From Adhaeribacter pallidiroseus (GTDB lineage: Bacteria > Bacteroidota > Bacteroidia > Cytophagales > Hymenobacteraceae): a stretch of 64,000 bases of DNA. Location: assembly GCF_003340495.1 (NCBI RefSeq), contig NZ_QASA01000003.1, forward strand, positions 1-64,000, given 5' to 3'. This document shows positions 1 to 64,000 of this stretch, piece by piece. The translations under genes and the position numbers were made by a program. How positions within the stretch are numbered: position 1 is the stretch's first letter; each line of letters begins with the position of its first letter. The notes under the pieces were generated by a model. It did not search any database, was not told the DNA's origin, and saw nothing but the letters and a program-made list of their open reading frames with translations.

Positions 1-991
1 AGGATGGACCACTTATGGCCTGGCCCGAAACCCGAATACCGAAATAAACAACTTAATACCCGTAGCGGCCGATTTGTTAAGCCAAGATAGTCTGGAGTCC
101 GCCATGACAGACATTTCGCCTACGCACGTTTTTATTACACCTGGATGCGCCAAGAGACCGAAGCCGAAAACATCCGGGTGAATAGTTTGATGGTACGTAA
201 CCTGCTGGAGGTACTCTCCCCCAAAAATCGGTGCAGCACGTAGCTTTGGTAACGGGGCTTAAACATTATTTAGGACCATTCGAAGCTTACGCGAAAGCCG
301 GAACCTTACCCGTAACGCCGGTTCGGGAGGAACATCCGCGGTTGGACATTGAAAACTTTTACTACGCCCAGGAAGATGAAGTGTATGCCGCCGCCGAGCG
401 CGATGGTTTTACCTGGAGCATTCATCGCCCGCATACCGTGATTGGCAAAGCAATTGGTAATATGATGAATATGGGCACTACCCTGGCCGTTTATGCCAGT
501 ATTTGTCAAGAAACCAGCAGGCCGTTCCGTTTTCCTGGATCTGGCGCTCAATGGAATGGACTGTCGGATGTAACCGATGCCGCATTCTAGCGGAACAGTT
601 AATCTGGGCCGCTACTACGGAAGCTGCCCATAACCAAGCCTTCAATATCACCAATGGGGAGGTATTTCGTTGGAACTGGCTATGGTACCAACTAGCCGCT
701 TGGTTTGGGGTAGAAGCGGCCGGCTTTGATGGGACCATCCACCCGCTGGAGGTTGAACTTGCTAACGATGGTCCGCTTTGGAAAGAGATGGCTGCCAAAT
801 ATCACCTGAAGGAACCGGACCTGAACCGATTAGCTTCGGCCTGGCACACCGATTTAGACCTAGGTCGACCGATAGAGGTAATGACGGATATGTCAAAAAG
901 CCGCCAACTAGGCTTTCTGGTTTACCAGGATACCCGCGCGTCCTTTTTTGATTTATTTGCGCAACTCCGGCAAGAGCAACTAATTCCTTAA
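1..991 (+). pseudogene. PRISE-type reductase, 5'-truncated and frameshifted copy
   Basis: This is the copy 1 counterpart of the intact gene at 35193-36260. It lacks the first 74 bases because the window starts inside it. Single-base losses near 139, 225 and 580 break the frame. The NFYYAQED and TGLKHY motifs are still readable in fragments. The damage is probably sequencing error. Confidence 0.85.
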
Positions 992-1116
992 TAGCCCATT
1001 TTATCAGAGCTGGATGAAAGGATAAGGCAGGTACTTGTCCTTCCATCCAACCAAAAGGATAATCAAGGGTGTATTTAGGTATTCCTCTTAAATACCAAAA
1101 ATGCTTATATAAAGAA

Positions 1117-1141
1117 GCCCTTCTAGGAAGCCGGGAAGGGC
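1117..1141 (+). terminator. Hairpin after the reductase
   Basis: GCCCTTC and GAAGGGC form a 7-bp stem around an 11-nt loop, followed by a T-containing stretch (ATTTCTCT). It lies 126 bases after the reductase stop and before the kinase at 1308. The same hairpin is at 36387-36411. The T tract is weak, so termination is an inference. Confidence 0.45.
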
Positions 1142-1307
1142 ATTTCTCTGATAACTGGTATTATGTTAAATAAAGGCTATTTTCTTGGTTTTATACTATT
1201 TAAACGGACGAAGCATAATATAAGTCTCTTCAAGGAACCTTCTGATTATCAATAAGCTTTCTACCAGTAAGAGGCGACCTACGGGGTAACAGCGTTTCCG
1301 CTGTATA

Positions 1308-2388
1308 ATGACCTTGAATTCTACTGCTTTCACTTTTCCCTTAGCGTTAGCGGAAAAGGCGGATCTCGTGTTTTTTTCTTATGATCTGGCTACGAAGCAT
1401 TTTACCTATCTGAATCCCGCTTTCGAGAAGGTCTGGCATACGTCTCGCCAAAGCATTCGGCAAAACCCGCTTCAGCTCTTCAAAACGGTGCATTCGGAAG
1501 ATAAACTCCATGTGCAAGGGGCTTACCTGGATTTACGCAACGGAGTGCTGGTAGAACCCATCGAATTCCGAATTCAGGTACGCCATCATCCCGTCCGCTG
1601 GATAAGCCTCAAAGCCCTGCTCCAAGAAGAACCCGAAGCCATTATGGGCTACTGCCAGGATATTACCGGGCAAAAAGAGTATACCGATTACCTTAATAAG
1701 TTCTCGGATAAGAAGAATGCCGTGCTCAACATTCTCTCGCATGATTTAGCGGGTCCTTTGGCCAATATTGAGAGTTTATCTTACTTGTTGGCCATGATTT
1801 AGAAGAAGGGAAAGTTCAGGAAGCCCAGTACTTGCTGGATATTATCCGGCGCAGCAGCCAACAAGGAACGCTTTTGATTCAGGAGTTCCTCCGCCAGGAG
1901 TTCTTGGAAGCCATGGGAACCGAAGTTATGAAGCGCCGGGTAGACCTGGTCGCCACAATAGGAACCTTCCTGGAGGAATACCAGCAAACCCAGCAGATTA
2001 CCGGCAAGACCTTTCATTACTTACCCGGTAAGGAAACGATTTATATGGAGCTGGATGATAATAAGTTTATCCAGGTGCTCAATAATTTGATTTCCAATGC
2101 CCTGAAGTTTACGCCCGATGGGGCGAGATAAGTATCACCCTGGAGGAAAAAGAAGCGACGGTACTCATCCAGGTAACGGACACGGGCATTGGTATTCCGG
2201 CACAATACCATAGTACCTTGTTCGAGAAGTTCACCCGGGCCCGCCGTCCCGGTATGAAAGGGGAACCTTCGGTGGGATTAGGTATGTCCATTATCAAGAC
2301 CATTGTGGAATGGCATCGGGGCCAGATCTGGTTCGAAAGCCAGGAAAATCAAGGCACTACTTTTTACATGGAAATACCGAAAAGTTAA
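1308..2388 (+). pseudogene. PAS histidine kinase, frameshifted copy
   Basis: Copy 1 counterpart of 36579-37661. One C is missing near 1792 and one G near 2122, which splits the frame in three. The H-box, N-box and G-boxes are all present in the pieces, so the gene is probably functional and the damage an assembly error. Confidence 0.85.
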
Positions 2389-2432
2389 TCTTTCTTCGCA
2401 TTCTTGCTAATGCGGTTAAACTGGATTTGCTC

Positions 2433-2615
2433 CTAATTTAGCTGATGCATTCTTCGCAGCAGTTGGAGTCTAATTTTTTGAAAAGCGATTTCTTTATCCG
2501 GGGGTAAACCCTGGAGCATGATTTCATCTAAGTACCGAAGATAGGCTTCTACCTGGCTACGATTTAAATTATTATCCTCTAGATGGGAGAAGATGTAATC
2601 TAATAGTCCCGCCAT
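2433..2615 (-). CDS. Small protein of unknown function (60 aa)
   Basis: Identical to 37706-37888. The product is mostly charged and helical, with no signal peptide or membrane segment. It is convergent with the upstream kinase; the two stops are 44 bases apart. I do not recognise the family. Confidence 0.55.
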   Translation of the reverse strand: MAGLLDYIFSHLEDNNLNRSQVEAYLRYLDEIMLQGLPPDKEIAFQKIRLQLLRRMHQLN

Positions 2616-2745
2616 AACCTTAGTAAAGTAATAAAAGTGGTATACGCGAAAGAATAGCCAGCGTACCCGGATTAATTACGGAAAAAAGGTGCGTGAAATA
2701 AGGAAATAGCTCCTCCGCCTGGGTTAGGGCAAGACGGAGAAAAGA

Positions 2746-2852
2746 ATGGATATAGCCGAAGAGTTATGGTTGAAAAATTGCGGCTGATGCCTTTAGGTCG
2801 CTTTATTAGCCAGATTGATGATCAGAGCGTGGTGTTTTCTTTTCCTTACTAG
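2746..2852 (+). pseudogene. Truncated paralogue of the 94-aa protein (copy 1)
   Basis: Copy 1 version of 38019-38129, with a further 4-base loss near 2776. It matches the first 36 residues of the protein at 25435-25719. The rest of 2616-3005 shows no coding signal. Confidence 0.6.
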
Positions 2853-3005
2853 CGGAGTAGGAGGGAAGCGGCGCATTTCTCCGAAACCTAGCCAACAACA
2901 CCATTCTTTTGGTGGCTAATTCCTACTAATAAGCCTATCTCGGCCTTATTAAAGCGTTTTTATATAATAGCTTAGTTGACCCCCAATAATTTCATGGGAA
3001 GGTTC

Positions 3006-3408
3006 CTAGGCCTCAAAGTGCTCGGCTAGAATGCTTTTTAAAGCCGCCTCGGTTAAAGGCTTATTCAACAGTCCCGTAATATTAGCTTGTTCTACTTTTT
3101 CAATGTCTTGCGGATTTAAAGAAGTAGTCAACATAATGATGATGACTGATTGCCGCTGCGCCAGCTCTAATTGCTCATAAGCTTTCAAGAACTCAAAGCC
3201 ATCCATAATCGGCATATTTTATATCCAATAAAATTAATTGGGGGCAGTCCAAACCGGGACAGTTTGCCTGCAGGAGTTGTAGCGCCTCTAACCCGTTATG
3301 GGCTACCAGCAGCTTTTCGGCCACTTCTAATTTTTGAAAAAGCCGTTTATGCAGATAATTAGCCGTATCATCATCATCCACCAGCAAGGCACTAGCAATT
3401 CTAGTCAT
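3006..3408 (-). pseudogene. Receiver-only response regulator, frameshifted copy
   Basis: Copy 1 counterpart of 38283-38684. One extra T near 3220, in a T run, splits the frame immediately before the phospho-acceptor motif. It is probably a homopolymer error. Confidence 0.85.
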
Positions 3409-3439
3409 GGTATTCTTGTTTATTCTTTACCGGAAGGCT

Positions 3440-5824
3440 CTATTGAACTTGTTCCTTATTCCGCCGAAAATAGACCTGGAAGGTAGAGCCCTGGTCGACG
3501 GCACTCTGCACTTGGATTTTACCGCCGGCATTTTCAATTATTTTCTTGACCATGTATAAGCCAATCCCGGATCCTTCCACGTGGGTATGTAACCGCTGGA
3601 ACATGGAAAATAGTTTGTTATTGCCGGTTAAATCCATCCCTAGACCATTATCCGTGACGGAAAGTACCTGATATTCCGCCGTCTCCCGGCAATGTACCCG
3701 GATGAAGGGCACTCGTAACGGTGAGCGGTACTTCAGGGCGTTGGAAAGTAAATTATAAACAATACTGCGTAAATTCTTGGCCGAGAATTGAATCGTAGGG
3801 CAGTCGTCTACCGCTACTTCAATCTGCGCCTGAGAAGCTTCATGGGCTAAATCGAGCTGCACTTCGGTTAGGAGGGCGGGCAAATGAATGGGGATAGCTG
3901 CCGCGTTATTTTCCTTTTGCAGCTTCGTGACCTCGGTTAAATGGCCGATGGTGCGTTTAAAGCGCTGTACGGAATTCTGCATCAGATCCAGCGTAACCTG
4001 AACATCTTCGGCCAGTAGACTCTCGGCTGGTAATTGATATTGTAAAGCCTCCAGTAAGCCTTCGATGTTGAGAATGGGCGCTTTTAAATCGTGCGAGGCC
4101 GTGTAAATAAAATTATCTAAATCCACGTTGGTGCGCGTAAGCTGCTGTTGCAGTTCTATTTGCGCGTGAATCTCCACGTTAACGCCGCTATAACCGACTA
4201 GCTTTTGGTCGGGGGTGAAATAGGGTTTGTGTCCGGGTGATGGACCACCGGTATTCCCCATCCGGCGCCGAATCCGGTATACGGGGCTTTCCCAAGGTTG
4301 ACCCGCCCGGAGAGCCTGCGTAAAAGATTGATTTAACTCTGGTAAATCATCGGGGTGCACCATATCCCAAACTTGGTCTAATTGGTTCGGGTTAATCCGC
4401 AAGCCGCTCCACTCTAACAAAGAATCATTGACGTAAGTAATGTGCCCCGTGGCATCGGTCCGGAAAATAAATACGGGTGCGTTCGCAGCCACCAGCTTGA
4501 GATCGGCGGCCATTTGGGCGGCTTGCTGCCGTTCGTGTACTTGCTGGGTCACGTTGTAGGCGAAAGTAGAAATGCCCACAATCTGCCCGTTTTCCCGGTA
4601 AGCCTGGTAAGTAAAAGTAAAATAAATCTCTTCCCCTCTGCTACCATCCGGTTGGATAATGGTCAAAGGCCTTTCGTAACCAAAGTACGTTTCCCCGGTT
4701 TGGTACACCTGATCCAGCAAAGCGACAAACCCCCCGATCACGGTTTCGGGCAAAGCTTCCGCTACGGGCTGACCTTGCAGCTCCCGGTCCGGGAAAAGTA
4801 GCTGATAAGCGGCGTTAAAGTATTCAAACCGGTGTTCTGGTCCCCGTTGGATGCAGATGGCGGCCGGCGTTTGCTCAAAAACCTGGTAGTAGGTTTCACG
4901 TTCCTGAATTAACTTTTGAGCATTGGCCAGTAATTCGGCCTGTAAGGCGGCGGCTCGCTGCCGGGCGGCTACCTTCTCGGTAACGTCCACAAGAAGGCCA
5001 GAATACCTTGCATTTCGCCGGAGTCATTCCGCAAGGGCTGGTAGATAAATCAAAGTACCGTTGTTCCAGTTGCCCGTGTTTAGGGCATCAAGCCGCACGG
5101 GTGTTTCCGTGCCTCGAAAGGAATGCCGGTACCATACACTTGGTCCAAAAGTTCGAAAAATCCTTGCCCTTCTATTTCCGGTAAGGCCTCCCGCACGCGT
5201 TTACCGATTAGCGGTCGATCATCCCCACCAACTCCCTAAATCGAGGATTGGCAAGTTCAAAAACATGATCGGGTCCGGTCAAAACGGCAATAATAGCCGG
5301 CGCCTGCATAACAAGGAATAAAGCTTTTCTCTTTCAACTTGTATCTGATTTTTAGAAGAAACCGCTTGTTCTATTTGCTGAGCAGATTTTTAACGAACTT
5401 TTATATTCTGCCTCTCTTTGAACCTCTTTGGTGATATCTACTACCTTCTGGATAATATACTCCACTTCCTGAGTGGCATTTAAGACAGGGTATGAATGGG
5501 ATACCAGAATTTCTCTTCAAGCCGGTCCCCAAATGGGCCGGCGCGGAACATCATACCGCTGCACTCCATCTGGGTGGGTGTTTATGTTTTAATACGTACT
5601 CTAAGGATGATCTGACTTTGGAAACCCCATCCGCATCCCATGCTCCGGATTATCCGGAAAGGCCTCAAAAATATGTTTGCCGGTAAGCTGTTCCGCAAAG
5701 TAAAAGTGGCTTCTAAATAAGCGTTGCTGGCATTCAGGATTATCAGATCTGGGGAAAGAATTAAGTATAGATCGGGAACGGTCTCGAAAACCTGTAGTTT
5801 CGATTTGTCTAATTTTAATGACAT
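3440..5824 (-). pseudogene. Multi-PAS histidine kinase, frameshifted copy
   Basis: Copy 1 counterpart of 38716-41121, about 21 bases shorter overall. The 3' half reads as one long frame (3440-4990), but with an altered stretch near 4236-4262 caused by compensating indels and a 6-base loss near 3840. The 5' half is broken at many single-base losses. Use copy 2 for the protein. Confidence 0.85.
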
Positions 5825-6032
5825 TCTACTTAATCTATACCATGATTTTTTAGGAAAATGTAAGCTACAGCTAAAAACAACTTTTAATAGGAACCTATCA
5901 TTTAAGGGGCATATTTCCGAAATAACTGGAATAGGTTTTAATTCTTCCCAGATATACCTGTCAAGCTGCCAATGGACCACTTTTAAACCAGCAGGGACAA
6001 GACCAACGGTCAACTTTTTTCAGGACGAGTCA

Positions 6033-6170
6033 GTTGACCAAGCGTCTCGTAAAACGACGGAATACTGATATAAGAAAATACCTGGTAGCTCCAGGTATTT
6101 TTAGCTTTTTATTTTTCTCATAAGGGCATCTTAAAAATCAAGAGTATTTTTGATTGTTGAGATGAGTTCT
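6033..6170 (-). repeat. Structured ~140-bp inverted repeat, left arm (element A)
   Basis: Read on the minus strand, it runs from AGAACTCATCTCA to GGTCAAC and matches 20796-20936 along its whole length in opposite orientation. It contains three successive hairpins: CATCT...AGATG around an AT-rich stem, the 11-bp terminator-like stem at 6075-6101, and a CGTC...GACG stem. Homology to the right arm fades quickly beyond both ends. The pair brackets the stability/defence block. Confidence 0.75.
6075..6101. terminator. Bidirectional hairpin inside element A
   Basis: AAAATACCTGG pairs perfectly with CCAGGTATTTT around a 5-nt loop, giving an 11-bp stem with A and T tracts on its flanks. It could end transcription in either direction. 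The paralogous hairpin at 20866-20892 keeps the pairing through a T-A to G-C double change. The copy 2 equivalent is 41374-41400. Confidence 0.65.
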
Positions 6171-6229
6171 AGGAGCGAACAGAAACGATCATTGTTTCTG
6201 GGTTTGTTGCGGCAATGGCTATCCAGTCA

Positions 6230-6601
6230 TTATTCTTTGGCTTGAGCTAAAAAGCTTTGATATTCGGTGAAATCTTCCGGATCCATGTGCAGCCGAATAT
6301 ACTCCTCCAGGCCAATGTCATTTTTCTCATTCACATACCGGGTAAAAGATAAAATGCCTTGACAAGCTTCAAATCCTTTTTGTTGCATGTCCTGCTGCAT
6401 ATTAGGGGGTAATCCCTCCAGCCATTCTTCAAAATCTTGAACCGTGGGCGAAAAGGTTCTGGCTTTTTGGTGATAGCGGTACGCAATATTGCCGTTCGTA
6501 AATAACAACTCGTGAAAACGCCGCTGATCGGCCGGGCACTGAGTTAGAAACGCTTCTTGCCTCTGATTGCAATCTTCGTCCGGATGCTTTACTTTAATCA
6601 T
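6230..6601 (-). CDS. Unknown protein (123 aa)
   Basis: Identical in both copies (41530-41901), so the frame is reliable. It is an acidic, glutamine-rich, probably helical soluble protein with no signal peptide, membrane segment or recognised motif. It lies 52 bases downstream of the HEPN-like gene on the same strand and is probably co-transcribed with it. I do not recognise the family. Confidence 0.7.
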   Translation of the reverse strand: MIKVKHPDEDCNQRQEAFLTQCPADQRRFHELLFTNGNIAYRYHQKARTFSPTVQDFEEWLEGLPPNMQQDMQQKGFEACQGILSFTRYVNEKNDIGLEEYIRLHMDPEDFTEYQSFLAQAKE

Positions 6602-6653
6602 GAAGGAAAATAGCTATTAGGAATTAGATTAAAAAGTAAAGAGCTTCAAAGCA

Positions 6654-7616
6654 TTAAGCTTGCCCACCACAAGAATAAAAAAAATGCTTTATCTCTTTAA
6701 CTATCTCGCTCTTTAAATATGTGTCATAAATTTCCCGGTCGGTGGCCGTTACCTGCTGCCGTTCTTTTTCCTGGTGCAGCCACTTTTCCTGGTGCAGCGG
6801 GCTTGTAGTAAGAGCTACTTTTACTTCCTTTTGCGTTGATTGGTCAATGCCAATTAGAACATCATCCTGGAGCTGCCAGCTGGAAAAAGTTAGGAGAATA
6901 GGAGGGGAGTAACGGTGATTAGACAACGATTCATAGCTATTCGTTAAAACGGGTAAGAAAAACCAACAAGAGAGCCAAGCTTCTTTCACTGGATAAACAG
7001 CTACCGGTAGGGCCTTAGTCACCAGCAGGCGCTGATCTGCCCACACCAATATAAACAGGCCTTGTTGGAAAAGGCCGAACTCTTGCTGTAATTTCGCCAA
7101 ATACTTTTTCGCCGCTACTACTACCTGGGTATCTAAGAATAACAAATTAATGGTATTGACCAAGCTGATGATATGCTGCCGGGCAATACCTCCCATAAAG
7201 CTATGTCGATCCGGATGGGCATAGTAGTTTCTGAGTGCTCTCGCTTGCTGCAACAGCTCTTGGAGTTCTTTGTCTTTTTCCAGCGCACATACTTTTTCCA
7301 GGAGTTTGTTCAATACGAGCGAAACTGGTTTTTTATTGCTTTTACCGGCTATAGCCAGGGCGATTCCTAACTGTTGGCATTTGAACTTTACCGCCATCTC
7401 CCAGATCCCGAGTAACTTTTGCAAGGCTACATCATACTGTGGCCAATAATAGTAAGCAGAGGCGATCAGATGTTCAACGGTGTGATAGGAATGAACAATA
7501 TCCGCTGGCACGTTTGCGTGAAAGCGGCCTTCTACCAGGTAGCGCTGCAAATAATGTTCCCGGTCTTGGATGCCGACAAGGGGCCATCTTGGATCAATCT
7601 CTTGATATTTATCCAT
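6654..7616 (-). CDS. Possible HEPN-domain protein (320 aa)
   Basis: The N-terminal half is helical and ends in LRNYYAHPDRH at about residues 128-138. This contains R129-x4-H134, the R-x4-6-H signature of HEPN ribonucleases, in the typical context LRNxxAHP. HEPN proteins are RNases found in toxin-antitoxin, abortive-infection and CRISPR systems. The C-terminal half (about 180-320) is not recognised and may be a sensor or partner-binding domain. No nucleotidyltransferase antitoxin of the usual HEPN-MNT type is adjacent; the co-directional 123-aa gene follows 52 bases downstream. The HEPN call rests on one motif and the predicted helices, so it is tentative. The copy 2 version has a 1-base loss. 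Confidence 0.6.
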   Translation of the reverse strand: MDKYQEIDPRWPLVGIQDREHYLQRYLVEGRFHANVPADIVHSYHTVEHLIASAYYYWPQYDVALQKLLGIWEMAVKFKCQQLGIALAIAGKSNKKPVSLVLNKLLEKVCALEKDKELQELLQQARALRNYYAHPDRHSFMGGIARQHIISLVNTINLLFLDTQVVVAAKKYLAKLQQEFGLFQQGLFILVWADQRLLVTKALPVAVYPVKEAWLSCWFFLPVLTNSYESLSNHRYSPPILLTFSSWQLQDDVLIGIDQSTQKEVKVALTTSPLHQEKWLHQEKERQQVTATDREIYDTYLKSEIVKEIKHFFYSCGGQA

Positions 7617-7624
7617 ACTTTCTC

Positions 7625-7693
7625 TTACTTAACATCCTCAAATTCCTTGATAATTTTAGCAACTTGTTGGGGACTGAAGGTTTTTCTTTTCAT
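7625..7693 (-). pseudogene. Remnant of an IS3-type OrfA start
   Basis: A 22-codon frame begins MKRKTFSPQQVAKIIKEF and then stops. This resembles the N-terminus of IS3-family OrfA transposase subunits, which typically open with a basic stretch followed by F[TS]xxQIxxILKEF. Nothing else of a transposase is visible nearby. It ends 8 bases before the HEPN-like start and may now act as a leader peptide. The family call is from resemblance only. The copy 2 equivalent is 42925-42993. Confidence 0.4.
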
Positions 7694-7787
7694 AAGTACT
7701 GTTCTAAGTTAAGTTTTTTCTCTTCCTGAACAGTTCTAATTTTGGGGAAGCTTACACCTGACTTTTATAGAAAGGGTATTTTACATA

Positions 7788-8015
7788 TTATCTTTTTCTA
7801 CGTTTCCGCTTTTTACGAGGATAGTTTTTGTTATTACTATTCTGTGGTTTAGGAGCAGGTGGGTTAGCGGGAGGATTGGAGGTCTCTCCGGGTTTGTCTT
7901 TCTTTGGTCTGAAGGCAAGGTAACCATTGAGTAAAACCGATAATAATTGAGGTAGGTTGTCTATTATTTTGGTTGACAGTTGAGTAATTAACTCAGTAAT
8001 GAAGTTCAGTTCCAT
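7788..8015 (-). CDS. Small basic-tailed protein (75 aa)
   Basis: The N-terminal 30 residues form an amphipathic or weakly hydrophobic helix. They are followed by a proline- and asparagine-rich linker and a strongly basic C-terminus (RKKRKRRKR) that could bind nucleic acid or acidic lipid. It is identical at 43088-43315. I do not recognise the family and there is no clear operon partner. Confidence 0.5.
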   Translation of the reverse strand: MELNFITELITQLSTKIIDNLPQLLSVLLNGYLAFRPKKDKPGETSNPPANPPAPKPQNSNNKNYPRKKRKRRKR

Positions 8016-8135
8016 TTCTTTGAAAAGTTAAAACGTTAAAAATTTATTTAGGAATTCTTGAACATCCTGATTATGCCAGGTATGCTGGAGAGATCTGCTA
8101 TAAACTAGAAGCGCTTTTACTGAAATGGATGAGTA

Positions 8136-8164
8136 AAAAGGCCTCATTTTGAAGAGGCCCTTTA
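8136..8164 (-). terminator. Terminator after the HigA-like antitoxin
   Basis: On the minus strand, GGCCTC pairs with GAGGCC across an 8-nt loop, with an A/T extension and a run of five Ts. It lies 34 bases after the antitoxin stop and suits a rho-independent terminator. The copy 2 equivalent is 43436-43464. Confidence 0.6.
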
Positions 8165-8197
8165 AATTAAAATCCAAATAATTCTTACGAGAGCACT

Positions 8198-8704
8198 TTA
8201 TTCTTCCGGTTCTCTTGGTTGTATTTGGAAAGTAATATTTGCATCTAAAGCATTAAAAACCTTAGTTATAGTGGCAAAGGTGAAATTGTGGTATGCATTT
8301 TCTATTTTGGCGATTTGAGATCTAGTTACTTGAACCTTTTCGCCCAATTCTGCTTGTGATAAATTCTTCTCTTTTCTTAATTCCTTAATTTTCGCGCCCA
8401 GGACTACCAGAGACTTCTCATATTCAAAGTCTTCTCGTTCCGGTGTGCCCTTCTTAAATCGATTATCTATTATTGCATTTAAAGGAGTGGTTTTTTCTTT
8501 TGGTTTATCAGGCATTAGTTGTTTTTCAGTTGTTGTAAAAGCTTCCAGTAGAGTCTTCTTTTTATTGCCATATGCCGGATCTTGATCAGTATATGGTTCA
8601 TCCGATATGTGAGGTGGTACAATCGCTGTTAGCGGACTATCTTTGCCCTTGTTATTAGGGTTGGATTGAGTTGCGATCCAGCTTTTCTTATCCATTTCCT
8701 TCAT
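8198..8704 (-). CDS. HigA-like antitoxin, Xre helix-turn-helix (168 aa)
   Basis: An Xre/Cro helix-turn-helix occupies about residues 100-155 (LGAKIKELRKEKNLSQAELG, then TRSQIAKIEN). It follows a hydrophilic, probably disordered N-terminal extension of about 95 residues that is unusual for this family. The gene lies downstream of a RelE/HigB-like toxin on the same strand, in the toxin-first order typical of higBA, but with a 104-bp gap holding a strong hairpin. The expected role is to bind and neutralise the toxin and repress the operon, probably through the TTCC-N6-GGAA dyads upstream of the toxin. Identical at 43498-44004. Confidence 0.75.
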   Translation of the reverse strand: MKEMDKKSWIATQSNPNNKGKDSPLTAIVPPHISDEPYTDQDPAYGNKKKTLLEAFTTTEKQLMPDKPKEKTTPLNAIIDNRFKKGTPEREDFEYEKSLVVLGAKIKELRKEKNLSQAELGEKVQVTRSQIAKIENAYHNFTFATITKVFNALDANITFQIQPREPEE

Positions 8705-8741
8705 TATTTTAAGTTTAAGTTTCTACTAATTTAAGTTTGTT

Positions 8742-8775
8742 AAATGAGGAAGGAGGTTTAATTCCTTCCTCATTT
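8742..8775. terminator. 13-bp hairpin between toxin and antitoxin
   Basis: A perfect 13-bp stem (AAATGAGGAAGGA with its complement) encloses an 8-nt loop and is followed on the plus strand by more Ts. It sits between the toxin stop and the antitoxin start, where it could attenuate or process the operon transcript. The copy 2 equivalent is 44042-44075. Confidence 0.55.
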
Positions 8776-8807
8776 TTTAGTTCGTGTGCAAGATGTTTTA
8801 GCATCTT

Positions 8808-9064
8808 TCATTTAGTTCGGTAGATTGAATTTATTATTAGGCAGCGTTTAAAATCATCCCAAAAAACATTCATCGAGTAGGTTATACCTTCTGCTTCGAT
8901 CGTGTATTGAAAAAGGCCATCGCCCAACGAAGTAATCCAATCTGCCGTATACCCTTCTTGTATTAAGTCTAAAATAATCAAAACTTTCTTTCGATTAGTG
9001 GGGGTAAGTTCAGCAAAAATGCATGAACCTTATCTGTTACTTCAATTGGAATACTTTTACCCAT
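8808..9064 (-). pseudogene. HigB/RelE-like toxin, frameshifted copy
   Basis: Copy 1 counterpart of 44109-44366. One G is missing in the run near 9000, which breaks the frame after about 20 codons. The intact copy 2 frame shows this to be probable sequencing error. Confidence 0.8.
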
Positions 9065-9108
9065 ATATCATAAATTTCGTGACACATATCCAAGCAAAAC
9101 GGGCTTGT

Positions 9109-9169
9109 GTTCCATAAAAGGAACTTTATTAATAACGTGGTATAAAGCTTAATGTTTCCTTATATGGAA
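9109..9169. promoter_or_regulatory. Two TTCC-N6-GGAA dyads upstream of the toxin-antitoxin operon
   Basis: GTTCCATAAAAGGAAC at 9109-9124 and TTCCTTATATGGAA at 9156-9169 share the half-sites TTCC and GGAA with the same 6-bp spacer. They lie 45-105 bases upstream of the toxin start, where a HigA operator would be expected. The copy 2 equivalents are 44411-44426 and 44458-44471. Confidence 0.5.
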
Positions 9170-9389
9170 CATTTTTTTAATTTATTTCTTAAATAATATT
9201 TATAGATTGAACCAGACTCTTAATTAAAGATGCAACTGCAAGGCAAGCAGTTAAACTTAGAATTACCTATAATTTTAGAACACTCAAAAATTGAGTTTTC
9301 TTACACTATAAAAAAGCCAGAAATAAAGATTAGTTTTAAGATTGTTGTGAGGAAATATAGAGGATGGCTTGTTGATTGTCTTACCGTTC

Positions 9390-9755
9390 TTAATCTAATA
9401 GCTCCATTTGCCACCAGTTCGAATACTTTATATTCATCCGTGGCTTCCAAAGTTTAATGCAGCGTTTTTCGTGCTGGAGCGCTTCTTCTCTGGTTGTATA
9501 TTCCTTGAAGTAGACCTGAGCGTTTTCTGTGATCTTACTGGAGTGTTTAACCAGTCGCCAGTACAAGGAGCTGGTGCAACCAATGTAGACCGGCCGGACC
9601 AGTGGGGTACTTGGCACTTGATGAAAGATGAAATAAACGTAGTGCTTCTGCTTAACACCCCGCCATCTCTTTAGTAAGTGCTTACGGGTGTAACGGTTCA
9701 TTTCCATTTGGAAGGAGTACCAATCCTGCAGGCGGAGTTGAGCTAATGTAGCCAT
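9390..9755 (-). CDS. GIY-YIG-like protein, paralogue 1 (121 aa)
   Basis: Residues 39-43 read YVYFI and about 18 residues later comes VYIGCT, the two short strands that name the GIY-YIG endonuclease fold. A later EALQHEKRCI stretch could supply the metal-binding glutamate. The protein has the size of stand-alone UvrC-N-type domains, preceded by about 35 extra residues. A second copy of the family is at 31466-31831, at roughly 50-60% identity by eye. Whether it cuts DNA is unknown; the family includes homing, repair and restriction nucleases. Identical at 44692-45057. Confidence 0.7.
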   Translation of the reverse strand: MATLAQLRLQDWYSFQMEMNRYTRKHLLKRWRGVKQKHYVYFIFHQVPSTPLVRPVYIGCTSSLYWRLVKHSSKITENAQVYFKEYTTREEALQHEKRCIKLWKPRMNIKYSNWWQMELLD

Positions 9756-9799
9756 AGTTATTACATAACGTTTCGCGGCTCATCCGCTTTTATGAGTAG

Positions 9800-10375
9800 T
9801 TATTTTGAATTAGGGTATTTTAAGGCAAGATATTTATCAGTATCATTTTTAACCCACTTCAATATGTTAAGGTACTCAACCTCAATTCTTACAATATATT
9901 CGTTCTCACCGATAAAATTCCATATTCTTTCAGGGAATCCCCATCCGCCAGAGTCTCGAGCTTTTTCTAGAACATTGATCAGCGGATAGAATGTGTTTTT
10001 ATAATCACCAGGTTTATAAAGTTCTTCTTCAAATTTGAGTACCTCATATGTATCATAGATTATTAAATAATCTTTACCGAAATTTTTTGCGCATCCTAAC
10101 TGTCCAGTAAAACTTGCTATTCTATTCTTTTTAATGATTCTTTTGCTAGACCGAAATAAAATTGGCCTTTCTGTTGGCAGATAGTTCTTCAGAACGATCT
10201 CCCATACATCATAAAAAGCTTTCCTTTTTTCGCTGGGACCAGTAGAAATCCAATCGGAAATGAAATCTGTAGTTGCTTGCGTAATTTTTGCGTCTTTTTG
10301 CAAAATGGCAATTAGATTTTCAGCTATTTCTTCTTTTTGATTTTTCGACAATCTATATTGGAAACTATCACTCAT
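9800..10375 (-). CDS. Possible ADP-ribosyltransferase-fold protein (191 aa)
   Basis: Three spaced motifs match the R-S-E class of ADP-ribosyltransferases. They are ILFRSS (R75), IASFTGQLGCAKNFG (S89, the S-x-T/S strand followed by AxxF) and GENEYIV (E157-x-E159, the ExE turn). An N-terminal helical region of about 65 residues precedes the fold. There is no signal peptide, so it would act in the cytoplasm, as ART toxins and anti-phage effectors do. It lies between the GIY-YIG-like and metallopeptidase genes on the same strand. No obvious antitoxin is adjacent. The motif match is by eye, and similar spacing could arise by chance. Identical at 45102-45677. Confidence 0.5.
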   Translation of the reverse strand: MSDSFQYRLSKNQKEEIAENLIAILQKDAKITQATTDFISDWISTGPSEKRKAFYDVWEIVLKNYLPTERPILFRSSKRIIKKNRIASFTGQLGCAKNFGKDYLIIYDTYEVLKFEEELYKPGDYKNTFYPLINVLEKARDSGGWGFPERIWNFIGENEYIVRIEVEYLNILKWVKNDTDKYLALKYPNSK

Positions 10376-10471
10376 ACATAACTACAATTAAAGTATTTTT
10401 TACAATTGCCCCTAACGGTCTTGGCTAAAAAGCATTAAAACACTTTTTAGGTGTTGTTAGTAGCTTCTTTT

Positions 10472-11109
10472 CTACTTTACCATAGGTTTTAATTCTTTCA
10501 GAATTCCTGTAAATTCACAATCCCCATTTTGTATCATTTGAATTCGTTTTGCAATTTGATCATGATTTATAGCAAAATCTAGGTTTGTATACTTTTTAAG
10601 GCTTTTTATCAATTGTTGGCTATATCCATTCTTAACTACAAAATAGTCAGCATAATATTCATTATAAATGCTGTTTTCTTCTTTTGTTTTGGCTTCTAAG
10701 TCAGCATTATATGTTGTATTAGTTTTAAGGCAATAAATTAAGGTTGGAATAGGTTCTTGTTTGTACATGTTAAATACATGTCCAAGTTCATGAAGTAATA
10801 CAGCTGTTAACTCTTCATCGTCCAAATTCGCTTGTTCACAAATTTGTTGGTTCACAATTATTAGGTGAACAAAATAATTTTTACTAACCTCTGGCATGTA
10901 ATAATTACTTTCTGTAACAGCAAACCCGTTTGAGGAACTGTTATAAATTGTTTGATTTGTTAAAGAAGGGATATCAGCACTTGTAATTACAAAAATAAAT
11001 TTCGTAATGATGAGTATAAATCAGGGTCTTTTTCAAGTAAGGTATTTATGCTTTCAATTGCATTATGCAAGTATTTTGAAGACTGCCAGTTTTTGTTTAC
11101 AAGATTCAT
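10472..11109 (-). pseudogene. M48-like metallopeptidase, frameshifted copy
   Basis: Copy 1 counterpart of 45774-46412. One A is missing in the run near 10990, so only the C-terminal 141 residues, including HELGH, read in one frame. It is probably a homopolymer error. Confidence 0.85.
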
Positions 11110-11175
11110 TTATAAATGGGTTGATGTAAATTTAGCGCCAAATCGTATGGCCTAAAATGAGAGTAATCTATAATT

Positions 11176-11838
11176 TTATTCTTTGATAAATCCGCTGCAC
11201 CTGCACAGCTTGAAATTCTCCGCCCGGCTGGCCCGAAAGCCAGCTTCGTTTAATTTACTGGCAATGGCTAACCAACTTAATTCCTGCGAACGGTAAAGCT
11301 TAATCATAGCCGCGGCTCGCTTGTTGTTCTGATTAGTGGCTGCTTTCTGTTTTAATGCCTGGGCACCGGCCACCCGGTCCTGATAAGTCAGGTTTTCTGG
11401 TTTGCCTAATTTGGCACCCTGAGCAATCTTCGCCTGCAGAGCGGCTTTAGTCCGGCTGCTGATCAGCTCCCGTTCGTGTTGGGCCAGCACCGCAAAGATT
11501 CCGATGGTTAAAGTATTGGCATCGGGCATATCAGCACACACAAAATCAACTCCGCTTTCTTTCAGAGTAAAAATAAAAGAAGCGTTCCGGCTGAGCCGGT
11601 CCAGCTTGGCAATAACTAATGTGCCTTTAATTTTACGAGCCTGCTCGATGGCTGCAATCAGCTGCGGCCGGTTGTTTTTCTTTCCACTTTCTACTTCGAC
11701 GTATTCACTGGTAATCTTCTGACCATTCAGAAAACTGGCCACGGCGTATTGCTGTGCTTCTAATCCCAAACCGCTGGTTCCCTGCTTGGCTGTTGATACC
11801 CGGTAATAAGCGACATACTTTTTCTCCACTTGTATCAT
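11176..11838 (-). CDS. Serine recombinase, copy with altered C-terminus
   Basis: Copy 1 version of 46471-47142. A missing C near 11223 changes the last 20 or so residues and moves the stop from 11168 to 11176. The catalytic domain is intact. The copy 2 C-terminus (VQVQRIYQR) completes the helix-turn-helix and is the more credible one. Confidence 0.85.
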   Translation of the reverse strand: MIQVEKKYVAYYRVSTAKQGTSGLGLEAQQYAVASFLNGQKITSEYVEVESGKKNNRPQLIAAIEQARKIKGTLVIAKLDRLSRNASFIFTLKESGVDFVCADMPDANTLTIGIFAVLAQHERELISSRTKAALQAKIAQGAKLGKPENLTYQDRVAGAQALKQKAATNQNNKRAAAMIKLYRSQELSWLAIASKLNEAGFRASRAENFKLCRCSGFIKE

Positions 11839-12156
11839 CTTTGACCTATCTTGTAATAAAAATAAGGGAAGATTACCAGTTTTACAAATCTTAAACGGTC
11901 GTTTGTGGTTTGTAAAACAAAGTTGCTTCTCTGCTGTGCTCTTCTTTAAGGAAAAAAACTACTCTTTTTTGCCCAGTTTTTATAATCCTCTTAATACCTA
12001 ATAAACCGCCTTTTTTAACGAGAAAAATAGAAGGGTTTTTTGTCCACCTATTTCTCATAATGCTTGGATGGTTCCTTCTAGCTTTTTGATAAACTAGGAG
12101 AGGCAGAGTTAAACTTTAAAAGAGGTAAAGCCTATTTTATTTAAAAAGAGGAACAC
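11839..12156. other. Gene-free region upstream of the recombinase
   Basis: Besides the dyad at 11879-11918, I see only AT-rich sequence with no coding signal. A res-type site of about 100-120 bp would fit here, but I cannot define further subsites with confidence. The copy 2 equivalent is 47143-47460. Confidence 0.5.
11879..11918. promoter_or_regulatory. Nested 40-bp dyad (site E), probable recombinase site or operator
   Basis: GTTTTACAAA and TTTGTAAAAC are perfect 10-bp arms around an inner AAACG-GT-CGTTT dyad, and both share the same centre between 11898 and 11899. It lies 41 bases upstream of the recombinase start, the usual place of a resolvase res site. The central GT is not self-complementary, which would give the site a direction. 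The copy 2 equivalent is 47183-47222. Confidence 0.6.
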
Positions 12157-12594
12157 TCAAGAAGCTGCAATCATTTGGGCTGGAGCAATAGGTAAGTCTT
12201 GGTTTTCTATCTGCTGCAAAAATTTAATTTGCTGTTTTATCTTTTCTAATACCTGGTGGATGTCTACTCCCGTAATCTGCTGCACTCCTTGCATGAGTGG
12301 CCCTAAGTCTACTTTCTGACGAATGAAGTCCCGCACACGGTAGAGTTCGAGCTGGCCTAAGTCCGTGCTTTCTGGATGCTTAATAAAGAGCTCTAAATCG
12401 AATTGATAGAGTACGTACCCCGGCTGCCGGCGAACAATGGGCAAGATAACACAAACAGTGTTATGGAGAATATCGGGTTCTTGGAACTGCTGCTGGAGAT
12501 AACTAGCCTCATTGATAATAGGCCAGATCTCGGCATCATCATAAAACTGCTCGATATAAGGCGTAATTTGTTCAGGCATGTAATAGTAAATCAT
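12157..12594 (-). CDS. Unknown protein (145 aa)
   Basis: Identical at 47461-47898, so the frame is sound. It is a soluble protein with an aromatic N-terminus (MIYYYMPEQI) and a helical, glutamine-rich C-terminal half (about 100-135). It is transcribed divergently from the AbiEi-like gene, and the first 22-bp palindrome lies 62 bases upstream of its start, so the same regulator may control it. I do not recognise the family. Confidence 0.65.
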   Translation of the reverse strand: MIYYYMPEQITPYIEQFYDDAEIWPIINEASYLQQQFQEPDILHNTVCVILPIVRRQPGYVLYQFDLELFIKHPESTDLGQLELYRVRDFIRQKVDLGPLMQGVQQITGVDIHQVLEKIKQQIKFLQQIENQDLPIAPAQMIAAS

Positions 12595-12655
12595 TGGCGT
12601 AAGTAAAGATAGCAGTTTATTTACTTAACTCTTTAAATTGGATCTTTGTCTATAA

Positions 12656-12677
12656 CGTAAAGTATATATACTTTACG
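12656..12677. promoter_or_regulatory. Palindromic operator 1 (22 bp)
   Basis: A perfect palindrome with the core AAAGTATATATACTTT, which is shared with the two palindromes below. It is the one nearest the divergent 145-aa gene. The copy 2 equivalent is 47960-47981. Confidence 0.75.
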
Positions 12678-12744
12678 CTCATAGGAATTAATTGTTACGT
12701 AATTCTTAATTCATCTTCCCCTTTAATATTATAGATAATTCTAC

Positions 12745-12805
12745 TTGCACTTATCATTTTAAACGATTAACTTTGCTATACAGAAAGTATATATACTTTC
12801 TGTAT
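12745..12805 (+). promoter_or_regulatory. Promoter with palindromic operator 2
   Basis: TTG at 12745-12747, a 20-base spacer and TAACTTTG at 12768-12775 match the Bacteroidota -33/-7 consensus. A perfect 28-bp palindrome with the AAAGTATATATACTTT core follows at 12778-12805, over the expected start site. The copy 2 palindrome is 48082-48109. Confidence 0.7.
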
Positions 12806-12857
12806 TCTAATACTTTTTTGTTTCTATTGTAATAGTAAACGATTTATTAATTACTTA

Positions 12858-12912
12858 TTGCTTTTATCCTATAAACCTACTAACTTTGTAGAAAGTATAT
12901 ATACTTTCTACA
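12858..12912 (+). promoter_or_regulatory. Promoter with palindromic operator 3
   Basis: TTG at 12858-12860, again a 20-base spacer and TAACTTTG at 12881-12888. A perfect 26-bp palindrome overlaps it at 12887-12912, with the same 16-bp core. It ends 22 bases before the AbiEi-like start. The repeated promoter-operator layout suggests tandem autoregulated promoters. The copy 2 palindrome is 48191-48216. Confidence 0.75.
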
Positions 12913-12934
12913 TGTAAACACCATAAATACAATT

Positions 12935-13800
12935 ATGGCTGGAAAGTCCCGATTTATTATTGCTGAAAGTAGTATTAAGTCCTTTTTCAAGCAGAGCCTT
13001 CAGAATGTTTTCTCGCGTGAGCAACTAAATGGAATATTTGAAGAAAGAAGAGCAGCTTGGAATTTGCCAATTGCTACTAATAGCGTTCGATTTATTGATC
13101 AGCTGCAAAAAGAGGAATTTTAACTAAAACCGAAATTTTATTTGACGGCTACTTAAATAATAAGGAACGTTATATTACTGATTCTGCTAATGTATTCGAG
13201 GTAGCTGTATCTTTGGTCAACAAATCTTATTTATCCCATTATACAGCTGTATTTCTGAATGATTTAACTAATCAGGTACCAAAAACTATTTATGTCACTT
13301 TCGAGCAAAGCAAGAAAGCAGCTGGTAACTCGCAACTAAAGCAAGAAGCAATAGATGCAGCTTTCTCGAAGCCGCAACGAAGAGCCTTAACTGAAGCGAA
13401 ATATGGAGATTTCTCTTTTCTCATTCTCAATGGTATGAATACCGGAAGAACTGGTATTCATACCATTGAGAATGTTCCAGTAACGAATCTGGAACGTACC
13501 TTAATTGATATAACTGTTCGGCCAAGCTACGCTGGAGGAGTTTACTCAGTGTTGGAAGCCTACCAAAATGCCTTGCCCCGAATCTCACTAAATAAGTTGG
13601 TTGCTACTTTAGACAACTTAAATTTTATTTATCCTTATCATCAAGCCGTTGGATTTTATTTAGAGAGAGCGGGATACTCCGGTAAAAAATTAGAGAACCT
13701 ACGAAGCCGAAAGAAAGAATTTAAATTTTATCTGACCTACGAAATACAGGAAAAAGATTTCTCAGAAGATTGGCAGCTATATTTTCCTAAGGGAATGTAA
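12935..13800 (+). pseudogene. AbiEi-like antitoxin, frameshifted copy
   Basis: Copy 1 counterpart of 48239-49105. One A is missing in the run near 13108, giving a stop after 62 codons. The rest is open from 13213. It is probably a homopolymer error. Confidence 0.85.
13422..13474. repeat. 22-bp perfect inverted repeat inside the AbiEi-like gene
   Basis: Two perfect 22-base arms, 13422-13443 and 13453-13474, are separated by only 9 bases. The arms begin CATTCTCAATGG and encode ILNGMN and IHTIEN. Such a long perfect stem inside a coding region is rare by chance. The copy 2 equivalent is 48727-48779 and is identical. Confidence 0.9.
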
Positions 13801-14692
13801 GTGGTTGGAAGGTGTTAACTACATAATCAAAGTAAAAATCAAAACTTTCGGATTTCTCAAATTTAGAAACGGTGTCTTTTACACTATCCCAATTGTCTTT
13901 ATGAAACTCTTTATTCGTACTGATTTCTTTAATAAAGCCTAAAGGAACCTGCTTAGCACCAAATATTTTCGCTATAAGTTCTTTATTTTTATTTGAGTTA
14001 GCATCAAGCTGATGCATTTCCATAATGAGGTGTATGTCATAAAAATCTCGGGCTCGAGGACGAGCAGAAAAAGATTTAATAACACCCTTATATTGTGGTA
14101 ACTGTTGGCAGATAGCTCTTAATTTTTCAAAAACAATCATTTCCGGGGTATACACATATACAGTAAACCCGTCAACATCTATTGCAGCCTTGCTCCCTAC
14201 GTACTCAAATTTACTAAATTCTAATTCAAAAGTAGGAGAGGGACCAGTTGAAGAACGTCCAGGCTTAAGCGGGATTGCCAGTCTTCTTTGATTACTTATA
14301 TTATCTTTATTGTCATTGAATATTTTTTGATCTAATACTTTAAAAGTAACTTGGTAGCCACTCCAAAACTCAATAGTTGGTGTTTTAGGCCTATTATTAA
14401 ATTTATAATCTATAAGAGCAAACCCGTGCTCTCCAAAAGTCTGTACCAAAGTTTTATGAATTCTCTCGCTAATAACAGCCACATCCTCTTCAAAATCGCC
14501 ATCTTCTATCGAGAAGTCTAAGTCATAGGAAGTTCTGGAAATGGAACTGCTATCGTGATAGGCAAGATCAATAGCATTGCCACCTTTTAAAACAATACTT
14601 TCTATTAGTTGATCATCCGAAGCTAAAGCAATAATTGCTAATCGCTTGATTTTATTAACTAAATCTAAATTCATTAAAAAGCTTAATTTCAA
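13787..14692 (-). CDS. AbiEii-like nucleotidyltransferase toxin (301 aa)
   Basis: LKGGNA at about residues 35-40 and TSYDLDFS (D57-x-D59) at 54-61 form the nucleotidyltransferase core of the AbiEii/AbiGii (DUF1814) family. The family partner AbiEi is the antitoxin in type IV toxin-antitoxin and abortive-infection pairs, and characterised family members modify tRNA. The remaining domain (about 110-290) contains ARPRARDFYDI, a typical downstream motif. It faces the AbiEi-like gene tail to tail, and the stops overlap by 14 bases. This differs from the usual co-directional abiE operon, so the toxin may have its own promoter. Identical at 49092-49997. Confidence 0.85.
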   Translation of the reverse strand: MKLSFLMNLDLVNKIKRLAIIALASDDQLIESIVLKGGNAIDLAYHDSSSISRTSYDLDFSIEDGDFEEDVAVISERIHKTLVQTFGEHGFALIDYKFNNRPKTPTIEFWSGYQVTFKVLDQKIFNDNKDNISNQRRLAIPLKPGRSSTGPSPTFELEFSKFEYVGSKAAIDVDGFTVYVYTPEMIVFEKLRAICQQLPQYKGVIKSFSARPRARDFYDIHLIMEMHQLDANSNKNKELIAKIFGAKQVPLGFIKEISTNKEFHKDNWDSVKDTVSKFEKSESFDFYFDYVVNTFQPLTFP

Positions 14693-14809
14693 ACTATTAG
14701 GCTACAAACCCTAGTAACCCTCCAAGTTGCAGTTGGCAAATAGGAATATAAGTATACTTAACGCTGCAAGAAGTAATTAGCTTATTTAGATCATAATAAA
14801 TAAAGTAAA

Positions 14810-15706
14810 CTAAAGAACAATGATTTTATTAGGAAGCCTTCGTCGAATTACGCCACCAACAAAATAGTAATTACTGGGAAAGTTTAAATTAGCGAAAAAT
14901 GAATACTCGATGTTCTCATAAACAATTTCATCTCGAAACTTAATATCTATCAATCCTCGTTTTTTTAAACGACGCTGAATATTAGTTCCAGTGCGCGCGG
15001 ATTTATACCCAAATAGCTTGGCCGTTTTTTCAGTTGATATAGTTACATCTAAGTTCAAATTATTGGGCAAAGCCGTTGAGTTTGGCTGATGAAGTTGAGC
15101 TTGTTTAATAGCTTCTAACTTTCGAATGGCACTTTTTTTTGCGCGACGAATTTTACTAGATGCTACTTTGTTTTTATAATCGGTTCCCAGTTTCTTGCTC
15201 AACTGGCTATGCACAAATTTGTTTTTAATGGTAATATCTTGCCTATTGCAATTTCGACGCATCTCCAAAAACTGGATAGCTGTTTCTAAATCTTTTGTGT
15301 TTTTACAAATGGGTAAGCGGAAGATGGGAATATGAATATTCTCTTTACGCTCATTCTCATCATAATTGTTTGATATTTCAAATCCTAAATAGCGATATAC
15401 TTGGCTTATATTAGCTAAAATTATAAATGCCTCTCCCAAACGGTTAATACCAACACTTAATAATTTTAATTTGTGTAAAGTTTTTACCTCATTATATATT
15501 TTGCTTTTTTTTAGTCCGGTATGTCGCTCTATTACTTTTATATAATTGTGGATGGTTCCAGATTTACTTATTTGTTTAACAAGAAGAAAGAAAAGGAAAG
15601 TAGTTTTGAATTTTCTTTTATTAGCAATTGCTAATGCACCTTCATAAACTTTAATACCTTGAATAGGAGTTAAGTCTTTCTTTCTATATGTAACAATTTG
15701 TTTCAA
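14810..15706 (-). CDS. Unknown protein with a probable winged helix (298 aa)
   Basis: A helical stretch at about residues 50-90 (HNYIKVIERHTGLKKSKIYNEV, followed by a hydrophobic wing) looks like a winged helix-turn-helix. A second candidate lies at about 220-255 (TISTEKTAKLFG then a basic helix). The protein is strongly basic and cytoplasmic, which fits DNA binding. AT-rich codon use resembles the neighbouring AbiE genes more than the GC-richer hydrolases. It could be a replication- or phage-type regulator, but I cannot assign a family. The copy 2 version is frameshifted. Confidence 0.6.
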   Translation of the reverse strand: MKQIVTYRKKDLTPIQGIKVYEGALAIANKRKFKTTFLFFLLVKQISKSGTIHNYIKVIERHTGLKKSKIYNEVKTLHKLKLLSVGINRLGEAFIILANISQVYRYLGFEISNNYDENERKENIHIPIFRLPICKNTKDLETAIQFLEMRRNCNRQDITIKNKFVHSQLSKKLGTDYKNKVASSKIRRAKKSAIRKLEAIKQAQLHQPNSTALPNNLNLDVTISTEKTAKLFGYKSARTGTNIQRRLKKRGLIDIKFRDEIVYENIEYSFFANLNFPSNYYFVGGVIRRRLPNKIIVL

Positions 15707-15960
15707 GCCTTACAATAATAATTAGTCCTTTATATTTCAATTAATAGCAAATCAACTATACTGTAAATATAACAATTAAATTTTTGATTAGCAGACGTTT
15801 CCATAAAATTGCATTTACTTTTAAAACCGTTTAGCTTAATGTAATAAAGATTATTGAGGTTGAAAGATACTGTAGTAGCCTTAGCTTACAAAACGGCGAG
15901 AAAGAGTCATCAATAGTTAAAGTAGATGGATACTATTTTTATATCCATCTACTTATAAAG

Positions 15961-16134
15961 TTACTTAGTTTTAGTCGGGTCAACCAATTTATAGAAAGAC
16001 CCAGCTTTAGGGGTAGGAGGCAATGGATTTCCTTTTGTCGAGGTTCTCTCAGGCCCTTTTCCTCCACGGGGACCAATGATTTGATACTGCCCACTTTTGG
16101 GCGCTGGAGTACCAGCAGTTAATTTTCTAGACAT
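15961..16134 (-). CDS. YjzC-like small protein (57 aa)
   Basis: The protein contains TPAPKSGQY, GPRGGKGPERT, LPPTPKAG and LVDPTK in that order, which matches the short YjzC-like family known from Bacillus and other bacteria. Its biochemical role is unknown. I chose the ATG at 16134 rather than 16200 because the family resemblance starts with MSRKLTAGTPAP and the upstream residues look like untranslated AT-rich sequence. It is divergent from the PqaA-like gene. The copy 2 equivalent is 51264-51437. Confidence 0.7.
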   Translation of the reverse strand: MSRKLTAGTPAPKSGQYQIIGPRGGKGPERTSTKGNPLPPTPKAGSFYKLVDPTKTK

Positions 16135-16321
16135 AGTAATAATATTTTGTTTACTATTAAAAATACAAAAATTTCGTTTAATAAACAAATTACAAGTCAT
16201 TATATTTCAGGTAATTAACGAAATATTTTACCAAAAAGTGATTGGATTTAAAAGCTATTGTTATATTAAAAGTAGACTCAATATTGATGTGTCTATGCTA
16301 AGCTCCTGCACAGTTACCATT

Positions 16322-17659
16322 ATGAAAGCCAATAGGTTAAAAGGTTTACTCCTCCTATTACTAGTTCTAGGCACCTTTTATGGTTATGGTCAAAAGCAGC
16401 CTTTACGCATTCCGCCTAGTAATGCCTTACTCCAATATGTTCACAAACCAGATACTTCTTTTCACTGGCAAAACAATCAACCAAGCCTAGCTAGTAACGG
16501 GGTGTTTTATGAAGTAAACTTCCAGTCGCAAACCTGGCAAAGCATTCCCTGGAACCATAAACTTATCGTTTACTTTCCTACCCAAGCCAAACACCCGGCT
16601 ACTATGCTCCTGGTGTTGCAGCATCTATATGACCAAGAAGCTGGTCTGGCTAGTTTGAAAGTGATCAGTGACTCCACCGGTACGCCGGCCGCGATGCTCT
16701 ACGATATTCCCAATCAACCTTTATTCGAAGGCAAGGAAGAAGATGATCTGCAGGCTTATACCTTTTCGCAGTACTTAAAAACGGGTGATGAAAGCTGGCC
16801 TTTACTATTTCCTATGGTGAAAAGTGTGGTGCGCGCCATGGATGTGGTACAACTATTAGCCAAGCAGCAAAAACAACTGGCCGTAACTGATTTTATCATC
16901 GCCGGTCACTCGAAGCGGGGACATACTACTTGGTTAACGGCGGCAGCTGATAAACGCGTAAAAGGAATTATTCCCATCGCCATTGATATCTTAAACTCAA
17001 AGGCGCAATTACCCCACCATTTAGAAGCCTTTGGTGCCTACAGCACACCTTCGCAAACCACAACGGATTTGCTTAAAGAACTCCAACAGCCCCGCGGACA
17101 ACGTTTGATTCAAATGGTGGACGCGTATTCTTACCGGGAGCAGCTCTTAATACCTAAGTTAATAGTTTCAGCCACCAACGATAACTTCTTCACCACGGAT
17201 GCTTTAAACTTATATTGGCCCGGTTTAAAAGGACCTAAAGCAGTGCTTTATCTCTCGAATGCGAACCATGTCCAGGCCGATGCAGATTCGCGAATCAACG
17301 CCACCGCTTTTGCCTTTATCCGCGCTGTGGCCGCACATAGAAGTTTACCGCCCTTGATTTGGCAGTACCGGCCAGACAATGATCGTATTCGGTTAGAGAT
17401 CCGAACCGATAAGCGAGCCACGAAAGCCCAATTATGGATTAGTAGGGCCAAAACAAAGGATTTTCGGCAAGCGGTGTGGAGCTCTCAACCTATCACGCAA
17501 ATAAGTAGAGCGAAGGGAGATCAAGGATCTATTTACACCGTCGAAGTACCCCGACCAGATAGTGGATATACGGCCATTTTCGGGGAAGTGGAATTTATAG
17601 AGGATGGACATTCGTTTTTACTTTCTACCCAAACTCACATCAGTTCATCTGGTAGATAA
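16322..17659 (+). CDS. PqaA-family secreted alpha/beta hydrolase (445 aa)
   Basis: The protein begins with a signal peptide (MKANRLKGLLLLLLVLG...YGYGQ) and belongs to the PhoPQ-activated pathogenicity-related (PqaA) family. GHSKRG carries the nucleophile serine and TNDNFF and NANH fit the acid and histidine regions. A C-terminal beta-rich domain of about 100 residues follows. The substrate is unknown. The ATG at 16322 is preferred because it opens the signal peptide; an upstream in-frame start at 16097 would add 75 residues overlapping the YjzC-like gene. GC content is higher than in the flanking genes. Identical at 51625-52962. Confidence 0.8.
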   Translation: MKANRLKGLLLLLLVLGTFYGYGQKQPLRIPPSNALLQYVHKPDTSFHWQNNQPSLASNGVFYEVNFQSQTWQSIPWNHKLIVYFPTQAKHPATMLLVLQHLYDQEAGLASLKVISDSTGTPAAMLYDIPNQPLFEGKEEDDLQAYTFSQYLKTGDESWPLLFPMVKSVVRAMDVVQLLAKQQKQLAVTDFIIAGHSKRGHTTWLTAAADKRVKGIIPIAIDILNSKAQLPHHLEAFGAYSTPSQTTTDLLKELQQPRGQRLIQMVDAYSYREQLLIPKLIVSATNDNFFTTDALNLYWPGLKGPKAVLYLSNANHVQADADSRINATAFAFIRAVAAHRSLPPLIWQYRPDNDRIRLEIRTDKRATKAQLWISRAKTKDFRQAVWSSQPITQISRAKGDQGSIYTVEVPRPDSGYTAIFGEVEFIEDGHSFLLSTQTHISSSGR

Positions 17660-17803
17660 ATGATTACATTATAATAGTAAAAAGTTGAAACTTACTTATT
17701 CTGTTGAACATAATAGTAGTTATTGAGACAAATATTGTAGTTAGCTTTTACCTTTAGTATTGATTCGGAAGATTATCCGGATAAGAAGTACTAAGAATTC
17801 GTT

Positions 17804-17842
17804 ATAAGACCGAATACCACTTTTTGCTGTACTCGGTCTTAT
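17804..17842. terminator. Bidirectional terminator
   Basis: ATAAGACCGA and TCGGTCTTAT form a 10-bp stem that extends to 14 bp with one mismatch. The loop holds TTTTT. It lies between two convergent genes that end at 17659 and 17857. The copy 2 equivalent is 53107-53145. Confidence 0.65.
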
Positions 17843-17856
17843 GATTAGCCTAAGGC

Positions 17857-18099
17857 TTAGGCATTTTCCTGCTCCCCTTCAGCTTCCTTTTTCCTACGGC
17901 CACGATAGCCCCCTCTTTTCTTTATCTTCAGCTGACCTGAGCGAGCTTGATTGACCAGACTCTCTAACTCGCCTAAGCCTTCCTTCTGACCAGCTACGTA
18001 ACGCTCCAGACTAGTGGTTAAGGCTTCTAAGAGTTCTTTGTTTTGTTGCGCTTCCTGCAAGGTTTGTACTATTTCACTGATGTTTGCTTCTTTGGCCAT
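17857..18099 (-). CDS. Small helical protein with basic tail (80 aa)
   Basis: Residues 5-55 are a charged helix of coiled-coil character. They are followed by a glycine- and arginine-rich basic patch (KIKKRGGYRGRRKK) and an acidic end. It may bind nucleic acid. Identical at 53160-53402. I do not recognise the family. Confidence 0.6.
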   Translation of the reverse strand: MAKEANISEIVQTLQEAQQNKELLEALTTSLERYVAGQKEGLGELESLVNQARSGQLKIKKRGGYRGRRKKEAEGEQENA

Positions 18100-18422
18100 T
18101 GATTTGAATTTTATTCTGCATCAAATATATCTAGAGGAGTCTAGAAAACAGCAACATTCTTCTTAAAACAAGACAGCAATTCTAGTGTACCAGGTAACAT
18201 TCGTATCGGTAATAGAATATAGAGAGGACGCTGGTATTTTACATAAATCAGGATGAATTCATTAGGCAGAAAACGACCGTTTTCTGAATGGAACAAACTT
18301 TAATTTCCCCTTTTAAGGTAAATCAATAATACTATAAACAGCTATAAAAGGCTATTTGTAACAGCATCACTATTTCTTTTACAGTTATACCAATTTTTCA
18401 ATCATATTTCAGAACTGAACGA
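18100..18422. other. Gene-free region holding palindrome D
   Basis: No coding signal is visible. It contains the GT/AC-centred dyad at 18267-18286 and AT-rich sequence before the 229-aa gene. The copy 2 equivalent is 53403-53724. Confidence 0.5.
18267..18286. repeat. Dyad D, related to the recombinase site
   Basis: CAGAAAACG and CGTTTTCTG are perfect 9-bp arms around a central AC. On the minus strand it shares the 14-mer AAAACGGTCGTTTT with site C (23172-23185), and the inner 12 bases with site E. Its central dinucleotide is inverted relative to E and C. The copy 2 equivalent is 53569-53588. Confidence 0.55.
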
Positions 18423-19112
18423 ATGCAAAAAATTACAATTAAGGAATTAATAGATTTCAGAAGAAGATCAGAAAGGAGCAAAAAAAACTTTGCTTTTAAA
18501 TTGAAAAACAGAGAAGCCAAAGTTAAAAGTGAAACCAATGGCGAAGAAGGTGGCGGTGATTATTGGGTTACCAGTACCAGTTGTATTTATAATGTTTTTA
18601 AATCTGATAATGCGGAACTGTACGATGCTAAAATAAACGAATTAAGAGCAAAACTAGAAGGATCCAAAGATATACGGATTAAGGCCATGTATCAACGGAA
18701 CATAGATATCCTTCTTAGTTTTAAAGAATTTGATTTTCAAGAATTCAAACCTTCCAGTGCCCCAAAATACAGGAAAGTACCCAAAGATCATCAAATAGTA
18801 ACTATCGAGAATTTCCCTTTGTTCGTTAATCCAAGTCTTTTGTTTACTTATGAGAAGGATGATAAACAGGAATTAGGCGCCTTATGGTTGATCCCCAGAC
18901 TTTATGGTTTTAGTAAACAAGAATTAGGCATGTTTTGCGAAATACTTTACAGATTACTAAAGAGAGATTACGCGGATAGTTACCAAATTTCTCAAGATAA
19001 TTGTATTGCCATAGATACTTTTAATGCGCAAACCATATGCTACACGGATCTTGCAGAAGGTAGAATCCCTTTTTTGGTCGATTCAACCTTAAATGAAATT
19101 AAAGACTTATAA
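18423..19112 (+). CDS. Conserved hypothetical protein (229 aa)
   Basis: The protein opens with a basic helix (MQKITIKELIDFRRRSERSK) and has a GGGDYW motif near residue 45. It ends in a mixed alpha/beta region with LGALWLIPRLYGF and LGMFCEILYRLL. It resembles a conserved hypothetical family I associate with Bacteroidota genomes, but no function is known to me. There is no signal peptide, so it should be cytoplasmic. Identical at 53725-54414, so the frame is sound. Confidence 0.7.
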   Translation: MQKITIKELIDFRRRSERSKKNFAFKLKNREAKVKSETNGEEGGGDYWVTSTSCIYNVFKSDNAELYDAKINELRAKLEGSKDIRIKAMYQRNIDILLSFKEFDFQEFKPSSAPKYRKVPKDHQIVTIENFPLFVNPSLLFTYEKDDKQELGALWLIPRLYGFSKQELGMFCEILYRLLKRDYADSYQISQDNCIAIDTFNAQTICYTDLAEGRIPFLVDSTLNEIKDL

Positions 19113-19194
19113 GCAATGACAGCTAACCACACCTAGATACTAACCAGTGACATCTTGTAGCTACCTAGAAAGTATAACTTGACTTATTTGTTTT

Positions 19195-20334
19195 TTAGGT
19201 AATAACGGGTACTTTCTTAATCGTTACTAAAGGCTGCTTAACTATTTTACTTTCGTAGCGGGGTGTAACTGTTGGCTGTTTATACTGTTTTAGCTCGTAT
19301 TTTCTCCGTAGAACAACAGTTACCACTTTAACCGTAACATTAATATCATTGTGGAAGTTATCATTATGCAACCCCAGGTAAAAGGTCCCCTGTGTGGGCG
19401 CTTCTTTCCGGCCATAGCCCGAGATACCATTACCGTGATCATAATAGCGAAAACCACCTTTATCAAAACTATTCATAAATATGGTAGCATTAGCCCGATC
19501 TGCCATAAAGTAATATTCCACGTTGCTACCCGCGTTTCCGGTGGGCAGAAAGGCTACTTGGTTCAAGGCCAATCCAATCAAAGGATGGCCCGTGACATTG
19601 GCTAAACTACCTAATGCTTGTACATAAGCCTTTTTGTTTGCTTCGAAGGCTAAGTGACCCTCTTGTCCTACCCCTAGCCAATAGGCCCAGGAGATAAGCT
19701 CGGTAGATTCTAAAGGAGCGGTCTTATTTTGCGGTAAATTAATTTGAATCACCGATTCGCTCGGCTTTCCGATGGTAGTTTCGGCGGCAACTTGTTCGAC
19801 TCTACTAAATAACTCTTGCGCGAGGGTATCTACTTTGACTAGTTCTTTTTTCGTGTAATAAGTAAAAGTAGTATCATAGCGCGTAAGTTCTTGCTTGGTA
19901 ACGGTAGTAAAAGTAGTATCAGTTACTTCTTTCCAAGTTACTTGGGTATTAAAGTTAATTGTGCTGGAGCTGGCGGGTTTACGATTAATTTTAACAGTAC
20001 AAGCTCTTTGCGCAAGAGCGTTATTGGTAAACCGGAATAGATAAATTCCTCGTTTATTGATTTTGAGGCTTTTAGTAAAGGTAGATACCTGTAAGCCCGC
20101 ATATTTTGTTTGATTGGGATATTCTATAATCTCTACTTGCTTAAGTCCTTTCTTGCTTAAGTCAACAAAATCAAAAACTAATTCATCTCCGGCTTCAAAA
20201 CCATAGTAGTATTCTTTAGAACCCATTCCTGGGACTTTAACAGATAAATCCGCTACTTCTACGAGGGCACTTTGGGCTAATGTGGTGTTTTCAAAAAAGA
20301 ATACCAGTAATAAAAGAGTAACCAGGTGTTTCAT
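19195..20334 (-). CDS. Secreted protein of unknown function (379 aa)
   Basis: The ATG at 20334 opens a clear signal peptide (MKHLVTLLLLVFFFENTTLAQ). The mature N-terminus looks beta-rich and may be a jelly-roll or PKD-like domain. It is followed by a threonine-rich linker (about 125-170) and a second beta domain with SWAYWLGVGQEG. The C-terminus is basic and rich in valine and threonine. It is probably periplasmic or surface exposed. I do not recognise the family. The copy 2 version has a 1-base loss. Confidence 0.65.
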   Translation of the reverse strand: MKHLVTLLLLVFFFENTTLAQSALVEVADLSVKVPGMGSKEYYYGFEAGDELVFDFVDLSKKGLKQVEIIEYPNQTKYAGLQVSTFTKSLKINKRGIYLFRFTNNALAQRACTVKINRKPASSSTINFNTQVTWKEVTDTTFTTVTKQELTRYDTTFTYYTKKELVKVDTLAQELFSRVEQVAAETTIGKPSESVIQINLPQNKTAPLESTELISWAYWLGVGQEGHLAFEANKKAYVQALGSLANVTGHPLIGLALNQVAFLPTGNAGSNVEYYFMADRANATIFMNSFDKGGFRYYDHGNGISGYGRKEAPTQGTFYLGLHNDNFHNDINVTVKVVTVVLRRKYELKQYKQPTVTPRYESKIVKQPLVTIKKVPVIT

Positions 20335-20552
20335 GAAGGAAGAAATTGAAGAAGAACTTAATTTTAAACATATAAAAAACACTATATTTTAAATTAAGTT
20401 CCACCTTTAAATATTTTTCCTTACCGGACTCGCTCATAGACTTTAAGTTCTATTCTGATTCGTGCTTCCGCGAATTAATGGCTAATCGCTACGAGAGCTT
20501 TTTCCTATACTATTTTGTCAGTAACGGTGCTGATAGTTAAACAATAAATAGT

Positions 20553-20753
20553 ATGAAAATAGAACACGTAAATTTAATGCGAGCTGGATTTAAAAACACG
20601 CACAATGGATCCTTGTGGTTGTATCAGAAAGGAGAGGTTGCCGTGGGGATCTTGCGGGAAGGAGAATTCGATGAAGAAATAATTATCCTTGTTAAGGGTA
20701 ACAAAAAAGAGGATGTTATATCCATGAACGAGTTAAATGCTTTATTCTTTTAA
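20553..20753 (+). CDS. Small protein of unknown function (66 aa)
   Basis: A short, well-formed frame identical in both copies (55853-56053). It begins MKIEHVNLMRAGFKNTHNG and appears to be a mixed alpha/beta protein without signal peptide. It ends 42 bases before element B. I do not recognise the family. Confidence 0.55.
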   Translation: MKIEHVNLMRAGFKNTHNGSLWLYQKGEVAVGILREGEFDEEIIILVKGNKKEDVISMNELNALFF

Positions 20754-20795
20754 CTAAATTCTTTCATAAATCATGTTATTACTTTTTCGTCTATC

Positions 20796-20936
20796 AGAAC
20801 TCATCTCAAAAATCAAGAACACTTGTTGATTTCTAAGATGGTTTAATGAGAAAGTTATAAAGCTAAAAAGACCTGGTATAACCAGGTCTTTTGCATTCTC
20901 ATTATATCGTCGTTTCACGAGACGATTTTGGTCAAC
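20796..20936 (+). repeat. Structured ~140-bp inverted repeat, right arm (element B)
   Basis: It runs from AGAACTCATCTCA to GGTCAAC and matches element A (6033-6170) in inverted orientation. The three-hairpin order is conserved, including the central CCTGG...CCAGG stem with a compensatory change. It lies in the 424-bp gene-free gap between the 66-aa gene and the alpha/beta hydrolase; the rest of the gap shows nothing I can name. The copy 2 equivalent is 56096-56235. Confidence 0.75.
20866..20892. terminator. Bidirectional hairpin inside element B
   Basis: AAAAGACCTGG pairs with CCAGGTCTTTT over 11 bp around TATAA. Compared with the element A hairpin, one T-A pair has become G-C, so the stem is kept while the sequence changes. 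The copy 2 equivalent is 56165-56191. Confidence 0.65.
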
Positions 20937-21177
20937 CTATATCTGGACAAGACAGACAAAGCATGGCTACTTACCATCAAGCTAGTTAATAAACTAACAT
21001 TGTAATTTTAAAGGAGAATAATGACTTAATAGGACCATCGTTTATCGACTGCAATAAAAAGACCCTTCCTAGTAATGGTCCTTCCCTGCGCTAATCAACG
21101 GCTACACCAACTTGACTGTCCCTAACTCCGTAAATAGTCCTAAGCTATTACGCCATAGCTCCTGATTCCAATATCTT

Positions 21178-22095
21178 ATGGATATGCACTGCATTCGCCG
21201 CGGCACCGGTAAGCCGCTATTACTTATTCACGGAATTGGCGGTAGCTCGCGTTCTTGGCATCTGATCCTGGATGCCCTAGTTGAAGCGGGTCGGCAAGTT
21301 ATTGCCGTTGACTTACCGGGCCACGGGGCTACCCCGGCCTTGCGAGGGGAAGTATCTATCCGTACGCTGGCGGATGCCGTTACAGATTTTCTGCAAAAAC
21401 AGGATTTAATGGGTATTGATGCGGTAGGTAGTTCCATGGGTGCCCGCTTGGTACTAGAGCTAGCTCGACGCGGGGGAATAGTAGGCGCCGTTGTTTCATT
21501 GGACCCCGGCGGATTTTGGCGGGGCTGGGAAGTACCTTTTTTTTATTATTCAGTGGCTACTTCCGTGCGCCTAGTGCGGTTATTGCAACCGATAATGCCA
21601 ACCCTCTTGGGAAACCCCATTGGCCGTACGGCCCTATTAGCTCAGTTTTCTGCTCGTCCCTGGCAATTACCGGCTACCTTAGTAGGCGACGAAATGCGCA
21701 CTTTTGCCAGCTCCCCTTCTTTTGATGAACTCTTAGACCAATTAGCTCACGGAGAGCGGCAACAAGGGGTTCCTCCGGGAACCATTAAGCAACCATTGGT
21801 CATTGGCTGGGGCCGGCAGGACCGGGTTTGTCTTCCCCGGCAAGCAACGCGGGCTTTAGCTGCTTTTCCCGACGCTCACCTGCATTGGTTTAATGATTGC
21901 GGCCACTTTCCCCAGTGGGATGCCCCTACCCAAACAGTGCGCCTAGTGCTAGCAGTAATTAATGGTGAATTGCTATTGGGTGGTTTACCGGCCCAAAGCA
22001 CTCAACGAACTTCTCCCCGTAAAGTATTCTTTAAGCTGGCAATTGGCCTGGTGTTAATCGCCAGCGTTATCGGGCTTTTCCGGCGAAAAACATAA
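21178..22095 (+). CDS. Alpha/beta hydrolase with C-terminal membrane anchor (305 aa)
   Basis: The alpha/beta-hydrolase pattern is complete: an HGIGGSS oxyanion turn at about 18-24, GSSMGA with nucleophile S86, an acidic residue in GRQDR near 220, and the catalytic histidine in GHFPQWD near 245. A hydrophobic helix at about 285-301 (LAIGLVLIASVIGLF followed by RRK) would anchor the C-terminus in the membrane, which is unusual for this fold. The substrate cannot be read from sequence; the family includes esterases, haloperoxidases and dienelactone hydrolases. Identical at 56477-57394. Confidence 0.85.
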   Translation: MDMHCIRRGTGKPLLLIHGIGGSSRSWHLILDALVEAGRQVIAVDLPGHGATPALRGEVSIRTLADAVTDFLQKQDLMGIDAVGSSMGARLVLELARRGGIVGAVVSLDPGGFWRGWEVPFFYYSVATSVRLVRLLQPIMPTLLGNPIGRTALLAQFSARPWQLPATLVGDEMRTFASSPSFDELLDQLAHGERQQGVPPGTIKQPLVIGWGRQDRVCLPRQATRALAAFPDAHLHWFNDCGHFPQWDAPTQTVRLVLAVINGELLLGGLPAQSTQRTSPRKVFFKLAIGLVLIASVIGLFRRKT

Positions 22096-22657
22096 GGATT
22101 TTTTTGTACAAGAACAAACGAGCAGTCCGTAGCTTTTCCGGCTTTAAATATCTTCCTTTAAGAATATACTTAGCCGAATACGAGGTAAGGACGCCGATTA
22201 TCTACTTTTATTTTATACCGATTATAACTGCTGAAAATAGAAGGAGATTACTATACTTCTTAATTTTACATAATCAAGTTTCGCGGACTGCTTTACAAAA
22301 AGGTATACCCACTATTATATTCAATAAAGGTCGTTTTCTGTCTTTCGTTATATGTAAGGGAAAGGAAAACAAAGTAAAGGTCTGGCACTAGCAGTAGTTA
22401 AAACACCCGGAATAGCCCGGAGCTCCCGCTGGCCGCTGGAATTAGAAAAGCATTCACTAAATTGGCCAAAGAAGGAGCAAGAGAGCCGCCACTACTCCAG
22501 TAAAAAATTGGTTCGCAGAATAGGCCTTCGGCAACTCTCCATCCATAATGCAAGTAACCGGAATTACTTTAGCTATCTGCTAGTATTCATATTGGTATTC
22601 TAATAAAACAAAATGCGGAAACTGCCTTTTCAATAAATAGTTTAAGCTGACCGACCA
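22096..22657. other. 562-bp gap without a convincing gene
   Basis: A 95-codon frame at 22104-22391 starts at TTG and has a composition unlike the neighbouring genes, so I do not count it. I see no strong repeat or hairpin. The copy 2 equivalent is 57395-57956. Confidence 0.5.
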
Positions 22658-23101
22658 GTGAAAAAAAGCCTGATAATCTTAGTCATCTTAGTAGTGTTGA
22701 ATTCTTGTAACAACCAAATCCAACTAACAATGGACACTAAAAACATGGATGTAGTAAAGCAGTACTTTGAACATTTTAACAACCACGATTGGGAGAAGAT
22801 GGCGGAAATGTATTCAGAAACAACTGCGTTTAAAGACCCTTCCCTTGGACAAGGAATTGTAAAACAGACGCGTGAACAGATTGCTCAAAAGTATAGTGAA
22901 TTAAATGAAGCTTTTCCTGATTTGAAAGATGATGTTATCCAGGTATACCCATCAGGCGAAAACCATATTATTGTGGAATTTGTATCGAGCGGAACCGCGC
23001 CAGATGATTCTAAATTGGAACTTCCAATATGCACAATTTTTACAATTGAAAATGGAAAAATCGTTAAAGACTTTACCTATTACGATAATTTTGAAGAATA
23101 A
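22658..23101 (+). CDS. SnoaL-like lipoprotein (147 aa)
   Basis: A GTG start opens a lipoprotein signal peptide (MKKSLIILVILVVLNSC). A single NTF2/SnoaL-like domain follows, with VVKQYFEHFNNHDWEKMAEMY and a C-terminal ENGKIVKDFTYYDN typical of polyketide-cyclase or ketosteroid-isomerase relatives. It would sit on the periplasmic face of a membrane. The start is chosen because it gives the signal peptide; an internal ATG at 22730 would give a cytoplasmic form. The two copies differ in one T near the 3' end, giving FEE-stop here and a longer tail in copy 2. Confidence 0.8.
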   Translation: MKKSLIILVILVVLNSCNNQIQLTMDTKNMDVVKQYFEHFNNHDWEKMAEMYSETTAFKDPSLGQGIVKQTREQIAQKYSELNEAFPDLKDDVIQVYPSGENHIIVEFVSSGTAPDDSKLELPICTIFTIENGKIVKDFTYYDNFEE

Positions 23102-23175
23102 AAAGCCGGCACATGATATCTAGGTAGGCCTATACGTAAGAATATGTAAAATGGCTTTATCCAATCTCAAGAAAA

Positions 23176-23228
23176 CGGTCGTTTTACGAGACGATTTGCT
23201 ATGAGACTTGTCCTAAGAAACGTTGACC
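23176..23228 (+). repeat. Site C, a partial copy of the element A/B end
   Basis: These 53 bases match the outer end of element A (minus strand of 6008-6060) at 41 positions by eye, including GTCGTTTTACGAGACG and GTTGACC at identical spacing. The left flank is unrelated to A and B and instead completes an AAAACG-GT-CGTTTT dyad (23172-23185). Homology to A therefore begins at about the central GT. The copy 2 equivalent is 58474-58526. Confidence 0.6.
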
Positions 23229-23361
23229 CTTACTCCGCACCCTAAGAAAAAGATTGTTCCGTTAGTTTACATCCGTAGGGGTCGTGCTTGCTCACAGAAA
23301 AAGCTATTCCGACTACTCGCTTGCTGGTCAATCTGCTAAGCACTGGCCAGGTTAATCATAC

Positions 23362-24090
23362 CTAAAATACAAAACCTACTCTCAGTCCAGGATTAGCATA
23401 GGCGCCTAAAGCAAATTGTCGGAAACCATTTACTTTATCTGCATAAGTAGTAATGCCATTTTCCTTAATTTCAATTTTTTTAGAAATTTTATATTGAATT
23501 CCATAGCCTAATTCCATGCCTACATAAAATCTTTTAACAAAATAATAATCTGCGCCCACAATTGCATTTAAGCCAATTTGCGAATACCCAGGTCTTCCAT
23601 TAGGATTTTGATTATCATCTATATAGCCATTTTTAACAGAAATTTCTCTATCAGGCCCTGTATATTCAGATTTTACAAATGTGGAGGTGAAGCCAATTTC
23701 TGCACCTATATAGGGCGATAACTTTTTTGTTCCACTAAAATGTTTTTCGATTCCGGTAGTTGCACTCAATAGCCAAATACTTGTTTGGCTACTTGTAAGG
23801 TCAGTTAATAATGGTTCGTTATTTTCTGAATCATGAACAAGGTTAAATCCAAATCTTAAAGCAGTATTATCTGATTTAAAATATCTTGCTTTTACTAAGC
23901 CTATATAAGGTCCTAAACTAACTCCGGGGTTATTGAAGGTAAAACCTTCTTTCAACAAATTTAAAGTAAGTTCAGTGGTAATATCTCCTTTGAGAGGTTT
24001 CAGCGTGTCATCCTGGTTTTGCTCTGTTTGGGCTTGAGAAAAATAAAATGAGAAAAATAAAAGGGCTACTAATGAAAGCTTTTTTTTCAT
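23362..24090 (-). CDS. Outer-membrane beta-barrel protein (242 aa)
   Basis: The ATG at 24090 opens a signal peptide (MKKKLSLVALLFFSFYFSQAQ). The mature part alternates aromatic and polar residues in strands (GPYIGLVKARYF, LSPYIGAEIGFTSTF, YVGMELGYGIQYKI) and ends in LRVGFVF, with the C-terminal phenylalanine typical of barrels inserted by BamA. It resembles small porin-like or OmpW/OprF-size barrels of Bacteroidota. The ligand is unknown. The copy 2 version has two small losses. Confidence 0.8.
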   Translation of the reverse strand: MKKKLSLVALLFFSFYFSQAQTEQNQDDTLKPLKGDITTELTLNLLKEGFTFNNPGVSLGPYIGLVKARYFKSDNTALRFGFNLVHDSENNEPLLTDLTSSQTSIWLLSATTGIEKHFSGTKKLSPYIGAEIGFTSTFVKSEYTGPDREISVKNGYIDDNQNPNGRPGYSQIGLNAIVGADYYFVKRFYVGMELGYGIQYKISKKIEIKENGITTYADKVNGFRQFALGAYANPGLRVGFVF

Positions 24091-24551
24091 GAAAGTTTGT
24101 TTTGTATTGTTGGATGTAGAAATTATATCAGTCCAAAATAACGATAGTTTGTTAAAGAAGGCGTACAATGTTGTGAATTGAAGAAATAAAAAACCTATTA
24201 ATGATGAACCGGTATCTTCAATCAGCCAACACGCTGTGATAGCATCCTGTACTGTCTGCTTGCGTGCTACTTAGGCTGCCTAGCGCCAGTTTGTTACTCT
24301 GGCTAGCAGTGATTAACTTTTCTCCTCTCTTGTAAATTAGGCTTTATGGTTAATCGCTTAATTGAAAAATAACTAATGTAACAAAACCCAGAAAACCAAC
24401 CCTATTTAACATAACAGTCGTTATCAGAAAAAATGCTTTTCCAGCCGTCGGAGTGGGTTTATTATTGGCGCATTTTCTGGCACTTTTAAAGAAAGATTTA
24501 AATTACTCTTAAAAGTATAGCCGGTTCAATATAAAATTTTTTATCTTTTGA
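24091..24551. other. Gene-free gap
   Basis: About 460 bp between the barrel gene and the 118-aa gene. I see no coding signal and no strong hairpin. The copy 2 equivalent is 59387-59846. Confidence 0.5.
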
Positions 24552-24908
24552 TTAATCGAGCTTCTTGACGGGCATGTGATAAAGCGTAGTGGAATCCGGT
24601 ATAACAGCCAGAATTTGAAATTTAATGGTAGAGTCCGGTTGCATAATGGGCATTTTCGTGGCTATACTCTTTTGCAACGGTACCTCTCCCTTTGCTTTCT
24701 GATCCCCTGATAGGTGCTGGCTGGTCACCCCCTTCTGTTGAAGACCTTTTAAGAACGCCGCCGGATCTTGGGCCAGGTAGTTATCGTGGAGTTCTGGTGT
24801 TTTCAGCTGGATGGATGGGAACCGCTCTATTTTCGGGGCAACAACCTGAGCCTTTGCCCCTACTAGGTTTAAGATTAGAAGCAATGCGAGTATGGTATAT
24901 GGTTTCAT
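24552..24908 (-). CDS. Small secreted protein of unknown function (118 aa)
   Basis: A signal peptide (MKPYTILALLLILNLVGAKAQ) precedes about 97 mature residues that are rich in proline, glutamine and lysine. It is the last of four co-directional small genes (25719 down to 24552), separated from the 82-aa gene by 43 bases, so it is probably in their operon. The family is unknown. Identical at 59847-60203. Confidence 0.65.
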   Translation of the reverse strand: MKPYTILALLLILNLVGAKAQVVAPKIERFPSIQLKTPELHDNYLAQDPAAFLKGLQQKGVTSQHLSGDQKAKGEVPLQKSIATKMPIMQPDSTIKFQILAVIPDSTTLYHMPVKKLD

Positions 24909-24951
24909 GTTTAAGGTAGTTAGCCCAGAATCAATCTACTAATGTAAACTA

Positions 24952-25200
24952 TTATCTAATTACATCCGGTAATTTTATTTTAGCCAGGTAAGGTGCCAGC
25001 AGTTCCAGGCTCTGAAAGCCGCGTACGTAATCCACCTCATTGCCCTGTACCTGGTAGTATACCTCAATAAAGAATTCGCTTAGGTGATACAGGGCTATTC
25101 GATGGCCTAAATGAAATCGATACGATAAGTAGGCGCCATGCTGCCAGGTCCAAGCCAGTCGTTCTTCTTGAGAGCCGCGATTAAAGTCATACAAGGTCAT
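24952..25200 (-). CDS. Unknown protein (82 aa)
   Basis: It has an aromatic-rich N-terminal half (LAWTWQHGAYLSYRFHLGH) and an alpha/beta C-terminal half. There is no signal peptide. It lies 82 bases after the 46-aa membrane protein on the same strand. The copy 2 version is broken by small losses. I do not recognise the family. Confidence 0.6.
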   Translation of the reverse strand: MTLYDFNRGSQEERLAWTWQHGAYLSYRFHLGHRIALYHLSEFFIEVYYQVQGNEVDYVRGFQSLELLAPYLAKIKLPDVIR

Positions 25201-25282
25201 TCTAAAATCAGTTAACCCGGAAATAAAGAATACGATTGTCCATTAGAAAAGATGGCCCCTGCTACTGCTAACGACTGCTATC

Positions 25283-25423
25283 TTACCATTTACGTCTATT
25301 TCGTTTATGCTTTTGATAAGAAGAAGGCCACCGCTGCTGAATCCAGATTCTCAGAATATACCCCACAGCTAGTATACCACCCACCAGCAACGACCATTCC
25401 CACCCAGTTATCGAATCACTCAT
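25283..25423 (-). CDS. Small single-span membrane protein (46 aa)
   Basis: The frame starts at an ATG 11 bases after the stop of the 94-aa gene and has one hydrophobic span (WSLLVGGILAVGYILRIWI, about residues 10-28). A strongly basic tail (QKHKRNRRKW) follows, so by the positive-inside rule the C-terminus should be cytoplasmic. The tight spacing and clean membrane segment support it as real. It could be an accessory subunit for its neighbours. Copy 2 has two single-base losses here. Confidence 0.6.
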   Translation of the reverse strand: MSDSITGWEWSLLVGGILAVGYILRIWIQQRWPSSYQKHKRNRRKW

Positions 25424-25434
25424 CAACTTGGTAG

Positions 25435-25719
25435 CTAGTCGGAATCCGGGATAAAATAACATTCCACCAGGATACGCGAATTAAGACGGGTCATAAACTC
25501 GGAACCTTCCGCCACATTCGGCAAAGTGATTTTAATTGTCGTAAATTCCTGCCGGATCAAATCGTCCGGGAAAACATTATCCTTGAGCTGCTCTACTTGT
25601 TTCTTTTTCAGATAAGGAAAAGAAAACAGCACGCTCTGCTGATCAATCTGCCGAATAAAGCGGCCTAAGGGCATGAGCCGCAAGGGTATTTTCAGCCATA
25701 ATTCTTCTGCGATATCCAT
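25435..25719 (-). CDS. Unknown protein (94 aa), with a truncated paralogue elsewhere
   Basis: A soluble alpha/beta protein that begins MDIAEELWLKIPLRLMPLG and is the first gene of a run of four small minus-strand genes. Its first 36 codons are repeated, with a few changes and then a stop, at 38019-38129 next to the signalling genes. I do not recognise the family. Copy 2 has lost the start codon and has a further break. Confidence 0.65.
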   Translation of the reverse strand: MDIAEELWLKIPLRLMPLGRFIRQIDQQSVLFSFPYLKKKQVEQLKDNVFPDDLIRQEFTTIKITLPNVAEGSEFMTRLNSRILVECYFIPDSD

Positions 25720-26244
25720 TCTTGCTCCTTATACGGCAAAAACCTGAAAATTGCCTAGGGGGAGAATAAGAATTATTTAACAGCTAGCTAAATAACTCTT
25801 GCTACGTTGCAGGCTGCTGCTACCCGCAGCACTTACCACTCCTCTCCCACTCTATTTTCAGCTTAGTTAAGGCATGTCTGATAAGTACACATTATGTAAA
25901 GTAGGGCTTGTTTTCCAAGAATTAATAAGAAAGGAGTGCTAGCAATTTAAAAGAAAGAGTATTAAGCAATCATTCTGAGGAGAAAACAATGGCATTAGCA
26001 ACAAAAAACATGGATTCAGCAACAAAATATAGCGGGTGTTGCAACAAAAGAAATGCGGATTCCTTTGTTCCTCGGGAAGAGCGGTGCTCCTCTCCCACCT
26101 AGCCAAGACTTATAAGTACCTATATATTAAATTGGATAACAAACTAAATGTGGCCAGACACCCGCAAGTTTGCGCTAAATTAGTTATTTTACTAGCCAGA
26201 AACAGATTCATCCTTCTACCCTCCTAAAACCATTCAGAAAAGGT
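25720..26244. other. Divergent intergenic region with GCAACAAAA repeats
   Basis: GCAACAAAA occurs at 25998, 26019 and 26041, spaced 21 and 22 bases apart, about two helical turns. The region lies between the divergent small-gene run and the AraC gene and could hold the AraC binding sites. I see no gene in it. The copy 2 equivalent is about 61004-61521. Confidence 0.45.
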
Positions 26245-27048
26245 ATGAGCAGGCTAGTACCTTTCCTGAAAGGACAATACTCCGGAAAAATAAATGATAT
26301 TCATTACCTAGAAGGCTTGACGGTAGGAACGACGATCTACTCGCCCGAAACCGGCACCAGCTCCCTGCATTACCACCAAAACCCTCACCTGAGTTTGCTG
26401 CTGGGAGGAGGACATTTGGAAAAAAGAACCAAAACCGAATTTGCCCGACTACCAGGAGATATCCTGTTTTGCCACGGCGGAGAACCGCATCAATTTATCA
26501 CCCAAGAATTTCCTTCTAAAAACATCAATCTCGAAATAGATTATTCCTTTTTACGGCACTACGACATCTCCGAAAGTAGCATTGATCAAGCCGTTTCCAA
26601 AAACGTAAACGCGAAGTTCTTAATCTTAAAAGCATATCGGGAAGTGCGGACCAAAGACTCCGATACGGAAACTTCCATCCAAATGCTGCTGCTTAGTTTA
26701 ATGCAAGAATCCGTTAAGATAACAACGGGTATTCCACCTAAATGGACCGTCTTGCTTATGGAAATACTACAGGATAAATGGAACGAACCAGTGACCTTGC
26801 CGGAACTTGCTTCCCTCACCCAGGTGCATCCCGTTACCATCTCGAAACATTTTACCAGGTATTTTGCCTGTACCTTGGGAGAGTACAGGCGGAAATTAAA
26901 AGTAAACAAAAGCCTTGCTTTATTGCGAAATCCGCATCTTTCGTTAACGGACGTGGCTTTAGAATGTGGCTTTGCCGACCAAAGTCATTTTATCCGCATT
27001 TTTAAAGAAATGACGGGTTGGCTGCCGAAGCATTTCAAAAAATTATAG
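26245..27048 (+). CDS. AraC-family transcriptional regulator (267 aa)
   Basis: An N-terminal cupin-like sensing region (about 20-110, with SLHYHQNPHLSLLLGGG and PGDILFCHGGEPHQF) precedes an AraC double helix-turn-helix at about 165-265. The latter has LASLTQVHPVTISKHFTRYF and the signature DVALECGFADQSHFIRIFKEMTG in two parts. It would bind DNA and respond to a small ligand. The serine hydrolase gene follows 86 bases downstream on the same strand and is a likely target. The copy 2 version is broken by several small losses. Confidence 0.9.
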   Translation: MSRLVPFLKGQYSGKINDIHYLEGLTVGTTIYSPETGTSSLHYHQNPHLSLLLGGGHLEKRTKTEFARLPGDILFCHGGEPHQFITQEFPSKNINLEIDYSFLRHYDISESSIDQAVSKNVNAKFLILKAYREVRTKDSDTETSIQMLLLSLMQESVKITTGIPPKWTVLLMEILQDKWNEPVTLPELASLTQVHPVTISKHFTRYFACTLGEYRRKLKVNKSLALLRNPHLSLTDVALECGFADQSHFIRIFKEMTGWLPKHFKKL

Positions 27049-27134
27049 TTTTAAGCACGAGGCTAATCTCATTCTATTTTTAGTGCTTATTCATGGCCAT
27101 CTTTCCCCCATTTCCAACAGCCATTAATGAACCC

Positions 27135-28517
27135 ATGAAATCGTTACTCCTTCCGGTAGTCTCCTGCCTTTTGGCGCTTTTTCTTTTTACCTTTTCGTGT
27201 CAAGGTCCCGCTAATTTAACTACTAGAGAAAGACCCGTAGATAAGAATAAGCCACTGGAAAGATACGTCGATTCCCTGGCGCAGGCCCTGGTAGACAACT
27301 CCCAAATAGCCGGCATAGCCATTGGCGTGATGCGCCACGATTCGGTTCTGCTGCTAAAATCGTACGGCTACGCGGACCTGGAATTTGCGGTACCTATGCC
27401 GGTGAATGCTTCTTTCGAAATTGGGTCCATAACCAAGCAGTTTACCGCCGTGGCCATTATGCAACTGGTAGAAAAAGGTCTCTTGAGCCTGGATGATGAT
27501 ATTAGCAAATACTTGCAGATTAGCTTTCCCAAAGAAGCAATTACGGTTCGGCAGTTACTGCATCATACTTCCGGTATAAAAGAGGTGCGCTTAGGCGATA
27601 TCCTTTATAGCCATTACTCGCGTGACACCGTCCTGAGCTTAATTGAAAAAGCTCGCTTCGATTTTAAACCCGGTACCGAGATGATGTACAATAATAAGGG
27701 CTATTTCTTACTCGGCTTAATAATTGAAAAACTGACCGGACAAACCTACGAAGAATATCTTACTAAAAACCTTTTTCTAAAAGCTGGCATGCAAAATAGC
27801 TACTTATCGGATCAAGAAAAGGTTATTAAATTACGGACGCACGGGTATAACAATGTGAGTAAAGATGGGAAACTAACCCGGGCCGAGCAGCCTTACTTTC
27901 GGTGGACTTTTTCAGCCGGCGCTTTATCTTCCACGGTGGAAGATCTGCTCCAATGGAATCAAGCCCTACACAGCAGTGCTAAGATTTTAAAACCGGAGAC
28001 TTATCAGGAACTGATTCGGGTGGGCCGCTTAACGGATGGCACCGTATTGCGCTATGCCAAAGGATTACAAGTATTCCGGTACAAGGGTTACTCGGTAATT
28101 GGCCACGGCGGCTCAGGCAGTGGCATCTTGTGTGATTCCCGCTATTTTCCGGAACAAAAGCTAACTATTATTGTCCTACAAAATACCTACCGCCGGGCCA
28201 GTGAATCCGATATATCCTTACCGATTGCTGACCGGTTGCTTCCGGCTAAAAAAAAGGTAACCGACCAGTTTCAGGGTGATCTCTCCCTATATCAAGGAAC
28301 CTATAAGGGCCTTTTCGATTTGAACGTCCAGGTGGTTGATTCGAAGTTAGTTATAAAAAGAAGCTGGCAGACTAATGGCGACACTCTAACCTATGTTGGC
28401 CAGCAGCAATGGGCTTTAGGGAATGATCGGTATTCTTTTAAAATAGAAAACGGGCAGGTAAAAGAGATTCATTGGGATCCTATTTCAGCCTATATTAAAT
28501 TAAAAAAAGTCAAGTAA
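27135..28517 (+). CDS. Beta-lactamase-family serine hydrolase lipoprotein (460 aa)
   Basis: The ATG at 27135 opens a lipoprotein signal peptide with cysteine 22 (LFLFTFSC). The class C beta-lactamase/PBP pattern follows: S98-I-T-K101 in EIGSITKQF, a YNN in MMYNNKGYF, and HGGSG as the KTG equivalent. A C-terminal beta domain of about 90 residues completes the protein. Members act as esterases, D-aminopeptidases or carboxypeptidases in the periplasm, and true beta-lactamase activity is not implied. An earlier in-frame ATG at 27093 would add 14 residues before the signal peptide. Copy 2 has one base missing. Confidence 0.85.
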   Translation: MKSLLLPVVSCLLALFLFTFSCQGPANLTTRERPVDKNKPLERYVDSLAQALVDNSQIAGIAIGVMRHDSVLLLKSYGYADLEFAVPMPVNASFEIGSITKQFTAVAIMQLVEKGLLSLDDDISKYLQISFPKEAITVRQLLHHTSGIKEVRLGDILYSHYSRDTVLSLIEKARFDFKPGTEMMYNNKGYFLLGLIIEKLTGQTYEEYLTKNLFLKAGMQNSYLSDQEKVIKLRTHGYNNVSKDGKLTRAEQPYFRWTFSAGALSSTVEDLLQWNQALHSSAKILKPETYQELIRVGRLTDGTVLRYAKGLQVFRYKGYSVIGHGGSGSGILCDSRYFPEQKLTIIVLQNTYRRASESDISLPIADRLLPAKKKVTDQFQGDLSLYQGTYKGLFDLNVQVVDSKLVIKRSWQTNGDTLTYVGQQQWALGNDRYSFKIENGQVKEIHWDPISAYIKLKKVK

Positions 28518-28607
28518 ATAGAACTGTTACCCTTTCTTTAGCTCAACCATTTGTTAGACTCAATGCCCTGGAATGAAGTCTCATAACCAGTGTTATGATA
28601 AATAGAA

Positions 28608-28916
28608 TTACCTTCGGATAGCTTCTAGCTCTTGATACAGGCGTAAAGCTAAATGATCTAGCTGCTGCTGGAATACGCCGATCTCTAATGCGGTAAACAA
28701 CCCTAACTGTTCATTATAAAAAGTATATAACGCCTCGTCCTGCTCACTGTTGGCAAAACCCATCAACATCAGAATCACCCGGCCCAGATCACTTTGATAG
28801 GGTTCGGCCACAATCCCTAGTTGGTTCAAACCAGACATGAGCTTTTGACTTTTGAGCTCTTCTTTTAAGAGCAGGACAATCAAGGGAGCTGGAATCAGGG
28901 AAGTCATAGGGAACAT
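28608..28916 (-). CDS. Unknown helical protein (102 aa)
   Basis: A leucine-rich, mostly helical protein with no signal peptide. A second ATG at 28907 would give MTSLIPAPLIVLLLKEEL and may be the true start. It is divergent from the Xre gene at 29019. The copy 2 version (63879-64000) is cut by the window end. I do not recognise the family. Confidence 0.55.
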   Translation of the reverse strand: MFPMTSLIPAPLIVLLLKEELKSQKLMSGLNQLGIVAEPYQSDLGRVILMLMGFANSEQDEALYTFYNEQLGLFTALEIGVFQQQLDHLALRLYQELEAIRR

Positions 28917-29018
28917 ACACGCGTTACTTTATAGAATAGTCCCCAAGATAAACCATTTTCTGCTGAATGGGAAGTATACTTCCTGTTTTATCTCTCCTAC
29001 TTGCTTTACTTTTCCACC

Positions 29019-29261
29019 ATGGAGAAACTCGCCCACGTCTTTGGCCGGGTACTGTACGACAAAAGACGGCAACAAGGCTTAACCCAGGAGCAGGTAGCCG
29101 AACGCTGTAACCTAGACCGCAAATACATTTACTTGTTAGAGAAAGGCAGGAATCAACCTTCTTTAGGGTCTCTTTTTGCACTTGCGGCCGCCTTCGAGAT
29201 GACTCCCATGGCTTTAATTGCTGAAGTCCAGCAACGCTTAGCGGAGCATCCCACCGCCTAA
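29019..29261 (+). CDS. Xre-family DNA-binding protein (80 aa)
   Basis: A compact helix-turn-helix protein: FGRVLYDKRRQQGLTQEQVAE, CNLDRKYIYLLEKG and PSLGSLFALAAAF are the four helices of a Cro/C1 domain. The ATG at 29019 is preferred to 29001 because the domain starts there. It could be a restriction-modification controller type or a plasmid regulator. It faces a second Xre gene tail to tail. Confidence 0.8.
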   Translation: MEKLAHVFGRVLYDKRRQQGLTQEQVAERCNLDRKYIYLLEKGRNQPSLGSLFALAAAFEMTPMALIAEVQQRLAEHPTA

Positions 29262-29316
29262 GCAATGATCCTCCGGTAAGTTTTCAATTAAGAATATATA
29301 ACTGGTGGTGGGGTGA

Positions 29317-29544
29317 TTAACTTTCCCGGGGAAAGTCTACTAATTCTTTCAAAGGCATTTGCAAGGCCTCACTTAAGCTCACCAGCACATCCAGGGTAAC
29401 GGTAAACTGCGCCTTCTCAATCCGGTAAATAGTTTGTTTGGCTAGATTCGCCTCGTCCGCTAAAGCTTGTTGACTGTAGCCCCGCTCTTGCCGTAACTTT
29501 CTTAGATGTCGGCCAAAGCTGCTGATCTCTGCTGGATTCTTCAC
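29317..29544 (-). CDS. Xre-family DNA-binding protein (75 aa)
   Basis: A single Cro/C1 helix-turn-helix (FGRHLRKLRQERGYSQQALAD, then NLAKQTIYRIEK, then TLDVLVSLSEAL) fills the protein. It converges on the Xre gene at 29019-29261 with 55 bases between the stops. No toxin gene is evident beside it. It may regulate copy number or the neighbouring 208-aa gene. Confidence 0.8.
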   Translation of the reverse strand: MKNPAEISSFGRHLRKLRQERGYSQQALADEANLAKQTIYRIEKAQFTVTLDVLVSLSEALQMPLKELVDFPRES

Positions 29545-29703
29545 TCCTTAAAGGTCTGGCTTCCCGGAAAATTATCTGTATACACATATGTTTACAAGCC
29601 GGATTTTGTTAGCTTTGCTGCTGCCCCAGCGGCTTCCTCGATCCTCCAGGAGCGCCGCCGCTAGAGGAGCTCTAAACTATTGTCGCATTTTAACACAACC
29701 CTT

Positions 29704-30330
29704 ATGTTCCTTACCTTATTAGATACCCACAAAGGCCAGGAGATCGCCCTGGAAGTCACGGTCGAATACACCACGCCCGCCACCCACTTGTTACTGGTAC
29801 TCGCCACGGTCCACGCTACGGATGAAGCCCCGGATGGCGCCGAGTCCCCGCCCTTTGGCCAATACCGCTTTAAAGCGTTGCAGCATCTGATGGGGGTCAA
29901 GTTTCGCCACGAGGGCAAACCTTACGCTTTAACCGTAGGCTTCTACTGGGAGAGTCAACAGCACGGCTTTGTGCCCGTGGTGCTGGATCAAGCGGGCAAT
30001 CAACAAAGCCGCCGCTTTGCTACCGCCCCGAGCTTACTACTGCCCGAAGATGCGGTGAGCATGCTCCAGGAGTTTGAACAAATCTTTGTCCTCGACCGGC
30101 GCGAGTACCAGGCGGTCCAGGAATTAGGCCTGGAGCAGGGATCCTGGACCGAGTATGTCTCCCGGGTTTTGGAAGCTAGCCAGGTGGGGCCCTGGAACCG
30201 GGTCTATTATGATCTGACCATTGAAACCAAAGATACTTTTTCCTTAACGGATTTAGTGGACGAAGAACGCTTTTACGAATTTATGGCCGACCACAACTGG
30301 CCCCCGGGCGTCCCGCGAAGCGACAGCTAG
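29704..30330 (+). CDS. Unknown protein (208 aa)
   Basis: A GC-rich gene with a beta-rich first half (MFLTLLDTHKGQEIALEVTVEY...) and an acidic, helical C-terminal half. There is no signal peptide. I chose the ATG at 29704; a TTG at 29680 would add 8 residues. Base composition differs sharply from the AT-rich replication region 2 kb away. I do not recognise the family. Confidence 0.6.
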   Translation: MFLTLLDTHKGQEIALEVTVEYTTPATHLLLVLATVHATDEAPDGAESPPFGQYRFKALQHLMGVKFRHEGKPYALTVGFYWESQQHGFVPVVLDQAGNQQSRRFATAPSLLLPEDAVSMLQEFEQIFVLDRREYQAVQELGLEQGSWTEYVSRVLEASQVGPWNRVYYDLTIETKDTFSLTDLVDEERFYEFMADHNWPPGVPRSDS

Positions 30331-30404
30331 TTTACCTCTCAGCACGGGATAACCAGGGAGAGGAGTTCGTCGGATCCGGTTTGTTTAGGCGAACTCCTTC
30401 TCTT

Positions 30405-30550
30405 TCAGATAGCCGTTTTTTTTAAGCGTGCCCTTGTGCCCGCTACGCCGCACGAGTCGTGGTAAAGCAGGGGATTGCGGCGGATTTTAGCAGCCTGCTA
30501 TCTGCAACGATGGCAACATCAGTGACTTATCTGTTTACTCCCGGAAATAG
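30405..30550 (+). repeat. Degenerate repeat unit 1
   Basis: Head at 30405-30462 (TTCAGATAGCCG, T run, TTGTGCCCGCTAC, ACGAGTCGTGG) and tail at 30526-30550 (CTTATCTGTTTACTCCCGG). The order and sequence match units 2 and 3. Confidence 0.45.
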
Positions 30551-30710
30551 GACGGCGGCAACGACGCCTATCGGATGGTGCTGGCGCTAGGAGCCGCTAT
30601 TTTCGCTTAAAAAGGAGCGCTTTTAACAATGGCCGCTATAAAAATCTAATCTATTCCAGTTAAGGAGCGATAGATTTAAACCGTTTTTACCGCTTTCTCT
30701 CCAGCTAGGC

Positions 30711-30857
30711 CTCTCAGATATCCCTTTTTTACCGAATGCAATTGCGCCCTCACTGTAGCGCGGGACGTGGTGTTTAGCGGGAGAAAACCCGCCATTTTTG
30801 ATGTTTCATATTTATTTATGTGACTGTCAATCAGTTATCTGTTTACCCCCGGAAATA
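30711..30857 (+). repeat. Degenerate repeat unit 2
   Basis: Head at 30711-30770 (CTCAGATATCCC, T run, GCAATTGCGCCCTCACTG, GGGACGTGG) and tail at 30833-30857 (AGTTATCTGTTTACCCCCGG). The tail is near identical to that of unit 1 over more than 20 bases. Confidence 0.5.
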
Positions 30858-31116
30858 CTACCCTCCGAATGTCAACATAAATGTTGATATTTGCGGTAAT
30901 TGCATTCTATTTACCCTGCAATTGGGTCTATTTTCCGCTAAATAGCCTCTTTTTTCGGATTTATAGTGGTTATTTTTCTGGGAAGTAGGACTCTTCTTAC
31001 TACCTCCTTTTGCCGCCATTAGCCCGCGGACTTGCATCCGTAAATCTTAGTAATTGTAACAATATCCTCAACCAGCATTAACTACCTATTATGGCCTACT
31101 GCGAAAGGCTATGACG

Positions 31117-31200
31117 GCTCAGTTATCCGCTTTTTGGTGGCTGCAATTGTGCCCGCTCACTAGCGCGAAACGAGGTATTTACACGTTTACCTCTGGAAAC
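31117..31200 (+). repeat. Degenerate repeat unit 3
   Basis: Head at 31117-31174 (CTCAGTTATCCGC, T run, GCAATTGTGCCCGCTCAC, GAAACGAGG) followed after only 7 bases by a short tail (CACGTTTACCTCTGG). It is a shortened version of units 1 and 2. Confidence 0.45.
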
Positions 31201-31465
31201 AACCCACTCCAAAGCATACCTATCTGTACGGTTTTGTCCGAAAAGAATGCTTTCCTCTTTTTTACAAAACGGCAATGATCGCGTGGTTCCGCGCACAAGG
31301 CTTTTTGGATCTTTGGGATAACGCTAAACAGAAGGCTCTCTCCTAAGGCTCTCTCCTTCGATTAGGGAGACGGGTGGTAACAAGGCTACTTGTCAGCAGG
31401 TACTTAAGAGTAACTGGCAAATCCGTAAATTTTAACAAATTGAAACAACTCCTTCCCGAAGCAAC

Positions 31466-31831
31466 TTAGCCAATTAAGTCGTACTGCCACCAGGTGTTAT
31501 ACTTGATATTAAGGGCCGGTTGCCAAGCTTTGATACAACGCTTCTCGTATTGCAGCGCTTCGGCTTTAATGGTAAACTCTTTAATATAGATTTTGGCTTT
31601 AGGCGTGATCTTGCGCCGGTGCTTCACCATGCGCCAGTAAAAGGATCCGGTACACCCAATATAAAGGGGCTTGAAGTTAGGGGATTGCGGATCGCCTTCA
31701 AAGATAAAGTAAACGATGTAAGTATGGGCCAGCAGTCTCCCCCTTTTAAGTAAATTCTGCCGGGTGTATCTTCTCATTTCCAGATGGAAAGCGTACCAAT
31801 CTTCTAGCCGCAATTTAGATAACGTGATCAT
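31466..31831 (-). CDS. GIY-YIG-like protein, paralogue 2 (121 aa)
   Basis: It has the same length and layout as 9390-9755: an N-terminal aromatic helix (LRLEDWYAFHLEMRRYTRQ), IVYFIF and LYIGCTGSFYWRMVKH as the GIY-YIG-like strands, and EALQYEKRCIKAWQPALNIK near the end. The strong conservation of the W-Y and EKRCIK positions between the paralogues suggests both are under selection. It lies beside the iteron region, so it might act at the origin, but no function is established. Confidence 0.7.
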   Translation of the reverse strand: MITLSKLRLEDWYAFHLEMRRYTRQNLLKRGRLLAHTYIVYFIFEGDPQSPNFKPLYIGCTGSFYWRMVKHRRKITPKAKIYIKEFTIKAEALQYEKRCIKAWQPALNIKYNTWWQYDLIG

Positions 31832-31925
31832 AATACATATAGACTATATATTTGGATACTATTATTCTATTAAAGAGTTACTTTTTAGTTATATATCTAA
31901 AGTTCATTAATTTTATATCATAGAT

Positions 31926-32369
31926 ATATGTACAAAATCCCATCACACATACATTACATAATTGTTGGTAAGTTACACATTATCAAAACACTACTTTATA
32001 GATCTGAACTCGTGTGTATATATAAATTTTAAAGATATATGTACAAAATCCCACTTCATCAACTTTGTATTTTCCTGTTCTGCTGCTAATTATTGTAAGT
32101 ATTTAACTTTTTAAAGACATAATCTAATATTTATAAATATAATGAATGATAATCTTCTAATTCAATCATTATATTTATAAATATTATTTTTATTAATGCA
32201 AGATAACTAATTATAAATCAGCATATAAATCGCAAATATATGTACAAAATCCCTCAATATATGTACAAAATCCCTCTTACATATGTACAAAATCCCAAGT
32301 TTATGCCTACTGATATGTACAAAATCCCACTAAAATATGTACAAAATCCCAACCCATGTACAGAATCCC
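31926..32369 (+). repeat. Replication origin iterons (eight copies)
   Basis: ATATGTACAAAATCCC occurs at 31926, 32037, 32238, 32259, 32281, 32313 and 32335, with a degenerate eighth copy at 32354. The last six are spaced mostly 19-22 bases apart, about two helical turns, so an initiator could bind on one face. They lie in AT-rich DNA directly upstream of the Rep_3 gene, the standard layout of an iteron-controlled theta origin. Confidence 0.9.
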
Positions 32370-32463
32370 ACATTTAGTCTGATATCATAAGTTTTATTTA
32401 TATCTTCAGATATATGTACTATATTTATTGTTAGTACATATATCTGCTAAGATTATTTAACAC

Positions 32464-33225
32464 ATGAGTAATATTATAACAGTTCCGCTAAAGCATCCCA
32501 ACAAAATTATAACTCAAAGTAATAGTTTGATAAACAGTTGCTTTGACATTCCAACTGTTCAACTAAGGGCCTTCTTGTACGCTTTAAGCCACATTAGTAA
32601 GGATGATAAAGAATTAACACATGTTAGAATTCCGGTTGATGTGTTACATGCTTCTAAAGGAGGAAGAAATTACAGGCAAGTCAAAAAACTTGTGACTGAA
32701 TTACAAGATATAAAGTTTAAGATTGAAAATACTTTCATTAATAAGGACGGTATTGAGAAGAGAGTTTATAGAAGCATGGTTATATTTCCAACAGTTGATT
32801 ATACGGAAGATAATAGGTGTTTAATAACAAAGATAAATGGCGATTTAGCTCCATACCTTTTAGATTTAAAAGGAAACTATACTCAAGCCGAATTAGAAAG
32901 ATTATTAAACCTCAAAACAATTCAAGCATATAGAATATATATGTTTATAAAACAGCAATTATATAAAAGGAAGCCAGAGCCAATTAAGTATAAGCATCTA
33001 CGATTGATGTTAGGATTAGATATTGAGATAGAAGAAGGTCAACCTGGCCTGTTTTTTAAACAAGAAAGTATTATAACAGTAAAAACCCTTAAATACCCAT
33101 TATTTGCTGAATTTAAAAGAAGAATTTTAGATACTGCAAAAGCCGAATTGGATAATACAGAGATGGCTTTTGATTATAAGATAAAAAAAAAGGACGGAAT
33201 GTTGATACAATTACATTTGAGTTAA
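32464..33225 (+). CDS. Rep_3/RepB-family replication initiator (253 aa as read)
   Basis: Two winged-helix halves are visible, with NSLINSCFDIPTVQLRAFLYAL at the start, IPVDVLHASKGGRNYRQVKKL near 55-75 and LNLKTIQAYRIYMFIKQQL near 145-165. The protein would bind the upstream iterons and start replication. The frame stops at 33225, soon after an A AAA AAG run at 33183-33192. A shift of -1 there would join it to the following frame (to 33551) as a 362-aa protein reading GRNVDTITFELIKKV, which fits the family better. It is either a missing A in the sequence or programmed frameshifting. Confidence 0.85.
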   Translation: MSNIITVPLKHPNKIITQSNSLINSCFDIPTVQLRAFLYALSHISKDDKELTHVRIPVDVLHASKGGRNYRQVKKLVTELQDIKFKIENTFINKDGIEKRVYRSMVIFPTVDYTEDNRCLITKINGDLAPYLLDLKGNYTQAELERLLNLKTIQAYRIYMFIKQQLYKRKPEPIKYKHLRLMLGLDIEIEEGQPGLFFKQESIITVKTLKYPLFAEFKRRILDTAKAELDNTEMAFDYKIKKKDGMLIQLHLS

Positions 33226-33551
33226 TAAAGAAAGTAGCTATTAATCCGAGTAAAGAAGATAAAGAGCAAGAAAAACTTCCCTTGCCTGAAATATGGAAAC
33301 GTCCAATGGAAAGAATGCTTGAATATGGTTTAACAAATAAGCAAATAGCGCATATTATGGACAGAATTCCTCCTGAGTATATTAAAGAATATTTGAATCC
33401 TGTTCTCTATCGCATTAATTCTGAAATAAGCTCAGGTGATCATATTAAAATGAAGAGAAATAAAGGACAACATTCTGTAATCTTAATTAAAGAAGCTTTA
33501 GGATTAAAATTCAACATATGGCAAAAGGAACAATCTGATGAAATAAACTAA
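33226..33551 (+). CDS. C-terminal extension of the initiator, in the -1 frame
   Basis: This frame is open without a good start of its own until an ATG at 33282 (MPEIWKRPMERMLEYGL). Upstream of that ATG it reads continuously back to the slippery run at 33183-33192. It is best understood as the tail of the initiator. If translated alone from 33282 it would be an 89-aa helical protein. Confidence 0.55.
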
Positions 33552-33596
33552 ACAATTATCTTTCTTCTAGTCACCTACTTAAATACAAATTTGCGT

Positions 33597-33712
33597 ATTA
33601 ATAAAGTTAATAATTTATTAATGTTTAATAATATAAATAAATTATTGTACATTAATAAAGTTAGTAGTTTGTTTATATTTAATAACATTAATAATATTGT
33701 GTATTAATGTTA
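33597..33712 (+). repeat. Tandem AT-rich repeats upstream of parA (candidate centromere)
   Basis: Two tandem units of 54 and 52 bases (33597-33650 and 33651-33702) both start ATTAATAAAGTTA and end TTATTGT or TATTGT. A third partial start follows at 33703. They end 18 bases before ParA, where type Ib partition sites usually lie. Confidence 0.6.
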
Positions 33713-33730
33713 GGTTATTAGTTATTAAAT

Positions 33731-34489
33731 ATGGCTAAAGTTTATGCAATTGTTAATGCGAAAGGAGGAGTAGCTAAAACTACATCTACCATAAATATTG
33801 GTTATGCTCTTTATAAATTGGGAAAAAAAGTTTTGCTCATTGATTTAGATGCTCAGGCAAATTTGACTTCAACAGTAGGTGTTAAAACAAATGAACTGTT
33901 GAACATTTCTGATGCTTTAATAGATGGATGTAAAATTACAGATATAGTACATAATGTTAGTGGGGTTGACCTAGTCAATTCTGGTCGTACTCTAATAGAG
34001 AGAGAGCATACAATATCAAATTCTGTAACAGGAGCTGTAAAGCTAAAATCTTTATTGAAAAAGATTAAAGATGGATATGATTATGTATTGATAGATTGTC
34101 CCCCATCATTAGGAATTTATACAGTATCGGCTTTAGTCGCGTGTAATTCTGTTTATATTCCTATGGTTGCAGAGCCCTATGCTTGGGATGGACTTTCAAG
34201 ATTATTAGAGACAATATCTATAATAAAAGATGAAGAAATAAATCCAAGCATTGAATTAGGGGGCTTGTTTTTCACAAATAATTCAAAAAATGCTCAAACT
34301 ATATTAGGTAAAACAATTATTATGGAGGCTAAGAAACAACTGGGTGATAAAGTTTTAAAAACAACTATACGCACCAATGTGTCTTTAAATGAATCTATTG
34401 CAGTCAAGAAAAATATATATGATTACGCACCTGAATCTAATGGAGCTAAAGATTATATGAGACTTACTAAAGAGATTATTAATAATTAA
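33731..34489 (+). CDS. parA: ParA-family partition ATPase (252 aa)
   Basis: A deviant Walker A motif, KGGVAKTTS at residues 11-19, opens the protein, with LLIDLDAQAN as Walker A' and YVLIDCPPSLG as Walker B. No N-terminal helix-turn-helix precedes it, so it is the short type Ib ParA. It binds DNA non-specifically in its ATP state and positions plasmid copies before division. The partner is the ribbon-helix-helix protein 60 bases downstream. Confidence 0.93.
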   Translation: MAKVYAIVNAKGGVAKTTSTINIGYALYKLGKKVLLIDLDAQANLTSTVGVKTNELLNISDALIDGCKITDIVHNVSGVDLVNSGRTLIEREHTISNSVTGAVKLKSLLKKIKDGYDYVLIDCPPSLGIYTVSALVACNSVYIPMVAEPYAWDGLSRLLETISIIKDEEINPSIELGGLFFTNNSKNAQTILGKTIIMEAKKQLGDKVLKTTIRTNVSLNESIAVKKNIYDYAPESNGAKDYMRLTKEIINN

Positions 34490-34549
34490 TATAGTTTTAA
34501 TTGTTAATAATTTATTAATATTAAATAAATTATTAACAAATTTTTAAGT

Positions 34550-34813
34550 ATGGCAAAAGATAAAAAAGACTTTGGCAATGTACTAGGCAAACTGCATGGT
34601 AACAAACTTGATATGCAAGTACCAAAACAAGAAGATTCAGTAATAATTAAGAAATCAGAAAAAGTTAGAAAGCGAATTACCTTTTTTGTTGATGAAAGAT
34701 TGGAACATATGATTGATATTGGAACCTTAGAAGAAAAGTACAGAAGCAAATCAGATTTTGTAGAACGAATATTAATGAATTATTTTAAAGATAAGGACTA
34801 TATTAAAAGTTAA
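34550..34813 (+). CDS. Ribbon-helix-helix partition partner (87 aa)
   Basis: Residues 40-85 (RKRITFFVDERLEHMIDIG...KSDFVERILMNYF) have the strand-helix-helix pattern of MetJ/Arc proteins, after a flexible basic N-terminus of about 35 residues. This is the shape of ParG/ParB-type centromere-binding proteins of type Ib partition systems, whose N-terminus stimulates ParA. The position directly after parA supports this role. Confidence 0.75.
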   Translation: MAKDKKDFGNVLGKLHGNKLDMQVPKQEDSVIIKKSEKVRKRITFFVDERLEHMIDIGTLEEKYRSKSDFVERILMNYFKDKDYIKS

Positions 34814-35192
34814 TAATTTATTAACAATTTATAATTTATTAAAAGTTAATAAATTATAAATGAATCTTCTAAATGACATATTAGCTACTAATGTTTAGTT
34901 ATTTACCCATATTTATACCATTGATATTACTTCTAAAAGTAATTTTCATTATTTATATTTATTTCAGAAATAATGAAAATACATTTCTTGAAACGAGCAT
35001 TTACTGGAAAATTAGCCATTTTTATTTAACATAATATATACTTATAAGACTATTTAACCGAGTAGAAGTATAGATGCATTGGGTTCTTGCTTTATTCGCC
35101 CGTATTAGGCTTTGTTATCTTCAAACCGGTTAATTTTTCATCTTTTAGGAATTTATTAGAACAAAATCACCGGAAAAACGCTCAACTACTTT
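34814..35192. other. AT-rich gap between partition genes and cargo
   Basis: It contains a perfect 13-bp inverted repeat, ATTTTCATTATTT at 34942-34954 and its complement at 34968-34980, around a 13-nt loop. This could terminate the partition operon. The last 90 bases hold the unassigned promoter of the reductase. There is no gene in it. Confidence 0.5.
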
Positions 35193-36260
35193 ATGGAAAA
35201 GATAGCATTAGTAGTGGGTGCCAGTGGCATTACCGGCAGTAACCTAGCCGAGAAGCTGATAGCCCAAGGATGGACCACTTATGGCCTGGCCCGAAACCCG
35301 AATACCGAAATAAACAACTTAATACCCGTAGCGGCCGATTTGTTAAGCCAAGATAGTCTGGAGTCCGCCATGACAGACATTTCGCCTACGCACGTTTTTA
35401 TTACCACCTGGATGCGCCAAGAGACCGAAGCCGAAAACATCCGGGTGAATAGTTTGATGGTACGTAACCTGCTGGAGGTACTCTCCCCCCAAAAATCGGT
35501 GCAGCACGTAGCTTTGGTAACGGGGCTTAAACATTATTTAGGACCATTCGAAGCTTACGCGAAAGCCGGAACCTTACCCGTAACGCCGGTTCGGGAGGAA
35601 CATCCGCGGTTGGACATTGAAAACTTTTACTACGCCCAGGAAGATGAAGTGTATGCCGCCGCCGAGCGCGATGGTTTTACCTGGAGCATTCATCGCCCGC
35701 ATACCGTGATTGGCAAAGCAATTGGTAATATGATGAATATGGGCACTACCCTGGCCGTTTATGCCAGTATTTGTCAAGAAACCAGCAGGCCGTTCCGTTT
35801 TCCTGGATCTGGCGCTCAATGGAATGGACTGTCGGATGTAACCGATGCCCGCATTCTAGCGGAACAGTTAATCTGGGCCGCTACTACGGAAGCTGCCCAT
35901 AACCAAGCCTTCAATATCACCAATGGGGAGGTATTTCGTTGGAACTGGCTATGGTACCAACTAGCCGCTTGGTTTGGGGTAGAAGCGGCCGGCTTTGATG
36001 GGACCATCCACCCGCTGGAGGTTGAACTTGCTAACGATGGTCCGCTTTGGAAAGAGATGGCTGCCAAATATCACCTGAAGGAACCGGACCTGAACCGATT
36101 AGCTTCGGCCTGGCACACCGATTTAGACCTAGGTCGACCGATAGAGGTAATGACGGATATGTCAAAAAGCCGCCAACTAGGCTTTCTGGTTTACCAGGAT
36201 ACCCGCGCGTCCTTTTTTGATTTATTTGCGCAACTCCGGCAAGAGCAACTAATTCCTTAA
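35193..36260 (+). CDS. PRISE-type SDR enone reductase (355 aa)
   Basis: An N-terminal NADPH-binding GASGITG (residues 9-15) is followed by TGLKHY at 110-115 and NFYYAQED at 144-151. These are hallmark motifs of the progesterone 5-beta-reductase/iridoid synthase-like (PRISE) branch of short-chain dehydrogenases, in which the lysine of TGxKHY and a tyrosine of NFYY are catalytic. Characterised relatives reduce activated C=C bonds of enones with NADPH. The length is normal for the family. It is a lone plus-strand gene with a hairpin after its stop. The bacterial substrate is unknown. Confidence 0.88.
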   Translation: MEKIALVVGASGITGSNLAEKLIAQGWTTYGLARNPNTEINNLIPVAADLLSQDSLESAMTDISPTHVFITTWMRQETEAENIRVNSLMVRNLLEVLSPQKSVQHVALVTGLKHYLGPFEAYAKAGTLPVTPVREEHPRLDIENFYYAQEDEVYAAAERDGFTWSIHRPHTVIGKAIGNMMNMGTTLAVYASICQETSRPFRFPGSGAQWNGLSDVTDARILAEQLIWAATTEAAHNQAFNITNGEVFRWNWLWYQLAAWFGVEAAGFDGTIHPLEVELANDGPLWKEMAAKYHLKEPDLNRLASAWHTDLDLGRPIEVMTDMSKSRQLGFLVYQDTRASFFDLFAQLRQEQLIP

Positions 36261-36386
36261 TAGCCCATTTTATCAGAGCTGGATGAAAGGATAAGGCAGG
36301 TACTTGTCCTTCCATCCAACCAAAAGGATAATCAAGGGTGTATTTAGGTATTCCTCTTAAAATACCAAAAATGCTTATATAAAGAA

Positions 36387-36411
36387 GCCCTTCTAGGAAG
36401 CCGGGAAGGGC
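36387..36411 (+). terminator. Hairpin after the reductase (copy 2)
   Basis: Same 7-bp GCCCTTC/GAAGGGC stem as at 1117-1141, in the 318-bp gap 36261-36578, which otherwise shows no gene. Confidence 0.45.
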
Positions 36412-36578
36412 ATTTCTCTGATAACTGGTATTATGTTAAATAAAGGCTATTTTCTTGGTTTTATACTATTTAAACGGACGAAGCATAATATAAGTTCTCT
36501 TCAAGGAACCTTCTGATTATCAATAAGCTTTCTACCAGTAAGAGGCGACCTACGGGGTAACAGCGTTTCCGCTGTATA

Positions 36579-37661
36579 ATGACCTTGAATTCTACTGCTT
36601 TCACTTTTCCCTTAGCGTTAGCGGAAAAGGCGGATCTCGTGTTTTTTTCTTATGATCTGGCTACGAAGCATTTTACCTATCTGAATCCCGCTTTCGAGAA
36701 GGTCTGGCATACGTCTCGCCAAAGCATTCGGCAAAACCCGCTTCAGCTCTTCAAAACGGTGCATTCGGAAGATAAACTCCATGTGCAAGGGGCTTACCTG
36801 GATTTACGCAACGGAGTGCTGGTAGAACCCATCGAATTCCGAATTCAGGTACGCCATCATCCCGTCCGCTGGATAAGCCTCAAAGCCCTGCTCCAAGAAG
36901 AACCCGAAGCCATTATGGGCTACTGCCAGGATATTACCGGGCAAAAAGAGTATACCGATTACCTTAATAAGTTCTCGGATAAGAAGAATGCCGTGCTCAA
37001 CATTCTCTCGCATGATTTAGCGGGTCCTTTGGCCAATATTGAGAGTTTATCTTACTTGTTGGCCCATGATTTAGAAGAAGGGAAAGTTCAGGAAGCCCAG
37101 TACTTGCTGGATATTATCCGGCGCAGCAGCCAACAAGGAACGCTTTTGATTCAGGAGTTCCTCCGCCAGGAGTTCTTGGAAGCCATGGGAACCGAAGTTA
37201 TGAAGCGCCGGGTAGACCTGGTCGCCACAATAGGAACCTTCCTGGAGGAATACCAGCAAACCCAGCAGATTACCGGCAAGACCTTTCATTACTTACCCGG
37301 TAAGGAAACGATTTATATGGAGCTGGATGATAATAAGTTTATCCAGGTGCTCAATAATTTGATTTCCAATGCCCTGAAGTTTACGCCCGATGGGGGCGAG
37401 ATAAGTATCACCCTGGAGGAAAAAGAAGCGACGGTACTCATCCAGGTAACGGACACGGGCATTGGTATTCCGGCACAATACCATAGTACCTTGTTCGAGA
37501 AGTTCACCCGGGCCCGCCGTCCCGGTATGAAAGGGGAACCTTCGGTGGGATTAGGTATGTCCATTATCAAGACCATTGTGGAATGGCATCGGGGCCAGAT
37601 CTGGTTCGAAAGCCAGGAAAATCAAGGCACTACTTTTTACATGGAAATACCGAAAAGTTAA
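36579..37661 (+). CDS. PAS-domain sensor histidine kinase (360 aa)
   Basis: A PAS domain fills about residues 15-125 (FFSYDLATKHFTYLNPAFEKV, ending in a PAC-like GYCQDITGQKE). A HisKA helix follows with phospho-acceptor H145 in LSHDLAGPL. The ATPase domain shows an N-box (LNNLISNALKF), G1 (VTDTGIGIP), F-box (LFEKFTRAR) and G2 (GLGMSI). There is no membrane segment, so it is a cytoplasmic sensor. No response regulator is beside it on the same strand; the receiver at 38283-38684 is the nearest candidate partner. Confidence 0.92.
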   Translation: MTLNSTAFTFPLALAEKADLVFFSYDLATKHFTYLNPAFEKVWHTSRQSIRQNPLQLFKTVHSEDKLHVQGAYLDLRNGVLVEPIEFRIQVRHHPVRWISLKALLQEEPEAIMGYCQDITGQKEYTDYLNKFSDKKNAVLNILSHDLAGPLANIESLSYLLAHDLEEGKVQEAQYLLDIIRRSSQQGTLLIQEFLRQEFLEAMGTEVMKRRVDLVATIGTFLEEYQQTQQITGKTFHYLPGKETIYMELDDNKFIQVLNNLISNALKFTPDGGEISITLEEKEATVLIQVTDTGIGIPAQYHSTLFEKFTRARRPGMKGEPSVGLGMSIIKTIVEWHRGQIWFESQENQGTTFYMEIPKS

Positions 37662-37705
37662 TCTTTCTTCGCATTCTTGCTAATGCGGTTAAACTGGATT
37701 TGCTC

Positions 37706-37888
37706 CTAATTTAGCTGATGCATTCTTCGCAGCAGTTGGAGTCTAATTTTTTGAAAAGCGATTTCTTTATCCGGGGGTAAACCCTGGAGCATGATTTCAT
37801 CTAAGTACCGAAGATAGGCTTCTACCTGGCTACGATTTAAATTATTATCCTCTAGATGGGAGAAGATGTAATCTAATAGTCCCGCCAT
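37706..37888 (-). CDS. Small protein of unknown function (60 aa, copy 2)
   Basis: Identical to 2433-2615: MAGLLDYIFSHLEDNNL..., helical and charged, convergent with the kinase. The family is not recognised. Confidence 0.55.
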   Translation of the reverse strand: MAGLLDYIFSHLEDNNLNRSQVEAYLRYLDEIMLQGLPPDKEIAFQKIRLQLLRRMHQLN

Positions 37889-38018
37889 AACCTTAGTAAA
37901 GTAATAAAAGTGGTATACGCGAAAGAATAGCCAGCGTACCCGGATTAATTACGGAAAAAAGGTGCGTGAAATAAGGAAATAGCTCCTCCGCCTGGGTTAG
38001 GGCAAGACGGAGAAAAGA

Positions 38019-38129
38019 ATGGATATAGCCGAAGAGTTATGGTTGAAAATACCTTTGCGGCTGATGCCTTTAGGTCGCTTTATTAGCCAGATTGATGATC
38101 AGAGCGTGGTGTTTTCTTTTCCTTACTAG
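38019..38129 (+). pseudogene. Truncated paralogue of the 94-aa protein
   Basis: A 36-codon frame that matches residues 1-36 of the protein at 25435-25719 at all but three positions (R to S, Q to D and L to V). It then meets a stop directly after FSFPY. The homology ends there, so it looks like a decayed partial duplication. The region 37889-38282 has no other gene. Confidence 0.7.
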
Positions 38130-38282
38130 CGGAGTAGGAGGGAAGCGGCGCATTTCTCCGAAACCTAGCCAACAACACCATTCTTTTGGTGGCTAATTCC
38201 TACTAATAAGCCTATCTCGGCCTTATTAAAGCGTTTTTATATAATAGCTTAGTTGACCCCCAATAATTTCATGGGAAGGTTC

Positions 38283-38684
38283 CTAGGCCTCAAAGTGCTC
38301 GGCTAGAATGCTTTTTAAAGCCGCCTCGGTTAAAGGCTTATTCAACAGTCCCGTAATATTAGCTTGTTCTACTTTTTCAATGTCTTGCGGATTTAAAGAA
38401 GTAGTCAACATAATGATGATGACTGATTGCCGCTGCGCCAGCTCTAATTGCTCATAAGCTTTCAAGAACTCAAAGCCATCCATAATCGGCATATTTATAT
38501 CCAATAAAATTAATTGGGGGCAGTCCAAACCGGGACAGTTTGCCTGCAGGAGTTGTAGCGCCTCTAACCCGTTATGGGCTACCAGCAGCTTTTCGGCCAC
38601 TTCTAATTTTTGAAAAAGCCGTTTATGCAGATAATTAGCCGTATCATCATCATCCACCAGCAAGGCACTAGCAATTCTAGTCAT
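38283..38684 (-). CDS. Receiver-only response regulator (133 aa)
   Basis: A complete CheY-like receiver: acidic cluster DDDD at 11-14, phospho-acceptor D62 in LLDINMP, T94/T95 in MLTTS and K116 in NKP. There is no output domain, so it acts by protein contact or as a phosphate shuttle. It starts 31 bases after the stop of the multi-PAS kinase on the same strand, so the two are almost certainly one operon and a cognate pair. Confidence 0.92.
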   Translation of the reverse strand: MTRIASALLVDDDDTANYLHKRLFQKLEVAEKLLVAHNGLEALQLLQANCPGLDCPQLILLDINMPIMDGFEFLKAYEQLELAQRQSVIIIMLTTSLNPQDIEKVEQANITGLLNKPLTEAALKSILAEHFEA

Positions 38685-38715
38685 GGTATTCTTGTTTATT
38701 CTTTACCGGAAGGCT

Positions 38716-41121
38716 CTATTGAACTTGTTCCTTATTCCGCCGAAAATAGACCTGGAAGGTAGAGCCCTGGTCGACGGCACTCTGCACTTGGATTTTACCG
38801 CCGGCATTTTCAATTATTTTCTTGACCATGTATAAGCCAATCCCGGATCCTTCCACGTGGGTATGTAACCGCTGGAACATGGAAAATAGTTTGTTATTGC
38901 CGGTTAAATCCATCCCTAGACCATTATCCGTGACGGAAAGTACCTGATATTCCGCCGTCTCCCGGCAATGTACCCGGATGAAGGGCACTCGTAACGGTGA
39001 GCGGTACTTCAGGGCGTTGGAAAGTAAATTATAAACAATACTGCGTAAATTCTTGGCCGAGAATTGAATCGTAGGGCAGTCGTCTACCGCTACTTCAATC
39101 TGCGCCTGAGAAGCTTGAATCAGGTGGGCTAAATCGAGCTGCACTTCGGTTAGGAGGGCGGGCAAATGAATGGGGATAGCTGCCGCGTTATTTTCCTTTT
39201 GCAGCTTCGTGACCTCGGTTAAATGGCCGATGGTGCGTTTAAAGCGCTGTACGGAATTCTGCATCAGATCCAGCGTAACCTGAACATCTTCGGCCAGTAG
39301 ACTCTCGGCTGGTAATTGATATTGTAAAGCCTCCAGTAAGCCTTCGATGTTGAGAATGGGCGCTTTTAAATCGTGCGAGGCCGTGTAAATAAAATTATCT
39401 AAATCCACGTTGGTGCGCGTAAGCTGCTGTTGCAGTTCTATTTGCGCGTGAATCTCCACGTTAACGCCGCTATAACCGACTAGCTTTTGGTCGGGGGTGA
39501 AATAGGGTTGTGTCCGGGTGATGGACCACCGGTATTCCCCATCCCGGCGCCGAATCCGGTATACGGGGCTTTCCCAAGGTTGACCCGCCCGGAGAGCCTG
39601 CGTAAAAGATTGATTTAACTCTGGTAAATCATCGGGGTGCACCATATCCCAAACTTGGTCTAATTGGTTCGGGTTAATCCGCAAGCCGCTCCACTCTAAC
39701 AAAGAATCATTGACGTAAGTAATGTGCCCCGTGGCATCGGTCCGGAAAATAAATACGGGTGCGTTCGCAGCCACCAGCTTGAGATCGGCGGCCATTTGGG
39801 CGGCTTGCTGCCGTTCGTGTACTTGCTGGGTCACGTTGTAGGCGAAAGTAGAAATGCCCACAATCTGCCCGTTTTCCCGGTAAGCCTGGTAAGTAAAAGT
39901 AAAATAAATCTCTTCCCCTCTGCTACCATCCGGTTGGATAATGGTCAAAGGCCTTTCGTAACCAAAGTACGTTTCCCCGGTTTGGTACACCTGATCCAGC
40001 AAAGCGACAAACCCCCCGATCACGGTTTCGGGCAAAGCTTCCGCTACGGGCTGACCTTGCAGCTCCCGGTCCGGGAAAAGTAGCTGATAAGCGGCGTTAA
40101 AGTATTCAAACCGGTGTTCTGGTCCCCGTTGGATGCAGATGGCGGCCGGCGTTTGCTCAAAAACCTGGTAGTAGGTTTCACGTTCCTGAATTAACTTTTG
40201 AGCATTGGCCAGTAATTCGGCCTGTAAGGCGGCGGCTCGCTGCCGGGCGGCTACCTTCTCGGTAACGTCCACAAGAAAGGCCAGAATACCTTGCATTTCG
40301 CCGGAGTCATTCCGCAAGGGCTGGTAGATAAAATCAAAGTACCGTTGTTCCAGTTGCCCCGTGTTTAGGGCATCAAGCCGCACGGGTGTTTCCGTGCCTC
40401 GAAAAGGAATGCCGGTACCATACACTTGGTCCAAAAGTTCGAAAAATCCTTGCCCTTCTATTTCCGGTAAGGCCTCCCGCACGCGTTTACCGATTAGCGG
40501 TCGATCAATCCCCACCAACTCCCTAAATCGAGGATTGGCAAGTTCAAAAACATGATCGGGTCCGGTCAAAACGGCAATAATAGCCGGCGCCTGCATAAAC
40601 AAGGAATAAAGCTTTTCTCTTTCAACTTGTATCTGATTTTTAGAAGAAACCGCTTGTTCTATTTGCTGAGCAGATTTTTTAACGAAACTTTTATATTCTG
40701 CCTCTCTTTGAACCTCTTTGGTGATATCTACTACCTTCTGGATAATATACTCCACTTCCTGAGTGGCATTTAAGACAGGGGTATGAATGGGATACCAGAA
40801 TTTCTCTTCAAAGCCGGTCCCCAAATGGGCCGGCCGCGGAACATCATACCGCTGCACCTCCATCTGGTGGGGTGTTTTATGTTTTAATACGTACTCTAAG
40901 GATGATCTGACTTTGGAAACCCCATCCGCATCCACATGCTCCGGATTATCCGGAAAGGCCTCAAAAATATGTTTGCCGGTAAGCTGTTCCCGCAAAGTAA
41001 AAGTGGCTTCTAAATAAGCGTTGCTGGCATTCAGGATTATCAGATCTGGGGAAAGAATTAAGTATAGATCGGGAACGGTCTCGAAAACCTGTAGTTTCGA
41101 TTTGTCTAATTTTAATGACAT
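38716..41121 (-). CDS. Sensor histidine kinase with four PAS domains (801 aa)
   Basis: Four PAS-type domains are recognisable at roughly 10-110, 175-290, 320-430 and 445-560, the last with a clear PAC (RRRDGEYRWSITRTQPYF). A HisKA helix with SHDLKAPILNIEG and an ATPase domain (LLSNALKY, VTDNGLGMDL, GSGIGLYMVKKI) complete it. No membrane segment or signal peptide is seen, so the sensor is cytoplasmic. I chose the ATG at 41121 (MSLKLDKSK) because the upstream extension to 41178 does not look like protein. It is the first gene of an operon with the receiver. Confidence 0.92.
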   Translation of the reverse strand: MSLKLDKSKLQVFETVPDLYLILSPDLIILNASNAYLEATFTLREQLTGKHIFEAFPDNPEHVDADGVSKVRSSLEYVLKHKTPHQMEVQRYDVPRPAHLGTGFEEKFWYPIHTPVLNATQEVEYIIQKVVDITKEVQREAEYKSFVKKSAQQIEQAVSSKNQIQVEREKLYSLFMQAPAIIAVLTGPDHVFELANPRFRELVGIDRPLIGKRVREALPEIEGQGFFELLDQVYGTGIPFRGTETPVRLDALNTGQLEQRYFDFIYQPLRNDSGEMQGILAFLVDVTEKVAARQRAAALQAELLANAQKLIQERETYYQVFEQTPAAICIQRGPEHRFEYFNAAYQLLFPDRELQGQPVAEALPETVIGGFVALLDQVYQTGETYFGYERPLTIIQPDGSRGEEIYFTFTYQAYRENGQIVGISTFAYNVTQQVHERQQAAQMAADLKLVAANAPVFIFRTDATGHITYVNDSLLEWSGLRINPNQLDQVWDMVHPDDLPELNQSFTQALRAGQPWESPVYRIRRRDGEYRWSITRTQPYFTPDQKLVGYSGVNVEIHAQIELQQQLTRTNVDLDNFIYTASHDLKAPILNIEGLLEALQYQLPAESLLAEDVQVTLDLMQNSVQRFKRTIGHLTEVTKLQKENNAAAIPIHLPALLTEVQLDLAHLIQASQAQIEVAVDDCPTIQFSAKNLRSIVYNLLSNALKYRSPLRVPFIRVHCRETAEYQVLSVTDNGLGMDLTGNNKLFSMFQRLHTHVEGSGIGLYMVKKIIENAGGKIQVQSAVDQGSTFQVYFRRNKEQVQ

Positions 41122-41331
41122 TCTACTTAATCTATACCATGATTTTTTAGGAAAATGTAAGCTACAGCTAAAAAACAACTTTTAATAGGAACCTATCATT
41201 TAAGGGGCATATTTCCGAAATAACTGGAATAGGTTTTTAATTCTTCCCAGATATACCTGTCAAGCTGCCAATGGACCACTTTTAAACCAGCAGGGACAAG
41301 ACCAACGGTCAACTTTTTTCAGGACGAGTCA

Positions 41332-41470
41332 GTTGACCAAGCGTCTCGTAAAACGACGGAATACTGATATAAGAAAATACCTGGTAGCTCCAGGTATTTT
41401 TAGCTTTTTATTTTTCTCATAAGGGCATCTTAAAAATCAAAGAGTATTTTTGATTGTTGAGATGAGTTCT
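41332..41470 (-). repeat. Element A, copy 2
   Basis: Same as 6033-6170 but with one more A, which makes the first hairpin a 7-bp AATCAAA/TTTGATT stem inside the CATCT/AGATG arms. This version is probably the correct one. The surrounding gap 41122-41529 holds no gene. Confidence 0.75.
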
Positions 41471-41529
41471 AGGAGCGAACAGAAACGATCATTGTTTCTG
41501 GGTTTGTTGCGGCAATGGCTATCCAGTCA

Positions 41530-41901
41530 TTATTCTTTGGCTTGAGCTAAAAAGCTTTGATATTCGGTGAAATCTTCCGGATCCATGTGCAGCCGAATAT
41601 ACTCCTCCAGGCCAATGTCATTTTTCTCATTCACATACCGGGTAAAAGATAAAATGCCTTGACAAGCTTCAAATCCTTTTTGTTGCATGTCCTGCTGCAT
41701 ATTAGGGGGTAATCCCTCCAGCCATTCTTCAAAATCTTGAACCGTGGGCGAAAAGGTTCTGGCTTTTTGGTGATAGCGGTACGCAATATTGCCGTTCGTA
41801 AATAACAACTCGTGAAAACGCCGCTGATCGGCCGGGCACTGAGTTAGAAACGCTTCTTGCCTCTGATTGCAATCTTCGTCCGGATGCTTTACTTTAATCA
41901 T
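41530..41901 (-). CDS. Unknown protein (123 aa, copy 2)
   Basis: Identical to 6230-6601; see there. Downstream partner of the HEPN-like gene. Confidence 0.7.
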   Translation of the reverse strand: MIKVKHPDEDCNQRQEAFLTQCPADQRRFHELLFTNGNIAYRYHQKARTFSPTVQDFEEWLEGLPPNMQQDMQQKGFEACQGILSFTRYVNEKNDIGLEEYIRLHMDPEDFTEYQSFLAQAKE

Positions 41902-41954
41902 GAAGGAAAATAGCTATTAGGAATTAGATTAAAAAGTAAAAGAGCTTCAAAGCA

Positions 41955-42916
41955 TTAAGCTTGCCCACCACAAGAATAAAAAAAATGCTTTATCTCTTTA
42001 ACTATCTCGCTCTTTAAATATGTGTCATAAATTTCCCGGTCGGTGGCCGTTACCTGCTGCCGTTCTTTTCCTGGTGCAGCCACTTTTCCTGGTGCAGCGG
42101 GCTTGTAGTAAGAGCTACTTTTACTTCCTTTTGCGTTGATTGGTCAATGCCAATTAGAACATCATCCTGGAGCTGCCAGCTGGAAAAAGTTAGGAGAATA
42201 GGAGGGGAGTAACGGTGATTAGACAACGATTCATAGCTATTCGTTAAAACGGGTAAGAAAAACCAACAAGAGAGCCAAGCTTCTTTCACTGGATAAACAG
42301 CTACCGGTAGGGCCTTAGTCACCAGCAGGCGCTGATCTGCCCACACCAATATAAACAGGCCTTGTTGGAAAAGGCCGAACTCTTGCTGTAATTTCGCCAA
42401 ATACTTTTTCGCCGCTACTACTACCTGGGTATCTAAGAATAACAAATTAATGGTATTGACCAAGCTGATGATATGCTGCCGGGCAATACCTCCCATAAAG
42501 CTATGTCGATCCGGATGGGCATAGTAGTTTCTGAGTGCTCTCGCTTGCTGCAACAGCTCTTGGAGTTCTTTGTCTTTTTCCAGCGCACATACTTTTTCCA
42601 GGAGTTTGTTCAATACGAGCGAAACTGGTTTTTTATTGCTTTTACCGGCTATAGCCAGGGCGATTCCTAACTGTTGGCATTTGAACTTTACCGCCATCTC
42701 CCAGATCCCGAGTAACTTTTGCAAGGCTACATCATACTGTGGCCAATAATAGTAAGCAGAGGCGATCAGATGTTCAACGGTGTGATAGGAATGAACAATA
42801 TCCGCTGGCACGTTTGCGTGAAAGCGGCCTTCTACCAGGTAGCGCTGCAAATAATGTTCCCGGTCTTGGATGCCGACAAGGGGCCATCTTGGATCAATCT
42901 CTTGATATTTATCCAT
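41955..42916 (-). pseudogene. Possible HEPN-domain protein, frameshifted copy
   Basis: Copy 2 counterpart of 6654-7616. One T is missing near 42067, which ends the frame early at 42050 and loses the last 32 residues. The R-x4-H motif is unaffected. Confidence 0.8.
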
Positions 42917-42924
42917 ACTTTCTC

Positions 42925-42993
42925 TTACTTAACATCCTCAAATTCCTTGATAATTTTAGCAACTTGTTGGGGACTGAAGGTTTTTCTTTTCAT
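42925..42993 (-). pseudogene. IS3-type OrfA start remnant (copy 2)
   Basis: Identical to 7625-7693, a 22-codon frame that stops immediately before the HEPN-like gene. Confidence 0.4.
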
Positions 42994-43087
42994 AAGTACT
43001 GTTCTAAGTTAAGTTTTTTCTCTTCCTGAACAGTTCTAATTTTGGGGAAGCTTACACCTGACTTTTATAGAAAGGGTATTTTACATA

Positions 43088-43315
43088 TTATCTTTTTCTA
43101 CGTTTCCGCTTTTTACGAGGATAGTTTTTGTTATTACTATTCTGTGGTTTAGGAGCAGGTGGGTTAGCGGGAGGATTGGAGGTCTCTCCGGGTTTGTCTT
43201 TCTTTGGTCTGAAGGCAAGGTAACCATTGAGTAAAACCGATAATAATTGAGGTAGGTTGTCTATTATTTTGGTTGACAGTTGAGTAATTAACTCAGTAAT
43301 GAAGTTCAGTTCCAT
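43088..43315 (-). CDS. Small basic-tailed protein (75 aa, copy 2)
   Basis: Identical to 7788-8015, with a helical N-terminus and RKKRKRRKR tail. Confidence 0.5.
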   Translation of the reverse strand: MELNFITELITQLSTKIIDNLPQLLSVLLNGYLAFRPKKDKPGETSNPPANPPAPKPQNSNNKNYPRKKRKRRKR

Positions 43316-43435
43316 TTCTTTGAAAAGTTAAAACGTTAAAAATTTATTTAGGAATTCTTGAACATCCTGATTATGCCAGGTATGCTGGAGAGATCTGCTA
43401 TAAACTAGAAGCGCTTTTACTGAAATGGATGAGTA

Positions 43436-43464
43436 AAAAGGCCTCATTTTGAAGAGGCCCTTTA
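43436..43464 (-). terminator. Terminator after the HigA-like antitoxin (copy 2)
   Basis: Same GGCCTC/GAGGCC hairpin with T run as at 8136-8164. Confidence 0.6.
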
Positions 43465-43497
43465 AATTAAAATCCAAATAATTCTTACGAGAGCACT

Positions 43498-44004
43498 TTA
43501 TTCTTCCGGTTCTCTTGGTTGTATTTGGAAAGTAATATTTGCATCTAAAGCATTAAAAACCTTAGTTATAGTGGCAAAGGTGAAATTGTGGTATGCATTT
43601 TCTATTTTGGCGATTTGAGATCTAGTTACTTGAACCTTTTCGCCCAATTCTGCTTGTGATAAATTCTTCTCTTTTCTTAATTCCTTAATTTTCGCGCCCA
43701 GGACTACCAGAGACTTCTCATATTCAAAGTCTTCTCGTTCCGGTGTGCCCTTCTTAAATCGATTATCTATTATTGCATTTAAAGGAGTGGTTTTTTCTTT
43801 TGGTTTATCAGGCATTAGTTGTTTTTCAGTTGTTGTAAAAGCTTCCAGTAGAGTCTTCTTTTTATTGCCATATGCCGGATCTTGATCAGTATATGGTTCA
43901 TCCGATATGTGAGGTGGTACAATCGCTGTTAGCGGACTATCTTTGCCCTTGTTATTAGGGTTGGATTGAGTTGCGATCCAGCTTTTCTTATCCATTTCCT
44001 TCAT
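43498..44004 (-). CDS. HigA-like antitoxin (168 aa, copy 2)
   Basis: Identical to 8198-8704. Here the toxin upstream of it is intact, so this copy shows the real operon: toxin, 104-bp gap with a 13-bp hairpin (44042-44075), antitoxin, terminator. Confidence 0.75.
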   Translation of the reverse strand: MKEMDKKSWIATQSNPNNKGKDSPLTAIVPPHISDEPYTDQDPAYGNKKKTLLEAFTTTEKQLMPDKPKEKTTPLNAIIDNRFKKGTPEREDFEYEKSLVVLGAKIKELRKEKNLSQAELGEKVQVTRSQIAKIENAYHNFTFATITKVFNALDANITFQIQPREPEE

Positions 44005-44108
44005 TATTTTAAGTTTAAGTTTCTACTAATTTAAGTTTGTTAAATGAGGAAGGAGGTTTAATTCCTTCCTCATTTTTTAGTTCGTGTGCAAGATGTTTTT
44101 AGCATCTT

Positions 44109-44366
44109 TCATTTAGTTCGGTAGATTGAATTTATTATTAGGCAGCGTTTAAAATCATCCCAAAAAACATTCATCGAGTAGGTTATACCTTCTGCTTCGA
44201 TCGTGTATTGAAAAAGGCCATCGCCCAACGAAGTAATCCAATCTGCCGTATACCCTTCTTGTATTAAGTCTAAAATAATCAAAACTTTCTTTCGATTAGT
44301 GGGGGGTAAGTTCAGCAAAAATGCATGAACCTTATCTGTTACTTCAATTGGAATACTTTTACCCAT
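44109..44366 (-). CDS. HigB/RelE-superfamily toxin (85 aa)
   Basis: A small protein of the Gp49/HigB type: a helical first half (VTDKVHAFLLNLPPTNRKKV), then LGDGLFQYTIEAEG and SMNVFWDDFKRCLIINSIYRTK, which match the GLWELR/YRVxYF/LLHGFxKK pattern of the family. Such toxins cleave mRNA on the ribosome. The gene precedes an Xre antitoxin on the same strand. The upstream TTCC-N6-GGAA dyads at 44411-44426 and 44458-44471 are probable operators. Confidence 0.75.
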   Translation of the reverse strand: MGKSIPIEVTDKVHAFLLNLPPTNRKKVLIILDLIQEGYTADWITSLGDGLFQYTIEAEGITYSMNVFWDDFKRCLIINSIYRTK

Positions 44367-44410
44367 ATATCATAAATTTCGTGACACATATCCAAGCAAA
44401 ACGGGCTTGT

Positions 44411-44471
44411 GTTCCATAAAAGGAACTTTATTAATAACGTGGTATAAAGCTTAATGTTTCCTTATATGGAA
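44411..44471. promoter_or_regulatory. TTCC-N6-GGAA dyads (copy 2)
   Basis: Same pair as at 9109-9169, starting 45 bases upstream of the intact toxin gene. Confidence 0.5.
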
Positions 44472-44691
44472 CATTTTTTTAATTTATTTCTTAAATAATA
44501 TTTATAGATTGAACCAGACTCTTAATTAAAGATGCAACTGCAAGGCAAGCAGTTAAACTTAGAATTACCTATAATTTTAGAACACTCAAAAATTGAGTTT
44601 TCTTACACTATAAAAAAGCCAGAAATAAAGATTAGTTTTAAGATTGTTGTGAGGAAATATAGAGGATGGCTTGTTGATTGTCTTACCGTTC

Positions 44692-45057
44692 TTAATCTAA
44701 TAGCTCCATTTGCCACCAGTTCGAATACTTTATATTCATCCGTGGCTTCCAAAGTTTAATGCAGCGTTTTTCGTGCTGGAGCGCTTCTTCTCTGGTTGTA
44801 TATTCCTTGAAGTAGACCTGAGCGTTTTCTGTGATCTTACTGGAGTGTTTAACCAGTCGCCAGTACAAGGAGCTGGTGCAACCAATGTAGACCGGCCGGA
44901 CCAGTGGGGTACTTGGCACTTGATGAAAGATGAAATAAACGTAGTGCTTCTGCTTAACACCCCGCCATCTCTTTAGTAAGTGCTTACGGGTGTAACGGTT
45001 CATTTCCATTTGGAAGGAGTACCAATCCTGCAGGCGGAGTTGAGCTAATGTAGCCAT
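44692..45057 (-). CDS. GIY-YIG-like protein, paralogue 1 (copy 2)
   Basis: Identical to 9390-9755; see there for motifs. Confidence 0.7.
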   Translation of the reverse strand: MATLAQLRLQDWYSFQMEMNRYTRKHLLKRWRGVKQKHYVYFIFHQVPSTPLVRPVYIGCTSSLYWRLVKHSSKITENAQVYFKEYTTREEALQHEKRCIKLWKPRMNIKYSNWWQMELLD

Positions 45058-45101
45058 AGTTATTACATAACGTTTCGCGGCTCATCCGCTTTTATGAGTA
45101 G

Positions 45102-45677
45102 TTATTTTGAATTAGGGTATTTTAAGGCAAGATATTTATCAGTATCATTTTTAACCCACTTCAATATGTTAAGGTACTCAACCTCAATTCTTACAATATA
45201 TTCGTTCTCACCGATAAAATTCCATATTCTTTCAGGGAATCCCCATCCGCCAGAGTCTCGAGCTTTTTCTAGAACATTGATCAGCGGATAGAATGTGTTT
45301 TTATAATCACCAGGTTTATAAAGTTCTTCTTCAAATTTGAGTACCTCATATGTATCATAGATTATTAAATAATCTTTACCGAAATTTTTTGCGCATCCTA
45401 ACTGTCCAGTAAAACTTGCTATTCTATTCTTTTTAATGATTCTTTTGCTAGACCGAAATAAAATTGGCCTTTCTGTTGGCAGATAGTTCTTCAGAACGAT
45501 CTCCCATACATCATAAAAAGCTTTCCTTTTTTCGCTGGGACCAGTAGAAATCCAATCGGAAATGAAATCTGTAGTTGCTTGCGTAATTTTTGCGTCTTTT
45601 TGCAAAATGGCAATTAGATTTTCAGCTATTTCTTCTTTTTGATTTTTCGACAATCTATATTGGAAACTATCACTCAT
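45102..45677 (-). CDS. Possible ADP-ribosyltransferase-fold protein (copy 2)
   Basis: Identical to 9800-10375, with R75, S89-F-T and E157-x-E159 in R-S-E order. Confidence 0.5.
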   Translation of the reverse strand: MSDSFQYRLSKNQKEEIAENLIAILQKDAKITQATTDFISDWISTGPSEKRKAFYDVWEIVLKNYLPTERPILFRSSKRIIKKNRIASFTGQLGCAKNFGKDYLIIYDTYEVLKFEEELYKPGDYKNTFYPLINVLEKARDSGGWGFPERIWNFIGENEYIVRIEVEYLNILKWVKNDTDKYLALKYPNSK

Positions 45678-45773
45678 ACATAACTACAATTAAAGTATTT
45701 TTTACAATTGCCCCTAACGGTCTTGGCTAAAAAGCATTAAAACACTTTTTAGGTGTTGTTAGTAGCTTCTTTT

Positions 45774-46412
45774 CTACTTTACCATAGGTTTTAATTCTTT
45801 CAGAATTCCTGTAAATTCACAATCCCCATTTTGTATCATTTGAATTCGTTTTGCAATTTGATCATGATTTATAGCAAAATCTAGGTTTGTATACTTTTTA
45901 AGGCTTTTTATCAATTGTTGGCTATATCCATTCTTAACTACAAAATAGTCAGCATAATATTCATTATAAATGCTGTTTTCTTCTTTTGTTTTGGCTTCTA
46001 AGTCAGCATTATATGTTGTATTAGTTTTAAGGCAATAAATTAAGGTTGGAATAGGTTCTTGTTTGTACATGTTAAATACATGTCCAAGTTCATGAAGTAA
46101 TACAGCTGTTAACTCTTCATCGTCCAAATTCGCTTGTTCACAAATTTGTTGGTTCACAATTATTAGGTGAACAAAATAATTTTTACTAACCTCTGGCATG
46201 TAATAATTACTTTCTGTAACAGCAAACCCGTTTGAGGAACTGTTATAAATTGTTTGATTTGTTAAAGAAGGGATATCAGCACTTGTAATTACAAAAAATA
46301 AATTTCGTAATGATGAGTATAAATCAGGGTCTTTTTCAAGTAAGGTATTTATGCTTTCAATTGCATTATGCAAGTATTTTGAAGACTGCCAGTTTTTGTT
46401 TACAAGATTCAT
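45774..46412 (-). CDS. M48-like zinc metallopeptidase (212 aa)
   Basis: LLHELGHVFN near residue 110 is the zinc-binding HExxH helix. About 45 residues later NEYYADYF supplies the third ligand in the ExxxD form used by M48-type peptidases. There is no signal peptide or clear membrane span, so it is a soluble, probably cytoplasmic, minimal member. It lies between the possible ADP-ribosyltransferase and the recombinase on the same strand. Minimal metallopeptidases next to Xre regulators are known in mobile elements, but no Xre domain is fused here. Copy 1 is frameshifted. Confidence 0.8.
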   Translation of the reverse strand: MNLVNKNWQSSKYLHNAIESINTLLEKDPDLYSSLRNLFFVITSADIPSLTNQTIYNSSSNGFAVTESNYYMPEVSKNYFVHLIIVNQQICEQANLDDEELTAVLLHELGHVFNMYKQEPIPTLIYCLKTNTTYNADLEAKTKEENSIYNEYYADYFVVKNGYSQQLIKSLKKYTNLDFAINHDQIAKRIQMIQNGDCEFTGILKELKPMVK

Positions 46413-46470
46413 TTATAAATGGGTTGATGTAAATTTAGCGCCAAATCGTATGGCCTAAAATGAGAGTAAT

Positions 46471-47142
46471 CTATAATTTTATTCTTTGATAAATCCGCTG
46501 CACCTGCACAGCTTGAAATTCTCCGCCCCGGCTGGCCCGAAAGCCAGCTTCGTTTAATTTACTGGCAATGGCTAACCAACTTAATTCCTGCGAACGGTAA
46601 AGCTTAATCATAGCCGCGGCTCGCTTGTTGTTCTGATTAGTGGCTGCTTTCTGTTTTAATGCCTGGGCACCGGCCACCCGGTCCTGATAAGTCAGGTTTT
46701 CTGGTTTGCCTAATTTGGCACCCTGAGCAATCTTCGCCTGCAGAGCGGCTTTAGTCCGGCTGCTGATCAGCTCCCGTTCGTGTTGGGCCAGCACCGCAAA
46801 GATTCCGATGGTTAAAGTATTGGCATCGGGCATATCAGCACACACAAAATCAACTCCGCTTTCTTTCAGAGTAAAAATAAAAGAAGCGTTCCGGCTGAGC
46901 CGGTCCAGCTTGGCAATAACTAATGTGCCTTTAATTTTACGAGCCTGCTCGATGGCTGCAATCAGCTGCGGCCGGTTGTTTTTCTTTCCACTTTCTACTT
47001 CGACGTATTCACTGGTAATCTTCTGACCATTCAGAAAACTGGCCACGGCGTATTGCTGTGCTTCTAATCCCAAACCGCTGGTTCCCTGCTTGGCTGTTGA
47101 TACCCGGTAATAAGCGACATACTTTTTCTCCACTTGTATCAT
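46471..47142 (-). CDS. Serine recombinase, resolvase family (223 aa)
   Basis: The catalytic domain starts with AYYRVSTAKQ (nucleophile S15) and continues with VIAKLDRLSRN (R81, R84), FVCADMP and AVLAQHERELISSRTKAAL. These are all hallmarks of the resolvase/invertase family. A helix-turn-helix at about 175-220 (MIKLYRSQELSWLAIASKLNEAGF) binds DNA. It is small enough to be a resolvase or invertase rather than a large integrase. On a plasmid the simplest role is to resolve multimers. A 40-bp nested dyad lies 41 bases upstream of the start. Confidence 0.9.
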   Translation of the reverse strand: MIQVEKKYVAYYRVSTAKQGTSGLGLEAQQYAVASFLNGQKITSEYVEVESGKKNNRPQLIAAIEQARKIKGTLVIAKLDRLSRNASFIFTLKESGVDFVCADMPDANTLTIGIFAVLAQHERELISSRTKAALQAKIAQGAKLGKPENLTYQDRVAGAQALKQKAATNQNNKRAAAMIKLYRSQELSWLAIASKLNEAGFRASRGGEFQAVQVQRIYQRIKL

Positions 47143-47182
47143 CTTTGACCTATCTTGTAATAAAAATAAGGGAAGATTACCA

Positions 47183-47222
47183 GTTTTACAAATCTTAAAC
47201 GGTCGTTTGTGGTTTGTAAAAC
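47183..47222. promoter_or_regulatory. Nested dyad E (copy 2)
   Basis: Identical to 11879-11918: 10-bp outer arms and AAACG-GT-CGTTT inner dyad sharing one centre, in the gene-free gap 47143-47460. Confidence 0.6.
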
Positions 47223-47460
47223 AAAGTTGCTTCTCTGCTGTGCTCTTCTTTAAGGAAAAAAACTACTCTTTTTTGCCCAGTTTTTATAATCCTCTTAATA
47301 CCTAATAAACCGCCTTTTTTAACGAGAAAAATAGAAGGGTTTTTTGTCCACCTATTTCTCATAATGCTTGGATGGTTCCTTCTAGCTTTTTGATAAACTA
47401 GGAGAGGCAGAGTTAAACTTTAAAAGAGGTAAAGCCTATTTTATTTAAAAAGAGGAACAC

Positions 47461-47898
47461 TCAAGAAGCTGCAATCATTTGGGCTGGAGCAATAGGTAAG
47501 TCTTGGTTTTCTATCTGCTGCAAAAATTTAATTTGCTGTTTTATCTTTTCTAATACCTGGTGGATGTCTACTCCCGTAATCTGCTGCACTCCTTGCATGA
47601 GTGGCCCTAAGTCTACTTTCTGACGAATGAAGTCCCGCACACGGTAGAGTTCGAGCTGGCCTAAGTCCGTGCTTTCTGGATGCTTAATAAAGAGCTCTAA
47701 ATCGAATTGATAGAGTACGTACCCCGGCTGCCGGCGAACAATGGGCAAGATAACACAAACAGTGTTATGGAGAATATCGGGTTCTTGGAACTGCTGCTGG
47801 AGATAACTAGCCTCATTGATAATAGGCCAGATCTCGGCATCATCATAAAACTGCTCGATATAAGGCGTAATTTGTTCAGGCATGTAATAGTAAATCAT
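47461..47898 (-). CDS. Unknown protein (145 aa, copy 2)
   Basis: Identical to 12157-12594; divergent from the AbiEi-like gene. Confidence 0.65.
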   Translation of the reverse strand: MIYYYMPEQITPYIEQFYDDAEIWPIINEASYLQQQFQEPDILHNTVCVILPIVRRQPGYVLYQFDLELFIKHPESTDLGQLELYRVRDFIRQKVDLGPLMQGVQQITGVDIHQVLEKIKQQIKFLQQIENQDLPIAPAQMIAAS

Positions 47899-47959
47899 TG
47901 GCGTAAGTAAAGATAGCAGTTTATTTACTTAACTCTTTAAATTGGATCTTTGTCTATAA

Positions 47960-48216
47960 CGTAAAGTATATATACTTTACGCTCATAGGAATTAATTGTT
48001 ACGTAATTCTTAATTCATCTTCCCCTTTAATATTATAGATAATTCTACTTGCACTTATCATTTTAAACGATTAACTTTGCTATACAGAAAGTATATATAC
48101 TTTCTGTATTCTAATACTTTTTTGTTTCTATTGTAATAGTAAACGATTTATTAATTACTTATTGCTTTTATCCTATAAACCTACTAACTTTGTAGAAAGT
48201 ATATATACTTTCTACA
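47960..48216. promoter_or_regulatory. Three palindromic operators and two promoters (copy 2)
   Basis: Palindromes at 47960-47981, 48082-48109 and 48191-48216 share the core AAAGTATATATACTTT. Palindromes 2 and 3 each follow TTG-N20-TAACTTTG. The sequence is the same as at 12656-12912. Confidence 0.75.
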
Positions 48217-48238
48217 TGTAAACACCATAAATACAATT

Positions 48239-49105
48239 ATGGCTGGAAAGTCCCGATTTATTATTGCTGAAAGTAGTATTAAGTCCTTTTTCAAGCAGAG
48301 CCTTCAGAATGTTTTCTCGCGTGAGCAACTAAATGGAATATTTGAAGAAAGAAGAGCAGCTTGGAATTTGCCAATTGCTACTAATAGCGTTCGATTTATT
48401 GATCAGCTGCAAAAAAGAGGAATTTTAACTAAAACCGAAATTTTATTTGACGGCTACTTAAATAATAAGGAACGTTATATTACTGATTCTGCTAATGTAT
48501 TCGAGGTAGCTGTATCTTTGGTCAACAAATCTTATTTATCCCATTATACAGCTGTATTTCTGAATGATTTAACTAATCAGGTACCAAAAACTATTTATGT
48601 CACTTTCGAGCAAAGCAAGAAAGCAGCTGGTAACTCGCAACTAAAGCAAGAAGCAATAGATGCAGCTTTCTCGAAGCCGCAACGAAGAGCCTTAACTGAA
48701 GCGAAATATGGAGATTTCTCTTTTCTCATTCTCAATGGTATGAATACCGGAAGAACTGGTATTCATACCATTGAGAATGTTCCAGTAACGAATCTGGAAC
48801 GTACCTTAATTGATATAACTGTTCGGCCAAGCTACGCTGGAGGAGTTTACTCAGTGTTGGAAGCCTACCAAAATGCCTTGCCCCGAATCTCACTAAATAA
48901 GTTGGTTGCTACTTTAGACAACTTAAATTTTATTTATCCTTATCATCAAGCCGTTGGATTTTATTTAGAGAGAGCGGGATACTCCGGTAAAAAATTAGAG
49001 AACCTACGAAGCCGAAAGAAAGAATTTAAATTTTATCTGACCTACGAAATACAGGAAAAAGATTTCTCAGAAGATTGGCAGCTATATTTTCCTAAGGGAA
49101 TGTAA
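48239..49105 (+). CDS. AbiEi-like antitoxin/transcriptional regulator (288 aa)
   Basis: The N-terminal 60 residues form a helix-turn-helix-like region (FSREQLNGIFEERRAAWNLP) as in AbiEi. A mixed alpha/beta region follows with SYLSHYTAVFLNDL and NVPVTNLERTLIDITVRPSYAGG; the last is a typical AbiEi/DUF-type motif (LERTLIDxxxRPxYxGG). AbiEi represses its operon by binding inverted repeats and counteracts AbiEii. The three palindromes directly upstream suit autoregulation. It converges on the AbiEii-like gene with a 14-base overlap. A 22-bp perfect hairpin lies inside its coding sequence. Confidence 0.82.
   Translation: MAGKSRFIIAESSIKSFFKQSLQNVFSREQLNGIFEERRAAWNLPIATNSVRFIDQLQKRGILTKTEILFDGYLNNKERYITDSANVFEVAVSLVNKSYLSHYTAVFLNDLTNQVPKTIYVTFEQSKKAAGNSQLKQEAIDAAFSKPQRRALTEAKYGDFSFLILNGMNTGRTGIHTIENVPVTNLERTLIDITVRPSYAGGVYSVLEAYQNALPRISLNKLVATLDNLNFIYPYHQAVGFYLERAGYSGKKLENLRSRKKEFKFYLTYEIQEKDFSEDWQLYFPKGM
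48727..48779. repeat. 22-bp perfect inverted repeat inside the AbiEi-like gene (copy 2)
   Basis: Same 22-base arms and 9-base loop as at 13422-13474. Its preservation in both copies rules out a local read error. Confidence 0.9.
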
Positions 49106-49997
49106 GTGGTTGGAAGGTGTTAACTACATAATCAAAGTAAAAATCAAAACTTTCGGATTTCTCAAATTTAGAAACGGTGTCTTTTACACTATCCCAATTG
49201 TCTTTATGAAACTCTTTATTCGTACTGATTTCTTTAATAAAGCCTAAAGGAACCTGCTTAGCACCAAATATTTTCGCTATAAGTTCTTTATTTTTATTTG
49301 AGTTAGCATCAAGCTGATGCATTTCCATAATGAGGTGTATGTCATAAAAATCTCGGGCTCGAGGACGAGCAGAAAAAGATTTAATAACACCCTTATATTG
49401 TGGTAACTGTTGGCAGATAGCTCTTAATTTTTCAAAAACAATCATTTCCGGGGTATACACATATACAGTAAACCCGTCAACATCTATTGCAGCCTTGCTC
49501 CCTACGTACTCAAATTTACTAAATTCTAATTCAAAAGTAGGAGAGGGACCAGTTGAAGAACGTCCAGGCTTAAGCGGGATTGCCAGTCTTCTTTGATTAC
49601 TTATATTATCTTTATTGTCATTGAATATTTTTTGATCTAATACTTTAAAAGTAACTTGGTAGCCACTCCAAAACTCAATAGTTGGTGTTTTAGGCCTATT
49701 ATTAAATTTATAATCTATAAGAGCAAACCCGTGCTCTCCAAAAGTCTGTACCAAAGTTTTATGAATTCTCTCGCTAATAACAGCCACATCCTCTTCAAAA
49801 TCGCCATCTTCTATCGAGAAGTCTAAGTCATAGGAAGTTCTGGAAATGGAACTGCTATCGTGATAGGCAAGATCAATAGCATTGCCACCTTTTAAAACAA
49901 TACTTTCTATTAGTTGATCATCCGAAGCTAAAGCAATAATTGCTAATCGCTTGATTTTATTAACTAAATCTAAATTCATTAAAAAGCTTAATTTCAA
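49092..49997 (-). CDS. AbiEii-like nucleotidyltransferase toxin (copy 2)
   Basis: Identical to 13787-14692. Here the convergent AbiEi-like partner is intact, so the 14-base 3' overlap of the pair is real. Confidence 0.85.
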   Translation of the reverse strand: MKLSFLMNLDLVNKIKRLAIIALASDDQLIESIVLKGGNAIDLAYHDSSSISRTSYDLDFSIEDGDFEEDVAVISERIHKTLVQTFGEHGFALIDYKFNNRPKTPTIEFWSGYQVTFKVLDQKIFNDNKDNISNQRRLAIPLKPGRSSTGPSPTFELEFSKFEYVGSKAAIDVDGFTVYVYTPEMIVFEKLRAICQQLPQYKGVIKSFSARPRARDFYDIHLIMEMHQLDANSNKNKELIAKIFGAKQVPLGFIKEISTNKEFHKDNWDSVKDTVSKFEKSESFDFYFDYVVNTFQPLTFP

Positions 49998-50114
49998 ACT
50001 ATTAGGCTACAAACCCTAGTAACCCTCCAAGTTGCAGTTGGCAAATAGGAATATAAGTATACTTAACGCTGCAAGAAGTAATTAGCTTATTTAGATCATA
50101 ATAAATAAAGTAAA

Positions 50115-51009
50115 CTAAAGAACAATGATTTTATTAGGAAGCCTTCGTCGAATTACGCCACCAACAAAATAGTAATTACTGGGAAAGTTTAAATTAGCGA
50201 AAAATGAATACTCGATGTTCTCATAAACAATTTCATCTCGAAACTTAATATCTATCAATCCTCGTTTTTTAAACGACGCTGAATATTAGTTCCAGTGCGC
50301 GCGGATTTATACCCAAATAGCTTGGCCGTTTTTTCAGTTGATATAGTTACATCTAAGTTCAAATTATTGGGCAAAGCCGTTGAGTTTGGCTGATGAAGTT
50401 GAGCTTGTTTAATAGCTTCTAACTTTCGAATGGCACTTTTTTTTGCGCGACGAATTTTACTAGATGCTACTTTGTTTTTATAATCGGTTCCCAGTTTCTT
50501 GCTCAACTGGCTATGCACAAATTTGTTTTTAATGGTAATATCTTGCCTATTGCAATTTCGACGCATCTCCAAAAACTGGATAGCTGTTTCTAAATCTTTT
50601 GTGTTTTTACAAATGGGTAAGCGGAAGATGGGAATATGAATATTCTCTTTACGCTCATTCTCATCATAATTGTTTGATATTTCAAATCCTAAATAGCGAT
50701 ATACTTGGCTTATATTAGCTAAAATTATAAATGCCTCTCCCAAACGGTTAATACCAACACTTAATAATTTTAATTTGTGTAAAGTTTTTACCTCATTATA
50801 TATTTTGCTTTTTTTAGTCCGGTATGTCGCTCTATTACTTTTATATAATTGTGGATGGTTCCAGATTTACTTATTTGTTTAACAAGAAGAAAGAAAAGGA
50901 AAGTAGTTTTGAATTTTCTTTTATTAGCAATTGCTAATGCACCTTCATAAACTTTAATACCTTGAATAGGAGTTAAGTCTTTCTTTCTATATGTAACAAT
51001 TTGTTTCAA
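50115..51009 (-). pseudogene. Winged-helix unknown protein, frameshifted copy
   Basis: Copy 2 counterpart of 14810-15706. One T is missing near 50269 and one near 50815, both in T runs, giving fragments 50788-51009 and 50255-50743. It is probably a homopolymer error. Confidence 0.8.
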
Positions 51010-51263
51010 GCCTTACAATAATAATTAGTCCTTTATATTTCAATTAATAGCAAATCAACTATACTGTAAATATAACAATTAAATTTTTGATTAGCAGACG
51101 TTTCCATAAAATTGCATTTACTTTTAAAACCGTTTAGCTTAATGTAATAAAGATTATTGAGGTTGAAAGATACTGTAGTAGCCTTAGCTTACAAAACGGC
51201 GAGAAAGAGTCATCAATAGTTAAAGTAGATGGATACTATTTTTATATCCATCTACTTATAAAG

Positions 51264-51437
51264 TTACTTAGTTTTAGTCGGGTCAACCAATTTATAGAAA
51301 GACCCAGCTTTAGGGGTAGGAGGCAATGGATTTCCTTTTGTCGAGGTTCTCTCAGGCCCTTTTCCTCCACGGGGACCAATGATTTGATACTGCCCACTTT
51401 TGGGCGCTGGAGTACCAGCAGTTAATTTTCTAGACAT
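51264..51437 (-). CDS. YjzC-like small protein (57 aa, copy 2)
   Basis: Identical to 15961-16134, with the same preferred start. Confidence 0.7.
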   Translation of the reverse strand: MSRKLTAGTPAPKSGQYQIIGPRGGKGPERTSTKGNPLPPTPKAGSFYKLVDPTKTK

Positions 51438-51624
51438 AGTAATAATATTTTGTTTACTATTAAAAATACAAAAATTTCGTTTAATAAACAAATTACAAGT
51501 CATTATATTTCAGGTAATTAACGAAATATTTTACCAAAAAGTGATTGGATTTAAAAGCTATTGTTATATTAAAAGTAGACTCAATATTGATGTGTCTATG
51601 CTAAGCTCCTGCACAGTTACCATT

Positions 51625-52962
51625 ATGAAAGCCAATAGGTTAAAAGGTTTACTCCTCCTATTACTAGTTCTAGGCACCTTTTATGGTTATGGTCAAAAGC
51701 AGCCTTTACGCATTCCGCCTAGTAATGCCTTACTCCAATATGTTCACAAACCAGATACTTCTTTTCACTGGCAAAACAATCAACCAAGCCTAGCTAGTAA
51801 CGGGGTGTTTTATGAAGTAAACTTCCAGTCGCAAACCTGGCAAAGCATTCCCTGGAACCATAAACTTATCGTTTACTTTCCTACCCAAGCCAAACACCCG
51901 GCTACTATGCTCCTGGTGTTGCAGCATCTATATGACCAAGAAGCTGGTCTGGCTAGTTTGAAAGTGATCAGTGACTCCACCGGTACGCCGGCCGCGATGC
52001 TCTACGATATTCCCAATCAACCTTTATTCGAAGGCAAGGAAGAAGATGATCTGCAGGCTTATACCTTTTCGCAGTACTTAAAAACGGGTGATGAAAGCTG
52101 GCCTTTACTATTTCCTATGGTGAAAAGTGTGGTGCGCGCCATGGATGTGGTACAACTATTAGCCAAGCAGCAAAAACAACTGGCCGTAACTGATTTTATC
52201 ATCGCCGGTCACTCGAAGCGGGGACATACTACTTGGTTAACGGCGGCAGCTGATAAACGCGTAAAAGGAATTATTCCCATCGCCATTGATATCTTAAACT
52301 CAAAGGCGCAATTACCCCACCATTTAGAAGCCTTTGGTGCCTACAGCACACCTTCGCAAACCACAACGGATTTGCTTAAAGAACTCCAACAGCCCCGCGG
52401 ACAACGTTTGATTCAAATGGTGGACGCGTATTCTTACCGGGAGCAGCTCTTAATACCTAAGTTAATAGTTTCAGCCACCAACGATAACTTCTTCACCACG
52501 GATGCTTTAAACTTATATTGGCCCGGTTTAAAAGGACCTAAAGCAGTGCTTTATCTCTCGAATGCGAACCATGTCCAGGCCGATGCAGATTCGCGAATCA
52601 ACGCCACCGCTTTTGCCTTTATCCGCGCTGTGGCCGCACATAGAAGTTTACCGCCCTTGATTTGGCAGTACCGGCCAGACAATGATCGTATTCGGTTAGA
52701 GATCCGAACCGATAAGCGAGCCACGAAAGCCCAATTATGGATTAGTAGGGCCAAAACAAAGGATTTTCGGCAAGCGGTGTGGAGCTCTCAACCTATCACG
52801 CAAATAAGTAGAGCGAAGGGAGATCAAGGATCTATTTACACCGTCGAAGTACCCCGACCAGATAGTGGATATACGGCCATTTTCGGGGAAGTGGAATTTA
52901 TAGAGGATGGACATTCGTTTTTACTTTCTACCCAAACTCACATCAGTTCATCTGGTAGATAA
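51625..52962 (+). CDS. PqaA-family secreted hydrolase (445 aa, copy 2)
   Basis: Identical to 16322-17659, with signal peptide and GHSKRG nucleophile motif. Confidence 0.8.
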   Translation: MKANRLKGLLLLLLVLGTFYGYGQKQPLRIPPSNALLQYVHKPDTSFHWQNNQPSLASNGVFYEVNFQSQTWQSIPWNHKLIVYFPTQAKHPATMLLVLQHLYDQEAGLASLKVISDSTGTPAAMLYDIPNQPLFEGKEEDDLQAYTFSQYLKTGDESWPLLFPMVKSVVRAMDVVQLLAKQQKQLAVTDFIIAGHSKRGHTTWLTAAADKRVKGIIPIAIDILNSKAQLPHHLEAFGAYSTPSQTTTDLLKELQQPRGQRLIQMVDAYSYREQLLIPKLIVSATNDNFFTTDALNLYWPGLKGPKAVLYLSNANHVQADADSRINATAFAFIRAVAAHRSLPPLIWQYRPDNDRIRLEIRTDKRATKAQLWISRAKTKDFRQAVWSSQPITQISRAKGDQGSIYTVEVPRPDSGYTAIFGEVEFIEDGHSFLLSTQTHISSSGR

Positions 52963-53106
52963 ATGATTACATTATAATAGTAAAAAGTTGAAACTTACTT
53001 ATTCTGTTGAACATAATAGTAGTTATTGAGACAAATATTGTAGTTAGCTTTTACCTTTAGTATTGATTCGGAAGATTATCCGGATAAGAAGTACTAAGAA
53101 TTCGTT

Positions 53107-53145
53107 ATAAGACCGAATACCACTTTTTGCTGTACTCGGTCTTAT
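53107..53145. terminator. Bidirectional terminator (copy 2)
   Basis: Same ATAAGACCGA/TCGGTCTTAT stem as at 17804-17842. Confidence 0.65.
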
Positions 53146-53159
53146 GATTAGCCTAAGGC

Positions 53160-53402
53160 TTAGGCATTTTCCTGCTCCCCTTCAGCTTCCTTTTTCCTAC
53201 GGCCACGATAGCCCCCTCTTTTCTTTATCTTCAGCTGACCTGAGCGAGCTTGATTGACCAGACTCTCTAACTCGCCTAAGCCTTCCTTCTGACCAGCTAC
53301 GTAACGCTCCAGACTAGTGGTTAAGGCTTCTAAGAGTTCTTTGTTTTGTTGCGCTTCCTGCAAGGTTTGTACTATTTCACTGATGTTTGCTTCTTTGGCC
53401 AT
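53160..53402 (-). CDS. Small helical protein with basic tail (80 aa, copy 2)
   Basis: Identical to 17857-18099. Confidence 0.6.
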   Translation of the reverse strand: MAKEANISEIVQTLQEAQQNKELLEALTTSLERYVAGQKEGLGELESLVNQARSGQLKIKKRGGYRGRRKKEAEGEQENA

Positions 53403-53568
53403 TGATTTGAATTTTATTCTGCATCAAATATATCTAGAGGAGTCTAGAAAACAGCAACATTCTTCTTAAAACAAGACAGCAATTCTAGTGTACCAGGTAA
53501 CATTCGTATCGGTAATAGAATATAGAGAGGACGCTGGTATTTACATAAATCAGGATGAATTCATTAGG

Positions 53569-53588
53569 CAGAAAACGACCGTTTTCTG
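53569..53588. repeat. Dyad D (copy 2)
   Basis: Identical to 18267-18286, with 9-bp arms around a central AC. Confidence 0.55.
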
Positions 53589-53724
53589 AATGGAACAAAC
53601 TTTAATTTCCCCTTTTAAGGTAAATCAATAATACTATAAACAGCTATAAAAGGCTATTTGTAACAGCATCACTATTTCTTTTACAGTTATACCAATTTTT
53701 CAATCATATTTCAGAACTGAACGA

Positions 53725-54414
53725 ATGCAAAAAATTACAATTAAGGAATTAATAGATTTCAGAAGAAGATCAGAAAGGAGCAAAAAAAACTTTGCTTTTA
53801 AATTGAAAAACAGAGAAGCCAAAGTTAAAAGTGAAACCAATGGCGAAGAAGGTGGCGGTGATTATTGGGTTACCAGTACCAGTTGTATTTATAATGTTTT
53901 TAAATCTGATAATGCGGAACTGTACGATGCTAAAATAAACGAATTAAGAGCAAAACTAGAAGGATCCAAAGATATACGGATTAAGGCCATGTATCAACGG
54001 AACATAGATATCCTTCTTAGTTTTAAAGAATTTGATTTTCAAGAATTCAAACCTTCCAGTGCCCCAAAATACAGGAAAGTACCCAAAGATCATCAAATAG
54101 TAACTATCGAGAATTTCCCTTTGTTCGTTAATCCAAGTCTTTTGTTTACTTATGAGAAGGATGATAAACAGGAATTAGGCGCCTTATGGTTGATCCCCAG
54201 ACTTTATGGTTTTAGTAAACAAGAATTAGGCATGTTTTGCGAAATACTTTACAGATTACTAAAGAGAGATTACGCGGATAGTTACCAAATTTCTCAAGAT
54301 AATTGTATTGCCATAGATACTTTTAATGCGCAAACCATATGCTACACGGATCTTGCAGAAGGTAGAATCCCTTTTTTGGTCGATTCAACCTTAAATGAAA
54401 TTAAAGACTTATAA
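53725..54414 (+). CDS. Conserved hypothetical protein (229 aa, copy 2)
   Basis: Identical to 18423-19112. Confidence 0.7.
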   Translation: MQKITIKELIDFRRRSERSKKNFAFKLKNREAKVKSETNGEEGGGDYWVTSTSCIYNVFKSDNAELYDAKINELRAKLEGSKDIRIKAMYQRNIDILLSFKEFDFQEFKPSSAPKYRKVPKDHQIVTIENFPLFVNPSLLFTYEKDDKQELGALWLIPRLYGFSKQELGMFCEILYRLLKRDYADSYQISQDNCIAIDTFNAQTICYTDLAEGRIPFLVDSTLNEIKDL

Positions 54415-54496
54415 GCAATGACAGCTAACCACACCTAGATACTAACCAGTGACATCTTGTAGCTACCTAGAAAGTATAACTTGACTTATTTGTTTT

Positions 54497-55635
54497 TTAG
54501 GTAATAACGGGTACTTTCTTAATCGTTACTAAAGGCTGCTTAACTATTTTACTTTCGTAGCGGGGTGTAACTGTTGGCTGTTTATACTGTTTTAGCTCGT
54601 ATTTTCTCCGTAGAACAACAGTTACCACTTTAACCGTAACATTAATATCATTGTGGAAGTTATCATTATGCAACCCCAGGTAAAAGGTCCCCTGTGTGGG
54701 CGCTTCTTTCCGGCCATAGCCCGAGATACCATTACCGTGATCATAATAGCGAAAACCACCTTTATCAAAACTATTCATAAATATGGTAGCATTAGCCCGA
54801 TCTGCCATAAAGTAATATTCCACGTTGCTACCCGCGTTTCCGGTGGGCAGAAAGGCTACTTGGTTCAAGGCCAATCCAATCAAAGGATGGCCCGTGACAT
54901 TGGCTAAACTACCTAATGCTTGTACATAAGCCTTTTTGTTTGCTTCGAAGGCTAAGTGACCCTCTTGTCCTACCCCTAGCCAATAGGCCCAGGAGATAAG
55001 CTCGGTAGATTCTAAAGGAGCGGTCTTATTTTGCGGTAAATTAATTTGAATCACCGATTCGCTCGGCTTTCCGATGGTAGTTTCGGCGGCAACTTGTTCG
55101 ACTCTACTAAATAACTCTTGCGCGAGGGTATCTACTTTGACTAGTTCTTTTTTCGTGTAATAAGTAAAAGTAGTATCATAGCGCGTAAGTTCTTGCTTGG
55201 TAACGGTAGTAAAAGTAGTATCAGTTACTTCTTTCCAAGTTACTTGGGTATTAAAGTTAATTGTGCTGGAGCTGGCGGGTTTACGATTAATTTTAACAGT
55301 ACAAGCTCTTTGCGCAAGAGCGTTATTGGTAAACCGGAATAGATAAATTCCTCGTTTATTGATTTTGAGGCTTTTAGTAAAGGTAGATACCTGTAAGCCC
55401 GCATATTTGTTTGATTGGGATATTCTATAATCTCTACTTGCTTAAGTCCTTTCTTGCTTAAGTCAACAAAATCAAAAACTAATTCATCTCCGGCTTCAAA
55501 ACCATAGTAGTATTCTTTAGAACCCATTCCTGGGACTTTAACAGATAAATCCGCTACTTCTACGAGGGCACTTTGGGCTAATGTGGTGTTTTCAAAAAAG
55601 AATACCAGTAATAAAAGAGTAACCAGGTGTTTCAT
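54497..55635 (-). pseudogene. Secreted unknown protein, frameshifted copy
   Basis: Copy 2 counterpart of 19195-20334. One T is missing in the run near 55408, which separates the signal-peptide half from the rest. It is probably a homopolymer error. Confidence 0.8.
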
Positions 55636-55852
55636 GAAGGAAGAAATTGAAGAAGAACTTAATTTTAAACATATAAAAAACACTATATTTTAAATTAAGT
55701 TCCACCTTTAAATATTTTTCCTTACCGGACTCGCTCATAGACTTTAAGTTCTATTCTGATTCGTGCTTCCGCGAATTAATGGCTAATCGCTACGAGAGCT
55801 TTTCCTATACTATTTTGTCAGTAACGGTGCTGATAGTTAAACAATAAATAGT

Positions 55853-56053
55853 ATGAAAATAGAACACGTAAATTTAATGCGAGCTGGATTTAAAAACACG
55901 CACAATGGATCCTTGTGGTTGTATCAGAAAGGAGAGGTTGCCGTGGGGATCTTGCGGGAAGGAGAATTCGATGAAGAAATAATTATCCTTGTTAAGGGTA
56001 ACAAAAAAGAGGATGTTATATCCATGAACGAGTTAAATGCTTTATTCTTTTAA
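55853..56053 (+). CDS. Small protein of unknown function (66 aa, copy 2)
   Basis: Identical to 20553-20753. Confidence 0.55.
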   Translation: MKIEHVNLMRAGFKNTHNGSLWLYQKGEVAVGILREGEFDEEIIILVKGNKKEDVISMNELNALFF

Positions 56054-56095
56054 CTAAATTCTTTCATAAATCATGTTATTACTTTTTCGTCTATC

Positions 56096-56235
56096 AGAAC
56101 TCATCTCAAAAATCAAGAACACTTGTTGATTTCTAAGATGGTTTAATGAGAAAGTTATAAAGCTAAAAGACCTGGTATAACCAGGTCTTTTGCATTCTCA
56201 TTATATCGTCGTTTCACGAGACGATTTTGGTCAAC
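56096..56235 (+). repeat. Element B (copy 2)
   Basis: Same as 20796-20936 with one A fewer beside the central hairpin (56165-56191). It lies in the gene-free gap 56054-56476. Confidence 0.75.
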
Positions 56236-56476
56236 CTATATCTGGACAAGACAGACAAAGCATGGCTACTTACCATCAAGCTAGTTAATAAACTAACATT
56301 GTAATTTTAAAGGAGAATAATGACTTAATAGGACCATCGTTTATCGACTGCAATAAAAAGACCCTTCCTAGTAATGGTCCTTCCCTGCGCTAATCAACGG
56401 CTACACCAACTTGACTGTCCCTAACTCCGTAAATAGTCCTAAGCTATTACGCCATAGCTCCTGATTCCAATATCTT

Positions 56477-57394
56477 ATGGATATGCACTGCATTCGCCGC
56501 GGCACCGGTAAGCCGCTATTACTTATTCACGGAATTGGCGGTAGCTCGCGTTCTTGGCATCTGATCCTGGATGCCCTAGTTGAAGCGGGTCGGCAAGTTA
56601 TTGCCGTTGACTTACCGGGCCACGGGGCTACCCCGGCCTTGCGAGGGGAAGTATCTATCCGTACGCTGGCGGATGCCGTTACAGATTTTCTGCAAAAACA
56701 GGATTTAATGGGTATTGATGCGGTAGGTAGTTCCATGGGTGCCCGCTTGGTACTAGAGCTAGCTCGACGCGGGGGAATAGTAGGCGCCGTTGTTTCATTG
56801 GACCCCGGCGGATTTTGGCGGGGCTGGGAAGTACCTTTTTTTTATTATTCAGTGGCTACTTCCGTGCGCCTAGTGCGGTTATTGCAACCGATAATGCCAA
56901 CCCTCTTGGGAAACCCCATTGGCCGTACGGCCCTATTAGCTCAGTTTTCTGCTCGTCCCTGGCAATTACCGGCTACCTTAGTAGGCGACGAAATGCGCAC
57001 TTTTGCCAGCTCCCCTTCTTTTGATGAACTCTTAGACCAATTAGCTCACGGAGAGCGGCAACAAGGGGTTCCTCCGGGAACCATTAAGCAACCATTGGTC
57101 ATTGGCTGGGGCCGGCAGGACCGGGTTTGTCTTCCCCGGCAAGCAACGCGGGCTTTAGCTGCTTTTCCCGACGCTCACCTGCATTGGTTTAATGATTGCG
57201 GCCACTTTCCCCAGTGGGATGCCCCTACCCAAACAGTGCGCCTAGTGCTAGCAGTAATTAATGGTGAATTGCTATTGGGTGGTTTACCGGCCCAAAGCAC
57301 TCAACGAACTTCTCCCCGTAAAGTATTCTTTAAGCTGGCAATTGGCCTGGTGTTAATCGCCAGCGTTATCGGGCTTTTCCGGCGAAAAACATAA
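56477..57394 (+). CDS. Membrane-anchored alpha/beta hydrolase (305 aa, copy 2)
   Basis: Identical to 21178-22095. The following gap 57395-57956 has no convincing gene. Confidence 0.85.
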   Translation: MDMHCIRRGTGKPLLLIHGIGGSSRSWHLILDALVEAGRQVIAVDLPGHGATPALRGEVSIRTLADAVTDFLQKQDLMGIDAVGSSMGARLVLELARRGGIVGAVVSLDPGGFWRGWEVPFFYYSVATSVRLVRLLQPIMPTLLGNPIGRTALLAQFSARPWQLPATLVGDEMRTFASSPSFDELLDQLAHGERQQGVPPGTIKQPLVIGWGRQDRVCLPRQATRALAAFPDAHLHWFNDCGHFPQWDAPTQTVRLVLAVINGELLLGGLPAQSTQRTSPRKVFFKLAIGLVLIASVIGLFRRKT

Positions 57395-57956
57395 GGATTT
57401 TTTTGTACAAGAACAAACGAGCAGTCCGTAGCTTTTCCGGCTTTAAATATCTTCCTTTAAGAATATACTTAGCCGAATACGAGGTAAGGACGCCGATTAT
57501 CTACTTTTATTTTATACCGATTATAACTGCTGAAAATAGAAGGAGATTACTATACTTCTTAATTTTACATAATCAAGTTTCGCGGACTGCTTTACAAAAA
57601 GGTATACCCACTATTATATTCAATAAAGGTCGTTTTCTGTCTTTCGTTATATGTAAGGGAAAGGAAAACAAAGTAAAGGTCTGGCACTAGCAGTAGTTAA
57701 AACACCCGGAATAGCCCGGAGCTCCCGCTGGCCGCTGGAATTAGAAAAGCATTCACTAAATTGGCCAAAGAAGGAGCAAGAGAGCCGCCACTACTCCAGT
57801 AAAAAATTGGTTCGCAGAATAGGCCTTCGGCAACTCTCCATCCATAATGCAAGTAACCGGAATTACTTTAGCTATCTGCTAGTATTCATATTGGTATTCT
57901 AATAAAACAAAATGCGGAAACTGCCTTTTCAATAAATAGTTTAAGCTGACCGACCA

Positions 57957-58421
57957 GTGAAAAAAAGCCTGATAATCTTAGTCATCTTAGTAGTGTTGAA
58001 TTCTTGTAACAACCAAATCCAACTAACAATGGACACTAAAAACATGGATGTAGTAAAGCAGTACTTTGAACATTTTAACAACCACGATTGGGAGAAGATG
58101 GCGGAAATGTATTCAGAAACAACTGCGTTTAAAGACCCTTCCCTTGGACAAGGAATTGTAAAACAGACGCGTGAACAGATTGCTCAAAAGTATAGTGAAT
58201 TAAATGAAGCTTTTCCTGATTTGAAAGATGATGTTATCCAGGTATACCCATCAGGCGAAAACCATATTATTGTGGAATTTGTATCGAGCGGAACCGCGCC
58301 AGATGATTCTAAATTGGAACTTCCAATATGCACAATTTTTACAATTGAAAATGGAAAAATCGTTAAAGACTTTACCTATTACGATAATTTGAAGAATAAA
58401 AAGCCGGCACATGATATCTAG
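57957..58421 (+). CDS. SnoaL-like lipoprotein with alternative C-terminus (154 aa)
   Basis: Same as 22658-23101 except for one T fewer near 58390, which changes the end from YYDNFEE-stop to YYDNLKNKKPAHDI-stop. Most differences in this half of copy 2 are losses, so the shorter copy 1 end is more likely correct. Confidence 0.75.
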   Translation: MKKSLIILVILVVLNSCNNQIQLTMDTKNMDVVKQYFEHFNNHDWEKMAEMYSETTAFKDPSLGQGIVKQTREQIAQKYSELNEAFPDLKDDVIQVYPSGENHIIVEFVSSGTAPDDSKLELPICTIFTIENGKIVKDFTYYDNLKNKKPAHDI

Positions 58422-58473
58422 GTAGGCCTATACGTAAGAATATGTAAAATGGCTTTATCCAATCTCAAGAAAA

Positions 58474-58526
58474 CGGTCGTTTTACGAGACGATTTGCTAT
58501 GAGACTTGTCCTAAGAAACGTTGACC
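58474..58526 (+). repeat. Site C (copy 2)
   Basis: Identical to 23176-23228. Confidence 0.6.
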
Positions 58527-58659
58527 CTTACTCCGCACCCTAAGAAAAAGATTGTTCCGTTAGTTTACATCCGTAGGGGTCGTGCTTGCTCACAGAAAAA
58601 GCTATTCCGACTACTCGCTTGCTGGTCAATCTGCTAAGCACTGGCCAGGTTAATCATAC

Positions 58660-59386
58660 CTAAAATACAAAACCTACTCTCAGTCCAGGATTAGCATAGG
58701 CGCCTAAAGCAAATTGTCGGAAACCATTTACTTTATCTGCATAAGTAGTAATGCCATTTTCCTTAATTTCAATTTTTTTAGAAATTTTATATTGAATTCC
58801 ATAGCCTAATTCCATGCCTACATAAAATCTTTTAACAAAATAATAATCTGCGCCCACAATTGCATTTAAGCCAATTTGCGAATACCCAGGTCTTCCATTA
58901 GGATTTTGATTATCATCTATATAGCCATTTTTAACAGAAATTTCTCTATCAGGCCCTGTATATTCAGATTTTACAAATGTGGAGGTGAAGCCAATTTCTG
59001 CACCTATATAGGGCGATAACTTTTTTGTTCCACTAAAATGTTTTTCGATTCCGGTAGTTGCACTCAATAGCCAAATACTTGTTTGGCTACTTGTAAGGTC
59101 AGTTAATAATGGTTCGTTATTTTCTGAATCATGAACAAGGTTAATCCAAATCTTAAAGCAGTATTATCTGATTTAAAATATCTTGCTTTTACTAAGCCTA
59201 TATAAGGTCCTAAACTAACTCCGGGGTTATTGAAGGTAAAACCTTCTTTCAACAAATTTAAAGTAAGTTCAGTGGTAATATCTCCTTTGAGAGGTTTCAG
59301 CGTGTCATCCTGGTTTTGCTCTGTTTGGGCTTGAGAAAAATAAAATGAGAAAAATAAAGGGCTACTAATGAAAGCTTTTTTTTCAT
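58660..59386 (-). pseudogene. Outer-membrane beta-barrel protein, frameshifted copy
   Basis: Copy 2 counterpart of 23362-24090. One A is missing near 59143 and one near 59357. The C-terminal 135 residues remain in frame. Confidence 0.8.
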
Positions 59387-59846
59387 GAAAGTTTGTTTTG
59401 TATTGTTGGATGTAGAAATTATATCAGTCCAAAATAACGATAGTTTGTTAAAGAAGGCGTACAATGTTGTGAATTGAAGAAATAAAAAACCTATTAATGA
59501 TGAACCGGTATCTTCAATCAGCCAACACGCTGTGATAGCATCCTGTACTGTCTGCTTGCGTGCTACTTAGGCTGCCTAGCGCCAGTTTGTTACTCTGGCT
59601 AGCAGTGATTAACTTTTCTCCTCTCTTGTAAATTAGGCTTTATGGTTAATCGCTTAATTGAAAAATAACTAATGTAACAAAACCCAGAAAACCAACCCTA
59701 TTTAACATAACAGTCGTTATCAGAAAAAATGCTTTTCCAGCCGTCGGAGTGGGTTTATTATTGGCGCATTTTCTGGCACTTTTAAAGAAAGATTTAAATT
59801 ACTCTTAAAAGTATAGCCGGTTCAATATAAAATTTTTATCTTTTGA

Positions 59847-60203
59847 TTAATCGAGCTTCTTGACGGGCATGTGATAAAGCGTAGTGGAATCCGGTATAAC
59901 AGCCAGAATTTGAAATTTAATGGTAGAGTCCGGTTGCATAATGGGCATTTTCGTGGCTATACTCTTTTGCAACGGTACCTCTCCCTTTGCTTTCTGATCC
60001 CCTGATAGGTGCTGGCTGGTCACCCCCTTCTGTTGAAGACCTTTTAAGAACGCCGCCGGATCTTGGGCCAGGTAGTTATCGTGGAGTTCTGGTGTTTTCA
60101 GCTGGATGGATGGGAACCGCTCTATTTTCGGGGCAACAACCTGAGCCTTTGCCCCTACTAGGTTTAAGATTAGAAGCAATGCGAGTATGGTATATGGTTT
60201 CAT
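59847..60203 (-). CDS. Small secreted protein of unknown function (118 aa, copy 2)
   Basis: Identical to 24552-24908. Confidence 0.65.
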   Translation of the reverse strand: MKPYTILALLLILNLVGAKAQVVAPKIERFPSIQLKTPELHDNYLAQDPAAFLKGLQQKGVTSQHLSGDQKAKGEVPLQKSIATKMPIMQPDSTIKFQILAVIPDSTTLYHMPVKKLD

Positions 60204-60246
60204 GTTTAAGGTAGTTAGCCCAGAATCAATCTACTAATGTAAACTA

Positions 60247-60492
60247 TTATCTAATTACATCCGGTAATTTTATTTTAGCCAGGTAAGGTGCCAGCAGTTC
60301 CAGGCTCTGAAAGCCGCGTACGTAATCCACCTCATTGCCCTGTACCTGGTAGTATACCTCAATAAAGATTCGCTTAGGTGATACAGGGCTATTCGATGCC
60401 TAAATGAAATCGATACGATAAGTAGGCGCCATGCTGCCAGGTCCAAGCCAGTCGTTCTTCTTGAGAGCCGCGATTAAGTCATACAAGGTCAT
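60247..60492 (-). pseudogene. Unknown 82-aa protein, frameshifted copy
   Basis: Copy 2 counterpart of 24952-25200, with small losses near 60368, 60398 and 60476. Confidence 0.75.
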
Positions 60493-60572
60493 CTAAAATC
60501 AGTTAACCCGGAAATAAAGAATACGATTGTCCATTAGAAAAGATGGCCCTGCTACTGCTAACGACTGCTATC

Positions 60573-60711
60573 TTACCATTTACGTCTATTTCGTTTATGC
60601 TTTTGATAAGAAGAGGCCACCGCTGCTGAATCCAGATTCTCAGAATATACCCCACAGCTAGTATACACCCACCAGCAACGACCATTCCCACCCAGTTATC
60701 GAATCACTCAT
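60573..60711 (-). pseudogene. Small membrane protein, frameshifted copy
   Basis: Copy 2 counterpart of the 46-aa gene at 25283-25423, with single-base losses near 60615 and 60666. Confidence 0.6.
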
Positions 60712-60722
60712 CAACTTGGTAG

Positions 60723-61003
60723 CTAGTCGGAATCCGGGATAAATAACATTCCACCAGGATACGCGAATTAAGACGGGTCATAAACTCGGACCTTCCGCCA
60801 CATTCGGCAAAGTGATTTTAATTGTCGTAAATTCCTGCCGGATCAAATCGTCCGGGAAAACATTATCCTTGAGCTGCTCTACTTGTTTCTTTTTCAGATA
60901 AGGAAAAGAAAACAGCACGCTCTGCTGATCAATCTGCCGAATAAAGCGGCCTAAGGGCATGAGCCGCAAGGGTATTTTCAGCCATAATTCTTCTGCGATA
61001 TCC
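60723..61003 (-). pseudogene. Unknown 94-aa protein, broken copy
   Basis: Copy 2 counterpart of 25435-25719. The start codon is destroyed by a 1-base loss near 61003 and the frame shifts near 60790 and 60742. Confidence 0.75.
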
Positions 61004-61521
61004 TTCTTGCTCCTTATACGGCAAAAACCTGAAAATTGCCTAGGGGAGAATAAGAATTATTTAACAGCTAGCTAAATAACTCTTGCTACGTTGCAGGCTG
61101 CTGCTACCCGCAGCACTTACCTCCTCTCCCACTCTATTTTCAGCTTAGTTAAGGCATGTCTGATAAGTACACATTATGTAAAGTAGGGCTTGTTTTCCAA
61201 GAATTAATAAGAAAGGAGTGCTAGCATTTAAAGAAAGAGTATTAAGCAATCATTCTGAGGAGAAAACAATGGCATTAGCAACAAAAAACATGGATTCAGC
61301 AACAAAATATAGCGGGTGTTGCAACAAAAGAAATGCGGATTCCTTTGTTCCTCGGGAAGAGCGTGCTCCTCTCCCACCTAGCCAAGACTTATAAGTACCT
61401 ATATATTAAATTGGATAACAAACTAAATGTGGCCAGAACCCGCAAGTTTGCGCTAAATTAGTTATTTACTAGCCAGAAACAGATTCATCCTTCTACCCTC
61501 CTAAAACCATTCAGAAAAGGT

Positions 61522-62320
61522 ATGAGCAGGCTAGTACCTTTCCTGAAAGGACAATACTCCGGAAAAATAAATGATATTCATTACCTAGAAGGCTGACGGT
61601 AGGAACGACGATCTACTCGCCCGAAACCGCACCAGCTCCCTGCATTACCACCAAACCCTCACCTGAGTTTGCTGCTGGGAGGAGGACATTTGGAAAAAAG
61701 AACCAAAACCGAATTTGCCCGACTACCAGGAGATATCCTGTTTTGCCACGGCGGAGAACCGCATCAATTTATCACCCAAGAATTTCCTTCTAAAAACATC
61801 AATCTCGAAATAGATTATTCCTTTTACGGCACTACGACATCTCCGAAAGTAGCATTGATCAAGCCGTTTCCAAAACGTAAACGCGAGTTCTTAATCTTAA
61901 AAGCATATCGGGAAGTGCGGACCAAAGACTCCGATACGGAAACTTCCATCCAAATGCTGCTGCTTAGTTTAATGCAAGAATCCGTTAAGATAACAACGGG
62001 TATTCCCACCTAAATGGACCGTCTTGCTTATGGAAATACTACAGGATAAATGGAACGAACCAGTGACCTTGCCGGAACTTGCTTCCCTCACCCAGGTGCA
62101 TCCCGTTACCATCTCGAAACATTTTACCAGGTATTTTGCCTGTACCTTGGGAGAGTACAGGCGGAAATTAAAAGTAAACAAAAGCCTTGCTTTATTGCGA
62201 AATCCGCATCTTTCGTTAACGGACGTGGCTTTAGAATGTGGCTTTGCCGACCAAAGTCATTTTATCCGCATTTTTAAAGAAATGACGGGTTGGCTGCCGA
62301 AGCATTTCAAAAAATTATAG
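61522..62320 (+). pseudogene. AraC-family regulator, frameshifted copy
   Basis: Copy 2 counterpart of 26245-27048, five bases shorter overall, with several breaks between 61593 and 62008. The DNA-binding domain reads intact from 62024. Confidence 0.85.
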
Positions 62321-62406
62321 TTTTAAGCACGAGGCTAATCTCATTCTATTTTTAGTGCTTATTCATGGCCATCTTTCCCCCATTTCCAACAGCCATTAAT
62401 GAACCC

Positions 62407-63788
62407 ATGAAATCGTTACTCCTTCCGGTAGTCTCCTGCCTTTTGGCGCTTTTTCTTTTTACCTTTTCGTGTCAAGGTCCCGCTAATTTAACTACTAGAG
62501 AAAGACCCGTAGATAAGAATAAGCCACTGGAAAGATACGTCGATTCCCTGGCGCAGGCCCTGGTAGACAACTCCCAAATAGCCGGCATAGCCATTGGCGT
62601 GATGCGCCACGATTCGGTTCTGCTGCTAAAATCGTACGGCTACGCGGACCTGGAATTTGCGGTACCTATGCCGGTGAATGCTTCTTTCGAAATTGGGTCC
62701 ATAACCAAGCAGTTTACCGCCGTGGCCATTATGCAACTGGTAGAAAAAGGTCTCTTGAGCCTGGATGATGATATTAGCAAATACTTGCAGATTAGCTTTC
62801 CCAAAGAAGCAATTACGGTTCGGCAGTTACTGCATCATACTTCCGGTATAAAAGAGGTGCGCTTAGGCGATATCCTTTATAGCCATTACTCGCGTGACAC
62901 CGTCCTGAGCTTAATTGAAAAAGCTCGCTTCGATTTTAAACCCGGTACCGAGATGATGTACAATAATAAGGGCTATTTCTTACTCGGCTTAATAATTGAA
63001 AAACTGACCGGACAAACCTACGAAGAATATCTTACTAAAAACCTTTTTCTAAAAGCTGGCATGCAAAATAGCTACTTATCGGATCAAGAAAAGGTTATTA
63101 AATTACGGACGCACGGTATAACAATGTGAGTAAAGATGGGAAACTAACCCGGGCCGAGCAGCCTTACTTTCGGTGGACTTTTTCAGCCGGCGCTTTATCT
63201 TCCACGGTGGAAGATCTGCTCCAATGGAATCAAGCCCTACACAGCAGTGCTAAGATTTTAAAACCGGAGACTTATCAGGAACTGATTCGGGTGGGCCGCT
63301 TAACGGATGGCACCGTATTGCGCTATGCCAAAGGATTACAAGTATTCCGGTACAAGGGTTACTCGGTAATTGGCCACGGCGGCTCAGGCAGTGGCATCTT
63401 GTGTGATTCCCGCTATTTTCCGGAACAAAAGCTAACTATTATTGTCCTACAAAATACCTACCGCCGGGCCAGTGAATCCGATATATCCTTACCGATTGCT
63501 GACCGGTTGCTTCCGGCTAAAAAAAAGGTAACCGACCAGTTTCAGGGTGATCTCTCCCTATATCAAGGAACCTATAAGGGCCTTTTCGATTTGAACGTCC
63601 AGGTGGTTGATTCGAAGTTAGTTATAAAAAGAAGCTGGCAGACTAATGGCGACACTCTAACCTATGTTGGCCAGCAGCAATGGGCTTTAGGGAATGATCG
63701 GTATTCTTTTAAAATAGAAAACGGGCAGGTAAAAGAGATTCATTGGGATCCTATTTCAGCCTATATTAAATTAAAAAAAGTCAAGTAA
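62407..63788 (+). pseudogene. Beta-lactamase-family serine hydrolase, frameshifted copy
   Basis: Copy 2 counterpart of 27135-28517. One G is missing near 63116, giving a stop at 63129. The remainder is open from 63126. Confidence 0.85.
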
Positions 63789-63878
63789 ATAGAACTGTTA
63801 CCCTTTCTTTAGCTCAACCATTTGTTAGACTCAATGCCCTGGAATGAAGTCTCATAACCAGTGTTATGATAAATAGAA

Positions 63879-64000
63879 TTACCTTCGGATAGCTTCTAGC
63901 TCTTGATACAGGCGTAAAGCTAAATGATCTAGCTGCTGCTGGAATACGCCGATCTCTAATGCGGTAAACAACCCTAACTGTTCATTATAAAAAGTATATA
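63879..64000 (-). CDS. Unknown helical protein, cut by window end
   Basis: Last 40 codons of the 102-aa protein seen whole at 28608-28916. Confidence 0.55.
   Translation of the reverse strand, partial: YTFYNEQLGLFTALEIGVFQQQLDHLALRLYQELEAIRR

Follow-up and report, generated by a model that had tools for sequence, protein, structure and literature searches.

A solo res-like core dyad at the edge of a gene module shared by two Adhaeribacter plasmids as a possible resolvase crossover site

The DNA analysed is a window of 64,000 nt from contig NZ_QASA01000003.1 (here C3) of Adhaeribacter pallidiroseus (assembly GCF_003340495.1). It contains a serine recombinase gene, three short dyads termed E, D and C, two elements resembling resolvase (res) sites, and a module encoding an alpha/beta hydrolase (21178-22095), a 95-aa ORF (22104-22391) and a SnoaL-like protein (22658-23101). 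The features are:

6010..6168, minus strand: another res-like element, whose core GT lies at 6058 on the minus strand
11176..11838, minus strand: 220-aa serine recombinase with a Resolvase N-terminal domain (Pfam PF00239, E 2.7e-28)
11879..11918, plus strand: dyad E, 40 bp long, probably the type of site used by the 220-aa recombinase family, which differs from the family of C
18267..18286, minus strand: dyad D, possibly a site I in decay, located 120 bp past a shared 80-aa gene
20798..20959, plus strand: res-like element of about 160 bp (model R1, asymmetric type B), left edge of the module, with the site-I core GT at 20909-20910
20909..23177, plus strand: the module, 2,269 bp between its two GT cores; the same module lies at 44277-42008 of a second plasmid, C2, with different flanks
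23160..23197, plus strand: dyad C, TCTCAAGAAAACG-GT-CGTTTTACGAGA, putative stand-alone site I and right edge of the module; homology between C2 and C3 stops exactly at 23184
41309..41468, minus strand: second assembly copy of the element at 6010, from the element-model search
47183..47222, plus strand: second assembly copy of E, a wrap-around duplication and not an independent site
53569..53588, minus strand: second assembly copy of D, a wrap-around duplication
56098..56258, plus strand: second assembly copy of the element at 20798, from the element-model search
58470..58483, plus strand: second assembly copy of C, a wrap-around duplication

Self-alignment of the window matches positions 1-28729 to 35267-64000 with 99.7% identity (2 mismatches, 74 gap openings), and the total size of C3 is only 66,047 bp. 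C3 is an over-assembled circle, comprising about 1.9 turns of a plasmid of about 35.3 kb (unit 35,266 bp). Because the two halves of the window are the same DNA in a contig of this size, the second set of dyads at +35.3 kb is not independent. Genuine duplication of the dyads was rejected, as the contig wraps.

The three dyads of the original prediction are present where it placed them, E at 11879-11918, C at 23172-23185 and D at 18267-18286 with its GT on the opposite strand, and all contain the 12-mer AAACGGTCGTTT. This occurs exactly nine times in the genome, six of them on C3; once the duplicated part of C3 is removed there are three occurrences on C3, one on C2 and two on the 6.26-Mb chromosome. 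For the reversed control pattern the genome-wide total is two. The 12-mer is thus enriched, with three copies on a plasmid of about 35.3 kb compared with two in 6.26 Mb of chromosome. The class AAACG-GT-CGTTT is present three times on the 35,266-bp unit. In order-1 simulations of the unit, at least three copies of any 5+2+5 dyad class arose in 2 of 300, and in none of the 300 when the arms were required to contain at least two G/C, as they do here. The common sequence is limited to these inner 12 bp. In the outer arms, 2 of 13 positions agree between E and C in each of four arm comparisons, and 3, 4, 5 and 6 of 13 between E and D.

Dyad E has 19-bp arms that are 84% complementary about a 2-bp centre, and is separated by 40 bp from the start of the 220-aa recombinase, upstream of the gene. 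The protein is 78.3% identical to its homologue on C2, and 38-39% to a class of 189-aa recombinases discussed below. A dyad with a CG-NN-CG middle is found within 250 bp upstream in 9 of 12 homologous 220-aa loci, with five different centres; AC, CT and GA occur already among five loci of at least 78% protein identity, and the C2 homologue of E is centred on AG. Six of the nine E-type dyads found have TTTTACA arms, and E itself fits this type of long dyad upstream of a 220-aa gene. These features assign E to the adjoining recombinase as its type of site, separate from the module system; perhaps it would serve in plasmid multimer resolution. The outer arms and the variable centre of E-type dyads rule out a single site family comprising E, C and D.

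The arms of C carry TCTCA, as do those of the family of res-like elements of about 160 bp, and C matches positions 81-131 of the element model (nhmmer, E 7.6e-5). The accessory part of the element is lacking. By these similarities C appears to be a site I of the res-like family and not of the E family. Its partner, missed in the original prediction, is the site at 20909 with the same GTCGTTT right half, to which the likeness of C is confined to the core dyad of about 26 bp. The supported pair is 20909 and C (core GT at 23178), in direct orientation and 2,269 bp apart.

C2 is the second plasmid of the same cell, and there too the module lies between equivalent GT cores. Over 2,276 bp, C3 20909-23184 agrees with C2 44277-42002 at 99.65% identity, and the sequences diverge directly after GTCGTTT; inspection by eye places three of the eight mismatches within 16 bp after the left GT. 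The edges of the module thus lie at site-I cores in different replicons, in this one near-identical case. On plasmid NZ_CP055154 of A. swui a 91%-identical part of the hydrolase lies between two directly repeated elements. The DNA to the right of C resembles that to the right of three full elements elsewhere (0/300 shuffles each), as if the module had been placed between an element and its usual neighbour, although this likeness sits in IS-end-like sequence, so that separate arrival is possible.

We can now consider the original prediction as a whole, in which E, C and D would all be substrates of the 220-aa recombinase, with deletion of about 11.3 kb between E and C and inversion of about 6.4 kb between E and D. 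It was right in kind in taking the dyads for serine-recombinase sites, which E and C both resemble, and it can draw on the shared inner 12 bp with GT, on the place of E directly upstream of the recombinase, and on homology ends close to E-type dyads (3 of 3, control 0.45, p 0.003). Against this stand the near-absence of matches between the outer arms of E and C, the TCTCA arms by which C belongs to the other family, and the five kinds of centre in nine E-type loci; moreover the E homologue of C2 is centred on AG, yet the module edges on C2 are GT. Nothing was found in favour of either the deletion or the inversion. We consider this scheme very improbable. Of the expected cargo breakpoints at GT in related plasmids, a block edge at the core of C is borne out on C2, while the pair involved is C with 20909 and not E with C or D. 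The breakpoint between these two is real, but it probably serves a recombinase other than the 220-aa protein. As for D, a full element occupies the corresponding position beyond the 80-aa gene in both C2 and A. radiodurans. The position fits a decayed element but alignment reveals little residual similarity, so D is a possible decayed site I.

The res-like element is present in all eight genomes of the genus that were examined, with up to 24 R1 matches per genome. The elements at 20798 and 6010 score 155.9 bits (E 1.1e-23) and 139.0 bits respectively, values that are not independent as both belong to the model's own alignment. Additional TCTCA/TGAGA half-site motifs, seen by eye, are candidates for the accessory sub-sites II and III. 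The centre is GT in 16 of 17 symmetric (type A) cores and 33 of 43 asymmetric (type B) cores, giving 49 of 60 overall.

The symmetric type is linked to a recombinase class. Fourteen loci of the genus reach 79% identity or more to a 189-aa query, three of them as broken or split genes. In each, an R1 element lies 13 bp before the start codon, and the cores so placed have GT in 13 of the 13 that are readable. The A. swui protein matches PF00239 (E 5.3e-50) with a C-terminal PF02796 (HTH_7) domain (E 9.8e-9). Resolvase domains with a helix-turn-helix, and an upstream site that includes a dyad with a 2-bp centre, are what would be anticipated for a small serine resolvase/res system. Among the 15 R1 matches in other genera of the family, nine precede a gene of this class by 12-14 bp. 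Of 20 genes with 72% identity or more outside the genus, 11 lack an R1 match at the threshold used, as does a 72% copy in genome G005. The gene adjoins 13 of 17 symmetric cores and 0 of 43 asymmetric ones, the type to which the elements of the window belong, and this counts against the proposed use of both types by the same enzyme. The 189-aa class is absent from the A. pallidiroseus genome, where the best match is 51% (C2 5685-6236). This 51%-class recombinase is a doubtful candidate for the enzyme of the elements. An element is found about 237 bp upstream of the gene in C2 and G007, and none in G003:C2, and all three loci carry another dyad near the gene.

Solo elements tend to sit at mosaic junctions. 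In five plasmids 13 of 19 cores have a homology end no more than 160 bp away, compared with a mean of 2.58 in the shift control (5000 shifts, p printed as 0.0000), a signal that comes partly from three loci sharing both recombinase gene and element. Element pairs sharing a flank numbered 127, and those sharing both numbered 10. When 106 pairs were dropped (either both recombinase-bearing, or sharing the right flank only with both IS-flanked; nine dropped pairs share both flanks), 20 of the remaining 21 share one flank only. The right flank of the element at 6010 is 87.7% identical over 895 bp to that of an element locus on the chromosome of another species (G003:C1), while the left flanks are unmatched. 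C2/C3 is the single near-identical transfer seen, other one-flank pairs being about 65-93% alike. A second transfer between A. swui plasmids, at sw1 62618-67058, was rejected as a demonstrated transfer, since gene order is the same in both.

Junctions with one shared flank are also expected from repeat-mediated exchange, and elements of about 160 bp that are 67-78% alike over most of their length within the A. pallidiroseus genome, in the numbers noted above, could be MITE-like dispersed repeats recombining by ordinary homology with no site-specific recombinase. We think this rather unlikely, because C lacks the rest of the element yet C2/C3 homology stops at its core, because in all 14 loci the element stands 13 bp from a gene of the one recombinase class, and because the GT centre is kept. 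A further explanation takes the elements for ordinary sites of cointegrate or multimer resolution, with the edges made by a transposon or IS that seeks out res cores. Two relatives carry an IS about 1.67 kb long, and 27 of the 30 IS ends examined lie directly against the core motif (using a loose pattern); SGI1 has been described as transposing by res-hunting (PMC12217951). The exact end sequence of the IS is however absent from G000 and G007, and we regard this origin of the edges as improbable.

The reading that we prefer, with a probability of roughly 0.6, is that C is the site-I crossover site of a res-like system whose solo elements delimit gene modules. A resolvase-type recombinase of about 189 aa would bind and pair two copies of site I, cut both strands at GT with a 2-bp stagger, and exchange the halves. 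Directly oriented pairs would then release a module or, less often, admit one, and transfer between plasmids could occur by fusion at one pair of sites followed by resolution at another. Copies of the element without a gene, scattered on plasmids and chromosomes of the genus, would mark the module boundaries. Against this reading, small serine recombinases are described as excision-only (PMC5698047); the mismatches close to the left GT, the missing accessory part of C and the absence of the 189-aa class from this genome count against it too. In a bolder version a small serine resolvase would run a genus-wide, integron-like cassette system, each module carrying a res element split at GT and able to enter and leave element cores, whether plasmid-borne or chromosomal. 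An integrative reaction would be needed from this enzyme class, and we consider that version possible but doubtful.

If the preferred reading is correct, the boundaries of mobile cargo in this lineage are drawn by resolvase-type sites and not by transposons or integrons, and the element cores become ready coordinates at which gene exchange between plasmids and chromosome can be predicted and tested. It also raises the testable question of how modules enter by means of an enzyme class thought only to remove DNA.

The nearest precedents are CinH-RS2 and resolvase shuffling and, by effect, pdif modules. In 2001 Kholodii reportedly described 'the shuffling function of resolvases' for the Acinetobacter plasmids pKLH2, pKLH204 and pKLH205; shuffling of that type expects a cognate resolvase in the same cell, which is not found here. 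In integrons a gene and its recombination site form a unit that is inserted at one core by a tyrosine recombinase using a folded single-strand attC, whereas the Adhaeribacter site is of serine type and no ordered array is shown. In the open-licence literature we found no paper on Adhaeribacter plasmid resolvases, and none that brought together most of the terms for orphan or solo res sites, or most of those for serine recombinases, gene cassettes, res sites and plasmid modules. CinH-RS2 comprises a 189-aa small serine resolvase and a 119-bp res site, and is said to recognise other res sites; a figure legend mentions res-dependent exchange between plasmids (PMC9501444 and PMC5698047). The likeness drawn here is one of description; most Adhaeribacter elements differ in having no gene, in occurring on chromosomes as well as plasmids across a Bacteroidota genus, and in marking module edges. 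TIME-RES is likewise a small portable unit of resolvase and res, but is marked by inverted repeats of the Tn3 type and by a target duplication of 5 bp (PMC4133298). The pdif modules of Acinetobacter similarly consist of genes between short sites and are shared between plasmids (PMC9501444). Their XerC and XerD are tyrosine recombinases, whereas the edges described here are not dif-like, as judged by the serine-recombinase linkage of the site family, and lie in direct orientation.

From their sequences, the two plasmid contigs of A. pallidiroseus are best taken as circular plasmids whose assembly ran on beyond the starting point, of about 35.3 kb (C3, 66,047 bp in total with the window as its first 64,000) and 74.4 kb (C2, 103,146 bp), in a 6.43-Mb genome of three contigs. 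Positions 35267-64000 of the window repeat 1-28729 with 99.7% identity (2 mismatches, 74 gap openings), and C2 repeats itself over about 28.8 kb (1-28772 and 74414-103146). The overlapping ends of both contigs differ mostly through insertions and deletions, and as a result several ORFs shift frame between copies; on C3 examples are the ORF 13213-13800 vs 48239-49105 and the recombinase, of 220 or 223 aa. Counts in this genome take one copy of the duplicated parts unless stated. The named relatives among the plasmids compared are Adhaeribacter swui and A. radiodurans, whose plasmids have hits at positions that match those in contigs of genomes G007 and G004. The following features of the window are considered.

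11176-11838, minus strand: serine recombinase of 220 aa
11879-11918: dyad E, beside this recombinase
18267-18286: dyad D, with its GT on the opposite strand
20909: core at the left end of the hydrolase/SnoaL module
23172-23185: dyad C, at the right end of the module

The positions of E, C and D and their common AAACGGTCGTTT, as originally predicted, are borne out. There are three copies of AAACGGTCGTTT on the 35.3-kb unit, one on C2 and two on the 6.26-Mb chromosome. This repetition is more than chance; three copies of any dyad class with at least two G/C in the arm occurred in 0/300 simulations. The bare 12-mer has 18 matches in the seven other genomes of the genus, against 33 for a reversed control, and thus the enrichment is a matter of the C3 plasmid and of a longer site. 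One further class, AGTAT (centre AT), occurs three times on the 35.3-kb unit as well, and appears to be part of palindromes near 12656-12912. Three palindromes around AAAGTATATATACTTT (12656-12677, 12778-12805 and 12887-12912) lie upstream of a toxin-antitoxin pair of the AbiE type (AbiEii at 13787-14692), and are perhaps its operator.

The pairing of E with C as partner sites did not survive comparison. The outer arms match at 2/13 positions, no better than chance. Within 250 bp upstream of the gene a CG-NN-CG-centred dyad is found at 9/12 loci of the 220-aa recombinase family, a count that includes the near-duplicates L162 and L163 on one plasmid, with protein identities as low as 43%. Read in the direction of the gene, the nine centres are AC, CT (3), GA (2), CA and TG (2), so that the GT of E is no family feature; six of the nine have TTTTACA-type arms. 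L125 has a tenth, similar dyad by eye, the C2 homologue has one about 500 bp upstream (centre AG on the plus strand), and none was seen upstream of sw2 RS01110, on an A. swui plasmid. On this evidence E is a different site from C and no partner of it. Inter-plasmid homology ends near 3/3 E-type dyads (p 0.003), and E may thus serve as a separate point of exchange.

C lies at the edge of a module shared by the two plasmids. C3 20909-23184 and C2 44277-42002 are 99.65% identical over 2,276 bp with no gaps. The identity starts at GTCGTTT on the left, and on the right runs through the core AAACGGTCGTTT and then stops. Measured between the GT centres, the module spans 2,269 bp on each plasmid, with the cores in direct orientation, and it encodes an alpha/beta hydrolase, a 95-aa ORF and a SnoaL-like protein. 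By eye, 3/8 mismatches between the copies fall within 16 bp after the left GT, a blemish on the picture of clean edges. A. swui has a hydrolase part of 91% identity flanked by two direct elements (57109-57268 and 58683-58841). The right flank of C is similar to the right flanks of the full elements at C3 6058, C2 54259 and A. radiodurans 122660 (0/300 shuffles for each), and not to the DNA right of C2 42008 or C3 20909. This fits a C3 module put into an element beside that element's usual neighbour. The likeness lies in IS-end-like sequence, which could have arrived separately. This sequence, gACtcGTCCTaAaAAAcGTTGACC, is found at about 23205-23227, to the right of 6058 and to the right of C2 54259; several cores, C among them, have it roughly 30 bp to their right.

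About 110 bp upstream of 20909 recurs beside other cores, as follows.

C3, minus strand: 6058
C2, minus strand: 5337 and 44277
C2, plus strand: 16773 and 54259
Chromosome: near 1260668, 2503266 and 4468647

The res-like element so defined comprises a CATCTCA...TGAGATG dyad, a second TGAGAT and the core at its far end, with a terminator-like hairpin in most copies. A model, R1, built from nine copies in the A. pallidiroseus genome (alignment A1) matched all eight genomes of the genus, A. pallidiroseus included, with up to 24 matches per genome at E up to 0.1, where no more than 150 candidates were scored per genome and some matches overlap in reverse. With stricter filters 20/120 family genomes matched, those eight included. 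The accessory dyad also matches R1 in reverse (C2 44342-44441, window 20751-20844 and others), which means that the element is close to symmetric there.

In the genus the symmetric form of the element is linked to another serine recombinase, typified by a 189-aa protein (Resolvase and HTH_7 domains) of the A. swui plasmid NZ_CP055155. At 14/14 genus loci at least 79% identical to this query, three of them broken or split, the element lies 13 bp from the start codon; a 72% copy in G005 has no R1 match. Outside the genus 9/15 element matches lie 12-14 bp from a gene of this class, and 11/20 genes at least 72% identical have no R1 match at the threshold used. Homology among the recombinase loci comprises gene and element and mostly stops on both sides, except for a common IS and for 350 bp that the A. 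radiodurans plasmid and sw1 (A. swui) share at different distances.

Cores are readable in 60 alignment rows. Seventeen are symmetric, TCTCGTAAAACG-GT-CGTTTT..GAGA (GT centre in 16), and 43 asymmetric, TCTCnTTATTCC-GT-CGTTTC..GAGAC (GT centre in 33). A 189-aa gene adjoins 13/17 of the former and 0/43 of the latter; both elements of the window are asymmetric. We infer that one enzyme serves both types, because they have a common accessory part, the TCTC motif in the same place and a shared right half. C groups with the symmetric cores while being without the accessory part, and is hit by the element model with E 7.6e-5; another stand-alone symmetric site lies near 3080134 of G004:C2. The 189-aa class is absent from the A. 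pallidiroseus genome, where the nearest relative is 51% identical and has its own dyad; speculatively, the enzyme might have come and gone with another plasmid. That second resolvase-type class (51-52% identical; C2 5682-6239, G007:C3 2351353, G003:C2 83549) has the dyad GTGTAAAAAAACGAGGGTTTTTCTACAC roughly 100 bp ahead of the gene.

Cores also lie at mosaic junctions. Among 19 cores (elements, C and D) on five plasmids, 13 have an inter-plasmid match end no more than 160 bp away, where 5,000 random shifts gave 2.58 on average (p printed as 0.0000); three loci that share recombinase gene and element add to the signal. For elements alone it is 10/16 against 2.07. A flank is shared by 127 pairs of element loci, and both flanks by 10. 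Dropping 106 pairs (both with the recombinase gene, or sharing the right flank only and both IS-flanked), nine of which share both flanks, leaves 21, where only L162/L163 within G003 does so. Ordinary repeat recombination between element copies might have generated the junctions, which we consider rather unlikely.

We favor C as the core of a res-like system that delimits modules and is worked by a recombinase of the 189-aa class, with a probability of roughly 0.6, a grade put slightly lower because we infer the use of asymmetric cores by the same enzyme. The enzyme would bind TCTCA half-sites and pair two cores, which would be cut at GT and rejoined; from two direct cores a circular module would be released, with a full symmetric site predicted at its junction. 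For transfer between C2 and C3, the plasmids could fuse at one core pair and resolve at another. PMC5698047 describes small serine recombinases as excision-only, so that entry of modules is the weak point of the mechanism.

By a loose pattern, the core motif adjoins 27/30 examined ends of an IS of ~1.67 kb, whose ends read GTTGTGCAACAGCC. Thirty-four ends were found, in G003 and G004, and the exact end was not found in G000 or G007. The L139 copy (about 1767-3438) is flanked by two nearly identical 8-mers, ACGGTCGT and ACGGTTGT. The IS looks like one that hunts these sites.

In the open-licence literature we found nothing on Adhaeribacter with resolvase, nor on solo or orphan res sites. A resolvase and its res site form a portable unit in TIME-RES (PMC4133298). 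The pdif modules (PMC9501444) are alike in effect, and differ in using Xer recombinases. The nearest precedents (PMC9501444, PMC5698047) are the shuffling function of resolvases and CinH-RS2 of Acinetobacter plasmids, a system with a protein of 189 aa and a 119-bp site that is said to act on other res sites as well.
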